Made by a program: the position numbers and the translations under genes. A DNA stretch of 64,000 nt from Pythium myriotylum. Its lineage: Eukaryota > Oomycota > Peronosporomycetes > Pythiales > Pythiaceae. The stretch spans positions 682,001 through 746,000 of the forward strand of contig JALJCQ010000018.1 of assembly GCA_023091665.1 (NCBI GenBank), read 5' to 3'. Under the pieces are notes generated by a model, which was not told the DNA's origin, did no database searches, and was given only the letters and a program-made list of their open reading frames with translations. Below, piece by piece: positions 1 through 64,000 of the stretch. Every line of letters starts with the position of its first letter. Position 1 is the stretch's first letter.

Positions 1-3000
1 TCGAGTCATGAATTGGTCGAGCCAGCCGAGCTGGTTAACAACACGGTCGTGCAGGTACTGAGTGAACATATAGATCCACTTCGTGACCCATGTTGACAGA
101 GCTTGCTTGATGGGAAGAGAGTTCACACGCACAAACCCCACATCTTTCGCCGGTTTAGATTCGGAGATCTCATTCTGTAGTGCCAAGAAGAACTGAATTT
201 TCTCCTCAAATTTCGACAAGATCAACAGCTCGGCAGGCATCGGAGGAAGCAAAGAGGTCACCACAGTGGAAGCCAGCACGCTGTTCTTTTTCGTGGTGCT
301 TCCGCCTTTCGGAATAGTCGCTGCCACCATTTTGGCTGCCTGGACTGTCGGATATCTGTCTGCATACTTTACGTGATGGCTGGAAGAGTCGCCCCCGCTC
401 CCATCGTCCGGGCTTTCAGGCATCGTCCACGCAGTTGCGAGAAACTCAATGAACATCTGCGGTAGATCCGTTGTCCACAAGTATTCATATTTCATCAACT
501 CCGCACGGAAAGCAGATGTCGCGGTTTCGTTATGATCAAGAAAACTTGAAATGTCGGCGATTGCTTGCTGGACTTGGACACTCTCTCGCATTTCCTTTAA
601 GTACGACCCCTCTGAACTGTCCAGTCGCTTGAAGACAGTTGCGCAGTGGAGGATGGCTTCTACACGCCTCATGATCACATCCCGCAAGCCATTTTTTGTA
701 GCGTTTGCTGCTATCCCGGGGAAATACACGATCTCCCTGCCATACAAATCGAGTTCCACTTCGAGGAGTGCGGAAAGATCATCAACTTCAATACGTTTTG
801 GGTCGAGCTGGTCGCGAAGATGCCTCAAACTTTTCAGAACAACCTTGTTCAACCCGTCCTCAACCTTTGAACTCACGTAATCAACATAAGCACGCCAATC
901 AGGGGAGCCTTGCGACACACGCAACGTCTTGAGCGAATCCTTCAGCAGTCGATGTATTTCATTACCTCCGTCTTTAATTGTGTTATACTTCTGTTGACAA
1001 AGTGCTCGCTGAAGTTCTTCAAATTCCACAACGCTGAGCGATTTTGCCTTGCGTTCGAACAGTAACGGCGGAGCAATCCAATTCTCAAGAAGCTCTGTCA
1101 CTCGAACCTGATGCGCCTTGAGCTGGCTAAGCAATATGTTGGCTTCGTTGACGTCGGTCAAACTCTCTTTAAGGAAGACATCGATTCCATGAGATTTCCA
1201 GTTCAGCGACTTCACACCCTTCGAAAGCGCTTGATCCATTCGATCCAGGTGAGTCTTCACTAGAGGACGCTCAACTGGAAGAAGAGTCGCATGGATGTTG
1301 TTATACATGTCAACAATCAACTCAAGGTTCCCAGTCTGGCGTCGAAATACCTCGGCTTTCTTGTATATCGCGAGGGCATCTTCTGGTATTTCTAACCCGA
1401 GCAGCAAGAAGTATTTAACTTCCCGGAGTAGCTGCACCAACGCAGGGTCGAAGTTGACAAACATCGTGCCATTTTGTTGGCTAAATGGAGTCATGGGGGC
1501 GGACTCGCCCACACTCTGAAGCTGCTGTGGAGTTGCAGATGACGTGCACTGAATTTCCCCACGGCGAAGGAGGGGCAGCTTCAGCTTGGCTTTAGAAGAG
1601 GTCTCAATTGAGACGCCCCATTTTTTGACCATCTGCACTTCATATTCCTGAAGAGTCGCCATGACATTTGTGTAGAGCTTGATAGCTTCCTTAGAATCTT
1701 CTCGTTCCAATACCAGTCGAGGAGAAATCGTCTTGAGCTTTTCCATCGGATACTTGATGCGTTCAGCAAGACCACGACACCACGTCACTGCTCCTGCGAA
1801 TGGGGGGTGGTTCGGAGGAATTGGCGGCTCGTCGCGGTTCTCAACGAATATTTGTTGAACGATGTGCAGGTCGCTAGCATAACTTGCGATGAGAGCCGTA
1901 TACTTCCTTTCCAACTCATTCTTGATGATCTGCCGATCCAGCAAATCTTCGAAGCAGTCCAAGCACTTGAACCGGCCGGAGACCGTCTTGGCGTCATCAA
2001 ACGCCTGGTTAATTACACTAGCAAGACGCCGCTCCAGCTCTTTATTCTTGCTTCGAAAGTTATAGAAGTCGTCATCAAAATGCTTCGCATCCAGATCCAT
2101 GAGATCGTAGCTGACCGATTTCATGGCAATAAGCGTTTCCTGGAAGTCGGCGAAAATTTGGTGCACACTCGTAGTCAACGTCTTGCCTTTGGTTCCACCA
2201 ATTTCCATAAGAGCGAGCTTCTGAAACTGATATATTGTCTGAGTCAGTTCAAGCACATCATGGCATCTCTCCAGATAAGCGTCAAGTCGGATAAAAAGTG
2301 CGTTGTTCTGAATTCTCCATGGGTTGCCGGGGATTTCAGCAACCGACTTCGCTTTGTAGTCAAAATAGACGGACTTGAAGTGGGCACAAATTTGAAGGCA
2401 ATTGAGAAGCATGCCGTTGGCCTTTTCCAAGTCATCTGCGTCAATCAAGTCGAACAGAGTCTTGCCGTTTAGATAACCGGTAGCCTTGCGGATAATTTCA
2501 TTGCAAATCTGGCGGACGAGGACCACTAGTCGAGTTGGAGTATTGTAGAAACGAGAACATTTCCACACGAGAAGAAGCGAGTGACATATCGGGCGGAAGA
2601 GGTCTCTCACCTGGAGGAAATCTTCGGCGGAGCTGAGCAACTCAAACCACTTTGTCATCGGCTGGAGGAAATGAATGTTGTCATTTGCTTCAGCGCGAGC
2701 TAAGAAGACCTCTTTGCATAACTTCGCGAACGGAACATTGTAGGTCGACTTGGATGAGTCCAAGAACTGCAGCACTTTACGTATCCCATCAGATTGAAGC
2801 TGAGCAAAAATCGAGTTCAAATTGCGCGCTTTCCCTGCCCAGAAGTTGAGCTCTTCCATCGGCCCTGGATGAACGTGTGGGTGCTTCTTACTCAGAGCTG
2901 ACTCAGGATCTTGCTTCAAAATGTTCTTGATCTGCTTGGTCCAGGTGATCAGACAGCCTTCAAGTCCGTGGACCTGATCCTTCATCAGCGGTGCGGGAGG

Positions 3001-3729
3001 AGCCGACACCCCCGTATTTGACGAATTCAAGACGACGCTTTCACGCGTTCGTCCAGTCCCGCCACCGAGCGCTCCGTTGGAACTGGCTGAGTGGGCAGCC
3101 TGGTTGTCCATGAGCACTTGGTCCCAGGGGAGAGGGAGACAAGTGGCTCCTCGTGTCTGACCAATGGTGATCTGGAGGCTCGAGTAAAAGGCGTGGACGT
3201 TGTTCAGCACCGAGTTGGTGACCATCTCGGGCCACATCTTCTGGTTCCGTGGGTTCCCGATGAGCGGGATCACGATCTCTTGCACGTACATGGCGAGCGA
3301 CTCGAGCGCGTTTCGCTCCAGCGTGCCCGAGATGATGTCTTCATGGGGCTTTTCCTGGTTCACGGGGCCTTTGACGGTCTTGGTCATGTACAGCACAGTC
3401 ATGGGCGTCTTGAGCACGGGCGAGTCTCCGAAGAGGTACGGCGGCGGCGTCGCGTAGACCTTGAGGTTGCCGCTGAACTCGCTGCCATGGTCCGTGAACA
3501 GCAGCAGACGCGCATCCGGGAGGTGGAGAAACTCGAAGAGCAACGGCGCCACCTGCTCCGACGCGAAGATCTTGTTGAGCTTGTCGAGCTTGAGCGCTGG
3601 GAACGTACGCAGCACGAGCCGCCGGATGAACTCGAGGCGCGCGTCGTCTTTCGGCTGGTTCGCCGCCGGCGTCAGCGCGGCCTGGCTGCTCGACGGCGCG
3701 TCCAGAGCCGCCACCGCCTCGCACTCCAT
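1..3729 (-). CDS. Axonemal dynein heavy chain, N-terminal part (cut by window edge)
   Basis: A single uninterrupted frame of 1,243 codons runs from an ATG at 3729 off the left edge of the window. The in-frame upstream sequence has no other ATG and reaches stops near 3855-3900. The protein matches the dynein heavy-chain N-terminal tail (DHC_N1). It shows the heavy-chain phrase LLPLGLEIPED-like 'KYFLLLGLEIPEDAL' followed by 'LELIVDMYNNI', and a 'TCLPLP' turn after about 190 residues. The tail of such proteins dimerises and binds intermediate chains; the AAA motor would lie beyond the window. The lack of introns over 3.7 kb is usual for large oomycete genes. Being axonemal rather than cytoplasmic is inferred from the tail motifs, and I cannot assign outer versus inner arm class. 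An IC138-like intermediate chain lies at 48.9 kb. The upstream region is shared with the divergent gene at 4183. Confidence 0.9.
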   Translation of the reverse strand, partial: MECEAVAALDAPSSSQAALTPAANQPKDDARLEFIRRLVLRTFPALKLDKLNKIFASEQVAPLLFEFLHLPDARLLLFTDHGSEFSGNLKVYATPPPYLFGDSPVLKTPMTVLYMTKTVKGPVNQEKPHEDIISGTLERNALESLAMYVQEIVIPLIGNPRNQKMWPEMVTNSVLNNVHAFYSSLQITIGQTRGATCLPLPWDQVLMDNQAAHSASSNGALGGGTGRTRESVVLNSSNTGVSAPPAPLMKDQVHGLEGCLITWTKQIKNILKQDPESALSKKHPHVHPGPMEELNFWAGKARNLNSIFAQLQSDGIRKVLQFLDSSKSTYNVPFAKLCKEVFLARAEANDNIHFLQPMTKWFELLSSAEDFLQVRDLFRPICHSLLLVWKCSRFYNTPTRLVVLVRQICNEIIRKATGYLNGKTLFDLIDADDLEKANGMLLNCLQICAHFKSVYFDYKAKSVAEIPGNPWRIQNNALFIRLDAYLERCHDVLELTQTIYQFQKLALMEIGGTKGKTLTTSVHQIFADFQETLIAMKSVSYDLMDLDAKHFDDDFYNFRSKNKELERRLASVINQAFDDAKTVSGRFKCLDCFEDLLDRQIIKNELERKYTALIASYASDLHIVQQIFVENRDEPPIPPNHPPFAGAVTWCRGLAERIKYPMEKLKTISPRLVLEREDSKEAIKLYTNVMATLQEYEVQMVKKWGVSIETSSKAKLKLPLLRRGEIQCTSSATPQQLQSVGESAPMTPFSQQNGTMFVNFDPALVQLLREVKYFLLLGLEIPEDALAIYKKAEVFRRQTGNLELIVDMYNNIHATLLPVERPLVKTHLDRMDQALSKGVKSLNWKSHGIDVFLKESLTDVNEANILLSQLKAHQVRVTELLENWIAPPLLFERKAKSLSVVEFEELQRALCQQKYNTIKDGGNEIHRLLKDSLKTLRVSQGSPDWRAYVDYVSSKVEDGLNKVVLKSLRHLRDQLDPKRIEVDDLSALLEVELDLYGREIVYFPGIAANATKNGLRDVIMRRVEAILHCATVFKRLDSSEGSYLKEMRESVQVQQAIADISSFLDHNETATSAFRAELMKYEYLWTTDLPQMFIEFLATAWTMPESPDDGSGGDSSSHHVKYADRYPTVQAAKMVAATIPKGGSTTKKNSVLASTVVTSLLPPMPAELLILSKFEEKIQFFLALQNEISESKPAKDVGFVRVNSLPIKQALSTWVTKWIYMFTQYLHDRVVNQLGWLDQFMTR

Positions 3730-4182
3730 CTCTGGCGCGTCCGTCTCTTCACTGCGGCGCTCGCGACGCGTCGCGGGAGGCGCCCGAAGCGTCGGCGCCC
3801 GAGCAGCTCCATCGGAGCTTTTCCCGCGTCCACGCCGGTTCGAACGGAACTAGTTGCCTTTGAACTAGCCTACTGAAATTAGATAAAGACTAAATTAGGA
3901 CACCTCGTCGGGTTCTTTGGGTTTGGTGGGTGGTTTTCCCAAACAGATCGAGAGATCTCGGGTACATGGTACCACTTGGAACCTGGTACATGGTACCCAT
4001 GAGTTCTGCACTTCAACCTGCGCCACTCGATTCGAGATCTTTTTTCTCATCCACCTCGCCGATCGCCACGCCCGCTCGCTCGCTCGCTCATTCGGTCTCT
4101 TCCCGCGGCGCGCGCACGTCGTCCTTTCTTCGCGCAAAGGTTAAGGATCTTCTGCGCTTTGGATTCCTCCTCAAGTGCAGAA
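3730..4182. promoter_or_regulatory. Divergent intergenic region between dynein heavy chain and coiled-coil gene
   Basis: This 453-bp gap separates two divergent ATGs, so it should hold both promoters. It contains two copies of ggtacatggtacc at 3961-3973 and 3985-3997, spaced 24 bp apart. Each copy is close to its own reverse complement. On the minus strand, ttatctaatttcag (around 3871-3884) resembles an intron 3' end, so the dynein 5' UTR may be spliced. No confident core promoter element was identified. Confidence 0.5.
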
Positions 4183-5429
4183 ATGGCGGTCGTGGCCGTG
4201 GACGTGAGCTCCTCACGAGCCACCACGGCGATCCAGCCCAGCCACGGCGACATCGAGCTGCGGATCCTCGAGGCGCTAGGCGACAGCGTCTGCAGTTCCA
4301 TCGCGAGCTCGTATGCGTCGGCCAAGCGCTCCTCGCGCGTCGTCAGCTTCATCGCTACTACGACCGAGACGGTACTCGCCAAGACGGGTGTCGTGGCCAT
4401 CGTCGGGTTCTTCTACGCGCAGTACAAGCGCATGGGGCACCCGATCATCACCTACGTGGACGAAGCCATGGGGAGGCGCCTCGTGAACACGTTCGTGCGC
4501 TTGCTGTTGCTGGTGGAGAACCAGCAGAAGAATGACCTCGCGATGGCCAAGCCGGGGGCGGTGCAGCTCTTGTATCACGAGCGCATTCAAGCACTGCTCA
4601 ACGGCAATGTACCGCGACTCCAGGCTTTGATCATGGAGCTTCGCGCCCGCGAAGCTGAGGCTGCGGCCAAAGCACGGAAAGCCGCTCCCGTCATCGTCAT
4701 GGATCCAGAGGACTACGTTCGAAAAGAAGAATTCATTCGGGCGCAGGACCAGAACCGCAAAGCGATGACCGAGAAAGAACTACAAGTCGCGTCACTGAGG
4801 GAAAGAGTCACTGTCGTCGAACGCGAGCGCGAAGAGCTCGACAAGGAGCTCAAGAACACCAAGGAACAAAAGAGCTCCGAGAGCGAGCGTCACGCGCATG
4901 AGCTTGCCGAAAAGGATTCGGAGTTGACGGCACTAAGGAACAAAGTCCAAGAGATGGAAGAGGCCCGTGGAAAGCTCGAAGACGAATTGATTCGAGCTCG
5001 TCTCCTTCGCGCAGCCGAAAATGAGCGTCGTTTCCAGCTGATGCAGGTGCGATGTATCGCAGAGGATTCATTTCTTTCAGAAGTTGGAGTTGACATTGCT
5101 CTTGCGTGACAGGGAAAATTACAAGACCTAAAGCAAGAACTCTCTGACAAGAACATCGAGCTGGACAGTCTCCAAGCAATGGTGGAGGAGGCGCAGCGTC
5201 AGCCGAAGAGCACTCCGTCGAGCCCCACGTCAAGCATATCAAGCGTAAGTGGATTTGAAATTGTCTCTTGCTATGGTGGATAGGGACTAAGGCGATTCTA
5301 TTGGAGCAGTTGGCCGACGAGAATCAACCTCGGAACAGCATTGAGAAGGAAAGGGAGAGGAACAGAGAAAAGGCCAAGAAGGCAGTGCGACGTCTATTCG
5401 GCGCTATGCCACCGACTGGCAAGTTTTAA
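4183..5429 (+). CDS. Conserved-looking protein with C-terminal coiled coil, three exons
   Basis: Exons are 4183-5046, 5113-5244 and 5310-5429, and the product is 371 aa. Both introns (66 and 65 bp) are phase 0 with CAG|gtgcga...cag and AGC|gtaagt...cag junctions. Splicing removes the stop that would otherwise end the first exon at 5109. The start is the ATG at 4183; an in-frame TTG at 4159 is not needed. Residues of about 30-140 are helical, with one hydrophobic stretch (VVAIVGFFYAQY) that could be a membrane-associated helix. Residues of about 170-300 form a charged coiled coil rich in E, K and R. The C-terminus is a Ser/Pro patch followed by a basic tail. I do not recognise the family. The neighbouring dynein gene is divergent, and the next gene (5744-6502) is convergent. 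Confidence 0.75.
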
Positions 5430-5743
5430 CTCCCGTTTTGACTCATCCAACCACTGCAATTCGTTCTTGCCAAACACGAAGGCCCTCAGATTAAATGTTC
5501 TTCTCATGTGTCGGAAATTCATCAAATCGTCCAATCCCTGGTGCAAGTCCTCAACTTGTCAACTCGGAGTTCAGCACACCCCAATTCTAATGTTATTGCA
5601 TCTTTCATGGAGCGTGTTGTTCTTGACCACAGCTGCAAAGAGCAGAGATTACTGTTGACTTTTGACGACAATCACAACCAGATCCTAACCTCTATGTATT
5701 CAACTTATCCACAACAACAATGTATTGCATCAAGCGACAAGAC
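5430..5743. other. Convergent intergenic region with no gene seen
   Basis: The region lies between two converging stop codons. It is more AT-rich than the flanking coding DNA, and I see no supported ORF or RNA gene. The left arm of the first inverted duplication begins just after it. Confidence 0.5.
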
Positions 5744-6502
5744 TCAAACACATCGCTTGCAAGAACAGCGCACACGACGCGAACTGATAGACACCATGCG
5801 GCCGCAAGTCGCACGCTGCCACTTGGCCGGGACGAACAGCTCTCCCTTCAACAGCGCCTCCTCCACGACCGGGTCACGCTTGCGCTTCAGCGATGACGAC
5901 GTCGAACGTGTGCCACCATTTGACATCGACGCGAACGACGCCGTCTCGCTCGCATCATCAAAGCCAAAGTCGAACTCCATCTCTGCCTCACTCTCTTCTT
6001 CTCTCTCCATCTCCGCGATATCTTCGCTCAAGTCAAACTTGGGCACACTCACGAGGACATCGATCCGTGAACTCTCGCACTTGCGGCCTCGTGGCAAGTA
6101 CTCTCCCAGCGACGCACGTTTGCGCATGGCATACTTGCGCTGGAAGTACTTGTTGGCAGTCTTCTCAGGCGTCAGAGAGTGGAGCAGCTCGTCGATAGGT
6201 GATGCTGACGCCAGCGACAACCGGCGCTTCGGCTTGGTCGGCGTGGTAGTGGAGTCGTTTGTGTAGAGATCGAACCCCTTGAAGAGCTGGACCTCGGAGC
6301 CGATGCGCTCCTGGCTGTTACTCGGGATGTGTTGCAGGACGTGTTGCTGTAGTTGGTGGATAGTCATGTCTTCATCGACGGCGAGTGCGAAGGATCCGAG
6401 TCCGAAGTCGAGATCTTCACCGACGATGAGACAGCGGACGTTGCGACTGGAGACGGCAGGCAGTGAGGAGTCAGACGAGGCGACTTGTGTGATGAGTGGC
6501 AT
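5744..6502 (-). CDS. Unknown Ser-rich/acidic protein, left copy of an inverted pair
   Basis: A 252-residue ORF with ATG at 6502. Its first 237 or so residues are identical to those of the + strand gene at 10598-11362; only the last 15 or so residues differ. Residues 21-75 (NVRCLIVGEDLDFGLG, then SEVQLFKGF) could form a small ubiquitin-like fold, distantly reminiscent of the N-terminal domain of oomycete Crinkler (CRN) proteins. There is no LxLFLAK motif and no signal peptide, so a CRN link is only a guess. The middle is Ser/Thr-rich, and the second half has an acidic run (EMEREEESEAEMEFDF) and a basic SLKRKRD patch that could act as a nuclear signal. The extreme C-terminus may be an unspliced or decayed end, since it diverges between copies exactly where the duplicated DNA stops matching well. 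Confidence 0.6.
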   Translation of the reverse strand: MPLITQVASSDSSLPAVSSRNVRCLIVGEDLDFGLGSFALAVDEDMTIHQLQQHVLQHIPSNSQERIGSEVQLFKGFDLYTNDSTTTPTKPKRRLSLASASPIDELLHSLTPEKTANKYFQRKYAMRKRASLGEYLPRGRKCESSRIDVLVSVPKFDLSEDIAEMEREEESEAEMEFDFGFDDASETASFASMSNGGTRSTSSSLKRKRDPVVEEALLKGELFVPAKWQRATCGRMVSISSRRVRCSCKRCV

Positions 6503-6679
6503 TGGTCGTGCTTGAAGTGGTGGTGGTGGTGGTGGTGGTTGGTGTGGCGGATTGTCAAGTGAGCTGTTGGGTGGAGTGGTTGGCGGGGAGTTGGAGTGGG
6601 AAGATGGCTACATTTGGTGTGAGTGAAGGTCTATTTGGAGAACGTTCACGACAATCAACCATCACTCGCAATCGCGTTT
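5759..6679 (-). repeat. Inverted duplication 1, left arm
   Basis: Read on the minus strand, this segment matches 10417-11341 on the plus strand almost base for base. The main visible difference is 4 extra bases in the right arm, in the 5' flank of the gene (around 10510). The arm includes the whole gene at 5744-6502 except its last codons, plus about 175 bp upstream. Identity stops abruptly after aatcgcgttt at the outer promoter end and fades over 5750-5800 at the 3' end. Confidence 0.85.
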
Positions 6680-6848
6680 GGAGATGATGTCGACGATATC
6701 AATCGATTCGGCGTCTCTGCTCGCAAAACGAATCCACCAGCTTCTTCGAGAGAACGAGGACATGATCGACAAACGCTTCTTGCTATTTGAGTTACGTGTA
6801 CAGAGAAAGAGAGAGAGAGAGAGAACTCCCTGACTTCCCAACTAGAGC
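6503..6848. promoter_or_regulatory. Intergenic region upstream of 5744-6502 gene, with simple repeats
   Basis: This is the 5' flank of the left duplicated gene and the 3' flank of the membrane protein gene. Bases up to about 6679 belong to the inverted duplication. A (GGT)n tract lies at about 6517-6540 and a short GA-rich run at about 6802-6824. No further gene is supported. Confidence 0.45.
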
Positions 6849-8813
6849 TTACACGTTCGACCCACCGCAGTGCGCCAGTGGGAACTGCACGGCATAAAGA
6901 ACCCATGCAAGCAGCTTGCCCTCTATCATCTCGATCTGGTTTTCGAGCACGAATGCCACTTGGTAGAGAGGGGACACGCGCAACTTTCGCTTGATAGCGA
7001 CGTGGAACCCTACGAAGCTCAAAAGCTCGAGAGCCGCGTAGATGACAACATTGATCGATGCCGTTAGTAGCACCTCATCATCGTGGATCGTCTCGTAGAG
7101 AACGGTGTGGAACTGGAAATTGGGGAGCGTGAATAGCACAGGGACGTACACGGCATAGAGGAGCGGGACGACCAGCTCCACGTACTCGATCAAAGCGAGG
7201 TACTCAGTCGTGAACAAAAGGGCGAGGCTCTGCTGAGCTAGCTGCGTCTTCACATCTGTAGATAGTGTGTCGTAGACGTGGAGACTGTGATGGCGCCTTG
7301 CAGCCTGCAGTAGCGCCGAGTTAATCTCGAGAGGCGTAGAAGGCGAAGCTGTGCCTACTCGAGGAAGTACTTTGACCGTCGAGGCTACGGACGGTGACAT
7401 ACGACCAGAGCCAAACGAAGACGTAGATTTTTCCGTTGACTGGAACGATGACAATGAGCGAGACTTAGCGCGAAGGATCTTGAGAGAACTCTTGCGTCGA
7501 CTACTACCGCGGCGACTGCCAGCTGCCGGCATGACGTCAGCGAGCACGAGGAGATCGTCCGTGCTCTGTCTTGGAAGCAGGAGAGGAAATGGCAGCACTG
7601 ATCGTGGCATAGCAGCGATTTCTCCTTTGCCACCGGAATCATCTTCCTTGGGCATCAGGCTTGGGTGGTTGATGCTGAGGCGGCGGATGATACGTGCGGC
7701 TTGGTGTGAGAGGCGGTAGCGCAGGCACGAACGTAGTCGAACCTTCGAGAACGCCCTAGGATTGAGGCAGTTTGGCAGCGAGAAGAGGTCAACAACGATT
7801 GCCGGGAGCTGGCGCTTGCGAAACGCAGGAAGCCCGCTTGAAAATAGGCCCCGAATCGTGCATGTCCGCCTGTGAATACCAACAAACGAAATGATGTGAT
7901 GTGCCACGTCAATAGCGATGATAATGAACTTAGTCCACGAAGACTTGGTGATCTCTAGACACGCGCAGAGGTAGATGCCGTGGAATGCATCGACAGAGAA
8001 GACGATGGTCTCGGCTATGTAGTCGTCTATGGAAGAGGCAGTGTAGCGCACCATCAGCATCTTGAGACCTTGCTTCGCGAGAGGCAACGCGCAGACGCAC
8101 ACGAGTTGTTCCGCAGGGGAAACGAGACGGAGATATAACGCAGTAATAGTTGGGTAGAGCATAGGCAGTAGGGCTTGGACAAGCAATAGCATGACGGTGC
8201 GTCGAAGCCGATCATCTTTGTCTGTTAATGCATTCATCCTTTTCGAACCAACGATGAAGGAGACGTTCAGCATGAATACACCAGTCACCGGAACCGCGAT
8301 GAGCGACATGAACAGCGGAATAGGAAAGATCCACCGGCTTATCAACAGCTGTACTCCAGTGACAGCTATGCCTGTGGTAAGCGAGATCTTGACGCACTCT
8401 GTGCTGTTTAGTTCGAGGTCGGGAAGGATGTTCTTGATCTGGAGCACGAGTGCACCGCTCACCAAGACGACTCCGACCAGTGATCTTCCGAAGAAGATGT
8501 AGTTGGCTTGCCATCCGAGCTGAGGACTCTGCAGTGGGATGTACTCAATCGCGAGGACGAGCACCAACGGCAGAATCGGTGCAAGCACGCAAACGAGCAG
8601 GACGCGGAATAGTGAGGCGTGGCGACAGTACTCGTTGAACGCGCATAGACGCTCGACCGAGTATGCACCGCGATAGCTCACCTGGACGAGGTTCCACGCT
8701 TGCGTTGTTCCGTGACAATGCTGCCCGCTGTCGAGTTCTGGTGCAGCGGGCTGAAAGGAGTTGGTGTGTCCCTCGGGGACGACGCGACACGATCCACGAG
8801 CGCTCGTCACCAT
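6849..8813 (-). CDS. Polytopic membrane protein of unknown function
   Basis: A 654-residue ORF. The ATG at 8813 is chosen because an in-frame TAG lies six codons upstream; an intervening TTG is ignored. The N-terminal half has five or six hydrophobic segments, for example VLLVCVLAPILPLVLVLAI, SLVGVVLVSGALVLQI and VMLLLVQALLPMLYPTITAL, then FIIIAIDVAHHIISFVGI. A central region of about 170 residues is polar, Ser/Arg-rich and probably cytosolic. The C-terminal part has at least two more segments (YVELVVPLLYAVYVPVLF and SINVVIYAALELLSFVGFHVAI). I recognise no transporter or receptor signature. Large multi-pass proteins with a polar central loop recur in Phytophthora, but I cannot name this family. 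It lies between the two arms of inverted duplication 1 and is itself single copy here. Confidence 0.75.
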   Translation of the reverse strand: MVTSARGSCRVVPEGHTNSFQPAAPELDSGQHCHGTTQAWNLVQVSYRGAYSVERLCAFNEYCRHASLFRVLLVCVLAPILPLVLVLAIEYIPLQSPQLGWQANYIFFGRSLVGVVLVSGALVLQIKNILPDLELNSTECVKISLTTGIAVTGVQLLISRWIFPIPLFMSLIAVPVTGVFMLNVSFIVGSKRMNALTDKDDRLRRTVMLLLVQALLPMLYPTITALYLRLVSPAEQLVCVCALPLAKQGLKMLMVRYTASSIDDYIAETIVFSVDAFHGIYLCACLEITKSSWTKFIIIAIDVAHHIISFVGIHRRTCTIRGLFSSGLPAFRKRQLPAIVVDLFSLPNCLNPRAFSKVRLRSCLRYRLSHQAARIIRRLSINHPSLMPKEDDSGGKGEIAAMPRSVLPFPLLLPRQSTDDLLVLADVMPAAGSRRGSSRRKSSLKILRAKSRSLSSFQSTEKSTSSFGSGRMSPSVASTVKVLPRVGTASPSTPLEINSALLQAARRHHSLHVYDTLSTDVKTQLAQQSLALLFTTEYLALIEYVELVVPLLYAVYVPVLFTLPNFQFHTVLYETIHDDEVLLTASINVVIYAALELLSFVGFHVAIKRKLRVSPLYQVAFVLENQIEMIEGKLLAWVLYAVQFPLAHCGGSNV

Positions 8814-10416
8814 TCGAAGCAAGCGCGACTAGCGGTGTTGATTGAAAAACAGTGTCGAGTTGTGAGGAGAGCGACTGGAGGCTGCATACGATCGAGCCTC
8901 GCGTTCTGTGGTCGGTCCACCAGACTTGTGAATGGTCGTGCACTGAGAACGAGAGAACACCAAAGACCGGTGAGACCGGCTCGAAACGGACAGATGGGTC
9001 CAGGAAGGTGCTCAGGACTGGCGGATATTCTTAGCTGGACCGCCAAAGGGCGAGGATTCGAGCACACGACCATCGAGAGTTGTGAGCTCATGATCACAGA
9101 CCTTGGACGGAGAGTAATCAACCAAATTTGCTGCAACCCCCAGAATCAGACCATTGATACAAGATGTTTTCCCAGGTTTAATCATCACTCTGGGGTATGT
9201 CGAGAGTAAAATTTACTCTCTGGGACATGGTACCAAAGAGCTCGGGCATTGAGAAAGGCCGAGGGCTGTAGATAGAGTTTTGCCTCCTACTTTAATATGA
9301 AGCAGAACTCCAGTGCATGCGCGTATTTAATAATACGCCCGACCCGGGGTTTACACATACAGGTGTGTTTCTACGCGTTTATGACACTAACAACACAGAA
9401 GAGGTCCCGTAGCCCCTCATCTTCCTCAATTGCATGCGCACACAAACATGACTATAACCAGCTGGCGCATGGCCAGCACGCGGCCAAGCGCCGCGTCCGG
9501 TGCGTCGCTCTCTCGCTCATACCAGTTGTTGAAGCGTAACCACTTCCCCACCAGCGCCTCGTACGTCTCATCGGCGTCGAGCTCGTAATACATGAGCGCA
9601 TCCACGACAATTTTCAACGATCGCGCCGTCGTGGCCGAGATCGATCACACGAGGCCAAAAGAGCCTTGGCCTTGGCGATCGAGATCATCGTGATCGACGC
9701 GCTAGTCAGCGTGGTGATCGCGGGTACCGCGACCGCAGGCGCAAGGTGAATCGCGGCGAAGATCGTCTTGATCAAACTGAATGGGGAGCTAGGAGCGTTT
9801 GGTTTTCGGGCCTGCCAGCAAATTGGGGGATATGGAAATCTGGTAGGGTCTGAGGAGAAGACCTCTGTACCCATCCATCATAATATGATGGCTACAAAAC
9901 CGGTCCAACGATAGAGTCACCGGGAACTCATCACAAAGCAGCGGGAGGAATGAAGCAGCGTGATCTCTCGGAGCTGCAGCGTGGTTACGATTGAGCCTTT
10001 CGATGGTTGGGGGTTAGACCTTGCCATCGACCAGTCATTCTCCCCAACCAAGAGCGAACGACAGCTGCAAGCAACGTAATCCAAGTCGCTGCGGGAAAAC
10101 ACAGGGTTGTAAGCTCCATTGGGCTGAAGTTGTAAGCCTCAGTCGTGTTCCATTCCACTTTTTCATCTTACAATTCTCACCCACGCATTGCAGAATAGTT
10201 ACTCGCGGACCTCTTGTGCGAGCGGGTACAATAAGATATATTAGCTGTCACGTATGGGCCATGATGACTCAATGTCTTCGATGTGTTCTGTTATTCGCAC
10301 TCGCCACGAGAATGATCGAAAGGCACTCACTCTGTCAGGAAGATACCAAAGGTGTAGGGTTTGTTTCAAATTCATTGGTACTGTATCAGGTGCGGTACGG
10401 CATCGATCTCACGCCA
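8814..10416. other. Gene-poor stretch between membrane gene and right duplication arm
   Basis: No convincing intact gene was found in this 1.6 kb. On the minus strand, two adjoining open stretches in different frames (about 9874-9614 and 9617-9426) read as protein-like sequence, the second containing KWLRFNNWYERESDAP. They are separated by a frame change and stops, and neither has a clear start, so they look like gene debris. The 10254-10400 stretch on the plus strand encodes GRYQRCRVCFK, weakly like a transposase zinc ribbon, but it runs straight into the duplication arm and is not supported as a gene. Confidence 0.4.
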
Positions 10417-11341
10417 AAACGCGATTGCGAGTGATGGTTGATTGTCGTGAACGTTCTCCAAATAGACCTTCACTCACACCAAATGTAGCCATCTTCCCAC
10501 TCCAACTCCCCGTCTGCCAACCACTCCACCCAACAGCTCACTTGACAATCCGCCACACCAACCACCACCACCACCACCACCACTTCAAGCACGACCAATG
10601 CCACTCATCACACAAGTCGCCTCGTCTGACTCCTCACTGCCTGCCGTCTCCAGTCGCAACGTCCGCTGTCTCATCGTCGGTGAAGATCTCGACTTCGGAC
10701 TCGGATCCTTCGCACTCGCCGTCGATGAAGACATGACTATCCACCAACTACAGCAACACGTCCTGCAACACATCCCGAGTAACAGCCAGGAGCGCATCGG
10801 CTCCGAGGTCCAGCTCTTCAAGGGGTTCGATCTCTACACAAACGACTCCACTACCACGCCGACCAAGCCGAAGCGCCGGTTGTCGCTGGCGTCAGCATCA
10901 CCTATCGACGAGCTGCTCCACTCTCTGACGCCTGAGAAGACTGCCAACAAGTACTTCCAGCGCAAGTATGCCATGCGCAAACGTGCGTCGCTGGGAGAGT
11001 ACTTGCCACGAGGCCGCAAGTGCGAGAGTTCACGGATCGATGTCCTCGTGAGTGTGCCCAAGTTTGACTTGAGCGAAGATATCGCGGAGATGGAGAGAGA
11101 AGAAGAGAGTGAGGCAGAGATGGAGTTCGACTTTGGCTTTGATGATGCGAGCGAGACGGCGTCGTTCGCGTCGATGTCAAATGGTGGCACACGTTCGACG
11201 TCGTCATCGCTGAAGCGCAAGCGTGACCCGGTCGTGGAGGAGGCGCTGTTGAAGGGAGAGCTGTTCGTCCCGGCCAAGTGGCAGCGTGCGACTTGCGGCC
11301 GCATGGTGTCTTCCAGTTCGCGTCGATTGCGTTGCTCTTGG
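10417..11341 (+). repeat. Inverted duplication 1, right arm
   Basis: Reverse-complement partner of 5759-6679. Position sums are constant at 17100 across the coding part and shift to 17096 beyond a 4-base insertion (agac, near 10525-10535). The opposite-strand reading frames are also identical between copies, so the nucleotides are virtually unchanged and this is not mere protein conservation. The arms are separated by about 3.7 kb. Confidence 0.85.
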
Positions 11342-11362
11342 ATGGAATGCAGTGGACACTAG
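10598..11362 (+). CDS. Unknown Ser-rich/acidic protein, right copy of an inverted pair
   Basis: A 254-residue ORF from the ATG at 10598, identical to the 5744-6502 product over about 237 residues. The C-terminus then differs (SSSRRLRCSWMECSGH here). Features match the other copy: a possible ubiquitin-like N-terminal fold over residues 21-75, Ser/Thr-rich middle, acidic run at about 165-180, and basic SLKRKRD patch near residue 213. The two divergent tails suggest that one or both copies lost the original 3' end when duplicated. A splice donor-like gtgtcttcc follows CGCATG near 11304, so the native gene may have a further exon. Function unknown. Confidence 0.6.
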   Translation: MPLITQVASSDSSLPAVSSRNVRCLIVGEDLDFGLGSFALAVDEDMTIHQLQQHVLQHIPSNSQERIGSEVQLFKGFDLYTNDSTTTPTKPKRRLSLASASPIDELLHSLTPEKTANKYFQRKYAMRKRASLGEYLPRGRKCESSRIDVLVSVPKFDLSEDIAEMEREEESEAEMEFDFGFDDASETASFASMSNGGTRSTSSSLKRKRDPVVEEALLKGELFVPAKWQRATCGRMVSSSSRRLRCSWMECSGH

Positions 11363-11430
11363 AATCTCGACATGAGAATACAACGCTCAAATATATTTCT
11401 GATTCCTGTTCTTGACAACATCGTCGCATC

Positions 11431-11820
11431 TCAGGGCATAGCCGTATTCTTCACTGCCGTAGAGGCTGCAGCGCGTTTGCCAGTGGTGACACCAGAGCTG
11501 GAGTGGCCCCGGCTGCAGTCACAGTCTTTCTTCTTGTTGTGGCAGCCGCCACACTCGAGATCACCTTGGATCTGCTCCTGCTTCGTGGCACAGGCAAGAC
11601 AATTGCAGCCTTGGCAACGACAATCGACCATCTTCGACCCGCATCCAGTACAGGCCTTCTGCTGCTCTCGTGAGTACTTCCTTTGCCCCTCTACAGAGCT
11701 GTGCGCCAGCGCGATCGTGTCCATAGTAGTCGCTCTCTTGTTGCTGGATCGTTGGAAACTGCGTGTTTTTCTGGGAAGCTTGCCATGGGAAGCGGCGATA
11801 TCCACCCGAGACGTGGCCAT
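11431..11820 (-). CDS. Small Cys-rich protein (possible zinc-binding), unknown
   Basis: A 129-residue ORF from the ATG at 11820. Residues of about 57-103 hold a dense Cys cluster: CTGCGSKMVDCRCQGCNC, then LACATKQ and ECGGCHNKKKDCDC. CxxC and CxC pairs repeat in a pattern typical of zinc or other metal binding. The N-terminus is basic and Ser/Thr-rich without a clear signal peptide. The ORF converges on the right copy of the duplicated gene, ending 68 bp from its stop. I know of no named family with this pattern. The organised Cys spacing is the main reason to treat it as real, and the alternative plus-strand frame over the same DNA looks like a shadow. Confidence 0.45.
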   Translation of the reverse strand: MATSRVDIAASHGKLPRKTRSFQRSSNKRATTMDTIALAHSSVEGQRKYSREQQKACTGCGSKMVDCRCQGCNCLACATKQEQIQGDLECGGCHNKKKDCDCSRGHSSSGVTTGKRAAASTAVKNTAMP

Positions 11821-12722
11821 CTGTCCCAGAGAAAGTATGTGTCACATACCGAAAACCAGTGAAGCTTCTGCTCGCTTCTCTGTGAGGGAGGATCCTCCTC
11901 GTCAAGACCCAGTCTTGCGTGTGTACCTCACGACTGGCGAGCTTCCGTCACCACTGATACAGACGACATCCTACTACCTACCAAATACGATGCAAATGGC
12001 AAAGTGCGTACAGCGAGTGCGCTGAGAAGTAGCACCATCTCAGAGAGGTTAAACACGACCAAGCAGCCTCCAGGGCAGCTGCGCTGACTCGCTCATGACT
12101 GCGACGCGTGACGCGCATGTCGCCGCTCTAGTCGTTTCGTCGCCTTCTTCCCTCCCTGCCTCTCTCTCGTCGAGTCCAACGTCAGTCGCAACCCACTTCA
12201 CGTGTCTTTCGCTTTCGACTTCGTGACTAAGAATGGGATCGCACATCGTCCGCGTCTCTTTGGCCCGCGCCGTCAAGTTGCGAAGCTCGCGCTCTGAGTT
12301 GAGATCGTCGGCCGTCGACGCCGCCCGACCAGAGGAGAAGGAAAACGCCTCTTTCTGAACCAGGAGCGACTGCACCGCGCTCGACTGGGTGCGGCACCCG
12401 GTCGCCAGCCACGTGCATGTCTTTCCTCCGCTTCTCTTCGTCTGCATGTCGGAGTTTCGCTTCGTCGCATGCGGTGCCGCGTATCTGAGCCCGTCAGCAG
12501 TCTTTTTCCAACCTGCTTTAATTGATACATTCAGTGGTCTACACCACATATCTCAGCAGAAAGTGTCCTGTAACGTGTACTTGAAACCTGTAACATCCGA
12601 ATCTAGACGTGGTCCACACATTTTCGCGACCAACATTCCCTCCTCGCTCAAATCGAAAGGCTCCAGTCGAAGGTCTCAGAATCCCAACACCCTCTTGACC
12701 CCCAGCCGCCCCTCACCTCCTC
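11821..12722. other. Intergenic region with one doubtful minus-strand ORF
   Basis: A minus-strand frame from an ATG at 12549 to 12049 (166 codons) has a biased, Glu/Arg/Thr-rich composition and could be a small gene or an exon. It would be divergent to the protease gene at 12723. It has no domain I recognise and the DNA here is GC-rich, so open frames arise easily. I leave it as unsupported. No other gene or RNA is visible. Confidence 0.35.
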
Positions 12723-13709
12723 ATGGTCGTCGCCACGCTCAGCCGCCAGCGCACCGTGCTCTCGCTCACGACGCGCTTCTGCCTCCCGCACGAAGGCATG
12801 ACCAAGCTCGAGTACCTCAGCCGCGGCTCGGCGTTCCTGCTCGACAGCAGCGCCTCGAGCTCGTCGCCGCCCTCGCTGCGCGACCTCAAGATCCTCACGT
12901 GCCAGCACGTCGCGTGCCCGTGGCTCTTCCCCAACTACTTTGCCGAGAAGTGGGACTGGCTGCAGCACGTGAACGAAGACTTTGTGCAGCACTCGCTGCA
13001 GCTCCTCGAGTTCCCAGCCGACGACGCAGACCTCAAGGCCGCCACTTTCCACCCACGCGTGCTCGTCGACATCCCACTGACGCAGCAGGTGTGGCTGCAT
13101 CCGGACCGCGATGTCGCGATGCTCGCTGTCGACGAAGAGAACGAGCAGCGGTGGAGCGAGCTCGTGGCGCGATGGCAACTCCACGCTCTCTCTCTCCACC
13201 CGGCGCCGTCCAAACCCGGCGACCTGCTGCTCTTCAGCGGCCATAAGCAGCTCGATGATAAGAACACCGAAAGCGACACTAGCAGCGCTGTGTCCTCTGA
13301 CAGTGACGAAGAGACAATCGAATCAAACGACTCGGTCGGCCAGTTCCCGAAAGAAGTCTATGGCCGGTTCGTCGGTCGCAGCACACGAGGCCAGGCGTTC
13401 GCGTGGAGCGAAGAGATCCTGGAAGAAGGGATGTGCGGCGGTGCCGTGATCAACGAGGCCGGAGACTGCGTCGGTCTTGTCGAAGGCATCGTCCCGCCAT
13501 ACGACCCGGCCGCAGCTCGTGCGCAGGCTGTACTCTCGTCCGATGCTACGCAAGAAGAACGCGAAGCCGCCGCAGCAGCGGCTGCGACAGCGCGGATGCA
13601 GAAGGCACTAGAGAACCACGTCGCATTCGTGCCATCGGCAGATATCCGTGATTTCCTGAATGACGGCTTGAGCCACTCGGTGCTGACAGGCATGGCTCTC
13701 GATTTGTAA
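12723..13709 (+). CDS. Trypsin-fold peptidase homologue with Cys at the nucleophile position
   Basis: A 328-residue single-exon protein from the ATG at 12723. The layout follows a chymotrypsin-like (Trypsin_2) domain. GSAFLL is at about residue 35, the catalytic-type His62 lies in LTCQHVACPW, a candidate Asp130 lies in HPDRDVAMLAV, and the nucleophile motif is EEGMCGGAV with Cys238 where serine proteases have GxSGG. The following NEAGDCVGLVEGIV strand is the usual continuation. An acidic Ser-rich insertion (residues of about 180-205) separates the two barrels. There is no clear signal peptide, so it is probably cytosolic or organellar. It may be a cysteine-type protease of this fold, as in picornaviral 3C-like enzymes, or an inactive relative; the sequence alone cannot decide. 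It converges on the RNase T2 gene. Confidence 0.75.
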   Translation: MVVATLSRQRTVLSLTTRFCLPHEGMTKLEYLSRGSAFLLDSSASSSSPPSLRDLKILTCQHVACPWLFPNYFAEKWDWLQHVNEDFVQHSLQLLEFPADDADLKAATFHPRVLVDIPLTQQVWLHPDRDVAMLAVDEENEQRWSELVARWQLHALSLHPAPSKPGDLLLFSGHKQLDDKNTESDTSSAVSSDSDEETIESNDSVGQFPKEVYGRFVGRSTRGQAFAWSEEILEEGMCGGAVINEAGDCVGLVEGIVPPYDPAAARAQAVLSSDATQEEREAAAAAAATARMQKALENHVAFVPSADIRDFLNDGLSHSVLTGMALDL

Positions 13710-13847
13710 ACAGGACTCCCCTTATGAACTTAACTGTAATCCATAGAATCCATAGAGCTTTCGTTTGCAAGCATGTTGATAGTATCAAGTTCAGGTTGTG
13801 GCGTATCGCGAACTTTACCGGGGCTCTAACTACTTCTTTCGGCCAAA

Positions 13848-14780
13848 TCATTTCGGGTGCACGTAGGCATCAAGCGTGATCGGGAGTGATGCGTTGCAGG
13901 GAACAAACGCAGAGCTCTTGGTGGCTTCCGCGCAATCGATAGGCTTGAACGGCGCCGTCGCGTTGGAGATCTGCGGCTTCTCGAAGCACGATCGAATGGC
14001 TGAGAAGCGGTTCGTACCGTCACCGTTCGAGCACAGCACTTGGACCTTCTTGGGGTACAACGCTTTGACGGCTGCGACCGTTGTCTTCTTGGAAGTCAAA
14101 GCCCAGCGATTGATCTTGTTCGTGGCCGCATCCAGCTTGGCTGCGACGTTGAGCGTAGCCTCGAAGTAGTTGACGGCGGCCTTCTCCCAGTCGTCGCCGA
14201 ACGCGTTGTAACAGATCCCGTGCTTCTGGAATTCGTGGTTGTAGATCTCACAGAGCGTGTCGTACGCGTTGCTTTGCGTCGGGTCGACCCACTTGCACGC
14301 CATCTCCTCGAGCAGCTTTGGCTGGTTCTTGGCAAAATTGGCGGCGTGGTACGGCTTGTTGGCCAGCGTGTCGGTGACGTTGCAGCAGCCAGCGTAGCCG
14401 TCGTTGTAGTTGGGCCAGAGCCCGTGGATCGTGAGCTCGCTCTTAACGACCTCGGGCTTGCACGTGATACCGTTCGGATATGGGTTGACGTTCTGGTGTG
14501 AGATGGTCGAGTCGACACCACGGAGCAGGTCACGACAGAACTGCGGCACAAAGAGCTGCTCGAGAAGCAGGTAGTCGTAGTCACCGGGGCGCTGTTTCTT
14601 GGCAAGACACGTAGGATCGTTTGTTAGGCAAGTGGGCTTGGCCTTGGAATTGACACAGATGTCAACACATTGCTCCTTGGGGGGTGTTGGGATCCAACCG
14701 CCGAGGTAGTCGATGGCAGCAACGGGCTGAGTGGCGGCAGCGAGCGCGAGAGCAGCGGCGGAGGCGATTGAAGCGAGCAT
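13848..14780 (-). CDS. Secreted ribonuclease T2
   Basis: A 310-residue protein starting at the ATG at 14780, with a clear signal peptide (Ala-rich hydrophobic core, probable cleavage near residue 22, VAA|ID). Both conserved catalytic segments of the RNase T2 family are present: LTIHGLWPNYNDG with His119, and HEFQKHGIC with Glu183, Lys187 and His188. The family normally has EW before the lysine; here it is EF. At least twelve cysteines suit a disulphide-bonded extracellular enzyme. T2 enzymes cleave single-stranded RNA through a 2',3'-cyclic phosphate. In a filamentous oomycete this would act outside the cell or in vacuoles, for nutrient scavenging or at the host interface (inference). There are no introns, and it is convergent with the protease gene 138 bp away. 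Confidence 0.92.
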   Translation of the reverse strand: MLASIASAAALALAAATQPVAAIDYLGGWIPTPPKEQCVDICVNSKAKPTCLTNDPTCLAKKQRPGDYDYLLLEQLFVPQFCRDLLRGVDSTISHQNVNPYPNGITCKPEVVKSELTIHGLWPNYNDGYAGCCNVTDTLANKPYHAANFAKNQPKLLEEMACKWVDPTQSNAYDTLCEIYNHEFQKHGICYNAFGDDWEKAAVNYFEATLNVAAKLDAATNKINRWALTSKKTTVAAVKALYPKKVQVLCSNGDGTNRFSAIRSCFEKPQISNATAPFKPIDCAEATKSSAFVPCNASLPITLDAYVHPK

Positions 14781-15375
14781 TGCCGGGGACTCGGTGGGTT
14801 TGAGAATGAAAGCGAAGGAGGAACTCTCTCGAACGAAGTCTCTCGGCCTTGCTGAAGATGAGACCTTGAAGACTGGGACAGTAGTTGTCGCGTCGCTCGT
14901 GAGTAATCTCTGTTTTGTTGGGTCCCGAGACCCTGACTAACGGAGCTCGTCAACAAATCTGCCACCAGCTGGGGCTTGCGTCAACCCAGTTCCCTCGCCA
15001 GACGCCCGATCAATGGGTGCGGCGGGTGTGCATTCAGAGACGCTCGACACGACGACGCAATCTCTGGCCGATGGAGACGCCAGGGTGACAGGAGCTGACA
15101 GATGAGTCAACGGGAGTTGACCTATTGATGCCTATCATGCATGGGGACGGCCATCCATGGCAGCACTGACCAAGGGAATGCCTGCCTTTCGGATTCAGAC
15201 ACGCGAGCGGCCACTGCGACACGTTGACGGCGTTGTGGTGCGTGGCAGCCTCCACCCAACGCGCTGCCCCAGATGGCCGTGTGAAGCCCAACCATCAGAC
15301 ATCTGCGGGAAGAATGGCAGAATGGCCTGGCTGCGTCGTGGTGGTGATACCACAAACGCGTTGATTAAAACCCAC

Positions 15376-15441
15376 GATCCTTGAAGTCTCGTTGCCGATT
15401 GGAGGCGATGATCTCCAATCGGCAACGAGACTTCAAGGATC
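15376..15441. repeat. Perfect 29-bp inverted repeat (hairpin) with 8-base loop
   Basis: Arm 1 is 15376-15404 and arm 2 is 15413-15441. They are exact reverse complements, separated by gcgatgat. After one mismatch the pairing continues outward through ttaaaaccca and tgggcttaaaa, giving an imperfect arm of about 40 bp. It lies between the RNase T2 promoter and the first small-peptide gene. Confidence 0.9.
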
Positions 15442-15476
15442 ATGGGCTTAAAAATTTGATTGGAACGAAAGAATGT

Positions 15477-15480
<4 letters not shown>

Positions 15481-15534
<54 letters not shown>
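15481..15534. repeat. (AG)27 microsatellite followed by G-rich run
   Basis: Twenty-seven uninterrupted AG dinucleotides run directly into a stretch of G with few interruptions, up to about 15551. Such a purine tract can form triplex or slipped structures and is prone to length change. Confidence 0.9.
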
Positions 15535-15540
<6 letters not shown>

Positions 15541-15679
15541 AGGGAGGGGGGAGTCTTCTTGTGTGATTGTTCAGATGAGTGCGCGACGTCACATCGATGT
15601 ATTTTTGTAAGATAGGAGGTAAGTTCATGAACTGAGCGAGTCTTCGTGATTTCCCGCCGAGCACTGTCGGACGCGATCT

Positions 15680-15841
15680 TCAGAACCATTCAGGGATGAT
15701 CGGGCCGACGTTCTGGAGCTCTTCCTCCCAGCTCAAAAACTTTTTGAGCGACGGGAAAACCGCCTCGAGGAAGCCGACAATCACGACGATAACTTCGGCC
15801 TCGCGCTTGACGGGGATTGGCATGGTCTTCGCATCGAACAT
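15680..15841 (-). CDS. Small peptide family, member 1 (53 aa)
   Basis: The ATG at 15841 has an in-frame TAA twelve codons upstream, so the ORF cannot be longer. The 53-residue product contains GFLEAVFPSLKKFLSWEEEL followed by NVGPIIPEWF at the C-terminus. This pattern recurs in the peptides at 17451-17618 and 18225-18386 and in their mirror copies: a hydrophobic helix ending in EAxFPSxK, then LSWEDEL or a variant, then GPI before a short tail. The peptide has no signal sequence and no Cys pairs, and is acidic and probably alpha-helical. Similarity holds along the whole length despite divergent DNA, which supports real coding. It lies outside the inverted arms and is single copy. Function unknown. 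Confidence 0.65.
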   Translation of the reverse strand: MFDAKTMPIPVKREAEVIVVIVGFLEAVFPSLKKFLSWEEELQNVGPIIPEWF

Positions 15842-16220
15842 AGCGCAGGCTGGAATAAGCTCGAAGGGACGTAGTTACTTGGAAGAGAGTTGGCGAATGA
15901 CGTGAAGCATGGACGGCTTTCACCTCGAGTCTTGACGCATTGTCGATCTGGCCGCGCGATCAGCGGGGAAGATGGTGAGGACAATGTCCCGTGTCATCAA
16001 CCTCGAGGACATGTAACGGCAGCGGCGACCGAGGATGATGCGACGGCTGACGCGGCGACGCACGCAAGGACAAACGAGAGGGCTCGAAGGTCACAACGCC
16101 ATCTTGGCCGTTTCATCGGAGCCCAAGCCATTGGATTGAATGGGATCACCCTGGTCTTGAAGAGGATTGCACAGACCTCGTCGAATATCGAAGATTATTC
16201 ACTTCAGATTTCGGTTTTTC

Positions 16221-16301
16221 CGGATCTACTTTGTCGAGTGTCCCTCCCTGCTTCTACGCTGGGACGAAGAGTTTAAAACGCATTGTGCTTGGCCATCGTG
16301 A
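16221..16301 (+). pseudogene. Decayed member of the small peptide family (left)
   Basis: The DNA aligns with the gene at 18225-18386: ggatctact, gagtgt, ccctcc and ctgggac.aagagttta occur in the same order with small deletions. The readable part includes RWDEEFKT, which corresponds to SWDQEFKR of the intact gene, but the upstream coding part and the GPI tail are lost. I see a disrupted frame and no start. Confidence 0.5.
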
Positions 16302-16400
16302 AGTTTGCATACCTCTCGTCTCCATACTCTAGGAACGTAACTATAATAATTTAGCAGCCACAATTAAAGACTAGACTGGCCTTCACCACTTCCTCCACGA
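16263..16400 (+). repeat. Direct repeat flanking inverted duplication 2, left copy
   Basis: This stretch resembles 28084-28235 in the same orientation. Shared blocks are agagttnaaaacgc, agtttg.ata followed by ctc.tctcca, aatttag followed by aattaa, and a final cactt..c..cacga. Identity is moderate with indels. The inverted duplication lies between the two copies. Confidence 0.5.
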
Positions 16401-17450
16401 CGTGGGGCTCGATAGGCTCCATCACGTGGGGCCAACAGCACGCCAGCATGTCTCTTCTCGGATAGAACTTCTGAAAAGACAAAGTTGTTGTTATTGAGGT
16501 CTACTGGTCGAAATAAATATCCAATTCGCCCTGAAGCGTTGGGTCCGTAGCGGCAAATTGTCATTCACGTTGGGAGGAAGAGCTAGCAAATCGCCTCGTC
16601 AATGATGACTAGACACGCTGCGCTTGAGCGTACGCGAATGCAATTGGAGAGCACTTCCCAGCGAGGGAGTTGGTTGATGCTGAGAATGTGATCCCTCCAA
16701 ATTGTGCGATCTCATCTTTGGCATTGTAGCCAATCGTAGAAATGATTTTTATCCTTTTCCATCCAATGATGGAATGCGAAGTCAATCCTCAAATCTGCTT
16801 AACTCAACTCTTGCCCGAGAAGAAAACTCAAGTCTCCGTGGCTGCTAGGTCGGCGAACGCCTGTGGCTCTAGAGAGCAAGGTTCCGAGCATCAGTTTCGT
16901 CGCAGCCTGCAACTTCCTTCTCAAGTACCAATCCAACAGCAAGCACGATTCGAGGGTTACCCGCTCCCACGCACTGCCATCGTCACGAAGCCAAATAGTA
17001 GTATCTAAAAATCCATTTCCAGCTTGATTGAGATCGCCTTCCCATCGACCAGGATTTTTTTCAGCTAAAGACGATCTCGTGCTGAGCGCAAAAGGAAGCA
17101 CAGACCAAGCAGGACAAACGGGATTCTCATTGTATTTACTTCCGTGCAATGATGGCAAAAGAGGGTAGAGTATTAGGAAAAGACTTCACCTGCATGATCA
17201 TCGTACGATCACTAATGACCAAAGAATTTTCTCTCAAGACAATCCATCTTGTTCAATTCTCTTCAGACCATGTTGATCTAGCTGAAATGTTTTCCGTTGC
17301 AACACAATCGTGACAAGCGATCCCATCAGCTGCCTTACTTTGTTTAGAGGTGGAAGCTCTGCCTGACCACAGTGATTGATGCGACAAAAATTGCGGAAAG
17401 CTTTGTAGTATTGTATTTTATTGTACGTCCCGTAACTTGGGATAACTCGC

Positions 17451-17618
17451 TCAGCACAGCTCCGGAGCAATCGGCCCGAGATCCGACAGCTCGTCCTCCC
17501 AGCTAAGGGAACTCTTGAATGACGGGAACGCAGCTTCGACAAAGCCGATGATCGATTCGTAGATGTCGCCCTCTGGCTTGGACACGGGTCGAGGGAGAAG
17601 AGTGGCTTCGGCCATCAT
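17451..17618 (-). CDS. Small peptide family, member 2 (55 aa), left copy
   Basis: The ORF begins with tandem ATGs at 17618 and 17615 and encodes 55 residues. After a Pro-rich lead (LLPRPVSKPEGDIYES) come IIGFVEAAFPSFKSSLSWED and then ELSDLGPIAPELC. It aligns end to end with members 1 and 3. There is no signal peptide, and a single Cys sits at the extreme C-terminus. It is divergent from member 3 across a 606-bp region. An identical gene lies at 26930-27097 in the other arm. Function unknown; confidence rests on paralogue conservation with shared start and stop positions. Confidence 0.7.
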   Translation of the reverse strand: MMAEATLLPRPVSKPEGDIYESIIGFVEAAFPSFKSSLSWEDELSDLGPIAPELC

Positions 17619-18224
17619 GCTGGGCGTGTGGGCTGGTCTAGAGGGAGGCTCGGTGTCGAGCGAGCAGAGAAAATTGCAGAATGAAGTGTCTGGGAACTAA
17701 CCACGAGCGACTTCACTAACTCGCGCAAGGAATCACTTGAGCTCACGTCCCCTCTCTCTCGTTCTCTCGAGAGCGACCACAAGCGCGAGATTCCTTCTCT
17801 GGAAAGTTGGCTGCATATCACACGAGATACGCACTCGCGACGAAGGAGACGTGCGATTGCATTCGCAATGGCTGCAGTGGTGGAAAGAAATCTCACAGTG
17901 ACGTGGCGACTTGAATAGTTGCGAGTCCTGGCGATTGGAAGAAATGGTGAGGTCGCTGCTTGGATTGGAGGAAGTGGTGAGAGATCCCACTCTCTGAAAA
18001 ATACACGGGCACAGAAACTGGCCACGAAAGAAGACCATCAAACCACAGTATCCGCTAAAGATGAAACTTTCCACTCGGAGGCCTCGTTCTCACGACAAAC
18101 AGCCACAGACACAAGTGTGGCGTTCGTGCGGTATTCGATGCTCTCACTCCGTTCGGGTCATTCTCCAATTCCATCCGAGCCACGTGTAAGCAAGCCACAG
18201 CGACTTCATCTGTTCTCCAAAGAA
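17619..18224. promoter_or_regulatory. Candidate bidirectional promoter of peptide genes 2 and 3 (left copy)
   Basis: The 606 bp between divergent peptide genes appear unchanged in the right arm (26324-26929). The minus frame at 17615-18025 and the plus frame from 17919 are open but encode low-complexity Ser/Arg/Thr sequence without domains, so they are probably chance. A GA/CT-rich stretch (ctctctctcgttctctcgagagc) lies around 17753-17775. Confidence 0.45.
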
Positions 18225-18386
18225 ATGATCAGCACCGCCCCAACGAACACCATCACAGAGGCCGACGTGTACGAGGCCATCCTGGATCTACTGGAGTGTG
18301 CGTTCCCTCCACTCAAGTCGTATCTGAGTTGGGACCAAGAGTTTAAGCGTGTCGGACCCCTCATCGATCTGCCTGAGCTGTGCTGA
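18225..18386 (+). CDS. Small peptide family, member 3 (53 aa), left copy
   Basis: The ATG at 18225 gives a 53-residue peptide with ADVYEAILDLLECAFPPLK, then SYLSWDQEFKRVGPLIDLPE and terminal LC. The frame is open further upstream, but the start is placed here because it gives the same length and layout as members 1 and 2. It is acidic, has no signal peptide, and ends in PELC like member 2. An identical gene is at 26162-26323. Function unknown. Confidence 0.68.
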   Translation: MISTAPTNTITEADVYEAILDLLECAFPPLKSYLSWDQEFKRVGPLIDLPELC

Positions 18387-18429
18387 GTGTAGCACAGAAT
18401 GATGACCCCACGCGAAGCAATATCGAAAC

Positions 18430-18711
18430 CGAAACGCCACCAACTGGCGGAAACCCCTTCAAGAACACTCGATCACTGCGTGGCTTCGGTTTAGCGTTGG
18501 CAAACCACCATGTGAGGCCTTCATTCACCCTCCGACCATGACACAACGTGCATCCATTGCACCAATCAGGCGTCTAAACCAGAAGTCCGTTGTTCTAGAT
18601 TTATGATTATACTTCAAGGTCGATGCGCCCATTCGCGCGTCTCAAACGTATACTTGGATAAAAGGAAAAGTAACTTCTCACCAGAGAAGACCTTGGCTTT
18701 GTCGCTTGACT
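18430..18711. other. Unique left spacer between outer arm and secreted-protein gene
   Basis: About 280 bp with no match on the right side and no supported gene. It includes the 3' flank of the gene at 18712-20523. Confidence 0.45.
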
Positions 18712-20523
18712 TTAAACACGACGGCGAAGACCATGATCCTTGACGCTTGTAGGGTTGATTTGGACATTGAGCACGAGCTCGCCGTCCTTGTTGTCTGGCA
18801 CCCAGGCGAGCAGCGAGCCACCTCCAGTGCCAGAGATACCAAGAGCACCAGCGCGCCAGCGGTCCAAGTACAGCGTCTTGCCCTGGAACTCGGAGAGTGG
18901 CTTGCTCCATTCAACAGTCTGGCCCTTCTTCACCTTGACGTCGTACTTCTTCTTGCCACCGGAAGCAACATTCACAGTCACATCTGTGTCGTCGACGCTC
19001 TTGAAAGTGATCTTCAGCTGGCCATTGCCCTTCTTCTTCCACGTACCCGTGCTGTCGCGGAATGCCTTCTGGATCGCGTTGAGTCCAACAGCCTGATCGG
19101 CCGGACCATCATCGATCTGACCCACGTACGCCGTTGGTCCACAGATGGGCTGCAGGAACTCGGAAGCCATGGCCGCAATGCCCGTCGGGTCAATCAGCGC
19201 GATGGCGTCAAGACCCATGTTGGCGACGGCCAGTCCGAAGTCCGCGACAGACTGCGGCTTGTCGCCCTTGTTGGACGCGCCGACAATGCTGTCGATCATG
19301 ACGTGGACCGACTTGATGATCTGGTCACGACTGAGGAACTTGGAGGTGGCAGCTAGCTCACGACCGCCTGGACGCTTGACGGCTGAAGCACAGCTCGACG
19401 CGGCTCTCGGAAGATCCTGCAGCACGAAGTTGGAGTTGAGCACGGCCGTCTTGAGCGCGCCGACAGGCGTCGCTGGGTCCTTGTTCTTCATGTCCTGCAC
19501 CATCGCGGTGACGCGGTTGACGACCGAGTTGATATCGGCACCACATGATGAGCCAGATACGAGCGTCATCAGCGAGGACGTGTCACCCTTGGAGAGTGCG
19601 CCGATGGAGGCTGCAGCCTTTGGCACAGCCGACTTGGTGACGTTGAGGAAAGTCTTGAAGTCGAGCAGGTTGAGTCCGCCGATGCGAGCGTCGACGACCG
19701 AGTTGACGACATTCTGTACGACGCCCGTGACCTCTTTGGCCTTGTTCAGACCTGACGGGATGGGCACACCAATGCAGGTGGCGATGGCTGCTGGGAGATC
19801 GTAGATGACGAAGTCGCTGTTGTTGATGGTAGCGAGCACTTTGTCCTTCGTCGTCACCGTGGCCTTGGCTTGGTCAACGATGGATATGATCTGTTTGGTG
19901 ACGGAGAAGAGCTGCTGCCCACAACGCACGCCGACTTGAACACCCTTTGCAGCTTTTGTGAGCGTGCCGAAGACGCCACCCGTCGCGGCATTGAGTGCCA
20001 CGTTCACAACGGACTCGACCTTCTTCAGAATTTCTTTGGTGCAGTCCTTGTTTTGTGGGATACATTCCATACCGCATTGCACAGGGTACTCGATGGGACA
20101 TTGCGCCCAGCATGTCTTGATATTGTCGTAGCTGTAGCCGACACCGCACTGCTTATTTGACGAGATATAGGTTTTGCGGTAGCAGGCCGAGTCGCTGGGC
20201 TTGCCGACAATGGGGCCGACCCAGTTGGGCTCTGCTGGCGGAAGAGCAGGCGCAGGGGCCGGAGCAGGCGCGGGAGGAGGAGCAGCCGATGAAGGCTCGG
20301 GGGCAGCTGATGATGCCGTCGGAGCCTCCGATGCCTCTGGTTCTGAGGGAGGGACGACTGTTCCAGGCTCGTACTTTGTCGCCGATGGCGCTGGTGCTTT
20401 GGAAGACGTCGGGCTCGGGACACCAGGTAGCAAAGGCTTGGGCGTCGATGCGCTCGGCGCAGGCGATGCGGCCGATGAGAGTGCTACAAGCAGCGCGGAG
20501 AGCACGAGATGCACGCGCACCAT
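18712..20523 (-). CDS. Secreted protein with Pro/Ser/Ala-rich stalk, left copy
   Basis: A 603-residue single-exon protein from the ATG at 20523. The signal peptide covers about 19 residues (hydrophobic core LVLSALLVALSSAAS). Residues of about 20-100 form a low-complexity Pro/Ala/Ser/Glu stalk suited to O-glycosylation. A Cys-rich module follows, from SACYRKTYISSNKQCGVGY to CGMECIPQNKDCT, with eight Cys. A long helical Ala/Val/Ser-rich region of about 300 residues contains further paired Cys. The C-terminal 100 residues look like a beta domain (KKYDVKVKKGQTVEW, then GGGSLLAWVPDNKDGELVL). No enzyme motif and no C-terminal GPI hydrophobic tail are visible. It is probably a cell-wall or apoplastic protein of oomycetes (inference). 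The right copy at 22921 shares an 880-bp identical core. Confidence 0.75.
   Translation of the reverse strand: MVRVHLVLSALLVALSSAASPAPSASTPKPLLPGVPSPTSSKAPAPSATKYEPGTVVPPSEPEASEAPTASSAAPEPSSAAPPPAPAPAPAPALPPAEPNWVGPIVGKPSDSACYRKTYISSNKQCGVGYSYDNIKTCWAQCPIEYPVQCGMECIPQNKDCTKEILKKVESVVNVALNAATGGVFGTLTKAAKGVQVGVRCGQQLFSVTKQIISIVDQAKATVTTKDKVLATINNSDFVIYDLPAAIATCIGVPIPSGLNKAKEVTGVVQNVVNSVVDARIGGLNLLDFKTFLNVTKSAVPKAAASIGALSKGDTSSLMTLVSGSSCGADINSVVNRVTAMVQDMKNKDPATPVGALKTAVLNSNFVLQDLPRAASSCASAVKRPGGRELAATSKFLSRDQIIKSVHVMIDSIVGASNKGDKPQSVADFGLAVANMGLDAIALIDPTGIAAMASEFLQPICGPTAYVGQIDDGPADQAVGLNAIQKAFRDSTGTWKKKGNGQLKITFKSVDDTDVTVNVASGGKKKYDVKVKKGQTVEWSKPLSEFQGKTLYLDRWRAGALGISGTGGGSLLAWVPDNKDGELVLNVQINPTSVKDHGLRRRV
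18987..19866 (-). repeat. 880-bp essentially identical tract between the two secreted-protein genes (left)
   Basis: It pairs with 23773-24652 (position sum 43639). All three overlapping reading frames I could compare are identical in this tract, whereas the flanking parts of the genes differ in sequence and length. The edges are abrupt: aaggccacggtg at one end and the GACGAC codons before divergent gtcacggtc or gtgactgtg at the other. Confidence 0.8.
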
Positions 20524-22920
20524 GTTCCTGAGTGGCCTCGTCAGTCCAGTTGAAAAATGAGAACTGTTGTTTTGAGCTCACACAGCAAGGCGGAGGTAGC
20601 CATCGGCAGGGTGATCACGTGGACAGGCTCCGTGCATCGAATTCCAGCTGGAAGACCCCTCTATTTGGAGAGACCGTCGAAAACCAACAGGCGGATACGG
20701 CGAAGGTCACATGATCGGCAGGGACAGCGGTGAGGTCTGACTCGATGGATAAGCGGATGCAGTTTCCATCCAACTGAAGGCTTTCGAAGGGTTCACTCGA
20801 TGGAACGGATGGCTCGGGCTCTCGCGCTCATTACAGCTGTTCCGAACTTGAGGTGGAAAGTTCGAGACGGACGTTCTGACAGCGTGGCGAAGAAGACAAC
20901 TTGGCCTGGTGGAAAGCGACTGACTCATCCTCGGATTCACCACAGCAGGCATGTCTCCAGCAAGGTTGGATATTCGAGATCAATATTAAAGCGGATCAGA
21001 ATGAAAGTAATCAAAGCGTATATTATCAATTTATGGCCAGCAACTGACCAGGTCTAAGTATTCGACTTCAGTAGACCCAGCAAGCTGTCGAGATAGGAAG
21101 GATTCGACCGCGCACCATCGCACCATCCGCAACCCCCTGGTCGTAAGACTGTTGATCTGTTTTCGCATTTCTCTACGACGTTGTGAGAGAGAGAGACGTT
21201 CGTTAGCCGACGAGTATCTTCACGCCGCTGTGCTAACTGATTGTTTCTGTTCAACACTTCGAGTCTACTTCCAGTATGTGAGCCTTCAATTCCACTTGCA
21301 AGAGTGTCCTTCCAAGACACAACTGGCCGCACAGACGGGATGATACTCTGCAGTAACTTCGGTCACGTAATCAAAATCATGTCAGGACACAACTGGTCGC
21401 AACGACAGATTGATGTTAGAACAAAGTCACACTTCGAGTGCAAACCCGGATCCTTCATTACTGAGAGGAATTGAACTTCGAGTAAGGAGGACTTTCGACG
21501 AAAAGAAGCTTTCTCCCGTACGCAAGAACAACTGTTAGCAACAGTCACAACTAAGAGTAAGCCACGACACAAGACCCTGCTCTTAATTAGCAAGCCGCAT
21601 CAAAGCTCCTGACGAACACCACAGTTGTTGATGCGGCGAAGTGAGTAACCGTGGTATCAGAGCTTTTCTTGATTCAGCTTGTGTTAGACCGGAGGCGTTT
21701 AGAGTCTTCAATGTCTACGATTGCAAATGGACTCAGCTCATCAGATATGACGCCAACCATGCGACTGCTTACCATAATCGCATTGTACCATCCGGTCTCG
21801 CTGTGAACTCAACTGCGCGATTTCTTGTGATCGCATTTGTACACGCCGCTGCGAAGTCCATGTTAGGACCGGCACCATTTGAGCTTGAATACGTTATTAT
21901 ACAGAGGTTCGGGCCTCTATCAGCCTTGACGCTCAAAAGAAACGTCGCTTACATGATCGTAACCCCGAACAAGCCAACTAATGCCTAGGTCTTAGAGACT
22001 CGTGCGTCCAACCACGTCAAGATTTGGTTGCTGCGATGCAAGACCCGTCGTCTTCCTCTACCGGAGATGTTCGGATGATTATGGCAATAGAAGCAAGATC
22101 TCCACGAAGTGCTTTCGTTTTTGACAATGATCTCGCATTCTCGGTTGAAGGACGTGATCAAGACCGGCTTAACCTTTACGGCCTGCTCATATTTGCCTTG
22201 GTGGAGCCAGCCAAGTGCGTTCTGGTGTGGACCATGGGCTCGACGCACAATGCGACGACGGACTCATCAAGTATCCTTTCTCAGTGATCCCACGTGGATA
22301 ACGGACTCATTCGCAGTGATGGGTTTGCGAGAAACCGGTGGCCTCCGAATCCTCCACCTCAGAAGTGCGATCTCACAAGGTTATCATTGTTCATCCCCTT
22401 GCCTTTGCCGAGGTGTCTATCGCGACGTTGTCCTGCGTCGTCTTTCGTCCTGACCGCAGTCTCCCTGAGACGGCCTCTCCGGTCGTATCACGACTCGAGT
22501 ACTGTATACAGTACACACACTGCCTTCGGAACGTCCAGGGTGGTGCGGAGGGTGTTCATGGGCGAGTGCTTCTAATTTATTTGTGGCGGGGGCTCGCACT
22601 CACCCATCTTGATCATCGAGTCGGAATAGCATCCTTCATTTTATCGTCGGCTGGCGCCTTTCTCCAGACCCGTATGGTTGAGAAAGGTTTGGAGACTCCC
22701 ATTGGTCGTGACTCCGATGGTGAGACTGTCAAGAACGGCTGTTCCCAACGGACCAGGAAATCTCTTCCAGCTGGCACTTGCTTCTAGCCATGAAATGACG
22801 CAAGCTCCACGACACATGTCATCGTGTGACCCATTATGGCTGCTTTCATCCATTGGGACGAAGGGCTCAGCAGTGGATGACAAGTGAATCCTTCGTCATT
22901 TTTGATCTTGTCTCGAGACC
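20524..22920. other. Spacer at the centre of inverted duplication 2, with retroelement-like relic
   Basis: About 2.4 kb of unique DNA lies between the two divergent secreted-protein genes. No intact gene is supported; open frames up to about 150 codons lack domains. The motif tggtatcagagc at 21652-21663 is the classic Ty1/copia primer-binding site complementary to initiator tRNA-Met, so a decayed LTR element is possible around 21050-22000. The two ends should hold the promoters of the secreted-protein genes. Confidence 0.45.
21652..21663 (+). mobile_element. Copia-type primer-binding-site motif (possible LTR relic)
   Basis: The 12 bases tggtatcagagc match the primer-binding site commonly found just inside the 5' LTR of Ty1/copia elements. 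I could not delimit an LTR or find gag/pol coding sequence, so this is a motif-level call only. Confidence 0.3.
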
Positions 22921-24927
22921 ATGAGGATCATCCGCTTGCATCTCGTGCTGGCAGTGGCGCTTGCAGTGCTAGCGTCGGCGCAGGATGCCAGTCCTGCCGC
23001 GCAAGGCCCTGGAGCGCCGACACCATCCGAGGGCGAGTTTCAGCCTGGAACGGTTGTTCCTCCTGCCGGACTGGACGAACCAGGGTCGGCTCCAGCAGCA
23101 TCTTCGGCAGCTCCAGTGCCTTCATCTGCTGCTCCGAAGCCTTCATCTGCAGCCCCGAAACCTTCCTCTGCTGCCCCGAAACCTTCATCTCCGGCCCCGA
23201 AGCCTTCATCCGGAGCTCCCAAACCTTCATCCGGAGCTCCCAAACCTTCGTCTGGAGCTCCGAAGCCTTCGTCTGCCGCTCCCAAGCCCTCATCTGCAGC
23301 ACCGAAGCCTTCATCTGAAGCTCCTAAACCTTCGTCAGCCGCACCGAAGCCGTCCTCGGCGGCTCCTGCTCCTCCACCTGCCCCTGCACCGGCCCCTCCA
23401 CCAGCCGACCCCAACTGGGTCGGCCCCATCGTCGGCAAGCCCAGCGACTCGGCCTGCTACCGCAAAACCTACATCCCGTCCAACAGACAGTGTGGTGCTG
23501 GCTACAATTTTGACAATATTGCAACGTGTTGGGCTCAGTGTCCCATTGAGTACCCTGTGCAATGCGGTATGGAATGTATCCCGCAAAACAAGGATTGTAC
23601 AAAAGCAATCCTTAAGAAGGTGGCGTCCGTTGTGAATGTGGCACTCAATGCCGCGACGGGTGGCGTCTTCGGCACTCTCACAAAGGCCGCCAAGGGCATC
23701 CAGGTGGGCGTGCGCTGTGGACAGCAGCTCTTCTCCGTCACCAAACAGATCGCCTCTATCATCGACCAGGCGAAGGCCACGGTGACGACGAAGGACAAAG
23801 TGCTCGCTACCATCAACAACAGCGACTTCGTCATCTACGATCTCCCAGCAGCCATCGCCACCTGCATTGGTGTGCCCATCCCGTCAGGTCTGAACAAGGC
23901 CAAAGAGGTCACTGGCGTCGTACAGAATGTCGTCAACTCGGTCGTCGACGCTCGCATCGGCGGACTCAACCTGCTCGACTTCAAGACTTTCCTCAACGTC
24001 ACCAAGTCGGCTGTGCCAAAGGCTGCAGCCTCCATCGGCGCACTCTCCAAGGGTGACACGTCCTCGCTGATGACGCTCGTATCTGGCTCATCATGTGGTG
24101 CCGATATCAACTCGGTCGTCAACCGCGTCACCGCGATGGTGCAGGACATGAAGAACAAGGACCCAGCGACGCCTGTCGGCGCGCTCAAGACGGCCGTGCT
24201 CAACTCCAACTTCGTGCTGCAGGATCTTCCGAGAGCCGCGTCGAGCTGTGCTTCAGCCGTCAAGCGTCCAGGCGGTCGTGAGCTAGCTGCCACCTCCAAG
24301 TTCCTCAGTCGTGACCAGATCATCAAGTCGGTCCACGTCATGATCGACAGCATTGTCGGCGCGTCCAACAAGGGCGACAAGCCGCAGTCTGTCGCGGACT
24401 TCGGACTGGCCGTCGCCAACATGGGTCTTGACGCCATCGCGCTGATTGACCCGACGGGCATTGCGGCCATGGCTTCCGAGTTCCTGCAGCCCATCTGTGG
24501 ACCAACGGCGTACGTGGGTCAGATCGATGATGGTCCGGCCGATCAGGCTGTTGGACTCAACGCGATCCAGAAGGCATTCCGCGACAGCACGGGTACGTGG
24601 AAGAAGAAGGGCAATGGCCAGCTGAAGATCACTTTCAAGAGCGTCGACGACAAGGACGTCACGGTCAATGTGATGTCCGGTGGCTCGAAGAAGTACAATG
24701 TGAAGGTGAAGAAGGGCCAGACTGTTGAATGGAGCAAGCCACTCTCCGAGTTCCAGGGCAAGACGCTGTACTTGGACCGCTGGCGCGCTGGTATTCTCGG
24801 ATTCTCTGGTACGGGTGGCGGCTCGTTGCTCGCCTGGGTGCCAGACAACAAGGACGGCGAGCTCGTGCTAAACGTCCAGATCAACCCCACCAGTCTCAAG
24901 AATCATGGCCGTCGTCTCGATGGATAG
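22921..24927 (+). CDS. Secreted protein with expanded Pro/Ser repeat stalk, right copy
   Basis: A 668-residue single-exon paralogue of 18712-20523, with the ATG at 22921. The signal peptide is LHLVLAVALAVLASAQ-like, with likely cleavage after residue 20. The stalk is longer than in the left copy because it contains about twelve copies of a heptad PKPSSAA (A replaced by G, P or E in some). The Cys-rich module (SACYRKTYIPSNRQCGAGY to CIPQNKDCT), the helical core and the C-terminal beta domain follow in the same order. The core is identical to the left copy over residues of about 285-577. The C-terminal domain differs at several positions (for example KDVTVNVMSGGSKKYNVKV). It is probably an extracellular wall-associated protein; function unknown. 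Confidence 0.75.
   Translation: MRIIRLHLVLAVALAVLASAQDASPAAQGPGAPTPSEGEFQPGTVVPPAGLDEPGSAPAASSAAPVPSSAAPKPSSAAPKPSSAAPKPSSPAPKPSSGAPKPSSGAPKPSSGAPKPSSAAPKPSSAAPKPSSEAPKPSSAAPKPSSAAPAPPPAPAPAPPPADPNWVGPIVGKPSDSACYRKTYIPSNRQCGAGYNFDNIATCWAQCPIEYPVQCGMECIPQNKDCTKAILKKVASVVNVALNAATGGVFGTLTKAAKGIQVGVRCGQQLFSVTKQIASIIDQAKATVTTKDKVLATINNSDFVIYDLPAAIATCIGVPIPSGLNKAKEVTGVVQNVVNSVVDARIGGLNLLDFKTFLNVTKSAVPKAAASIGALSKGDTSSLMTLVSGSSCGADINSVVNRVTAMVQDMKNKDPATPVGALKTAVLNSNFVLQDLPRAASSCASAVKRPGGRELAATSKFLSRDQIIKSVHVMIDSIVGASNKGDKPQSVADFGLAVANMGLDAIALIDPTGIAAMASEFLQPICGPTAYVGQIDDGPADQAVGLNAIQKAFRDSTGTWKKKGNGQLKITFKSVDDKDVTVNVMSGGSKKYNVKVKKGQTVEWSKPLSEFQGKTLYLDRWRAGILGFSGTGGGSLLAWVPDNKDGELVLNVQINPTSLKNHGRRLDG
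23773..24652 (+). repeat. 880-bp essentially identical tract between the two secreted-protein genes (right)
   Basis: Partner of 18987-19866 in inverted orientation. No difference was found in the parts I compared base by base, and translated frames on both strands agree. Confidence 0.8.
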
Positions 24928-26118
24928 AACAACTTCCGTTCTGGATGGTATGAGTAGATTACGATCTACTATTAGTGTAACCGACATTGTTAGTGTACAA
25001 AGTCTTACCCGTCCATCACTTCGTTGTATCCCTCTCTATCTATCAAGTGTCGCCTCAATGAGCTGGAATTGTTGCCCACAGCTCTGGTAAGACTCAAGGA
25101 GGGAAACAGACCCAATATCATCTCATACACGATCGTCGCGGGTGACGATGCCTGATGGGCTCGAACGATGTTTGTTCTCCATCGGCACTTGCTAGTGAGA
25201 TCAATTGGTGCAGTCATAAATATATGTGGACGCAAACGCGAAGCCATGCCGCAGTGATCGTCGGTTCTTGAAAAGGTTCCCAATTTTGCGTGAAGCCAGT
25301 TGCGAAGTAGAAATATGGCCTCCACTTGGCACGTATCACAGTCGATCGCATCACTATTATTTTTTTTCTCCTCACGAATCCAGCTCCTAATAACACGGAG
25401 AACACCCAATAATACTGATTCAGGACTCCTATTGAGAGATGTGAGAGTTGATTCTTCGCACCCATTGCGAACGTGATCGCTACTTTATTGTCCCTTGCTG
25501 CTGGATCCCAAGGCGAGAATCCAGCGAGAGAAGAAATTTCAGAATGTTTTTCATCCACTTCAGTTTGCTTCAATTAGCAATAGCAAGTTCGACTTACTCA
25601 TCCCAATGCCCCAAACAACACCCAACACCCCAATACACAGATCCGCTCGCTCGCCATGCACCAAGCTGCCCCTCGTCCGCGCTAGGTGGTTTACAGTCTA
25701 TGCGGTCTGTGTGGGTGGTAGACGCCACTGAACTGGGTACAAGCTTCGAAAAATAACTGCTTCATCTAGAATACAACGCTCAAAGCCGCTGCGTTTTCTA
25801 CTGTCTGTTCTTCACCACTTCACCGTGAAGTTAGCCTCGTGGTCGGATCTCTCTGAATACCATGAAAGTGAAGTTACCACGATAGGGACCGTAGACAGGA
25901 CCTCAATGTATTGGCGTCGACACATAAAGGGAACAAGCACAGCAAAGCATGCTACAAATCGTGGACAGCAGAAGGGATACGAGTTCTCAATACGCTTCAT
26001 GCGGGCTCCTTGATTCGAGCAAGAATAAAAGCTCATAGAACGAAGGCAAGTCGCATTAGTGCTGTCGATATGTCTCTTTCTAGCTAATATACAACACGTG
26101 GTAGCAGGCTTAAGTTGT
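24928..26118. other. Unique right spacer, no gene seen
   Basis: About 1.2 kb between the secreted-protein gene and the outer right arm, compared with about 0.28 kb on the left side. The extra DNA means an insertion here or a deletion on the left. It is AT-richer and holds only short open frames without recognisable features. Confidence 0.45.
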
Positions 26119-26161
26119 GTTTCGATATTGCTTCGCGTGGGGTCATCATTCTGTGTTGCAC

Positions 26162-26323
26162 TCAGCACAGCTCAGGCAGATCGATGAGGGGTCCGACACG
26201 CTTAAACTCTTGGTCCCAACTCAGATACGACTTGAGTGGAGGGAACGCACACTCCAGTAGATCCAGGATGGCCTCGTACACGTCGGCCTCTGTGATGGTG
26301 TTCGTTGGGGCGGTGCTGATCAT
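26162..26323 (-). CDS. Small peptide family, member 3 (53 aa), right copy
   Basis: Mirror image of 18225-18386, with an identical 53-residue product from the ATG at 26323 to a stop at 26162. It ends about 43 bp from the inner edge of the arm, so its 3' flank becomes unique almost at once and may use a different terminator from the left copy. Function unknown. Confidence 0.68.
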   Translation of the reverse strand: MISTAPTNTITEADVYEAILDLLECAFPPLKSYLSWDQEFKRVGPLIDLPELC

Positions 26324-26929
26324 TTCTTTGGAGAACAGATGAAGTCGCTGTGGCTTGCTTACACGTGGCTCGGATGGAATTGGAGAATGACCCGAACGGA
26401 GTGAGAGCATCGAATACCGCACGAACGCCACACTTGTGTCTGTGGCTGTTTGTCGTGAGAACGAGGCCTCCGAGTGGAAAGTTTCATCTTTAGCGGATAC
26501 TGTGGTTTGATGGTCTTCTTTCGTGGCCAGTTTCTGTGCCCGTGTATTTTTCAGAGAGTGGGATCTCTCACCACTTCCTCCAATCCAAGCAGCGACCTCA
26601 CCATTTCTTCCAATCGCCAGGACTCGCAACTATTCAAGTCGCCACGTCACTGTGAGATTTCTTTCCACCACTGCAGCCATTGCGAATGCAATCGCACGTC
26701 TCCTTCGTCGCGAGTGCGTATCTCGTGTGATATGCAGCCAACTTTCCAGAGAAGGAATCTCGCGCTTGTGGTCGCTCTCGAGAGAACGAGAGAGAGGGGA
26801 CGTGAGCTCAAGTGATTCCTTGCGCGAGTTAGTGAAGTCGCTCGTGGTTAGTTCCCAGACACTTCATTCTGCAATTTTCTCTGCTCGCTCGACACCGAGC
26901 CTCCCTCTAGACCAGCCCACACGCCCAGC
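26324..26929. promoter_or_regulatory. Candidate bidirectional promoter of peptide genes 3 and 2 (right copy)
   Basis: Mirror copy of 17619-18224, with no visible change in the translated frames that cover it. Confidence 0.45.
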
Positions 26930-27097
26930 ATGATGGCCGAAGCCACTCTTCTCCCTCGACCCGTGTCCAAGCCAGAGGGCGACATCTACGAATCGATCAT
27001 CGGCTTTGTCGAAGCTGCGTTCCCGTCATTCAAGAGTTCCCTTAGCTGGGAGGACGAGCTGTCGGATCTCGGGCCGATTGCTCCGGAGCTGTGCTGA
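26930..27097 (+). CDS. Small peptide family, member 2 (55 aa), right copy
   Basis: Identical to the left-arm gene at 17451-17618: tandem ATG at 26930 and 26933, 55 residues, ending in GPIAPELC. It is divergent from the right copy of member 3. The following 3' flank gacgtacaataaaatacaat contains an aataaa-like signal shared by both copies. Confidence 0.7.
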   Translation: MMAEATLLPRPVSKPEGDIYESIIGFVEAAFPSFKSSLSWEDELSDLGPIAPELC

Positions 27098-28075
27098 GCG
27101 AGTTATCCCAAGTTACGGGACGTACAATAAAATACAATACTACAAAGCTTTCCGCAATTTTTGTCGCATCAATCACTGTGGTCAGGCAGAGCTTCCACCT
27201 CTAAACAAAGTAAGGCAGCTGATGGGATCGCTTGTCACGATTGTGTTGCAACGGAAAACATTTCAGCTAGATCAACATGGTCTGAAGAGAATTGAACAAG
27301 ATGGATTGTCTTGAGAGAAAATTCTTTGGTCATTAGTGATCGTACGATGATCATGCAGGTGAAGTCTTTTCCTAAGACTCTACCCTCTTTTGCCATCATT
27401 GCACGGAAGTAAATACAATGAGAATCCCGTTTGTCCTGCTTGGTCTGTGCTTCCTTTTGCGCTCAGCACGAGATCGTCTTTTGCTGAAAAAAATCCTGAT
27501 CGATGGGAAGGCGATCTCAATCAAGCTGGAAATGGATTTTTAGATACTACTATTTGGCTTCGTGACGATGGCAGTGCGTGGGAGCGGGTAACCCTCGAAT
27601 CGTGCTTGCTGTTGGATTGGTACTTGAGAAGGAAGTTGCAGACTGCGACGAAACTGATGCTCGGAACCTCGCTCTCTAGAGCCACGAGGGCTCGCCGACC
27701 TAGCAGCCACGGAGGCTTGAGTTTTCTTCTCGGGCAAGAGTTGAGTTAAGCAGATTTGAGGATTGAATTCAGGGCAGCTTCACTCGTTCCATCATTGGAG
27801 AAATCATTTCTACGATTGGCTACGATGCCGGAGATGAGATCCGACAATCTCATTCTCGGCGTCACGTCATCGTCGAAACTCAACAAGATTCTCCACTGCA
27901 GCGTGTCTGCTCATAACTGGTGGTAATGGTGATGCAGGTTGAGTCAATTGATTTCAACTATTGAATCCTTATAGCTGCTCATAACTGATCAAGCGATTCG
28001 CTGGCTCTTCCTCCCAACGTTAATGCAGATATACCATTGCTGGCGATCGATCCAAAGCACCTGCCGAGCGAATCT

Positions 28076-28130
28076 TTCGGCTTCCGAGGAGTTCAAAACG
28101 CGTTGGACCTACCAACGTTCCCTGACTGTA
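28076..28130 (+). pseudogene. Decayed member of the small peptide family (right)
   Basis: The segment gaggagttcaaaacgcgttg gacc corresponds to gagtttaagcgtgtcggacc of peptide gene 3 (18225-18386), and one frame reads SEEFKTRW at this point. The N-terminal coding half and the stop context are gone. It is in the same orientation as the left relic at 16221. Confidence 0.4.
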
Positions 28131-28235
28131 GTTTGTATATCCCTCATCTCCACTACGAATGTACCCCACAAAAATTTAGTCGGCTATAATTAAGGCTGGG
28201 ACTCGCCAGGCCTTTGCCACTTTCCCCACGATGCG
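28084..28235 (+). repeat. Direct repeat flanking inverted duplication 2, right copy
   Basis: Moderately similar, in direct orientation, to 16263-16400. It ends just upstream of the ATG of the LRR-WW gene (28245) and so probably contributes to that gene's promoter. Confidence 0.5.
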
Positions 28236-28244
28236 TGAGTGGTT

Positions 28245-31086
28245 ATGTCCCGCCACAACAGCATTAAGGGCGCGACGGCTGCACTTCCACACGTTGCATT
28301 GCCGCTTTTGTCAGATGACCGACGATCTCGGCAGGAATGGATCCAGAATCAACTCGAAGACCGGAGGCGGCGACGCGACCGAGAGCAATTGGAGAAGCAG
28401 TCTGAGCTGGAGGAACACCAGGAGCGGTCATGGAGTCCCTTTGTCCGTGAGGCGGCTCGCTCTCACGAGCTGAACATTGCCTGGAAGCAGGCAAAGGGCT
28501 TCTTCTCCTGGGATCGCGTGCTGGCCTTGGACGAGTTAGAGGGGCTACGTGTCACAGGCTTTAGCTTTCAGTCCCTTCCAAGCGAACTGGCATCTTCTCT
28601 TCATTCGCTAACGGTTCTCTCATTGATCGCGTGCCAACTTGAGAGTCTTCCCGAGAACGTAAGTGAGTTTGTAGAAAATTCTATTGACTTATAGCACTGA
28701 TAAATATTTTTCTGGGCAACAGATCGGTGAGTTAGCGTCGCTAACGGAGCTGGACCTGACAAAGAACAACCTACGCCGTCTCCCTGAATCACTAAGCTCA
28801 CTTGTGTCTCTGCGACAACTGAATCTATCGAGCAATGTTTTGGAAGAGTTGCCCAATGACTTCGGGAAATTGGTTCTTCTGGATAAACTCTGGGTTGAAA
28901 ACAACCGACTAACCACGCTCCCACCATCGATCGCGTTAAGCCGAGCTCACAGTGCGAATTTCAGCAACAACCGCCTCCAAAGTCTACCTGAAGCAATCGG
29001 TGACATGCCCAACCTCGTTCACCTTAATGTCAATTTGAACCAGCTCATCGAGTTTCCCGACGCGCTCACGAGGCTGACACAGCTTCAGTCTCTTCATGCG
29101 TCACGCAACAAACTCGTAACACTGCCTCGTAATGTCGGCAACCTCGCAAGCCTAAAAGATCTTCGACTCGACTGGAACCAGATCACTGAGCTGCCGTTCT
29201 CGTTTCGTCTGCTTCGTTCGCTGGAGATCCTCTGCATGGAGAGGAATCCACTCAAGCTACCCCCACTTGAGTATATTTCGAAAGGCGTACCAGCCACGAT
29301 GCTCTACATCGAGCGATCACTGGAAGAGTTCGTGCACAAGGCGCGGCGCCAAGCTGTCGAGAAACTACAGGACGTGCTGGCGTTCGCTATGAAATTTGTG
29401 GACGAGCAACACAAGAAGACTGGAGGCGAAACGTCGGATGAGCTTGCTGAGGGCGACCTCGAGGCTCTCGACTCGCTCTTCGAGTCGCGGGTCGAACGCG
29501 CAGCTGGACAAAATGAGACGCTGCCGTTCTTTGCGGTCGTGTGGGATAGCTTCTTCGACGTGATACTGCCGATCATCGACCGTAGATCCAACGGATTTTT
29601 CCAGCTCCAGGAGTTCTGCTCGCGAGATGAGCTTGAAGATGCGCTGCAGCACTACAACGACTTCTTCGGCGCAGCGTCGCGCAAAGACAGCGCAGTGAGG
29701 TTTCGCCGCTGTGCGTGCATTGACGAGCTTGAGTGGAAGCACAACGGCGTGAAGAAGCGCAAGGTTTGTGTTCCCGGGCAGGCGCCGTACATGTGCGAGC
29801 GCGCTGCGCTACTCGTGCGCATGACCATGATGACCCAGGAGGAGGCAAAGGATCAGCTTGCAAGCACCTATCTCCGGCGCAAGATCGAACGGCTCGTGGC
29901 TAAGACCAAGCGTAAATGTGTCGACTTCATCAACTCTGAGGACGGTGTCGACCATTTTGAAAAGCTCGCGCTGGCAATGGCTAAGCGCCACTGTCTGCGG
30001 CGCAAGCGTGTCAAGAAACTGAGGCTTCAGCACGCCAAACAAAAGTTAGGGCTCGAGAAGAAAATACAGAAGTTGCGGGCAAAGATGGAGGCTTTTCGAA
30101 AAGTACGTGATGCACGGCGCAAAGGTTTGGAAGAGAAGCTGGGTGGTCTTAAGAAAGAGCAGGCGGCTCTGGGAGAGGACGTAAAGAACGCCAAGAAGGC
30201 CAAAAGACTGGGAGAGAAGATCCGCGAGATTGAGGACGAGATAGAGAAGGAGCCGATCGAGGACAAGAAGATCCTGGAGGTGGAATTGGCGATGGAGGCC
30301 ATCGAAAGTGCAGGTGAGAAGGCGAACGTGGCATTTGAGAAGGCAAAAGCCGCCGAAATGAACGACGGAGACCTGGAATCAGCGGACGAAGGAGAAGAGG
30401 AGGGAAGCGAAGAAGAGGCAGAGAGTGAGGAAGACAGTGGAGACGATGGCGATAGCGAGATCGACGATGAAGAAGACAACGCGACGAAAACCGACGAGGA
30501 CTCTGTATCCAACCACCCCGAGACCCTGAGCGACGATGGCGGCGAAGCGCGTAGCTTCTTTAACATCGAGATGCCGGATCTTCACGTGGAACCCTACCGT
30601 CGCGTTGCGAGCCGCGCCATCGAGAACTCGCTGGGCGACGACCGCGTCGTGAACGAGGAGGAGTTGCTTGTGCTCTATCAGCAGCATCTGCGTGATGCGT
30701 ATGTAGCTGAGAAATGTGCGCTCGTCGAGAAGAAGGCGACCTACGAGTTTTTACAGATGCGGGTTGTGCTCAAGCGGTGGATGGGCCATGGCACGCGCGC
30801 TGTCTTCGAGGGTTGGCGCGATGTCGTCAAGGAGAACCGCGCTAACGCTGCTCTCACTAAGAAGAAGCAGGTGAGAAAGCAGCAAATTGAGGCCCAGAAC
30901 AAGGCGCTCGCCGAGGAGCTCGCCCGCGTCGAGGCCAGGAAATGGGTCCACCGCGTCGACATGTACACGGACGCCGTCTACTATGAGCACAGCGAGACTG
31001 GTGAGACGAGTTGGACACCGCCCATTTACTGGGAGGAAGAGCAGCAGCGTCTGGCTGTGCCACCACTCCGGCTACCTCCTTTGTAA
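28245..31086 (+). CDS. Leucine-rich repeat protein with coiled coil and C-terminal WW domain
   Basis: Two exons, 28245-28658 and 28723-31086, with a 64-bp phase-0 intron (AAC|gtaagt...caacag). The product is about 925 residues. The N-terminus is basic and charged. Residues of about 100-330 carry seven or more typical LRRs of the LxxLxLxxNxLxxLP type, such as LTELDLTKNNLRRLPESL, interrupted only by the intron. A helical region with a CERAALLVRM segment, long coiled coils and a strongly acidic stretch (DEGEEEGSEEEAESEEDSGD) follow. Residues of about 885-912 form a WW domain (WVHRVDMYTDAVYYEHSETG, ending SWTPP). LRR plus WW plus coiled coil suggests a scaffold. Related architectures occur in ciliary and cytoskeletal proteins, but that role is inference. 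Confidence 0.85.
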
Positions 31087-31132
31087 CAGAACACTTGTCA
31101 TCTTTATTTGGCTTTCATCTTCACAATAAATA

Positions 31133-33097
31133 ATGTCAAGGGGACATGTGCGGCCTGCAGACATCGCGACACGCCTGGCCGTGGGGCTCAAGGCCATCCG
31201 GAACAAGCCGCCTCCAGGCACTAAGCTTGCACTCTCGCTGCTAGGATTTCGCCTCGCGTGGATCTCCTTGTTTGCCTTTCACTCACTGTGCGCAATTAGC
31301 TACGGCGTCTGGGCTTACGTGCACTGCTCACTCACTACCTCAGCTCAAGTCGAGTCTCTCTCCTTCATCGGCTTGATCCTCGACCCTGTGGCTTTCACTG
31401 TCGCGGGTGGCGTCTTCACCGCCTTTGCAGTTCTCCACATATGGGAGGCCACGCGGATGGCTACCGTCTCTCTTCGACAAAGTCGACTCATAATGATCCC
31501 TCCCAGTAGGGAAATCTGTGCTACCCAGAATCGACTGACGCGACTGCTTCACCGCCTTTGGGACATTCTCACACGCACCGTGGTTGCGTTGAAGCATCAT
31601 TACTATGATGAGCTGTTCACTGCCCAGGAGGTTCTCGAAATCGTCTTGCTCTCCCAGCGCGGCTACGGATTTACTCAGTGGCAGTCCCACTCGTGGCCAC
31701 TGCGTTGTTACGTAGTGTTCCTGGTCGCGAGCTGCTGGTGCACACCGTTCTTTCACTGGAAGCTGCACAGCACCAAGGCGACACAGCACCTGGTGAGCAA
31801 GGTAGCTGATATGCTCTGTGACTTTGCCACGACGCTCGTGCTGCCGGCTGCGATGTCTTGGCCTCAGCTGCCTCTTTTCGACGCCCACTTCGTGTGGTAC
31901 CATGGAGACACTAGTGGATCAGGAGCAGGGACCGATCTCCAACAAAAAGCATTGCAGGGCATGCCGCAGACTACATTCGACGTCCTCAACGTGGTGGTGT
32001 TCTCTGTGTTTCTGATGACACGAGTTGTCGGTGTGAGAGCCTCGATCCGTCTCCAAAGCACTACTGAGCACTCACAAAAACAAGCGATGTGGGTGGTGGT
32101 GAATAAACCCAGACGTCAGGGGCAAAGGCTGTGGATGCGAGCGATCCACACGCTTGCCTTTGTCTGGGGTCTCGTCGTTGTCATAGCCACAATTATCAGT
32201 GAGACGAGATCTCGATACATTTGGTGCGAAAACCAGGCATTCCCGTGGTTCGTCATGAAAGCTCAGTGCACGGTGGTTCAATTCAACTGCTCAACTCTGA
32301 GTATCGGGGGAGCGGAAAGCGAGCTCGACCTGCTCCTGTCAAATGTGAACCATATTCTAGTGCGAGAAATCTCGTTCAGTGACTGCCCGACACTCGAAGT
32401 CCCGCCCACACTACAGAGGCTTTCGGAACTGCGTCGACTGAGATTTGCCGATTGCAACTTGGTCCGCTGGAACGCCTCCGTCGCGATTCTAGATCGCTTT
32501 CAGCCTTTCCTCGACGAAATCGGACTAGTGAACGTCTCCCTACCGAGTGGTTTCCCTCAGGGTCTCTGCTGCACAGGGCAATTCCCAGAGTTCTTGAACG
32601 TTCTGAAGCTCGACAGCATGAACCTCTCGTCGATCCCCGAATCGTTGGACAGTGTCTGGAGGCGTCCCCGCGAGCTGTCTTTGAATAGGAATGCTTTCTC
32701 CAGTGTGCCTGCTGTAGTGCGTCGCCTACAACCCGTCACATTGTCCATGGAGAACAACAATCTGATCGAAGTTCCACCGGATCTCTTCGTTGGTTCAGGG
32801 AGCTTCTGGGGAGAAGAACTCCGCGTATCACAGAACCCAATTAAGAACCTGCCAAATGACCTACCGCCGCATGAAAAGCTGCGATCTCTATGGCTAGACC
32901 ACACGGAGATTTTATTCCTTCCGGCGTGGGTGGTGCAAACCACCAGACTAGCGCTCACGCGCACACCGTTTTGTACTTCCTTTGCCAACTTGACTTTCGG
33001 AGAACGAGCTCTCGCACTTACCGCCAGCAACATGAGCTACATGGTGCAGCCGTGGGTTTCAGGGCTAGTTGACTGTGTACATGGTGCTTACATGTAA
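31133..33097 (+). CDS. Multi-pass membrane protein with degenerate leucine-rich repeats
   Basis: A 654-residue single-exon protein with its ATG at 31133, only 46 bp after the stop of the LRR-WW gene. About six hydrophobic segments occupy the first 370 residues, for example WISLFAFHSLCAISYGVWAY, FTVAGGVFTAFAVLHIW, CYVVFLVASCWCTPFF and IHTLAFVWGLVVVIATII. A Cys-containing linker is followed by irregular LRRs over residues of about 410-620 (LKLDSMNLSSIPESL and LSMENNNLIEVPPDL). I see no kinase or other enzymatic domain. Families of membrane-LRR proteins are common in Phytophthora; their ligands are unknown. The LRR part is presumably extracytoplasmic or a cytosolic tail; topology is not determined. 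Confidence 0.78.
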   Translation: MSRGHVRPADIATRLAVGLKAIRNKPPPGTKLALSLLGFRLAWISLFAFHSLCAISYGVWAYVHCSLTTSAQVESLSFIGLILDPVAFTVAGGVFTAFAVLHIWEATRMATVSLRQSRLIMIPPSREICATQNRLTRLLHRLWDILTRTVVALKHHYYDELFTAQEVLEIVLLSQRGYGFTQWQSHSWPLRCYVVFLVASCWCTPFFHWKLHSTKATQHLVSKVADMLCDFATTLVLPAAMSWPQLPLFDAHFVWYHGDTSGSGAGTDLQQKALQGMPQTTFDVLNVVVFSVFLMTRVVGVRASIRLQSTTEHSQKQAMWVVVNKPRRQGQRLWMRAIHTLAFVWGLVVVIATIISETRSRYIWCENQAFPWFVMKAQCTVVQFNCSTLSIGGAESELDLLLSNVNHILVREISFSDCPTLEVPPTLQRLSELRRLRFADCNLVRWNASVAILDRFQPFLDEIGLVNVSLPSGFPQGLCCTGQFPEFLNVLKLDSMNLSSIPESLDSVWRRPRELSLNRNAFSSVPAVVRRLQPVTLSMENNNLIEVPPDLFVGSGSFWGEELRVSQNPIKNLPNDLPPHEKLRSLWLDHTEILFLPAWVVQTTRLALTRTPFCTSFANLTFGERALALTASNMSYMVQPWVSGLVDCVHGAYM

Positions 33098-33155
33098 TGA
33101 TCATGTAATTAGATTGATCAATAATGATCTAAGATTGTTGCATGTATCGGCAATT

Positions 33156-35288
33156 TCACGTCACCGCGATCTTGTGGGCGAACGACGAGCATGCAATGGC
33201 CAGCGCCAGCAACGGCGACAGCGGTGACTGGTAGTCGAGCGTGAAACGCGACTTGGTCACTTTGCCGAAGCGTAGATACGTCGTGTCCTCGCCGAACTCA
33301 ACCTCCATGGCATCATTTCCCTGCTCAGCAACAATAAGAAAGTTCTTCTTTGACGCCAGTTTCACCCGTCCTTGGAAGTTTAACGTCCAAGCTCCAAGGT
33401 CTTCATTCCACGAAGGTTTGCGGGTCTCAAACGTTATAAGGTCACAGTCGAAGTCCTCTTGCTCGACCGCACCGTACGGTGTCATGATGTCACGCCTGTG
33501 GGCCGCGCCGCGAGTGCGGAGTTGGTTCATGCGCATTGCTCTCGCGCGCCCTCTATGATCGTCGTCGTCGTGCCATGCAGCTGCAAGAGTCGTCGCAATT
33601 GTGGACCCTCCGATGCTCAAATCGAGTTCAACATCTTCCAGCGAAAAGTGACGCATCTTCTCCACGAACGAGAGGCTCCGAGTCTGCTTGATGCGCTTGT
33701 ATCGCTCGGAGATGGCGCCGTTTCTGTCCATCATGGAAGTGTTGAACACGGCGTTGTTACTGCCCATACCAGTGGTTGCTGGACGCGGTCGAGGTCCCGG
33801 TTCATCTTTATCATCCGCATCTTCATCACCAACGAGGTGCGGTTGCTTCGGAAAGGCAACTTTGAGGAAGTTGGGTACTCGACCTAAGACGTTGGTGCTG
33901 TATTCGATAAAACCGAGCTCGTTGCGTCGCTTCTGCTGGTGATCGAGGAGCGTGAATTCGGTCCCAATAAAATTTGGCTCGAGGCGTCCAATAAACACAG
34001 CTGAGTCTTCGTTCTTGGGTAGATCTCTCCACTCTCTCAAGTGAGCATCTTGTAGTGTGTGGAATAGAAACTCGCCAGTGCGTTCGTTCACGCATGAACA
34101 CGCCAACAGGAACTCGCCAGTGTCTTCCCTGTGGAAGTTGAAAGTCGTCACCCTCTCCCCGCGAAGGCGCTCGACACAGCCGAGGATGAGCTCGCGATTC
34201 GGAAGTGGTACAGGTGCGCGATAGAATTTCTCTTTGTGCTCATGGATGAATCTCTTGGCTTGAATAATATCTGAGTCCTGGTTGTAAATGCTCAGATCTC
34301 CAGCAGCTTCGAGAGATTTAAAGTGGAGTGTATGTTTGCTATAGGTGACTCGGCGCAGTTGTGCAAGAGTCTCCTGGAAGCCCAGCTCAAGACATGATGC
34401 TCCGTTGATGGCAGTGAGTACATCTCCAATTCGGATTACGCCGCAAGCCATTGCTGGTCCATCTTCGTTGTTAATCTTTTTAAATCCTTTCACCACAGCC
34501 TGTCGACCGTACCAGTCAGTCTCGAGCTCGAGCCCAATCGGCCCTTTTTCAAACGTCACATCGTACGAATCATAGTTGCGAGCTGGTAAAGCAGTTGTCG
34601 CCGAGAACGAACCGAAGATGTGTCTCCTCCCACCAAGCACAGATCCGACTGCAGGACTAGACAAACTCGAAGATGTAGAACTGAACGATGCGAGTCGAGA
34701 AAAAATACTCTTAATCAGTGATGGCGACTCGTGCTGTCGGGGTGGTAAGTGATATGGCATGAATGAACCGTCATTGAGATCGTCATCTTCATCGAACAGT
34801 GAGGACGCCGGCTGGTCGTTTGAACCACTAAGAGGAAGGTGACTCCACCCAGCACTAGTCATTACTGGGTCTTCCCGGAACTGTCCTCGTCCCTTTGCGT
34901 GGCGAAATTTTGTCTCGGGCTCAATATGAGAGTCAACGATTATCGATGCACATTTATCTGCTACGTTGCAATTGACGAAGTCTCCCCAATCTTCTTCAAT
35001 GCCATCGGTGATGAAAAATCTTGATGCCGGTGGACTAGTGTTCGCTTGTACAGGATTGAACGAATCTGTGGCCGGTGCTAGTATGTTGTCATACCATGGA
35101 TCAGCTGCGCGCTTCATACTGATGGGCGAGAAAGGATCTAATTCACTGAGCATTGACGACGTCGATGAGCTGCTTGTGAACGACGCATTGTCTACTCGTC
35201 GCGTATTTGATGCATTCTTCGGTAGATGGCTCGCCACGCCTCGTGTCTGGTGGAAGGAGGCATACTCGTCGTTGGTGAAGAACGACAT
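33156..35288 (-). CDS. Tubby-like protein with internal PDZ domain
   Basis: A 710-residue protein. The ATG at 35288 is used; the open frame extends to a TTG at 35333 without another ATG. The N-terminal 240 residues are polar and probably disordered. Residues of about 242-325 form a PDZ domain (FEKGPIGLELETDW, VIRIGDVLTAINGAS, and a final LHFKSLE strand). From about 375 to the end is a tubby domain: FIGRLEPNFIGTEFTLLD, the ARN-like ELGFIEYSTNVLG strand, and the terminal FTLDYQSPLSPLLALAIACS helix that fills the beta-barrel. A roughly 80-residue disordered insertion splits the tubby barrel. Tubby proteins bind phosphoinositides and deliver cargo to cilia. It is divergent from the C2HC gene with 114 bp between the ATGs. 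Confidence 0.9.
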   Translation of the reverse strand: MSFFTNDEYASFHQTRGVASHLPKNASNTRRVDNASFTSSSSTSSMLSELDPFSPISMKRAADPWYDNILAPATDSFNPVQANTSPPASRFFITDGIEEDWGDFVNCNVADKCASIIVDSHIEPETKFRHAKGRGQFREDPVMTSAGWSHLPLSGSNDQPASSLFDEDDDLNDGSFMPYHLPPRQHESPSLIKSIFSRLASFSSTSSSLSSPAVGSVLGGRRHIFGSFSATTALPARNYDSYDVTFEKGPIGLELETDWYGRQAVVKGFKKINNEDGPAMACGVIRIGDVLTAINGASCLELGFQETLAQLRRVTYSKHTLHFKSLEAAGDLSIYNQDSDIIQAKRFIHEHKEKFYRAPVPLPNRELILGCVERLRGERVTTFNFHREDTGEFLLACSCVNERTGEFLFHTLQDAHLREWRDLPKNEDSAVFIGRLEPNFIGTEFTLLDHQQKRRNELGFIEYSTNVLGRVPNFLKVAFPKQPHLVGDEDADDKDEPGPRPRPATTGMGSNNAVFNTSMMDRNGAISERYKRIKQTRSLSFVEKMRHFSLEDVELDLSIGGSTIATTLAAAWHDDDDHRGRARAMRMNQLRTRGAAHRRDIMTPYGAVEQEDFDCDLITFETRKPSWNEDLGAWTLNFQGRVKLASKKNFLIVAEQGNDAMEVEFGEDTTYLRFGKVTKSRFTLDYQSPLSPLLALAIACSSFAHKIAVT

Positions 35289-35402
35289 CGCGGAATCGAA
35301 TGCCTCGGTCTCCGTGATCCTGACTCGAATCAAGTGGGCGAGTTCAGGTCTTATGGAAGTGCAGAATTAGCGTCAAACTCTCTCCAAAGTCAGGATTCAA
35401 AT

Positions 35403-36167
35403 ATGCCAGGAATAGCTTCTTTGTCACAAAACTTTGACGCCAGGCTTGCTAGAACGCATGCACATCAGATCACAGGGCTGCACCGGCAAGAAATGGCCTC
35501 TGGCTCTCACAATCGACCGTGCGCACCCGTGTGCAAGTGCTGTGGTGAACAGTACTTTGCTGCCTCGCTCCCAATTCACCAGAAGACTTGTTTTCAACGA
35601 AACCCATTTGTCGATATTATCTGTGGATCTTGTAGAAGAGTTGTGAAGAGCGGCAAGTACCGTGACCACATTCAAACATGTCCTGGACTAATGCTGGAGC
35701 CACCTCGAGAATTCTTGGCAAAACAAGACGCTCAACCAGAAGACCTGAACCACCCAGAAGCTGATGGGCGAGTGAGATGCCGAAAGTGTGACCGTGCATT
35801 CCAAGCCGCACGTGTTGGGAAACACCAGTCGGTTTGTTTGGGTACTAAACGAGCAGTTCATTTCGAGAAGCGAATTACCCCTAGTCACGAAGCCATCCGA
35901 AAGCGGAGTCACAAGGCTTCGATCTCAATCACGCACTCCCATCCGAGGACCATCCTTGTTGAAGATGCTGAGAAAACAGCCGTGAGAATCTTTACTCGCC
36001 CGGAAGCACACAGTGAATTAGGTTCAAGACTTGCACAAACGAAGTTGTTCGATGCAGTGCATCGTGATGCAGGGAGACAGTTTGCAGGTAGTTCTCACGG
36101 CAATCTCTCGACATCTACTACAACATCTGCTGGAAACCCTCTTGCAACAAGTCGACTGATGATCTAG
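35403..36167 (+). CDS. C2HC-type zinc finger protein (ZC2HC1-like)
   Basis: A 254-residue protein from the ATG at 35403; the longer open frame upstream overlaps the divergent tubby gene and is not used. Two or three C2HC fingers are visible: CKCCGEQYFAASLPIHQKTC, ICGSCRRVVKSGKYRDHIQT followed by C, and CRKCDRAFQAARVGKHQSVC. The spacing CxxC-x12-H-x4-C is the zf-C2HC_2 pattern. The C-terminal 90 residues are basic and Ser/Thr-rich. ZC2HC1 proteins are widespread in ciliated eukaryotes with no firm biochemical role. The tight divergent pairing with the tubby gene allows co-regulation. Confidence 0.85.
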   Translation: MPGIASLSQNFDARLARTHAHQITGLHRQEMASGSHNRPCAPVCKCCGEQYFAASLPIHQKTCFQRNPFVDIICGSCRRVVKSGKYRDHIQTCPGLMLEPPREFLAKQDAQPEDLNHPEADGRVRCRKCDRAFQAARVGKHQSVCLGTKRAVHFEKRITPSHEAIRKRSHKASISITHSHPRTILVEDAEKTAVRIFTRPEAHSELGSRLAQTKLFDAVHRDAGRQFAGSSHGNLSTSTTTSAGNPLATSRLMI

Positions 36168-36298
36168 GGACCTACAACAAGAGAAATAATGCAGAGATAA
36201 CATCCCACACAGGTGACCAATCTGATCTTGAGTAGCAATCTCTGTGAATAAGCCCATGACCAAGCGCAGTTCCCCAAATTAACCTGGGCAGCTACCTG

Positions 36299-39224
36299 CT
36301 AGCGACTCAAGAGTATACCCAGCTGCTCCTCACAGAAGGATCGCACTTGATGTGGTGTGAGTGTCAAAATGTTACATGCTTCAAGGATTGTCGCGATCTG
36401 CTCCATTGCACTTTGCTCGGTGTCATCAATATCACGCAAAGCTTCGCAGATCTCGCTTAACTTGATCGAAGGAGTCTCAATAATTCGGCATAGATCAAAA
36501 GTCTTCCGCAAGTAAGCTCTGGGGTTCTTCGTCCCATTAGACTGGAAAACCGAGGCAATAGCAGCAACATCCACCAAAAACTGAGCTTGCGCAGCTTTCG
36601 ACCAGCCAATTGATCTTTCTGCGCCATTAGCAAGACTTGCAGAAGCAAGTGGCTCTACAGCACCGATGGCTGTCGCAGCATTTGCAAGACTGAAGGCTGA
36701 TCCGCTGAGCGGAGGAGTTGCTTTCGTGAAAACAGAAGCTGCAGTAGAATACAAAGCATCATCCAACGCTGACGCTAGCGGCTTCCATAGCTGGCTGAAC
36801 ACGTCATCTGCCAACAGGGTTTTGCGTCCACTACTGAGAACATGCTGAAGAAGCGAGATTCCAAAACCGAGCTCCGACGAAACCTCCTCGACAACAACTT
36901 CAGGATGCGAAATCTGTGACCACAAGGGGCTTTGCAAACAAACACGAGTACTTCAGTGGCGAACATGAATACGATAAAAAGGCTTCTAGAGCGTACCTAT
37001 TCCGATATCTGCGCAAAGCATTCCTCCACGAGCCGATCACTGCTTTATCGACTTCACCGATAAGTGATACGATCAATGCCTTGTAGTCGCTAACCTGCCG
37101 CTCAAAGATGGTGCGACTGAAGAGTAAGGTTTCGGCATCAATAGTTTCTTCTAGTTCGTGCTGTGTATCGATGAGTTCTGAATCGTCGTTGCCCTGGCCT
37201 TGCTCAGCCTCTGGAGTGTCTATAGCCAATTCGTCACTACGACCGAAAAGGCTTTTAACAGTTTTGGACCCTACAGAATACGCAGCGGAGAAAGCAGCGG
37301 CGGGGCCGATCATTGATCCAGGGCCAGCGATAGCTTGTCGAACGGCTACAGCTTCCTCACGCGCCATGATCGTCTTTGTCGCAGCTGAAGCAACATTCTT
37401 AATCATAGCAGTGGAGTGTTCCAGGTGCATCCTTAGGATTTGGGTACGCGAATGATCTGATTCAGCAACTTTGCGCATAAGCTCGATGAAGAATGGGTTT
37501 TCATCCCAAGCTTGAAGGACTTGAACGACATGTTGAGCCCCATTCACCGCGGCGAGAACTGGGGTCAATGGCTCGAGACCATCCGTGAGCTTTGCTATGT
37601 TCACCTGCCGAGCTTGTGAAGCGCACACTTGATGAAAATCGCCCAGAAGTACGAACAAAACCTGGGAGATGTAAACGTATCGATGCCCTTCGTTTCTGAA
37701 GTGAGCAAAGCGCCGACACATGAAGTCAAGCAACGCGGCATATTGCTGAGCTGCGCGCGGCACCTTATGTGTCAGAGTCCAAGCGTCCTTCTCCGACAGT
37801 ATGGCGTTCGAGAGAGTCTCTTTGGCGTACTGGACATCAACTCGGGTCCACGCAAACAGCGTCTTGGTGTCTTCTGTGAGCACATCGACAACTCGCGGGA
37901 AAGTCGTTATCTTGGCACCGCAATAGGAGTCATAGCCAAACTCATCGTCGACTAGTTGCTCGAAGATAAGGACTTCATCGATTGTGTGGCAAAACACAGC
38001 GCGCTCCTGCTTGTCCACGCTTACATTAGATCCAGGCTCAAAAGCAAACTGGCCGTTCGTACCGAGATGATGGACGGGAGGTCCTTTCGAAGTTTCTTCA
38101 TGGCTGTTATCGTCAATCCTCGCAGAAAGAGTATTTGCGCATCAACGCAGTCCAGCATGTCACGGCGTTTCTTTAGCTCAGGGGTCACAACAGTCGCAAG
38201 GAAGTGGGCGTGAGCCCTCGTCTGGTCGACCACGTGGCTGAGCCACCACTCTGGCTTGGTGATTCGGTTCGTTTTGCTTTCAGTACGCTCGAAATGGTAC
38301 TTGAACCGCATACGAATCGGTTCCAGAAGGCATTCGATGGCCCACAACTCGACGGGCCTCATCTCTTCATGGTCACCATTTTTGAGCTCGGCCTGGAGCT
38401 GACTGACGTGGAGCGAAAGTAGATATGCGAACGCTCGCGCAATCTCCTGAAACTTGAGCTTCTGATATCACAGTTGCCTCAGTTCGTGGGTCGTAAGCGT
38501 AAGCGAGAGGCAGCGCCGCACCTGGTCGTCGAACTCATTCTCTGGGATCACGCGTGGCCACTCCACGGCCTCGAGCGCTGCTTGCAGCTTCTCGACCGCG
38601 AACTGCTTGATACCATAGGACAGTTCGTCTACTCGCCGCATCGCCTCTCCCTGACAGAGAACCACAGAGTTGTAAGGATCACGCTGATCCGTCCTGGTAG
38701 ATAAGACTACGTACGCGCAGAGCGGCATACTCGCTCGGGATTGTCTGCACGAACGACGAGTACGCCTGAAACGCATCTAGCGCCGCATCTGTCGCTTGGG
38801 CGGCATGCGCTTTCGCCTCCTGGCTGCGGCGCTCGATCTCGAGCGCCATTTCGAGGTATTTGGCCCGTGCGTCCAGTTTCTGCAGTCGCAGCGCCGCCGG
38901 CTCGAGCAGCGCGACGACGCTCGCGAAGTGGCTCTCAGCCGCCTCGATGGTCTCTCCGACCTCCTCGAGGCCTTCCGCTGCACCGCGGATCTCGCGCTGG
39001 AAGGCCTGCGCCTCCTGCGGCGCTGAGACTCGGAGCGACTTCAACTCGTCGTCGAGACGCGAATACTCGGCCTCCTGCGCCGCGAGCTGCTGCTGCAAAG
39101 TCGCGTGGAGCTCGCGCATCGCTCTGGAGACGTCTTTCGGGTCGCGCGAGCCGTCTGGGAGGCGTGGGAGACCCGCCAGCACGCGCGCCCAGAGCTCGGC
39201 GAGGTCATCCGTCGGACGCGTCAT
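36299..39224 (-). CDS. RINT1: RINT1/Tip20-family vesicle tethering factor, five exons
   Basis: Exons on the minus strand are 39224-38715, 38650-38522, 38446-38063, 38006-36997 and 36929-36299, giving about 887 residues. The four introns are 56-75 bp, with donors gtacgt, gtgcgg, gtacga and gtacgc and acceptors cag, cag, cag and aag. Without the second intron a TGA interrupts the frame. The N-terminus is a coiled coil. The family core shows FKYHFERTESKTN then KPEWWLSHVVDQ, later HTIDEVLIFEQLV and DKAVIGSWRNALRRY. RINT1 and yeast Tip20 form the Dsl1/NRZ complex that tethers Golgi-derived vesicles at the ER and engages SNAREs. The order of motifs matches the family; the exact third acceptor is uncertain by one codon. 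Confidence 0.88.
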
Positions 39225-40267
39225 CGAACTGCTCGGATATAAGGTTACGGTAAGTGAATGTGCTCGTACCGTAATAAAATTACCGTATCTCAAGTGAATT
39301 CCCAAAATCACGATGGAAATTCTAAATATCTAGAAAGGTGGGGGGGGGCTCTTAATTCCGATAATGGTCCCTTTCCGATGGGCCACACCCGACTTCGCCC
39401 TACCTAATGCCAAACGGCGGTTGGCCTTGACCCGCCAACTGCCCACTTGAAAGTCGCCATTGCACCGTGATTTGACTTGACGACGACCACGACGAAGATC
39501 TCATCGAGCATTGAGAGTCTTCCCCCGCGATCGCAATCCCGACGGCTGCATCGCGGGCAGCGAGCAATTCGTCGCCGACCTCTACATACCATCGGTCTCG
39601 TCGTAAAACGCTGCGCCAAGGAGAAAGAAGGTTTGCTCCGAGTTCGCAGGGCTAGTCCAACGTGAGCGCCGTCCTTATGGTACATGCACCTGGGCTCTAC
39701 ATTCACACAGAGCTCGTTTTCTTTTGAAGCTATAGTGTGTTGTGGTGTAACAACTACACGACTGGAGACTCGACGTGTAAACATGAAACCCGTGGTGAGC
39801 AATATAGAGGCGACTCAGTTGTTCCAGTTTGCCGCCTGGCATCTCAATAATTATGTAGCACAGTGTTGCTACGCGAGACTTCGCTAGGTTTGCCTGCGTC
39901 CTGCGGCGGTGGTACGTCGGAAAATCCTAGACGCGGATAGCCCAGTGTGTTGGAGTGGAGCACCGTGCGTTATCACGAAGAAAACAGGAAAAACAGCAAC
40001 CCGGTATTATCCGAACCTCTGTCAACGTTACCTCTTCCCACATGGTATGCGTTGGATGTCAGGCATGGCCTGGTGATAATATCGTTTTGACTTATCGCTT
40101 GGTAACTTCATCTTCACACGAGCACGCGGAGATTGGCGGATCTACTCCGCATTTGTTGCTGACGCATCACGTTCGCGCGAACAACAAGGTGGCTCACCGG
40201 CTAGCGGCAATCATGCCATGTCGAAACCGGCCAAGCTACTAAAATTTGCCCAAGTCTATTGAGTTCA

Positions 40268-40305
40268 ACCGAATGCAGGCTGAATGTCATTCAGCTGCAT
40301 TCGGT
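40268..40305. repeat. Imperfect hairpin, arms about 17 bp
   Basis: accgaatgcaggctgaat pairs with attcagctgcattcggt around a gtc loop, with one bulged g. It lies in gene-poor DNA, far from either flanking stop codon. Confidence 0.75.
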
Positions 40306-40561
40306 CATACTGACCATGACGTCCTACTTCAATATTCATGACAGTGCAGCCCGCCATGCTTGAACGAAGCAAAGAAGGATACAGTGCATCGGTATCATAT
40401 CAGTCAAATCGAGGTCTAATAGTTCGCCTCTCTAGAAACCTCAGCGAGATCTTTGGGGAGGCGTCGTGCAATGTCCCGATGCGACACAGCCTGTGTGTAG
40501 TCGAAACTGACTGCTATTTCGTTGCTATTGGGTGCATGCAGATGATGTCTCCAGCTGAGTC

Positions 40562-40586
40562 CAAGCACAGGGAGTCCCTGTGCTTG
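40562..40586. repeat. Perfect 11-bp hairpin
   Basis: caagcacaggg and ccctgtgcttg are exact reverse complements around agt. Confidence 0.75.
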
Positions 40587-41459
40587 CACGCAGCTGCCTT
40601 GAGTTAGCTCGTGTGATGAGCATGCTGTTCCGATGACCGCCAGAGGGGTTCAGTAGAAGTTCACTATTGCTGCGACACCCACGATTGGGGCGCTACACTA
40701 AGCGTGATTGTTTGCCGTTGACCTGTCTCGATAGGACATAGTTGCTGTGAAGCGAAAATTTGAAGGTTGTCTTCCATCAGCCAAAGAATTTCTAACGCTC
40801 GGAGTTCATCGAGATGCACCGTCCAAGTGAAACGGGCTCGCGTTATGGTATTGCGCTGGGAGCTACGCGAGGAGTGCCATTGGCATCAGCCACTATGCCT
40901 TTTTGAGATGTTGCTAGCTCTATGAGGATTGAACTGGCTTCGTGGAGAGGAATTGAACTCGATGGAGAAATCTTGGGGATCTCTCTTTCTGCCAGGTAGA
41001 CACAACGTGGTGACGGACATGTTAATTGCACATGACCTTGGCACCAGTCGTGCATGTTGCCTCGTCGACGCCGACGTCCACGTCGTCTCGACGATCCCAC
41101 TCCGTCGAGCATCAGCTCCATGGACCTTCCATATCTGATAGACTAGCACAAACAACTGGATATTCATTTGACATACTACGACTAATACATGGCGACTTGT
41201 GTGTAACCTGCATGAAATTATCCAGACATCATTGGAGACTGGTTCCAATTCGATTTCAACGTTCTTGTCGGCCCATGCATTGTATCGATCTTTGTACGTA
41301 GTTGGCTTGTTCTCCGGCTCTTGTCTCTCCATTTGTCTTGTCTCCCAATCGCATTATTTCTTGGAGTGTGAGGTTCTTGTCGGATCGTTGTGTCGTGACG
41401 CCACACGATGTCTCGAAGTACTGCATTCCGTACCTGGCTCACACCACGACAATTTCTGA

Positions 41460-42314
41460 TTAAGGAAACTGATCGGCCACTTCACCGCTTAACAAGTACG
41501 CATCCTGCTTGATCCTAGCATCTTGCACAACGATCGCAACTTCGTGGAGTGGGAGGAAGGCTTGCAGCGACTTCACAAGCTCAAATGACCATTGGACTCG
41601 TTCAACAAGAGCGTCTTCGTTGAACACGAACATTCCTCGACCCATACATTGCAACCTTTGACCGACGATCTTATCACGGATGTGGCGGTGCTCGGGGCGT
41701 TTCAAATGTGGGAATACGAAATCTATCGTCCTGTTCGACATTGTCATCTCCAAAGTGACGCTGGCAACCACTGAACTTGACGCCTCGAAAGAAGCTCGTA
41801 CTTCGGTGCGCTCAAGTATGATGACATAGTCATCGAACACTGTCGGGAAGAGTCTGTTTTGTTCAATAAATCTCGCGCGTCCTTGATCATCGCCCGTCCT
41901 GACATCTCGATGAAAGGTCGAATTCACGAAAGCGAGTTGTTCAGCCAAGAGCGGGTGTCGTCGCCGAGTCGTGCAGCTTGTATGCTGATCATCGAGCGTG
42001 AGGCCGTAGCGAAAAAGCCGAAAATACTCTAGCGCCTTCTTGCATGCCGCGTCTCGTGCGTTTGTCAACCGAAGCAAAAACAGGTGTTCATGCTGCAACC
42101 GCGCGACTTGGAGGCGTAAGGACTCCACGGTGTCCTCGAGCTCGATCGCCTCTGCCTTCAGCTTATTGCGGTACCGCGCTTGATTGGCGCGACACTGTTC
42201 TCGCCGTCGCGCAGTCTTGATGCGAACTCGCTTCTTCTTGGTCGACTGAGTAGCCGGTGTGGACTGGTCGGACCCGCTCGACTGTTCCCAAGCTCCAGCT
42301 GAGTAGTGAGTCAT
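41460..42314 (-). CDS. bZIP transcription factor, Cys variant
   Basis: A 284-residue protein from the ATG at 42314. Residues 26-75 form the basic region and leucine zipper: KKKRVRIKTARRREQ, then CRANQARYR, then LEDTVESLRLQVARL. Aligning the zipper heptads and Arg49 puts Cys41 where nearly all bZIPs have the invariant base-contacting Asn. Such Asn-to-Cys bZIPs are described in Phytophthora. The remaining 190 residues form a domain shared with the two other bZIP proteins here (FRLFRYGL at about 94-101, then AFVNSTFHRDV, FVFPHL and FVFNEDA). It presumably acts in the nucleus; targets are unknown. No introns. A second bZIP gene lies 1 kb upstream in the same orientation. Confidence 0.9.
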   Translation of the reverse strand: MTHYSAGAWEQSSGSDQSTPATQSTKKKRVRIKTARRREQCRANQARYRNKLKAEAIELEDTVESLRLQVARLQHEHLFLLRLTNARDAACKKALEYFRLFRYGLTLDDQHTSCTTRRRHPLLAEQLAFVNSTFHRDVRTGDDQGRARFIEQNRLFPTVFDDYVIILERTEVRASFEASSSVVASVTLEMTMSNRTIDFVFPHLKRPEHRHIRDKIVGQRLQCMGRGMFVFNEDALVERVQWSFELVKSLQAFLPLHEVAIVVQDARIKQDAYLLSGEVADQFP

Positions 42315-43327
42315 ATGAGCAGACGTCCATCTGCAGGGCTTCGGATCTCAGCGAGAGCTCACCTGCACCCGATGTCTGATCCGCCTGCCTCTGGGCATGA
42401 ACACTAGGGGAGGACACGCTGGTTTCGAGCCGGAGGCGTGACAAGGGCGTTGATAAAGCGCTAGCCGGCGCCCTGGCCGGTCGTCCTGAGCTGAGTTGCG
42501 TGCTTAGTCGTGACATGGACTCGCTGGCCAGGCTCGCTGAAGAACCCCAATGGTTTATCTGTTCGTCGACCCCCGACCCTCGATTGAGCCCACGGTCTCT
42601 CTCGTCAGCAGAACTACCGACGACGGTACCCCTTGTTGGGGAGGTTACGAGATCGAGTGTAACCCGAGGTCGGTTTTTCACTCCTGAGCACACAAGAAAT
42701 TTGTCTCGAAAACATAACCACGCTCTATTGCAGTACACACGCATCCTGGGACACCAAACAACACGCGAAACAGAACATTACGTCTACTGTCTTACGATGA
42801 TGGACTGGGTCTCAGGTGCGGAACACCCGTGGGGAGAACTCGACGAGAGCCTGAACGAACCCTCGCAGATGCCGCCGCCCCCATATCGACGACGACAAGC
42901 GCGTTGATGTAGGCCAGACTGCAGCATGTGGAGGGATTTTCCACGAAGAAGACATCGGTAAACTCGATTTACAATTCAGGTTTGAAGAACATTTGACGGC
43001 CTGGAAAGCGCCCGACTAAGCGAGGCTCCTGTATATACACCTCGAGCACACTATTGCGACTAGTGTCCCATACAATTAACACTACAACAAGAGACGCCAC
43101 CCCGTGGACACCAAGCATTTGTGGGATCACGCGCCGGAGATGAGGGTCCACTCGAACTTCTTGAACGAATTCCCCTTCAAACCGAATCATGCGGAACGAC
43201 ATGCTTCGTCATGCCCACCCAGCTGTGTGATGATCGAACGCAAAACCATTTCCATTCAAACAGCACTTTATTACTTAGTTGGGGACGCGTGACGCGGTTA
43301 CAAAAGATGCAAGAGATTAATCGGCGT
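42315..43327. promoter_or_regulatory. Intergenic region between two bZIP genes
   Basis: About 1.0 kb with no supported gene. It presumably carries the 3' end signals of the 43328-44530 gene and the promoter of the 41460-42314 gene. A minus frame at 42744-42163 overlaps the bZIP start and is a shadow. Around 43000-43270 the minus-strand translation gives fragments such as FEGEFVQEVRVDPHLRRVIP, which resemble the shared bZIP C-terminal domain, so a decayed bZIP remnant is possible. Confidence 0.4.
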
Positions 43328-44530
43328 TCACAACGCTCGACGCGTTAGAGAAGTGAATCCTTCGTGGTCCATGGACGCTCTATCGCTCTCCGTGATGATG
43401 ATGTATGCGTCGTGGGCAATGTTCGCCCGATCTAAGACTAGTGCGGTCTCCTCAATCGGCAGCAGTGCCTGAAAAGCTCGCACGAAGTCGATGGTCCAGT
43501 TCATCCGGATAATATGACCGTCTGTATCAAACACAAACGTGCACGATGCTGAACACTCCAGGCGCCGATCAAGTAACTTCTCCCGGATGGCCTCGTTCTC
43601 AACCAGCAGCAAGTGGGGGAATATGAATCGTAACGAAGGCAATGAGATGGTCGCAGAGAGCGCGTATGTTGCGTTTACTAGGTGCGATTCGGACCCCATC
43701 ACACACTCCTCGTCGATCAGAACAAACTCGACATCGTCGAAGAAGTTGGAGTATCGGCGCATTTGTTCCAAAAAGATGGCGTGGCCACGCCCGTCGCCGA
43801 TTGTGAGCCCCCGATTGAACGTCGACAAGACAAACGCGACTTGTTCATTCAAAGTCACCCGGTTCGCTTGAACCCTCGAATCCTCGAAACTTAGTCCGTA
43901 ACGGAACAACCGAAAGTATTCTCGTACGACACCGACAACCTTATCTCGCGTGTCCATGCTCACATGAAGCGATTCCTGATGTTGTTGAAGTTGCATCACC
44001 TCTATGCGGAGCTGTTGAACAGCATTCTCAAGATCAGTCGCTGAGGTTTTTTGCTTCTGGCGATACCTCGCCTGATTGAGTCGACACTGCTCCCGTCGGC
44101 GCTCTGTTTTGATGCGGATCCTCTTCTTCTTTACTTTACCGTTAACCATAGTAGTAGCTGGTATTGTGGAGGAGGAGTTTGACGTACTGGTAGTTGTCGC
44201 AGTGCTAGAAGAGCCGAGGCGGTCGTTTAAATCACCCTTGGGGGACCCAGCACTAGAGGTGGGTGCGCTTAGGCTCCTGTTGGATGCAGAGGACGGCGAC
44301 CGCGAGGCTGCGTCCGGTGCTGATAGTGGACCATGATAGGAGTATATGGTCGGATGATCGTATCTTGGCGAAATCGTCGAAGACCATTCTTCCTGATCGG
44401 TTAGAGATCGCGGTCGGTTGCGCGTCGCCGTCATCCACGATTTTGACGCATGCCTCTGTTCCTGGTTCGATCTGACAGCCATGCTTTCTCGTCCTCTTAG
44501 CGCGTCAACCGATGACGGATTTCGGCTCAT
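43328..44530 (-). CDS. bZIP transcription factor, Cys variant, with long N-terminal region
   Basis: A 400-residue protein. The ATG at 44530 is used; an upstream in-frame GTG at 44557 is not. The first 130 residues are Ser/Thr/Pro-rich and low complexity, like an activation or regulatory region. The basic region KKKRIRIKTERRREQ plus CRLNQARYR has Cys149 at the invariant Asn position and Arg157 at the conserved Arg, followed by a LENAVQQLRIEVMQL zipper. The C-terminal 200 residues align with the 41460 gene (YFRLFRYGLSFED, AFVLSTFNRGLTIGDGRGHA, RFIFPHLLL and CTFVFDTDGHIIRMNW). Probably a nuclear regulator arising by tandem duplication with its neighbour. Confidence 0.9.
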   Translation of the reverse strand: MSRNPSSVDALRGRESMAVRSNQEQRHASKSWMTATRNRPRSLTDQEEWSSTISPRYDHPTIYSYHGPLSAPDAASRSPSSASNRSLSAPTSSAGSPKGDLNDRLGSSSTATTTSTSNSSSTIPATTMVNGKVKKKRIRIKTERRREQCRLNQARYRQKQKTSATDLENAVQQLRIEVMQLQQHQESLHVSMDTRDKVVGVVREYFRLFRYGLSFEDSRVQANRVTLNEQVAFVLSTFNRGLTIGDGRGHAIFLEQMRRYSNFFDDVEFVLIDEECVMGSESHLVNATYALSATISLPSLRFIFPHLLLVENEAIREKLLDRRLECSASCTFVFDTDGHIIRMNWTIDFVRAFQALLPIEETALVLDRANIAHDAYIIITESDRASMDHEGFTSLTRRAL

Positions 44531-47021
44531 TCCAATATCTGTCAATTGGTATCTCACAGCCTTGTCTTACCGCCTGGCCCAGCCGACGTCGTCGTCGTGG
44601 TCAGCTACTGTAGTACCACGTCACCCCAGCGTCTCCGACAGTCCGCCAGCAACCTCCGGCGCGTGGAGCCTCTCAGGAGGCACGTTAAATAGTGACGATA
44701 CCCCTCGTGTGCGTTAGCTCCACGTGGGGTCCGCCACTCGTCGCGTTGCGAGTCGCACGAGAACCGACCACCCTCTCGGACCCTCGGACGCCGTCGGGGA
44801 GGCTCTGCTCCTGCTCCCTCCAAGCTCTCGCCGTGACCACGCGCGGCGCCTGCTCTTCTCTCGCACGCTCGGCCTCGGAGATGTTTCGAGGGCGTCCGGG
44901 CGTTCCGCTTCGTGTTTCGCTCCCGCTCATAAACCCGATCGATTTCATCGTTGGTGCCCACATGCTGTCATCACCAGACGATTCGTTCCTGCAGGGTATG
45001 TGTTTACACTTACTCCACCATCCTAACTCGATAGTTTTTACCATCGAGACGAGTCGAAAATCGCAATATATACTGATTCAGCGACAGATGACGTCAAATC
45101 CATATAATGTGAACGCAGCTGAGCCACGTCTTTGTCTGTTCTGAAACAACGAGCATGGGACTGGGGCGCTGCGTGTCTTTGTGCTGGGGTCCTCCCTGCG
45201 TGAGCTGTTCTTTGAACATGCTCGGACGGAGATCGCAATGGGCTCACGCCAGCCCTGCCGTGGCGGCAGTATTTCGATCGCTCACGTATCCTTCGAGGCC
45301 TCACTGTCTTCGCTTGGAGGCAGTTCACAACCACGACGACATCCTCGTCGTCAGCATCCGACTCAGTCGGCCGTCGGCTTATGGTAACCACGCCTGCCGT
45401 TAGGAGACTCAAGTCGAGTCAACACTCGCACGAGTGGAATCCTCAATGCATTAAAAGTGCTCCCAGGGGCCAACACACGCGTCAGCAATGTGGGCCGCGC
45501 ATGCTGCATGCGCTGTCGCGTGTCTCTGTCTCTGGCATCATTCGTTCGCCACTTGTGGTTGGCTAATCAGGAGCCAATGCCGTTTCGCTTCTGGAATGTT
45601 GGAGCCCTCGGTACCGGTACCTGTGCGGCAAGCGTCGGGTCTGACGGCTGCAGCGATGCGTGTCTTCGCGAAGGAGTCATCCTTTGCTCCTGCTCCTGTT
45701 CCGTAACAAAGCAACAAGGGATCACGTGCCTCCACAACGCATTGCCGAACACTAGTGATCACCCCGTGGGTTTTGTTTACTCCAGTGCAACACCAGAGCT
45801 AACGCGTGTGTCGTATCCTGTTACTGCCCCGTCGACGAGCATGCTTCAGTAAATTGCCTCGGTTCCTCCCATCGGTGCCTTGTATGGAAATGTGGTGGCG
45901 AGAAGAGGCTTCACCAGTGACAAGGCCACGAATGACCTTCCAGCCTCCAGCCTCTTCACCGACTCCAGTAATCGATCTGGAATTAAGCGTTCAGACAAGC
46001 ATCGAGCTTGTCTGAACGCTCATGTCAGTTGATGAACTATTCGTTAACCTTTCACGGTGATCTGCCATGTCAGTAGTCTGGGGTGGCTTTGATCAGGCTT
46101 ACCAACAGGCTCGTCCGAGTAGGTCGAGTCGCTCAAGGTTTTTGGGACCTAGATGATGATACAATCCAAAGATCTTTCCATTTTCCACGCGAGCATCCAA
46201 GTTCCCATGTCCAGTCAATGTGGGGCCATGGGAATCCTCTGTTAGACGCGTTCCATCGTCTTCGTCCACATGAGCTCCCAAGAGACACAAGATTCGAGAA
46301 TACAAGCAAGAGCGGCACAAGCCCTCTCACCACGTTGAGTATTCAGTCTCGAGTCAACATACCGAGCTCCCAGCCTCCAACAATTCTGCACAATCCCAGG
46401 TGTCTTTCTTCAACTAGACGAGAAAGACGCATAGTGACATTGAGTGCTCAACCGGCTCTTTCAACTCAGCCATGTTGTTGCCAGTGGATGGAGCCGATGA
46501 AGTCTCGCAGTATGTTGTGTCGAAGCGTGAGGCGATTCCAAGCTCTTTTGAACGAGGGGAGCTTGGTATCCGAAGGGTCAGGTTTTCCCGAGATCACTCC
46601 AACAGGAGTCAGCTCTCACAGCCGTGCCGACGACGTGACCAACGACACTATCGTTGGTCACTCATAGGACTCACCGAATACGTGTATGACTCACGTGAGC
46701 TGCAGCACTTTAGTCAGACATGAAGCATACGGTTCGGTGTCGAGTGTCGCCCACCGCAAGAATCTTTCCTGATTTTAATGACCTAGATGAGCTGTTAGAC
46801 AGTTTTTCTTCTGACGTTTCTCGACATGACGTTCTTAAATTGAGGTTAACACCCCTGTCGCCACGGAATGCGCCAGTGGATAAACCCGAGTGATCACGGC
46901 CGTGTTGGATTGCGGGACCAAGCCCAGCCCAGATCAGTCCAGTACTCACTGAACTACACGTATTCAGTGTCCTGGCTCATTCTCCTCTCGACACAGTGCA
47001 TATTCGTACTTGTCGAATTCC
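44531..47021. other. 2.5-kb intergenic region between divergent bZIP genes
   Basis: This gap separates two divergently oriented bZIP genes. Frames at 45457-45852 and 46083-46667 on the plus strand are open for 131 and 194 codons, but they show no domain, have biased Ser/Thr/Arg composition and lack clear conservation cues, so I do not call them. A perfect 15-bp hairpin lies at 45986-46020. The rest shows nothing I can name. Confidence 0.45.
45986..46020. repeat. Perfect 15-bp hairpin with 5-base loop
   Basis: agcgttcagacaagc at 45986-46000 is the exact reverse complement of gcttgtctgaacgct at 46006-46020, around atcga. No poly-T tract follows, so it does not look like a simple terminator. 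Confidence 0.85.
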
Positions 47022-47765
47022 ATGGGAGTGGAGACGCCGTCCAAGAAGCGTCGAGTTCGGCCGCGAACGGAAGCGCGGCGGGCTCAGGGCCGACTCCACC
47101 AAGCGCGGTACCGAAAGAAGCAGAAGGCACTCGCTTTGTCACTGGAGCAAGATGTTCCCCGTCTTCAGCGTCTCGTCGAGCGCCTTGAGCACCATTGCGT
47201 TACTCTCCACAACGTCGTCGCTACACGCCACAACGCACAGCGTCTAGTTCTATGGATACTCGACAGTTATCGTTGCGGTATTGACGTCGCCAGTGCGCCA
47301 GTAGAAGGAAGGATTGCGTATCTGCAATCTGTCTTCCACGAGAATGTGCGTTTAGGCGACTCTTACGGCTTCGATTACTTTATCTGGCAGAATCGAAACT
47401 ACTCGACTCTCTACGACGGTTTCATGATCGACCCCATCGACGTTAAGAGCGTGAGCAGCGATGACTGTGTCGTCGTTCATGCGGACATCCGCGTCGAGAT
47501 GACTGTGTCGCTGAACACCATCCGGCATGTGTTCCCGCATCTTCTTCGGGCCGAGTATGCTCTTATCAAGTGGAAATTGCTCGGCGCAAGACTGGCTTGC
47601 CTCGGATCCAGCACATACGTCTTTAACAGCCAGGGACGTATCTGCGAAGTGGACTGGGCAGTTGACCTTGTCGCTGCATTACAGACTGTGCTCAGTCTCG
47701 AAGAGATCACGATCGTCCTTAGTCAGGCTCGCATTTTGAGTGGGGTCTATTTCATGACCACGTGA
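47022..47765 (+). CDS. bZIP-like protein with Gly at the invariant Asn position
   Basis: A 247-residue protein from the ATG at 47022; the frame opens slightly earlier at a TTG. The basic region KKRRVRPRTEARRAQ is followed by GRLHQARYRKKQK. Arg31 and the LEQDVPRLQRLVERL zipper fix the register, and Gly23 falls where Asn is invariant in classical bZIPs (Cys in the two neighbours). The C-terminal domain is shared with the two minus-strand bZIPs (YLQSVFHENVRLGDSYGFDY, HVFPHLLRAE and STYVFNSQGRICEVDWA). DNA binding may be altered or lost; it could act as a partner in heterodimers (inference). It converges on the NmrA-like gene with 32 bp between stops. Confidence 0.85.
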   Translation: MGVETPSKKRRVRPRTEARRAQGRLHQARYRKKQKALALSLEQDVPRLQRLVERLEHHCVTLHNVVATRHNAQRLVLWILDSYRCGIDVASAPVEGRIAYLQSVFHENVRLGDSYGFDYFIWQNRNYSTLYDGFMIDPIDVKSVSSDDCVVVHADIRVEMTVSLNTIRHVFPHLLRAEYALIKWKLLGARLACLGSSTYVFNSQGRICEVDWAVDLVAALQTVLSLEEITIVLSQARILSGVYFMTT

Positions 47766-47797
47766 TTTTCGTATTCAAATTGAGCCTACATTTTGCC

Positions 47798-48778
47798 TCA
47801 CTCCTTGTACGCTCGAAGAGGCCAAGCGTCCTCGTATTCCTGCACAAACTCGCGAAACGTTCTCGGTTGTTTGGAGAGCACATCCTCAACAGTGGTGGTC
47901 ACATCTCTCTCAGCGCCTGCTTCGATCGCTTTGGCAGTCTGGATCTCGTTCGTGATAGCCTCCGGGCGCTCACCGCGAATCCACATCGACGGTTGCACGG
48001 CCCACAAGGGAAAGTGCGTGTAGGTGACACGTTGACCGATCCCTTGGCTGAGCTGATCCGCCACTTCCTGGTACGACAAGGCTTCGGGCCCTGTCACGGC
48101 GTATTGTTCCGGAATTGCCATCGCATTCGCGGGCTTGATCAGAAGCAAGCTGAGCACTTCTGCAACGTCCTGTGGATGCACCAACGACACACGGCCATTC
48201 TTCACTGAGACGGAAAGTGAGCGACCGCAGATCATCTCGAATAGTTTGCCCTGTAAAAAAACGTCCATCATTGTGTTGGGTCTCACAAATCGCACGATCC
48301 CGTCAAACTTGAGGTCCTTGATGCGCTGCTCAACATGCCAGTGCTGCGCACCGACTGCCACGGCGCTCTTCTCGCCTAGGAACCCTTGCGGACATGAGAC
48401 CTTGAGCACGTCCTTGACCGAGCCGCTCCCCTTGGCCGCGTCCACGAGGTTCATCTCGAGGTCGAAGGCGTTCGGGTCGCTCAGCGCCGTCGAGACCACG
48501 ACGCCGTCGCATCCTTCAATCGCCTCCTGGATCTCTTGCTGCTTGGTGAAGTCCACGACGAAGTCGGTCTTCTCGGCGAAGAGCGGCGCGTGCGCTTGGC
48601 GCAGCCGCTCGACCAGGAGCTGCTCGGCGAGCGGCACGTCGGCGGCGCGCGCGATGCGGAAGGCCACGCGGTGGTGCTGCGGCTGCGCGCTCGCGGCCGC
48701 CGCGGCCCGGAGCAGCCGCGCGTTGAGCGCCGCGCGCGCCGTGAGCGGCAGCAGGAACGTCTTGGGCTTCTTCGTCAT
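47798..48778 (-). CDS. NmrA-like/atypical SDR NAD(P)-binding-fold protein
   Basis: A 326-residue protein from the ATG at 48778. The overall pattern follows NmrA/QDR2-type atypical short-chain dehydrogenases: an alternating beta-alpha N-terminus, FVVDFTKQQEIQEAIEGCDG then VVVST, a KVSCPQGFLGE segment, QHWHVEQRIKDLKFDGIVRF followed by VRP, and a C-terminal YAVTGPEALSYQEVADQL phrase. These are hallmarks of NAD(P)-sensing or quinone reductase relatives. The expected glycine-rich TGAxGxxG loop after the first strand is replaced by FLLPLTARAALNARLL, so cofactor binding may be lost or altered. It is probably cytosolic and is divergent from the dynein intermediate chain with 147 bp between starts. 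Confidence 0.75.
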   Translation of the reverse strand: MTKKPKTFLLPLTARAALNARLLRAAAAASAQPQHHRVAFRIARAADVPLAEQLLVERLRQAHAPLFAEKTDFVVDFTKQQEIQEAIEGCDGVVVSTALSDPNAFDLEMNLVDAAKGSGSVKDVLKVSCPQGFLGEKSAVAVGAQHWHVEQRIKDLKFDGIVRFVRPNTMMDVFLQGKLFEMICGRSLSVSVKNGRVSLVHPQDVAEVLSLLLIKPANAMAIPEQYAVTGPEALSYQEVADQLSQGIGQRVTYTHFPLWAVQPSMWIRGERPEAITNEIQTAKAIEAGAERDVTTTVEDVLSKQPRTFREFVQEYEDAWPLRAYKE

Positions 48779-48925
48779 GGTCCCGTCACTTGTCGCGTGT
48801 GTGGGGCGAGCGCTTGCTTCTCTTGATGAGCTTCAAGGACCCGCCGTTAGGAACAGCCACGCGATGTTCGTAACAGCCTATCAGTCGTTCGGTTCACGAC
48901 CTTTCAAGATCGGCCAGTCGGCGCG

Positions 48926-51900
48926 ATGAGCTCGCCGTCGTCGGCGCGCGTGAACGCGAGCTCGTCGCGGATCCGCAGCAGCAAGCGCGACGTCGGGCCC
49001 AGTGCGTCGCGCTCGCGCGTGTTCGGCGCGTCCTCCGTGTCGAATTCGAGCCGAGTGGTCAACGGCACGGCCGCGGCGAACACGAGCAAGTCGTCGGCGC
49101 GAGTTTACTTGGACGGCGTGGACGTCACGCCGCAGTCGTTGCTGGTGAGCCGCATCAAGCCGTCTACGGCGCAGCAAAGTCGCCCTGTCAAGGGCAAGAG
49201 AAGCAAGCAGACTGGATCCGTCGCGGGAGCCAGCGTGATCCTCAGTCAGGACCATTTCTCTTCGGCCTCGATTGATGAGTCGGACAATGACGCCGCGCCC
49301 GTTGCCACGACTAGCTCGAGTCAGAAAGCAGCTACTGCTCAGCCGACTGCAAAATCGAAAGCTCCGGGAGGAGGGACCGCAGCACTCGTGCCAAGCGCTG
49401 CAGCGACACCGACGAGCACGCCGGTGGCTCCTGAAGACGACGAGACTGCTGGTGTGGACGGAGAAGCAGGTGCCGAGACGGTCGCATCGAAGATGATGGT
49501 TGACATTGGCGCGCCCCCATCCACCGTTCAGACAGCACAACCTACAGCAACAGCTGCACCCAAGCCTGAAAAGAGAATGAGACGTCCCGTGACTGTCGTG
49601 CTGACGGAAACACCAACAGAAATGCTCTTCGAGCTAAGGAGTCTCTGTGTCGCACAAGATGCTTCATACCACCAAGCGGTCGCTACTCGAAATCGTCAGT
49701 ACGTTGAAATGTGCGCGGCCAAGAAGGGAAGTGACAAGTTTGTTGAAGGGCGATCACAGACGCTGCAACTCGCCCAGAAAACCAAGGAAGTGATGACAGC
49801 GCCGCCAGCGACGCGCGACTCGGCATGCATGGCGACTGACTGGGACATCTTCGACTGCATCCGGGTCGAAGATGAGAGCAACAATGATCATGATGACAAC
49901 AGCGCAGTAGAGGCAACTGGGCACGATAAGCCCAAGACACCAGGCGACCAAGCTGATAACGGCGAAGTGATTCTGAAGCAGCAGGTCCATGACATCGTCA
50001 GCGCCACAATGGTATCCCCGGGCTGTGTACTCGACGTTGATGGAGACATTGTAGACGACTTGAGAGCCCGACAGCACGCCCTTCGGCATTCACGGAAGCA
50101 CCGCCAGGGCCATAGCAACTCACAAAACAACAGCCAGAAATCGCGTGTCTTCCACCACAGCAGTGGTGCGAACACTCACTCGAGCCAAGATTTTGGTCGG
50201 TCAATGGCCAACTCCAGTTCGTCAATGGTATCTCCATCGCAAAGTAGTGGCAACGCATCCTTTGGGGCATCGCAAGATGTCGTCGGTGGCGCTGGCGGCG
50301 AAGATAGCAGCAACAGCGTCGCAAATAGCCAGATCGGACTCAGTGGTGGTGCCTCGCAGATCCTCAGCAACGGTAGCAGCGACGGCAAGCAGGGTCAGAA
50401 CGCGTATGCTCGTGCCAACACCAACGTTGATATGGGTGAGATTATTGCACGGCAGCGCACTGCAAAGGTGTTGGCGTCTTCGTCACTGTTGAAGACTGTC
50501 AGCATCGTCGAGCGAGCGGTACAGCAAAACGTATACCACCACCAGCATGTTCAGTATCGGAACTTTCCAGTTCTCACACCACCGGCTGTAATATCAGAAT
50601 CCCAACGGAAGGATAAGTTGGTCAGCAGCGATCACCAGGGATGGCGATCAAGCATTGGTATCGGGTCTGATTCTTCATCAAACGGGGTCACGGGACCAGC
50701 AGGTCTTGTTCCTCCGATCAGCAGCTTCCCTACTACGGCAGCGGTTGGATTGGGCGCTGCACTTCCTGGGCGATCGGCAAAGTCAGCACTGGAGAAACTC
50801 TGGGCTTTCCGATGCAGCTTAACCGAAGGCAGGACAGTAACTTGCCTCGCGTGGAACTCAGTGAATGATGACCTTCTCGCCGTGGCTTACTCACGCGCTG
50901 AAGCCCGCCCTGATTGCCCCTCGGCAACTGGTGTCGTTGGAGGAGTCATAACAGGAAACACTTCTGTCGCAAAACCAGAGGAAACGAGTTCAGACGATGG
51001 GCTAGTCTTGTTTTGGTCGTTGAAGAATCCCGAATTTCCAGAACGAATATACAACCTAGACGCAGGAGTAACATCCATTGACTTCAGCCAATCTCACCCA
51101 TATATGTTGGCGGTTGGGTTTGTCAACGGTATCGTAGCGATCTACGACACAAGGAAAGATAATACGGAGCATCAGCCCGACACTTCCACAGGACCAAGCA
51201 GGCCGTTTTCAACCTCGAGTTCAAGTGACAGCCGTCCGCCCAGTGCGGCCGGTGGAAGTGTCCCTACGTCAGTGCAACATCGCTATGTTCCCATTCCCGA
51301 CGCGACCAGCGAAACTTCCGGTGGAAAGCATCTTGACGCTGTGTGGCAAGTCAAATGGATCAGCAAAGGATCCGACCGAGGTGAGAACGTTGTGAGCATA
51401 TCCAGTGATGGCCGAGTGACGGAGTGGAGCCTCAAGAAAGGGCTTAGTTACAGTGACTTGATGACACTGAAGCGTGTTGCGAATCCACTGCTTGGCTCCG
51501 ATGCGCGTGGTGAGGGTGGAGTAATATCACGGCAAGCAAGTGGGCATTGCATTGACTTCGCAACGCACGATCCATCAGTCTACTTCGTGGGAACCGAAGA
51601 CGGGATAATCCACAAGTGCTCTGTGTCGTACAACGAACAGTACTTGGAAACATACTTGGGCCACACTGGTCCAGTTTACCAGATTATCGTGTCTCCATTC
51701 TCTCCGGATCTGTTCCTATCATGCTCTGCCGACTGGAACGTCAAGTTGTGGCACCAGGCGGATCAAAAAGAAGCTTTCAACTTCCGTTCTGTCAATTTAC
51801 AGCACGCAGTGCTGGGAATATCTTGGTGCCCCAGTGACGCGACGATTTTTGGTGCTGTCACAGAAGATGGACGTATCGAAATTTGGGATCTGCAACACTC

Positions 51901-52321
51901 GACCTTGGACCCTATTATCACACATTATCCCAAAAAAATGTGCTCGTCCTCATCGACCCGCCCCACTAGCAAGAGAACAGCCACCACAGCAAACGGCAGC
52001 TTCGCGGATGGAGCTGGTATATCCGCTGGATCTAGTACAGCGATGTTCGGTTCGCTTGATGATGTTGCTTCTCACGTCGTAGAATCCAATCAATCAGGAG
52101 AAGCCGCGTCCAACCAGCCGAGCGAAGTTGTAGTCGAGTGCACCAAGATTGCTTTTGCCCCGTCTGCACCCGTGATTGTCGTTGGCGACTCTTGCGGTGA
52201 TGTCACAGTGTATCGAGTTCCAGCACTTACCGATGGAACTCGAGCGATCGACCAAACAAATATTGAAGACCAGGTTGCACGACTACTACGCGTTCTTAGT
52301 CCCATCGAGCAGGAATCGTAG
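48926..52321 (+). CDS. DNAI4: Axonemal dynein intermediate chain, WDR78/IC138-like
   Basis: A 1,131-residue single-exon protein with its ATG at 48926. The N-terminal 600 residues are mostly low complexity, with the short conserved YLDGVDVTPQSLL motif at about 62-74 that recurs in WDR78 homologues. WD repeats begin near residue 620 (TVTCLAWNSVNDDLLAVAYS) and continue through DGLVLFWSL, HPYMLAVGFVNGIVAIYD, LDAVWQVKWI, HTGPVYQIIVSPFSPDLFLS then CSADWNVKLW, EDGRIEIWDL and APVIVVGDSCGDVTVYRV. IC138 regulates the I1/f inner-arm dynein by phosphorylation in Chlamydomonas, so this gene should work in zoospore flagella with heavy chains such as the one at 1-3729. The N-terminus is longer than in animals because of Ser/Gln-rich insertions. 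Confidence 0.87.
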   Translation: MSSPSSARVNASSSRIRSSKRDVGPSASRSRVFGASSVSNSSRVVNGTAAANTSKSSARVYLDGVDVTPQSLLVSRIKPSTAQQSRPVKGKRSKQTGSVAGASVILSQDHFSSASIDESDNDAAPVATTSSSQKAATAQPTAKSKAPGGGTAALVPSAAATPTSTPVAPEDDETAGVDGEAGAETVASKMMVDIGAPPSTVQTAQPTATAAPKPEKRMRRPVTVVLTETPTEMLFELRSLCVAQDASYHQAVATRNRQYVEMCAAKKGSDKFVEGRSQTLQLAQKTKEVMTAPPATRDSACMATDWDIFDCIRVEDESNNDHDDNSAVEATGHDKPKTPGDQADNGEVILKQQVHDIVSATMVSPGCVLDVDGDIVDDLRARQHALRHSRKHRQGHSNSQNNSQKSRVFHHSSGANTHSSQDFGRSMANSSSSMVSPSQSSGNASFGASQDVVGGAGGEDSSNSVANSQIGLSGGASQILSNGSSDGKQGQNAYARANTNVDMGEIIARQRTAKVLASSSLLKTVSIVERAVQQNVYHHQHVQYRNFPVLTPPAVISESQRKDKLVSSDHQGWRSSIGIGSDSSSNGVTGPAGLVPPISSFPTTAAVGLGAALPGRSAKSALEKLWAFRCSLTEGRTVTCLAWNSVNDDLLAVAYSRAEARPDCPSATGVVGGVITGNTSVAKPEETSSDDGLVLFWSLKNPEFPERIYNLDAGVTSIDFSQSHPYMLAVGFVNGIVAIYDTRKDNTEHQPDTSTGPSRPFSTSSSSDSRPPSAAGGSVPTSVQHRYVPIPDATSETSGGKHLDAVWQVKWISKGSDRGENVVSISSDGRVTEWSLKKGLSYSDLMTLKRVANPLLGSDARGEGGVISRQASGHCIDFATHDPSVYFVGTEDGIIHKCSVSYNEQYLETYLGHTGPVYQIIVSPFSPDLFLSCSADWNVKLWHQADQKEAFNFRSVNLQHAVLGISWCPSDATIFGAVTEDGRIEIWDLQHSTLDPIITHYPKKMCSSSSTRPTSKRTATTANGSFADGAGISAGSSTAMFGSLDDVASHVVESNQSGEAASNQPSEVVVECTKIAFAPSAPVIVVGDSCGDVTVYRVPALTDGTRAIDQTNIEDQVARLLRVLSPIEQES

Positions 52322-52391
52322 CTCTATAAATAAACTCACTTGAGGGGCTTCAGTTTCGTGTTTGGCATATAAGCAGACTGCGTCAAGCACA

Positions 52392-54557
52392 ATGCCTTCA
52401 GCACGCTCAAGCGATAGCGACAACGCAGCGCGCCTGAAGCATGAGCTATCACTCGTTTCCAAAGCTGTACTTGACCAAGAGTTTACGGGCGACGACTGGA
52501 TGCGCGAGTTTCAACGAATCGACCCACTTAAAAAAGGATTCATCTCGTCAAGAAGGTATCATTCCACTTGCTCCACGGGTTGAGGTGATAGCACTAAATC
52601 GTTTGGACAGCGAAGTCATCGATACAATATGTGGGTCCATTTCTCAAAAATACCAAGGCCGTATTGACTTCGACTTGATCATGAAGGCCTTTCCCACGAA
52701 GCACGGGCAGTTTGACTATCCTCACTTTTGTGAATCGTTCGAGAAAACCCGGGCTGAAAAAGTTGCTTCGCGGTCGTCTTTTAAAGTGGTTCATAAGTCG
52801 CCAAAAAAGAGTCCATCCAAGCGAAGCAACTGGTTGATAGAGCAACAACAGCATACATATCAAACAGGCGATGATACTCCGCGAGATCTTGATGCAACGA
52901 CTCAGAGGATGCGGGTAGATCCACGACTTGAAAGTCAACGACTTGTGTCCTCAAACGTTCAGCGAAAGCTGCTCAACGGAGTGATTGGGGCACAATACGG
53001 TGGGTTCAAAGGTCTTCAGGATCTCCTTTTCTATCTCGACGAACAAGGTAATGGCTATGTTGACGAAGAAGTCTTCGAGCGAGAAATCCTTCATCGCCTC
53101 AACAAACCGCTATCAAAGCAGGAGATTGAGTTTTTACTCGCCCATCTTCGTGTTCACACCGGAGATATGTCACGCCCAGTTATTCATTATGAGCACCTCG
53201 CGACATTATGCAATCTTGACAGCGATGTGTCTGCAGAAGATACCGAGACCGATACAGTAGGAATTCCTTCAAACTCTCCGACCAAGTCCACCCACTATCG
53301 TGTGGCCACGGGGCTGGTCTCTGTGGGTGGAGCAGACCTCTTCTCAGCGGAAAAAACATTGAGACAGTTTCTTCAGAAACCCATAGCGATGCCTTCGCAG
53401 ATTGTCGACATTGAAAATACCCCACGATCAGTCGTGACCGGCGCTGAGATGTTCTTGGAAAGTGCAGAGAAGATCGACTCTGGCATGTCAGGTCTTCTAG
53501 ATGAGCACGGTGGGCTTAGGTATTTCGCGGGCTTGTAGTAACGGAGCCAGGGCTGAACATAGGTGGTTCTGCTCTGTAGATTTTCATGATATCTTGGCAA
53601 AGTACGATCTCAGCATTGCTCCGAATCTCGTGCGCACGATGCTCGAGAGATTCCCAAGATCTGCCGATCAGAAAATTGACTACAGAGTCTTTCTTGAGTA
53701 AGCAACTCACTTGATCGTTGCTGTGTACAAGCTCGGTAACTGTGTTCTCTTATGATCACCATTCAGGCGATATGCTGAAAACCCACAGCTTGCTCGTGAG
53801 CGACGAAGGCTCAAGCGGCTGCTCTCAAATATCTTGAGCTCGGTTGAGTCTTCACGAGTTGACCCCTGGTTCGAGTATCTGACTCATCGTTTTTCCAAGT
53901 ACGACTCACGTCAGCACAATCGGGTACGCGGAAGTATCTCAGACCGAGGTAGGCTTCGTCACTTCGCCTTGCCGTTCAGTGCTTGTGTCGATTAACTCAA
54001 GGGACTTTGGTGCAGATTTTGTCCGCGTCCTTCAAGGCCGTTCTGGTCCGGTAAAAGTGCCCGTCGAGACCACTACGGAGATCCTCGCACAGTTCCTGCG
54101 CGTATCGCGCGGCAGCTCGTCATCGGCTGTGCTCTACCACGAGTTCCTGCGCCTTTTGCGTGACTGCCGCGCGCCTCCCAAAACCCCCGATGCCACCGCA
54201 GCGTCACCGAGGCCACCAACACCACCACCGACCGCATCCACCAACGTCGCCGACTATCTCATCAACGATGCGAGCGACGAGGAGCGTCAGCACTTCGAAG
54301 AGCTCATGGAAGTGCTCAACAAGTTCCAGCAACGCGTCGCCAACAAGTCGGCTTCGAGGGCGAATCCAGCGGCGCCAGGCGGCTCAATCGACGCAGAAAG
54401 AAACGGAGAATGCCCCCCGTCACCAAATAATGCTTCACAGCCAGCGAGCAACGCGTCGACGCCACGCGCCGGCGAGGTCTCGCCCGTGGCGAACGGCATC
54501 TTGCTCTCTCTCGGCGCCAAGCTGCAGGTGCAGATTCAATTCGCGGTGCGAGAATGA
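52392..54557 (+). CDS. Multi-EF-hand protein, five exons, apparent frameshift near the 5' end
   Basis: The start ATG is at 52392. The coding path is 52392-53509, 53580-53697, 53767-53948 and 54016-54557, with introns of 67-70 bp that join phases exactly. Within the first segment the good frame changes around 52520-52560, between DPLKKGFISSR and EGIIPLAPRVEVIALNRLD. A run of six A precedes it, so a 1-base assembly error, a true frameshift or a very small 29-bp intron are all possible. Helix-loop-helix units of EF-hand type recur: QRIDPLKKGFISS, FYLDEQGNGYVDEEVFERE, DILAKYDLS and FSKYDSRQHNRVRGSISDRD. The last exon ends in a Pro/Ser-rich tail. The repeat pattern resembles EFCAB6-type flagellar calcium proteins; that name is tentative. 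Confidence 0.7.
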
Positions 54558-54963
54558 TGGTATTGTCTTGTAACAAATGTATCTCAGTACCTCCAAGTGT
54601 TCTCTGGGTTTTTGCCTCTTGGCAGAAAACCCCCCGAGAATAATCATCGCCAGCAGACGGGGGGTCGTCTCTACGAATCCAGCTGGTCTTCCAGAAGCCT
54701 TCAGAGCAATACGGAATGTTGGTCAGCGAATGGGTCCGTCGTGCCATCCGTCCTCATGTGCAGATACACCAACGGCAACATCTGCAACAGCTCCTAAAAA
54801 CGCGCCAATCGCCTCGAGGCCGCCTCCCGACGCGTCCTCCTCGCTCGCCATCGCGTTCTGCGCCGCCGCCGCCGCTTCCACCGCGCGCGCCGCCCCGAGA
54901 CGCGTCCGCTCGTGTCGCTCACTCGCCGATCGGCGCCCGAGAACCTCCGAAGAACGCCGCTGA
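54558..54963. promoter_or_regulatory. Intergenic region upstream of the TCP11-like gene
   Basis: About 400 bp between tandem genes. The distal 200 bp are GC-rich and purine/pyrimidine biased, so open frames on both strands are shadows. It should contain the 3' end signals of the EF-hand gene and the promoter of the TCP11-like gene. No other element was recognised. Confidence 0.45.
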
Positions 54964-57765
54964 ATGGTGAACCAGCAGAAGAAGAGCAAGTGCCAGCTGC
55001 GTCTCGAGGCACGCTCGCTCGCCTACCAGCAGAAGAAGAAGCACGACTCGTCCGGATCCGACTCGGACGACCAGCCGTACGCCGCGCGTGTGCAGCGCGC
55101 GGCCGAGTCGCGCTCGCAGGTCCAGCGCCAGCGCCGCGCCCACGCGCGAGCTCGTGTGCAGCACGCGCAGCGCGTCGCGGCGGAGACCTGGGCCAAGCGC
55201 CGAGAGGCAGTGACCAAGTCCCGCGCTGCCGCACGCGAGAAGCTCGAAGTAGCCAGCGCGCGCCGTGAAGACGCACTCCAGCGGCTTCAGGACGGCTGCA
55301 AGCGCCGCCTGGAAGCCGTGCTCGAGAAAGTTGAGAGCGTCAAGGAGATCCAGCGTTACCGTGAGGAGCGCCAGCGACGCGCGCTTGAAGACCAACTCGT
55401 AGACGCCGCGCGGCGTCGCGACGAGCAGACCCAGAAGATGGTGCGCCGTCTCTCACAGCGTTGGCAATGCGTCGAGAGTGTGAAGGATCGCGTGCAGAGA
55501 GCCAAGTTCATCCAGCGCTGGTTCCGCCGTCATGTTGAGGCGCGGAAGGCTGCGAAGAAGCTCCAAACCGTCAAGAGCCATGTCGAGACGCTCGTGCAGA
55601 GCTGGCAGCGCATCGCCAAATGCAACTTTGAAGAAAGCATGATGGTCATGCAGAAGAGGGAGCTCGCGCGCGCCGCTCAGTACGTTTTGCGAGTGTTGCT
55701 GCCAAGTGCGACAGGAGACGCATCACCTTCAACAGCTCCTGTTGGTGCAAGTCCTCGCTCAAGCAAGAGTGCACCTTTCCGAGTTCTGCTTATGGTGGGT
55801 ATGCTCGCGGCTCATCCGGCTGAGATCATGGAGAACAACAAATGCGATCGCCTCGCATTTGCGTCCAAGGCAGTTGTCCATGAAATGGAGCGTATTCTGG
55901 TGTGTCTCCGTGACAGCGAGGAGGATGGGAGCAGCGCTGTCCACGCCCGCGCGCTCAAGAAAAGTGTGTCGCAGCTCGAGGCCCGCTTCGCCTTTTACTT
56001 CGAGTGCTTTTCGTTTTGGAAGGATCGTGACGCGGAACGTCTCGCGGCTGAGATGCTTCGCAGCTATCACGACATCTACCGTACCAAGATTCACTACATG
56101 GCGAAGGCCCAGAAGGAGGTCGACCATGCCTCGGATGGTCTGCTTCAACTTCTTCAGCAGACCGAGAAACAGCTTGTGCAACTTCGAGGTGCCGTTACGC
56201 AGGTTATTGGCAAAGACGAAGCCACACAGCGAATCAATGCTATCGAGCAGAGCTGCAGGGAATCAAGCCATGATAATGACGAGGAAGATATGGAGGTGGA
56301 GCAAGAGGCTCAACCATCGACTGTCAATGGACAGGTCCACGAAACAGCGGCGGCTGGAGTCAATGTACCCATCCAACCGTCTTCAATGGCTCAAGACTCA
56401 CCTCAACCCCCTGCCCAAGTAATTCCACTTCTTGGAGACGAAAAGCTCGTTCACGAGCTCATCTTGAACCCTTCGTTTCGCATTCCAAGTTCTGCTGACC
56501 CGAGTGCATCCGATTCAGTGGCTGGACGTATCCGTAACACAATGGTCAAGGCGTTCTGGGATCAGGCGGTTGCTGCGAATGATATTGACACACTATTGCT
56601 CCACCTCGAGGAACTTCGCTCTCTTTTTTCAACTGTCGTGAAGTCACGTCCAGACCTTGTCGAAAGCGTATCGCGTGCACTCGAGCCATCCGCTATGCGT
56701 GCACTGCTCAGTAATCCTGCTGAGAACTTTCAAGATATTCGCGCATGTTGCGACAAGGTTCTTACCGCTATTCGTCAGGCTGAAGCACCCGCCAGAAACG
56801 ACACGACGGATGCCTTTTCTGCGACTTTTCGCTCGTGGTTCGATGCATTGGTTTCGGAGCAGCCAAATGCACCAAAACCAATCCGTATCCTGGTCGACTT
56901 CTTGGCGTTCGCGTTGGACAAAGTTGAACAAGTTCGTGCTGACATGATTAATGCACACCTGGGCGTTCTGGCCGCGTATCTAAGTCGCCACGGCTCAGAC
57001 TATGAACAGAGAAAGTTTCAAGACAAGCTTGGGAAAGGTCTTCATCTCCCACTTACCGAAAAATGGCTCGAGGAAGAGCTGGCAACCCAATACCCCGGCT
57101 TATCGCTGGAAATGAAGAATCGTTTGGGCGCTGGGAACGCTCTTGCTTACTCCGAGGTGATTCGCACGGCCATGATGTCGCTAGTGATGAAGCGCATTGA
57201 AGGGTCACCGGAAAAGTGGCCTGAAACGTTTTCGCTTGATGTCGACCGTATCCGTGGCTACAGAGATGCTCTTGACCGGATGACGCTAATCTCAACAATC
57301 CTCATTATTCTCCAAGACTATATTGCGCGTCGTAGACTGCCGATGACGCGTGACTTCTTCTCGAAGCTCGGCAAAGATCTCAGTCTGTTGCTTTCGTCTC
57401 CTGGCGTGTCAGGTGCAAACCTCGTCACACGTGCTTTGGACGAACTACTGAAGTTCCAGTCAGCCAATGGAGTGAACATTGGTGAGGACCCGGAATTCCG
57501 TGGTTTAGAAGAACGTCTCCAAGCCGGCTTTCAGGCAGGAAACCCGATCTTCAGTCTATTCTCAACTCGCGTCATGAGCGCTGTGAAGTCGGTTGTTTTG
57601 ATCGATCGAGGAAGCTGGGAGATGCATCCTTCTCTCCTGCCGTTTGAGACGGAGCTCCGCGAACTCGCGAACGAGATGCAAAAGCTTTTCAAGCACAACG
57701 AAGTGGTGCACGCAACGTTCTACAATGCCGCGATTAAGAAGTCGCTCTCTGAGTTGCAGTTGTAA
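54964..57765 (+). CDS. T-complex protein 11 (TCP11) family protein
   Basis: A 933-residue single-exon protein with its ATG at 54964. The N-terminal 190 residues form an Arg/Gln/Glu-rich coiled coil, including an IQ-like segment (AKFIQRWFRRHVEARK at about 178-193). From about residue 470 the TCP11 domain follows, with ELILNPSFRIP, VKAFWDQAVAAN, ILVDFLAFALDKVEQVRADM and FSLDVDRIRGYRDALDRMTL as characteristic stretches, and a final acidic helix bundle to FYNAAIKKSLSEL. TCP11 proteins occur across eukaryotes; in mammals one acts in sperm cAMP signalling, and plant homologues influence development. The function in oomycetes is unknown. It converges on CNOT9, with 112 bp between stops. Confidence 0.88.
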   Translation: MVNQQKKSKCQLRLEARSLAYQQKKKHDSSGSDSDDQPYAARVQRAAESRSQVQRQRRAHARARVQHAQRVAAETWAKRREAVTKSRAAAREKLEVASARREDALQRLQDGCKRRLEAVLEKVESVKEIQRYREERQRRALEDQLVDAARRRDEQTQKMVRRLSQRWQCVESVKDRVQRAKFIQRWFRRHVEARKAAKKLQTVKSHVETLVQSWQRIAKCNFEESMMVMQKRELARAAQYVLRVLLPSATGDASPSTAPVGASPRSSKSAPFRVLLMVGMLAAHPAEIMENNKCDRLAFASKAVVHEMERILVCLRDSEEDGSSAVHARALKKSVSQLEARFAFYFECFSFWKDRDAERLAAEMLRSYHDIYRTKIHYMAKAQKEVDHASDGLLQLLQQTEKQLVQLRGAVTQVIGKDEATQRINAIEQSCRESSHDNDEEDMEVEQEAQPSTVNGQVHETAAAGVNVPIQPSSMAQDSPQPPAQVIPLLGDEKLVHELILNPSFRIPSSADPSASDSVAGRIRNTMVKAFWDQAVAANDIDTLLLHLEELRSLFSTVVKSRPDLVESVSRALEPSAMRALLSNPAENFQDIRACCDKVLTAIRQAEAPARNDTTDAFSATFRSWFDALVSEQPNAPKPIRILVDFLAFALDKVEQVRADMINAHLGVLAAYLSRHGSDYEQRKFQDKLGKGLHLPLTEKWLEEELATQYPGLSLEMKNRLGAGNALAYSEVIRTAMMSLVMKRIEGSPEKWPETFSLDVDRIRGYRDALDRMTLISTILIILQDYIARRRLPMTRDFFSKLGKDLSLLLSSPGVSGANLVTRALDELLKFQSANGVNIGEDPEFRGLEERLQAGFQAGNPIFSLFSTRVMSAVKSVVLIDRGSWEMHPSLLPFETELRELANEMQKLFKHNEVVHATFYNAAIKKSLSELQL

Positions 57766-57877
57766 ACCGTGCTTCCTCATAGCATCCTCGTCTTGTTCGT
57801 ATGGACGATCGCCCTTTTGGAATGAAACATCCCTGTCCCCATCTTTCCTGTATTTAGTTCACCTATCTGTTGTCATC

Positions 57878-58874
57878 CTACTTGACCATGGTTGCAGATA
57901 CGCCACCAAGTCCGGGCGACGAGCCGTCCGACGAGTTGATGTTGTACATGAGCTGGGCGAGCCACCGAGCGGTGGTCGGGTCGTCCTTGAGCGCGTCCTC
58001 AAAGGTGTGGCTTCGCAGGGCGTCTGGCAAGCACTGGCGCAGCGCCTCCTTCGCACTACAAGAGAATAGGCGTCAGATTCCTACAAAACGCGGGAGAAAT
58101 CCAGCTACACGCATTACCGCGGGTTGTCCGATAGGCGCAGATAGCAACGGATGATGTGCTTGAGAAGACGCGGCGCGGGTGCGTCGACCAGCACAGTCAC
58201 CATCTTGCTGAGCACGGTGCCGACCGCGTAGAAGCGCTCGGGCGTGTGGCAGATGTAGGTCAAGCCCATCTCATCGAGCAGGATCTTCTGCACGATGAAC
58301 GTCGCGACCGTCTTGGAGAGCTCACTGCCGGCCTCCATGATGCGCAGGCAGAGAGGGATGATCTCGGTTTGGAGCAGAAAGTTGATCACGTCCGAGTCGT
58401 CAATCTTGACGAGCGCGCCGATGACGCCGAGACTCGTGAGTCGCAGGTACTCGAACGGGCGGTTCTTGCTCACAGTGTTGAGGAACGGGTACAAGTAGAG
58501 AGGGATGTGAGCTGCGTCATGCGCACGAGGGTATCAGTCTAGTGTCTCGATCCATGACGAACATCCGCGCACTGCAGCTCACCATTGAGGAAATGGGTGC
58601 GCGTCTCCGAGTGCGAGGCGACGCACTGCAGCAATGCGAGCGCGTTGCAAACGCGGTTGGAGGCGTGCGCCGTGAGCTGCGGCGGCGAGAGCAGCGGGTA
58701 GATCGAGACGATCTCCTGGAGCAGCGCGGCCACCGTGCCGAACGAGTGCCAGAGGATCGGCGCGAGCTCCGGGAACTCCTCGCGCTTCTTGCTGAGCTCC
58801 AGCAGCGCGCTCTCTCGCTGCTCGGGGGACGAGAGTTCCAGCACAAGCGCGTGCAGCTGCTCGGGGCCGTCCAT
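57878..58874 (-). CDS. CNOT9: CNOT9/CAF40 (RCD1) subunit of the CCR4-NOT complex
   Basis: Exons on the minus strand are 58874-58583, 58511-58118 and 58055-57878, giving 287 residues. The introns are 71 and 62 bp, with donors gtgagc and gtaatg. The armadillo-repeat core is highly typical of the family: [33 protein letters not shown] then [36 protein letters not shown] then [46 protein letters not shown] and [23 protein letters not shown]9 bridges NOT1 to GW182-type and other RNA-binding effectors in mRNA deadenylation and repression. Length and motif order match the family (about 290-300 aa). Confidence 0.95.
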
Positions 58875-59429
58875 CGTCGCGCAGCAAGTGAGCTCGTGGC
58901 CGCTTCTCCCTTCCGCGCAATGCTCGAGAGCGCTGCTCCCAGAATAACTGATACAGTCGGGTTCGGATCGATTATTACTAAAATATACTTCTAGTTCACA
59001 AAACTATATTTACATTTTCTTAAATCACTCAACAAGGAACCACGTATATATTTATACTTTAATTAGATGGAATGTTAAACTAAATTACCAATGTGGAGCG
59101 ATCTGGATGATCGCGACCTCATCATTGGCCGCCAAGTGGACCCATCCCTCTTTCGTAATCGCCGAGACGCGGCGGTCGAGTTTACGGAGACCTGCCAAAC
59201 TCTATTTTGGGTACTTGAAGAATGTATATTGGGTCCTCCATCACCTCACACTGTAACTCGTTGAACCCATGGACCACTTGGGTGTCGACGTTGCGTTATC
59301 TTGGGTCGATGTAGCTGCTCACTCACCATGCACTTGATGAGCAGAGCCAGAACAGAGCTCATGCCACGCCGCGTCCCTCCACCCCTCGCTCGATGACCGG
59401 CCTATTGGCCGACTTGCCCGACTGTCTCC
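58875..59429. promoter_or_regulatory. Divergent intergenic region between CNOT9 and ABCC genes
   Basis: 555 bp with an AT-rich middle (58960-59100) between two divergent starts, so both promoters should lie here. I see no gene, and no conserved element that I can name. Confidence 0.5.
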
Positions 59430-62400
59430 ATGACGACAGCGCACGACGAGCATCTCCGCGACGAGAGCGGCCCCGCGAGCAGCTACGCGGCGCTGCAGAC
59501 GCCGCGATCCGGCGCGGCCGCGGGCTTCTCGCACACGCAGGAGATCGACGCGACCACCGACAAGCTCGCGAGTCCGCTCGACCACGTCAACTGGCTCTCG
59601 TTCGTGACGCTCTGGTGGCTCCATCCGCTGCTCAAGAAAGGCAAGCGCGAGCCGGTGCAGACCGACACTGTCTGGAGCCTCGCGCGCGTCGACCAGGCCC
59701 ATGAGCTGCAGACTCGGTTTGATGCGGCGTGGGCCAAAGAGCTCGCCCGCCACGACAAGGATCCCAAGAAAAAGCCTCGCTTCGGCGTGGCGCTGTGGGA
59801 AGCGACCAAGGACACCATGACTCTCGCCATCTGCCTCTACCTTGTCAGCGCCGCCTTCACACTCGTGCAGCCCATGATCATCAAGGCGCTGCTTCAGGTA
59901 CTGCAGGACAAGCCCAACATGTTTGGCATTGATTCGGGCTACGGGCTGGCGCTGTTCTTGTGCGCGACGTCGTTTTGTGGCGTTACGGCTACCAACTTCG
60001 GTATGTTCTTGACCGCTCGAGCCGGCTGCAACGCTCGCGTGGTCGTGGTGAACGCAGTGTTCCAGAAAATTCTCAAGCTGTCCGCAACCGCGCGCCGTAC
60101 GATGAACTCGGGTGAGATCGTGACGCTCGCAAGTGTCGACGCCGAACGTCTGCTGGAAGCGTACTCTATTGGCCTCTGGTCTGTCATCTCACCGACGATG
60201 CTTCTTGTCATGTGCATTCTAATCGGTACCCAAATGGGCGTCTACGTCGGACTCGTGGCCTCGGCCTCGATCGTCATTATCGTGTACTTGGCCTTCACGA
60301 CGTCGCGTGCTGTCGGTCGTTATCGCCGGCGCATTGCAGCTGTTAGTGGTGAACGCATCAAGGTCACCAACGAAGTGCTCCAAGGAATCCGCGTGATCAA
60401 GTTCTACGGGTGGGAAGACTCGATCCAAGACAAGATTCAGAGCGTTCGCGAGCAGGAGGTACAGCTCATGCGCGAGTACAATTACCTCCGTCTGTACAAC
60501 GGTGTACTCATGTTCTTGGCGCCGTCGCTGGTCAATGCAGCTTGCTTTGCGACGTACGTCTTACTCGGCAAGACGTTGGATGTGGCCACAGCGTTCGTCG
60601 TGCTCGCGCTCACCAACGCGTGCCGTATGCCTTTCAGCATCTTTGCGAACGCATCGGTGTTCGTTTCGGAGGCTGTGGCTTCGGCACAACGCGTCGGCGA
60701 TTTCCTGGTGGCTGATGAAGTAGAAGAGCACAAGGAGGATCATGCTGCGTTGGTTGGCGAAGAGCGTGCTGTGATCGAGCTGCGCAACGCCGACTTTCAG
60801 TGGGTCGTGGACACGCCGGAGCCGACGCTGCGAGACATCACGCTCCGCGTTGAGCCAAAAAGTTTGGTCGTGATTGTGGGCTCAGTTGGCAGCGGCAAGT
60901 CAAGTCTAGTGAACGCGATTTTGGGCGAGATGCTGCAAACCAAGGGCGAGCGCGTCGTACGAGGTGACTTCTCTTACTCGAGTCAGCAGCCGTGGATTCA
61001 GAACCAAACCCTGCGCGAAAACATCCTCTTCGGTGAACCCTTCGACGCCGTCCACTACGACAACGTAATCCGTGCGTGCCAGCTGCTACCAGACTTTGAG
61101 ATGCTGGAACAAGGCGACGCGACAGAGATCGGCGAGCGCGGCATCAACTTGAGTGGTGGCCAGAAGGCGCGTGTGAGTATCGCTCGCGCTATGTATCGCG
61201 TACGCCATTGCGACTTCTTGGTGTTGGATGATCCGCTGAGTGCTTTGGACGTGCACGTTGCGAACGCCGTGTTCGCTGAAGGCCTTGAGGGTCTCGCCAA
61301 GGATAAGACTCGGATCCTCGTGCTGAACGCCCACTACCACTTTCTCCACTACGCTGATCGGATTCTGGTTCTCCAGGATGGCCAGATCAAGGGTGACGGA
61401 ACACTCGAGCAGTTGCGGGGCGAGTTTCCATTCCTGTCTTCGTCTCCGCGAGCCAAGCACAGTGATGATGAAGACGAGGTTGACGGCGAAGATGACATGG
61501 AAACGGATGACGTTGACATGGAAGAGAACGATAAGGGCGAATTAGTGGTGAAGAAAGTTGCGAACCGTGTAAAGAGCAAGCGCGACGGTGCGCAGACCAA
61601 GGACAAACCGACTAAGAAACTCATCGTTGAGGAGGATCGCAACGTCGGCTCAGTCAGCCTCAAGACTTACGTCAATTACTTGGCCAATTGTGGGTGGAAC
61701 GGATACGTCGTGGCGGTGGTAATCACGGTTCTTTTCGTGATCGCACAGGTCTCTCTGTTCTTTTGCGACTGGTTCCTCAGCCGTTGGTCCAACGGCACTT
61801 ACCGTGGCTCCCTGACGGAGTACGCTGCTATGGGGGTGTACCTGGGGATGATCGCTTTCACTTCGATCTTTGCTTTCGTGCGTTGTCTCTACTACACCGA
61901 GATCTGCATGCGTTGCTCGGCCAACCTCCATGCAAAGTACATCCACAACGTCATCATTGCTCCAGTCACGACGTTCTTCGACGTAACCCCGGTGGGCCGC
62001 ATCCTCAACCGCTTTTCGCGCGATCTGGACCAAGTCGACAACCCGTTGCCGTACTTCTCGATGTGGATGCTGATGTATTTCTTCCAGATCTGGGCCGCAT
62101 TCATCGTGTGTGCCGGCACCAATCCATACGTCCTCATCGTGTATCTGCCGCTCGCCTTCGTGTTTGTGTACGTGACCAAGTACTTCCAGGCCTCTGCCCG
62201 TGAGCTCAAGCGCCTCGACTCCATCACTCGCTCGCCCTTCCTAAACCTCGTGTCGGAGACCATCAATGGTATCGAAACCATCCGCTCGTACCGTATGACC
62301 GAAAAGTTCTCACATCGATGCAAGGAGCTACTCAACACGAACGGCAAGCTTTTCTTCGCATTCCAGTCGGCTTCGCGATGGTTCGCTATGCGAACTGACT

Positions 62401-63416
62401 GGCTTGTGGCTTTCATCATCGGCGTGGTTGCTGTGATGGCGGTGGCTACACGCTCGAGTCTTGGTGCAGCTGTTGCTGGACTCGCTCTCACTTATGCAGC
62501 ACAGCTGACTTCTTCATTCCAGCGAATGACCAACCTTGTGACGCAGACCGAAAACATCATGACGTGTTACGAGCGCATCTCATACTATGAGTCGCTGGAC
62601 GAAGAAGGCCACCTAATGAAGGATCGGTGCGTCTCGCCAGATCCAGAGTGGCCGCGAGCGGGCGGTGTCGAGTTCGAGAATGTGAGCATGCGATACCGTC
62701 CAGAACTTGAGCTCGTGCTTCAGAACGTCAGCTTTACGGTTAAAAGTGGCGAGAAGGTGGGCGTGTGTGGCCGCACAGGGTCGGGGAAGTCGTCGCTGAT
62801 GAGTTTGCTCTTCCGCGTGGTTGAAGCCTCGAGCGGCCGCATTCTCATCGACGGTGTGGACATCGCGACGCTGCCGATCCAGGCTCTTCGTTCCAAGCTT
62901 ACGATCATTCCACAAGACCCGATGCTGTTCAGCGGTTCGCTACGGCTGAACCTGGACCCGTTCCACGAAAAGGACGATGCGACCCTGTGGAATGTGCTCA
63001 AGAAGGTCCATCTGTACGATGCGGTTCAAAAGTGGGGCCAGGGACTCGAGTTTGAAGTAACCGAGAAAGGTGACAACCTCTCTGTCGGGCAGCGTCAGCT
63101 TTTGTGCATTGCACGCGCACTCATCAGAGAGAGCAAAGTGGTTGTGATGGATGAGGCGACGGCGAACGTGGACCAGGAGTCGGATCGATTGATTCAGCTC
63201 ACCGTGCGTGAGAGCTTTGCAGGAGCCGATACGACCGTACTCTGTATCGCCCATCGACTAGAGACGATCATCCACAGCGACAAGATTCTCGTGCTAGATG
63301 GAGGTAAAGTACTTGAGTTTGATTCGCCCGAGGCACTCATGAAGAAGAAAGACGGCGTCTTCCAGTCGCTAGTGGAGTCGAGTCGCGCCGCAGTCGCAGA
63401 CGGCGGAAATGACTAA
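59430..63416 (+). CDS. ABC transporter, subfamily C (MRP-type)
   Basis: A 1,328-residue single-exon full transporter with its ATG at 59430. Order: an N-terminal tail without TMD0 but with the L0-like LDHVNWLSFVTLWWLHPLLK, TMD1 (about 125-405), NBD1, an acidic linker (about 670-730), TMD2 (about 750-1040) and NBD2. NBD1 has Walker A GSVGSGKSS near 484, signature NLSGGQ near 574 and Walker B FLVLDDPLSALD, with Asp in place of the catalytic Glu as usual for ABCC NBD1. NBD2 has GRTGSGKSS, LSVGQ, VVVMDEATANVD and the switch His in CIAHRLET. It should export glutathione conjugates or other organic anions at plasma or vacuolar membranes; the substrate is unknown. The short architecture resembles MRP4/5-like members. 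Confidence 0.95.
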   Translation: MTTAHDEHLRDESGPASSYAALQTPRSGAAAGFSHTQEIDATTDKLASPLDHVNWLSFVTLWWLHPLLKKGKREPVQTDTVWSLARVDQAHELQTRFDAAWAKELARHDKDPKKKPRFGVALWEATKDTMTLAICLYLVSAAFTLVQPMIIKALLQVLQDKPNMFGIDSGYGLALFLCATSFCGVTATNFGMFLTARAGCNARVVVVNAVFQKILKLSATARRTMNSGEIVTLASVDAERLLEAYSIGLWSVISPTMLLVMCILIGTQMGVYVGLVASASIVIIVYLAFTTSRAVGRYRRRIAAVSGERIKVTNEVLQGIRVIKFYGWEDSIQDKIQSVREQEVQLMREYNYLRLYNGVLMFLAPSLVNAACFATYVLLGKTLDVATAFVVLALTNACRMPFSIFANASVFVSEAVASAQRVGDFLVADEVEEHKEDHAALVGEERAVIELRNADFQWVVDTPEPTLRDITLRVEPKSLVVIVGSVGSGKSSLVNAILGEMLQTKGERVVRGDFSYSSQQPWIQNQTLRENILFGEPFDAVHYDNVIRACQLLPDFEMLEQGDATEIGERGINLSGGQKARVSIARAMYRVRHCDFLVLDDPLSALDVHVANAVFAEGLEGLAKDKTRILVLNAHYHFLHYADRILVLQDGQIKGDGTLEQLRGEFPFLSSSPRAKHSDDEDEVDGEDDMETDDVDMEENDKGELVVKKVANRVKSKRDGAQTKDKPTKKLIVEEDRNVGSVSLKTYVNYLANCGWNGYVVAVVITVLFVIAQVSLFFCDWFLSRWSNGTYRGSLTEYAAMGVYLGMIAFTSIFAFVRCLYYTEICMRCSANLHAKYIHNVIIAPVTTFFDVTPVGRILNRFSRDLDQVDNPLPYFSMWMLMYFFQIWAAFIVCAGTNPYVLIVYLPLAFVFVYVTKYFQASARELKRLDSITRSPFLNLVSETINGIETIRSYRMTEKFSHRCKELLNTNGKLFFAFQSASRWFAMRTDWLVAFIIGVVAVMAVATRSSLGAAVAGLALTYAAQLTSSFQRMTNLVTQTENIMTCYERISYYESLDEEGHLMKDRCVSPDPEWPRAGGVEFENVSMRYRPELELVLQNVSFTVKSGEKVGVCGRTGSGKSSLMSLLFRVVEASSGRILIDGVDIATLPIQALRSKLTIIPQDPMLFSGSLRLNLDPFHEKDDATLWNVLKKVHLYDAVQKWGQGLEFEVTEKGDNLSVGQRQLLCIARALIRESKVVVMDEATANVDQESDRLIQLTVRESFAGADTTVLCIAHRLETIIHSDKILVLDGGKVLEFDSPEALMKKKDGVFQSLVESSRAAVADGGND

Positions 63417-63596
63417 CGAACGAATATAATACATTTTACCCGTTCTCTAACTGTGGGATGGCAAAGAGAACCTGCTCAACAGGACTGCTGACACGCGAAA
63501 CGCTGCAGTGCGAAAGGGACGTTCAGAGCCGCGTCCCGGTCAACCGTCAGATCCATTCCACTAGAACTGTTACGTCATTTTGCACTTCTCACTAAC
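63417..63596. promoter_or_regulatory. Short intergenic region between ABCC gene and small beta-rich gene
   Basis: 180 bp with an aatataatacatttt stretch just after the ABCC stop that may act in 3' end formation, followed by the promoter of the next gene. Confidence 0.4.
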
Positions 63597-63995
63597 ATGG
63601 CAGCCTACGTGGTCGCAAAAAGTATCGCGTTTTCGTTTCCCGACAGCTCGGTCGCCTGGAGCATCGTCGACGATACCTTCAGAGGAGCAAGGCTCGTCGA
63701 CGACGGCATCGAGATAACGAAAGATGGTGGGGTCTTCGAACTCACGGTCGAAATGCCCCACACCACGACAGTCGACGTGTTGGTGAGCATCGACGGCACC
63801 ATTCTCAAAGAGTACGACCACGTTGGGACCAGCTTCGGCGAGCGAATGGACTCGGTGGCAGTCGTCAAGCACGTGACAAAGATCCACGATGGCTCTATCA
63901 TCAGTGTCTGGGTCAAGAACAATGCCCAGGGGGTATTTCGCGGAGCCACGCTTACTATTCGTAAGCTACCAGACGACTACGAAGCGAGACGTTGA
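63597..63995 (+). CDS. Small beta-rich protein, possibly C1q/TNF-like jelly roll
   Basis: A 132-residue ORF from the ATG at 63597 to a TGA that falls just before the window edge. It is predicted almost entirely beta-stranded, alternating hydrophobic residues with FELTVEMPHTTTVDVLVSID, KHVTKIHDGSIISVWVKN and a terminal FRGATLTIRKL strand. The last two resemble the phrase pattern of C1q/TNF-like domains (a strand with a 'gd.i.v.v.n' turn and 'f.g..l.i.kl'). There is no signal peptide. This assignment is only a pattern-level guess; otherwise it is an unknown cytosolic protein. Confidence 0.6.
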   Translation: MAAYVVAKSIAFSFPDSSVAWSIVDDTFRGARLVDDGIEITKDGGVFELTVEMPHTTTVDVLVSIDGTILKEYDHVGTSFGERMDSVAVVKHVTKIHDGSIISVWVKNNAQGVFRGATLTIRKLPDDYEARR

Positions 63996-64000
63996 GTGAA

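What the first reader, a model, noticed from the sequence alone, without database searches (positions are those of the whole stretch)
15680..28130. A family of tiny peptide genes (53-55 aa) concentrated in one locus
Five intact ORFs (15680-15841 -, 17451-17618 -, 18225-18386 +, 26162-26323 -, 26930-27097 +) and two relics (16221-16301, 28076-28130) encode one fold-like pattern: a helix ending EAxFPSxK, then LSWEDEL or a variant, then GPI and a short tail. Three distinct sequences share start, stop and length although their DNA has diverged, which argues for selection on the peptide. They have no signal peptide and no disulphide pattern, and two of the three types end in PELC. I know of no named family with these features. 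ORFs this short are usually dropped by gene finders.
Basis: partly seen in the sequence, partly recalled or inferred. Interest (0 to 1): 0.87.

Follow-up and report, generated by a model that had tools for sequence, protein, structure and literature searches.

The report
Overlooked small-protein family of oomycetes
Five very short genes in this stretch of a water-mould-like genome belong to a family of tiny, mostly acidic proteins that also occurs in Phytophthora, Globisporangium and Pythium, where its members are listed almost only as uncharacterised; what it does is still unknown.

Summary
The five ORFs exist exactly as stated, but they are three independent sequences: two occur twice, in a 1.65-kb inverted repeat whose arms are identical over 1,217 bp. 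They are very probably real genes. Protein-level conservation exceeds DNA-level conservation, codon usage is gene-like, and each has an initiator-type element 59-67 nt before its ATG; that element occurs six times (four independent) in 112.6 kb, always before a family ATG. The family is not confined to this locus: a second cluster lies 50 kb away and a third on contig C15. A profile search found homologues in Globisporangium ultimum, Pythium insidiosum and several Phytophthora species, unnamed there apart from one implausible enzyme label. I distinguish type I (67-78 aa in named species; one clear copy here) and a shorter, multiplied type II (47-55 aa; the window genes). No significant Pfam, NCBIfam, PDB or Foldseek match was found. 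My best mechanism, an intracellular helical docking microprotein, is inference only; expression was not testable. Of the two relics one is moderately supported, the other not.

The parts
15680..15841 (-). Type II small-protein gene C, 53 aa
   Evidence: ORF; homology; coding signal
15885..15900 (-). Initiator-type element of C (TCATTC core), 59 nt before the ATG
   Evidence: published INR/FPR definition PMC3599244; 3 mismatches to the 16-nt consensus, a value that 22.6% of random positions reach
16219..16276 (+). Possible A-like relic with deletions, head-to-head with C
   Evidence: local DNA alignment to A, (moderate); within noise at protein level
17451..17618 (-). Type II small-protein gene B, 55 aa
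   Evidence: ORF; homology; coding signal
17669..17684 (-). Perfect INR+FPR core promoter match of B, 66 nt before the ATG
   Evidence: one of only two strict matches in the 64 kb, the other being B2
18158..18173 (+). Initiator-type element of A, 67 nt before the ATG, downstream of the 82-aa ATG
   Evidence: 2 mismatches to the 16-nt consensus
18225..18386 (+). Type II small-protein gene A, 53 aa, head-to-head with B
   Evidence: ORF; homology; coding signal
16778..18429 (+). Left arm of the inverted repeat carrying B and A
   Evidence: arm differences
26119..27770 (-). Right arm of the inverted repeat carrying A2 and B2
   Evidence: arm differences
26162..26323 (-). A2, identical copy of A
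26375..26390 (-). Initiator-type element of A2
26864..26879 (+). Perfect INR+FPR core promoter match of B2
26930..27097 (+). B2, identical copy of B

Best explanation
The ORFs are genuine protein-coding genes of an undescribed oomycete protein family. An apparently ancestral type I protein (67-78 aa in named species; one clear copy in this genome, on contig C15; uncharacterised homologues in Phytophthora, Globisporangium and Pythium) gave rise to a shorter type II (47-55 aa) that ends two residues after the Pro-Glu motif and multiplied on contig C18 by local duplication, inverted duplication and decay. The window holds three type II genes, two of them twice. Likely mechanism (inferred): the protein works inside the cell as a docking microprotein. 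A helix of about 16 residues, followed by the conserved Trp, Gly-Pro and Pro-Glu segment, binds a groove of a larger partner and modulates it; the diverging N-termini and copies tune partner or stage. Shown: existence, homology, coding signal, promoter-like element, distribution. Inferred: which type is ancestral, transcription, translation, intracellular site, partner binding.
For: Coding: in 6 of 6 pairs of A-D the second codon position is the most conserved and frame +0 scores best of six frames; 5 of 6 pairs exceed all 1,000 column shuffles. Codon usage of C and D beats 109 of 109 intergenic ORFs of 44-80 aa, B 107, A 106. Promoter: TCATTC.[GC]CAA occurs 6 times in 112.6 kb (A, A2, B, B2, C, D; four independent), each 50-67 nt before the family ATG; the published INR+FPR consensus occurs in the window only at the two B copies. 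Homologues: 9 of 111 candidates at E <= 6.1e-3, 7 with species names, all oomycete, 2 metagenomic without name. Reverse search: the G. ultimum protein P0001, as single query, finds K (2.7e-13), B (9.9e-5), D (3.2e-4), C (5.3e-4) and A (0.019). D has a metagenomic homologue of the same 47-aa length, 68% identical end to end. A-D have pI 4.1-4.6. Both AF2 models of B show one helix at about residues 15-30.
Against: No transcript, ribosome or peptide data were available. AF2 confidence is low (mean pLDDT 65.7 and 62.8; not higher with more sequences), so the helix is a weak prediction. No partner is known. The promoter element may be shared by descent, and the pattern TCATTC.[GC]CAA was drawn from the members after the fact; by the published consensus C has 3 mismatches, as 22.6% of random positions and 83 of 306 ATG-ORFs do. 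The codon test used members found by protein similarity, which favours frame +0; pair C-D gave only z 2.5. E and F lack the Gly-Pro part and are basic, pI 10.7 and 9.1; E has no ATG for 143 nt downstream of its initiator-like element. One type I protein, P0001, is not acidic (pI 7.8).
Confidence: 0.55

Rival explanations
1. Host-directed or apoplastic small proteins: type II genes are fast-evolving effector-like proteins released without a signal peptide, expressed in infection stages.
For: INR+FPR promoters are over-represented among infection-related genes in P. infestans (PMC3599244, passages). The cluster sits among genes for secreted-looking proteins (RNase T2, Pro/Ser-rich Cys proteins). 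Copies duplicate and diverge.
Against: No signal-peptide-like start by eye (no predictor was run). Type I homologues are retained across genera, unlike typical effectors. Pfam finds nothing in the peptides.
Confidence: 0.15
2. Structural or assembly subunit of a larger machine (membrane or organelle complex), multiplied by chance.
For: Helices of the five Phytophthora type I proteins and of C are hydrophobic (maximum 19-residue Kyte-Doolittle mean 1.40-1.71, and 1.77 in C), and type I is conserved across genera.
Against: Hydrophobicity is only 0.5-0.8 in A, B, D and P0004; rapid multiplication is unusual for a stoichiometric subunit (general knowledge).
Confidence: 0.14
3. Barstar-like antidotes: acidic small proteins that hold secretory RNase T2 inactive if it leaks into the cytosol.
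For: Two of three clusters lie within about 1 kb of RNase T2 genes: C is 0.9 kb from one, E 0.25 kb from another. A-D have pI 4.1-4.6.
Against: The C15 cluster, which holds the type I gene, has no T2 match on its whole contig at E <= 1e-3. In the 1.5-kb flanks of the T2 genes at C18:762 and 833-835 kb and on C1, C27 and C19 no stretch scores above the range of shuffled sequence. One segmental duplication would explain the linkage; the T2 copies are 77.5-78.7% identical DNA.
Confidence: 0.07
4. Fragments or short exons of a larger protein, not independent genes.
For: H, I and J on C15 run into donor-like GAG|GT sites after the core, so some members may have a further exon.
Against: A-D each have an initiator-type element, then an ATG 50-67 nt on, then 47-55 codons and a stop. 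Homologous proteins in named oomycetes are models of 67-78 aa. No larger homologue was found, but that search only admits proteins of 0.55-1.75 times the query length.
Confidence: 0.06
5. Non-coding or chance ORFs in duplicated DNA.
For: Two of the five are copies in a recent inverted repeat; no expression data.
Against: Homologous proteins in other genera, protein-biased substitution, gene-like codon usage, consistent promoter-element position.
Confidence: 0.03

Closest known systems
Uncharacterised oomycete proteins: Globisporangium ultimum (P0001, P0005), Pythium insidiosum PINS_up000783, Phytophthora nicotianae PPTG_21790, P. infestans GN244_ATG20210, P. fragariae PF007_g12700, and a P. 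cinnamomi protein that its source names methylenetetrahydrofolate dehydrogenase
   Same: Same family by profile E-value (1.4e-11 to 6.1e-3) and the same order of Pro, Trp, Gly-Pro, Pro-Glu; K on C15 is 50-71% identical to them over the matched part
   Different: They are type I, with GDxxLGQ near the N-terminus and 21-27 residues after Pro-Glu; the window genes lack GDxxLGQ and end two residues after Pro-Glu
Metagenomic 47-aa protein P0004
   Same: 68% identical to D over all 47 residues, same length and ends
Barstar (recalled; not fetched or compared)
   Same: Small, acidic, intracellular; here two of three clusters lie beside genes for secretory RNases
   Different: No sequence or fold comparison made; barnase is not RNase T2
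Microproteins in the plant and animal sense (recalled)
   Same: Small proteins thought to act by binding a larger partner
   Different: Classical ones are truncated relatives of the partner's domain; no larger relative was found here, within the length limit

Membership tests
Undescribed oomycete family (type I/II, this report) | Homology to type I proteins of other oomycetes | tested here: met
   Profile A5, which itself contained K; single-sequence reverse search with P0001 finds B, D and C at E <= 5.3e-4 and A at 0.019; with P0007 D 5.1e-4, C 1.3e-3, B 0.78
Undescribed oomycete family (type I/II, this report) | Conserved Pro, Trp, Gly-Pro, Pro | tested here: met
   P32, W40, G48, P49 and P52 invariant in 13 of 13 rows of A7 (A, B, C and the ten proteins). 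In the 20 rows of A6, which add D-F and H-K, only P32 and W40 stay invariant
Undescribed oomycete family (type I/II, this report) | Transcribed and translated | not testable with these tools
   No RNA or peptide data
Any Pfam or NCBIfam family | Significant match to a curated model | tested here: not met
   20 sequences of A6 (several of them pieces): one hit each, E 0.15 (TumE) and 0.088; six longer ORFs: none in Pfam
Crinkler or RXLR effectors | Family N-terminal domain, or signal peptide plus RXLR | tested here: not met
   No Pfam match in the peptides; no signal-peptide-like start by eye, no predictor run
RNase inhibitor (barstar-like) | Binds and inhibits an RNase | not testable with these tools
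   Only genomic proximity in two of three clusters
Known fold in the PDB | Sequence or structure match | tested here: inconclusive
   Best sequence E 0.052 and 0.23; Foldseek 0 matches at E <= 10, but the model is low-confidence

The most novel reading that the evidence does not exclude
An oomycete protein family whose type I member is kept in Phytophthora, Globisporangium and Pythium radiated in this lineage into acidic 47-55 aa proteins that act as cytosolic antidotes to the secretory RNase T2 enzymes beside which two of their three clusters lie: a eukaryotic, barstar-like RNase T2 guard system.
Probability: 0.06. Interest if true: 0.85.

Novelty: new member of a known kind. Interest (0 to 1): 0.5.

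Why it matters
It adds an undescribed, apparently taxon-restricted protein family to a group that includes major plant and animal pathogens. Without a Pfam or NCBIfam model its members stand as hypothetical proteins in other oomycetes, and the 47-55 aa type is easily lost by gene finders. One clear type I copy here (two in G. ultimum) makes a gene-removal test feasible, while the type II clusters show birth, copying and possible decay of tiny genes in one place. The initiator-type element may help to tell short genes from chance ORFs in such genomes, though by the published consensus alone its discrimination is modest.

Tried and rejected
Protein-database search with B alone found nothing, and the 6-row profile A2 none among 20 candidates; only the 10-row profile A5, which included C15 members, reached the homologues. 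My first motif pattern was one base short and found no member; the corrected one gave 17 hits, 8 of them the family on C18, against 9 for the reversed control pattern; the other 9 showed no family context by eye. Viral contigs: 17 pattern stretches, none a relative. Prokaryote contigs: not searched, the alignment was not accepted. Rfam: nothing in 13000-30000. Literature, listings only: no paper with any of six gene identifiers; two unrelated papers with one of four peptide words; titles and abstract starts of 15 of 198, 11 of 11 and 10 of 46 papers on oomycete small ORFs, unannotated or lineage-specific small proteins showed nothing on this family; 12 of 6,186 papers on RNase T2 and oomycetes likewise. 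Candidate G (L075:930-1124) looked like a member by eye and has 2 mismatches to the promoter consensus, but is not among the 30 best profile rows and was dropped. Segments at 28473 and 21350 scored within the range of shuffled sequence. Second exons for H, I and J were looked for and left open. RNase T2 linkage as a general rule was rejected.
Full report
What is there. The five ORFs are present as described. A, B and C share 43-51% protein identity. A/A2 and B/B2 are identical because they lie in the arms of an inverted repeat, 16778-18429 and 26119-27770, 99% over 1652 nt; an alignment of 16700-18430 with the other arm shows no difference between 17173 and 18389, while the arms of the neighbouring Cys-rich gene are only 92.5-94% identical. 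This looks like recent duplication or gene conversion; an assembly effect cannot be excluded. The independent evidence in the window therefore rests on three sequences, not five.

Beyond the window. Searches with B, E, C, K, D and H found a second cluster at C18:758.4-759.7 kb with D (47 aa), E and F, and a third on C15:2166-2169.5 kb with H, I, J and K. A profile of 20 sequences, run over 112.6 kb (window plus five fetched stretches), gives 12 hits of 42.6-82.7 bits, all of them sequences used to build it or their identical copies; the next is 9.8 bits, and the best in four shuffled windows is 10.5. Counts for the whole genome are lower bounds, as the search scores only its best candidates.

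Coding evidence. For the six pairs of A-D over 36 aligned codons, second positions are the most conserved (0.67-0.78), third positions 0.39-0.53; frame +0 scores best of six frames in 6 of 6; 5 of 6 exceed all 1,000 column shuffles, C-D does not (z 2.5). The members were found by protein similarity, so this test is biased in their favour. Codon usage, trained on five large window genes, puts C and D above 109 of 109 intergenic ATG-ORFs of 44-80 aa, B above 107 and A above 106; GC by codon position has the same shape as in the large genes.

Promoter evidence. In P. infestans the core promoter may carry INR (YCAYTYY) and, 2 nt on, FPR (MWTTTNC), most often within 50-100 nt of the start codon; TCATTCT is the most frequent INR, and both motifs were also found in Pythium ultimum (PMC3599244: abstract, section 6 and passages read). 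B has a perfect 16-nt match at -66; the only two strict matches in the window are those of B and B2. A and D have 2 mismatches, at -67 and -50; C has 3, at -59. Of 4,000 random positions 4.0% have 2 or fewer mismatches within 110 nt and 22.6% have 3 or fewer; of 306 window ATG-ORFs of 44-80 aa, the family included, 21 and 83 do. So C alone is not significant by this measure. The shared core TCATTC.[GC]CAA, drawn from the members after the fact, occurs six times in 112.6 kb (A, A2, B, B2, C, D; four independent), each time 50-67 nt before the family ATG, which is the first ATG downstream. It places the start of A at the 53-aa ATG and of D at a 47-aa ATG. The others are weaker: I has 2 mismatches, F, H, J and K 3, E 5.

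Homologues. Profile A5 found 10 proteins at E <= 10 among 111 candidates, 9 of them at E <= 6.1e-3. Eight carry a source name with a species, all oomycetes, counting P. idaei at E 1.7; two are unnamed metagenomic proteins. The eight named ones and P0003 (57 aa) share GDxxLGQ and a GPIIP motif; K belongs with them (70.6% to P. insidiosum, 50-54% to Phytophthora). P0004 is a full-length match to D. Reverse searches with P0007 and P0001 as single queries find K first and then type II genes. The tree is weakly supported (type II against the rest 72/86; D with P0004 89/96), so 'type I ancestral, type II derived' rests mainly on taxonomic spread.

Layout. B(-) and A(+) are head-to-head with 606 bp between their ATGs; F(-) and D(+) are also head-to-head; C(-) faces the possible A-like relic. 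The duplicated unit may have been a divergent pair. Two of three clusters are close to RNase T2 genes, the third is not.

Function. A-D are acidic (pI 4.1-4.6), E and F basic. AF2 with 3 and with 13 sequences gives a helix at about 15-30 and low confidence elsewhere; Foldseek finds nothing. I propose an intracellular docking microprotein, at about one in two; that the genes are real and belong to an oomycete family I hold at above 0.9. No result here shows expression, location or partner.

Noticed in passing
5744-6502(-) and 10598-11362(+): Inverted pair of nearly identical 252/254-aa ORFs; the second scores E 0.01 to the Crinkler N-terminal domain, below Pfam's cut-off.
   Followed up: partly
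18712-20523(-) and 22921-24927(+): Inverted pair of 603/668-aa proteins with a secretory-looking start, a Pro/Ser/Ala-rich region and a Cys-containing block; the 668-aa copy has a 21-nt repeat array; no Pfam family above cut-off for the 603-aa one.
   Followed up: no
13848-14780(-): RNase T2 gene; 19 T2 matches in the genome: 6 on C1, 5 on C18, 7 on C19, 1 on C27.
   Followed up: partly
17009-17065(+) and its mirror near 27518(-): Short segment resembling the helix-FPS part of the peptides, then disrupted; scores within noise.
   Followed up: partly
41460-47765: Three ORFs that look like bZIP proteins by eye.
   Followed up: no
L075:3279-4913: H, I and J on C15 run into GAG|GT donor-like sites after the core, suggesting an intron absent from the window genes.
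   Followed up: partly
P0009 (protein, no window place): A 67-aa P. cinnamomi family member carries the source name methylenetetrahydrofolate dehydrogenase, implausible for its length.
   Followed up: no
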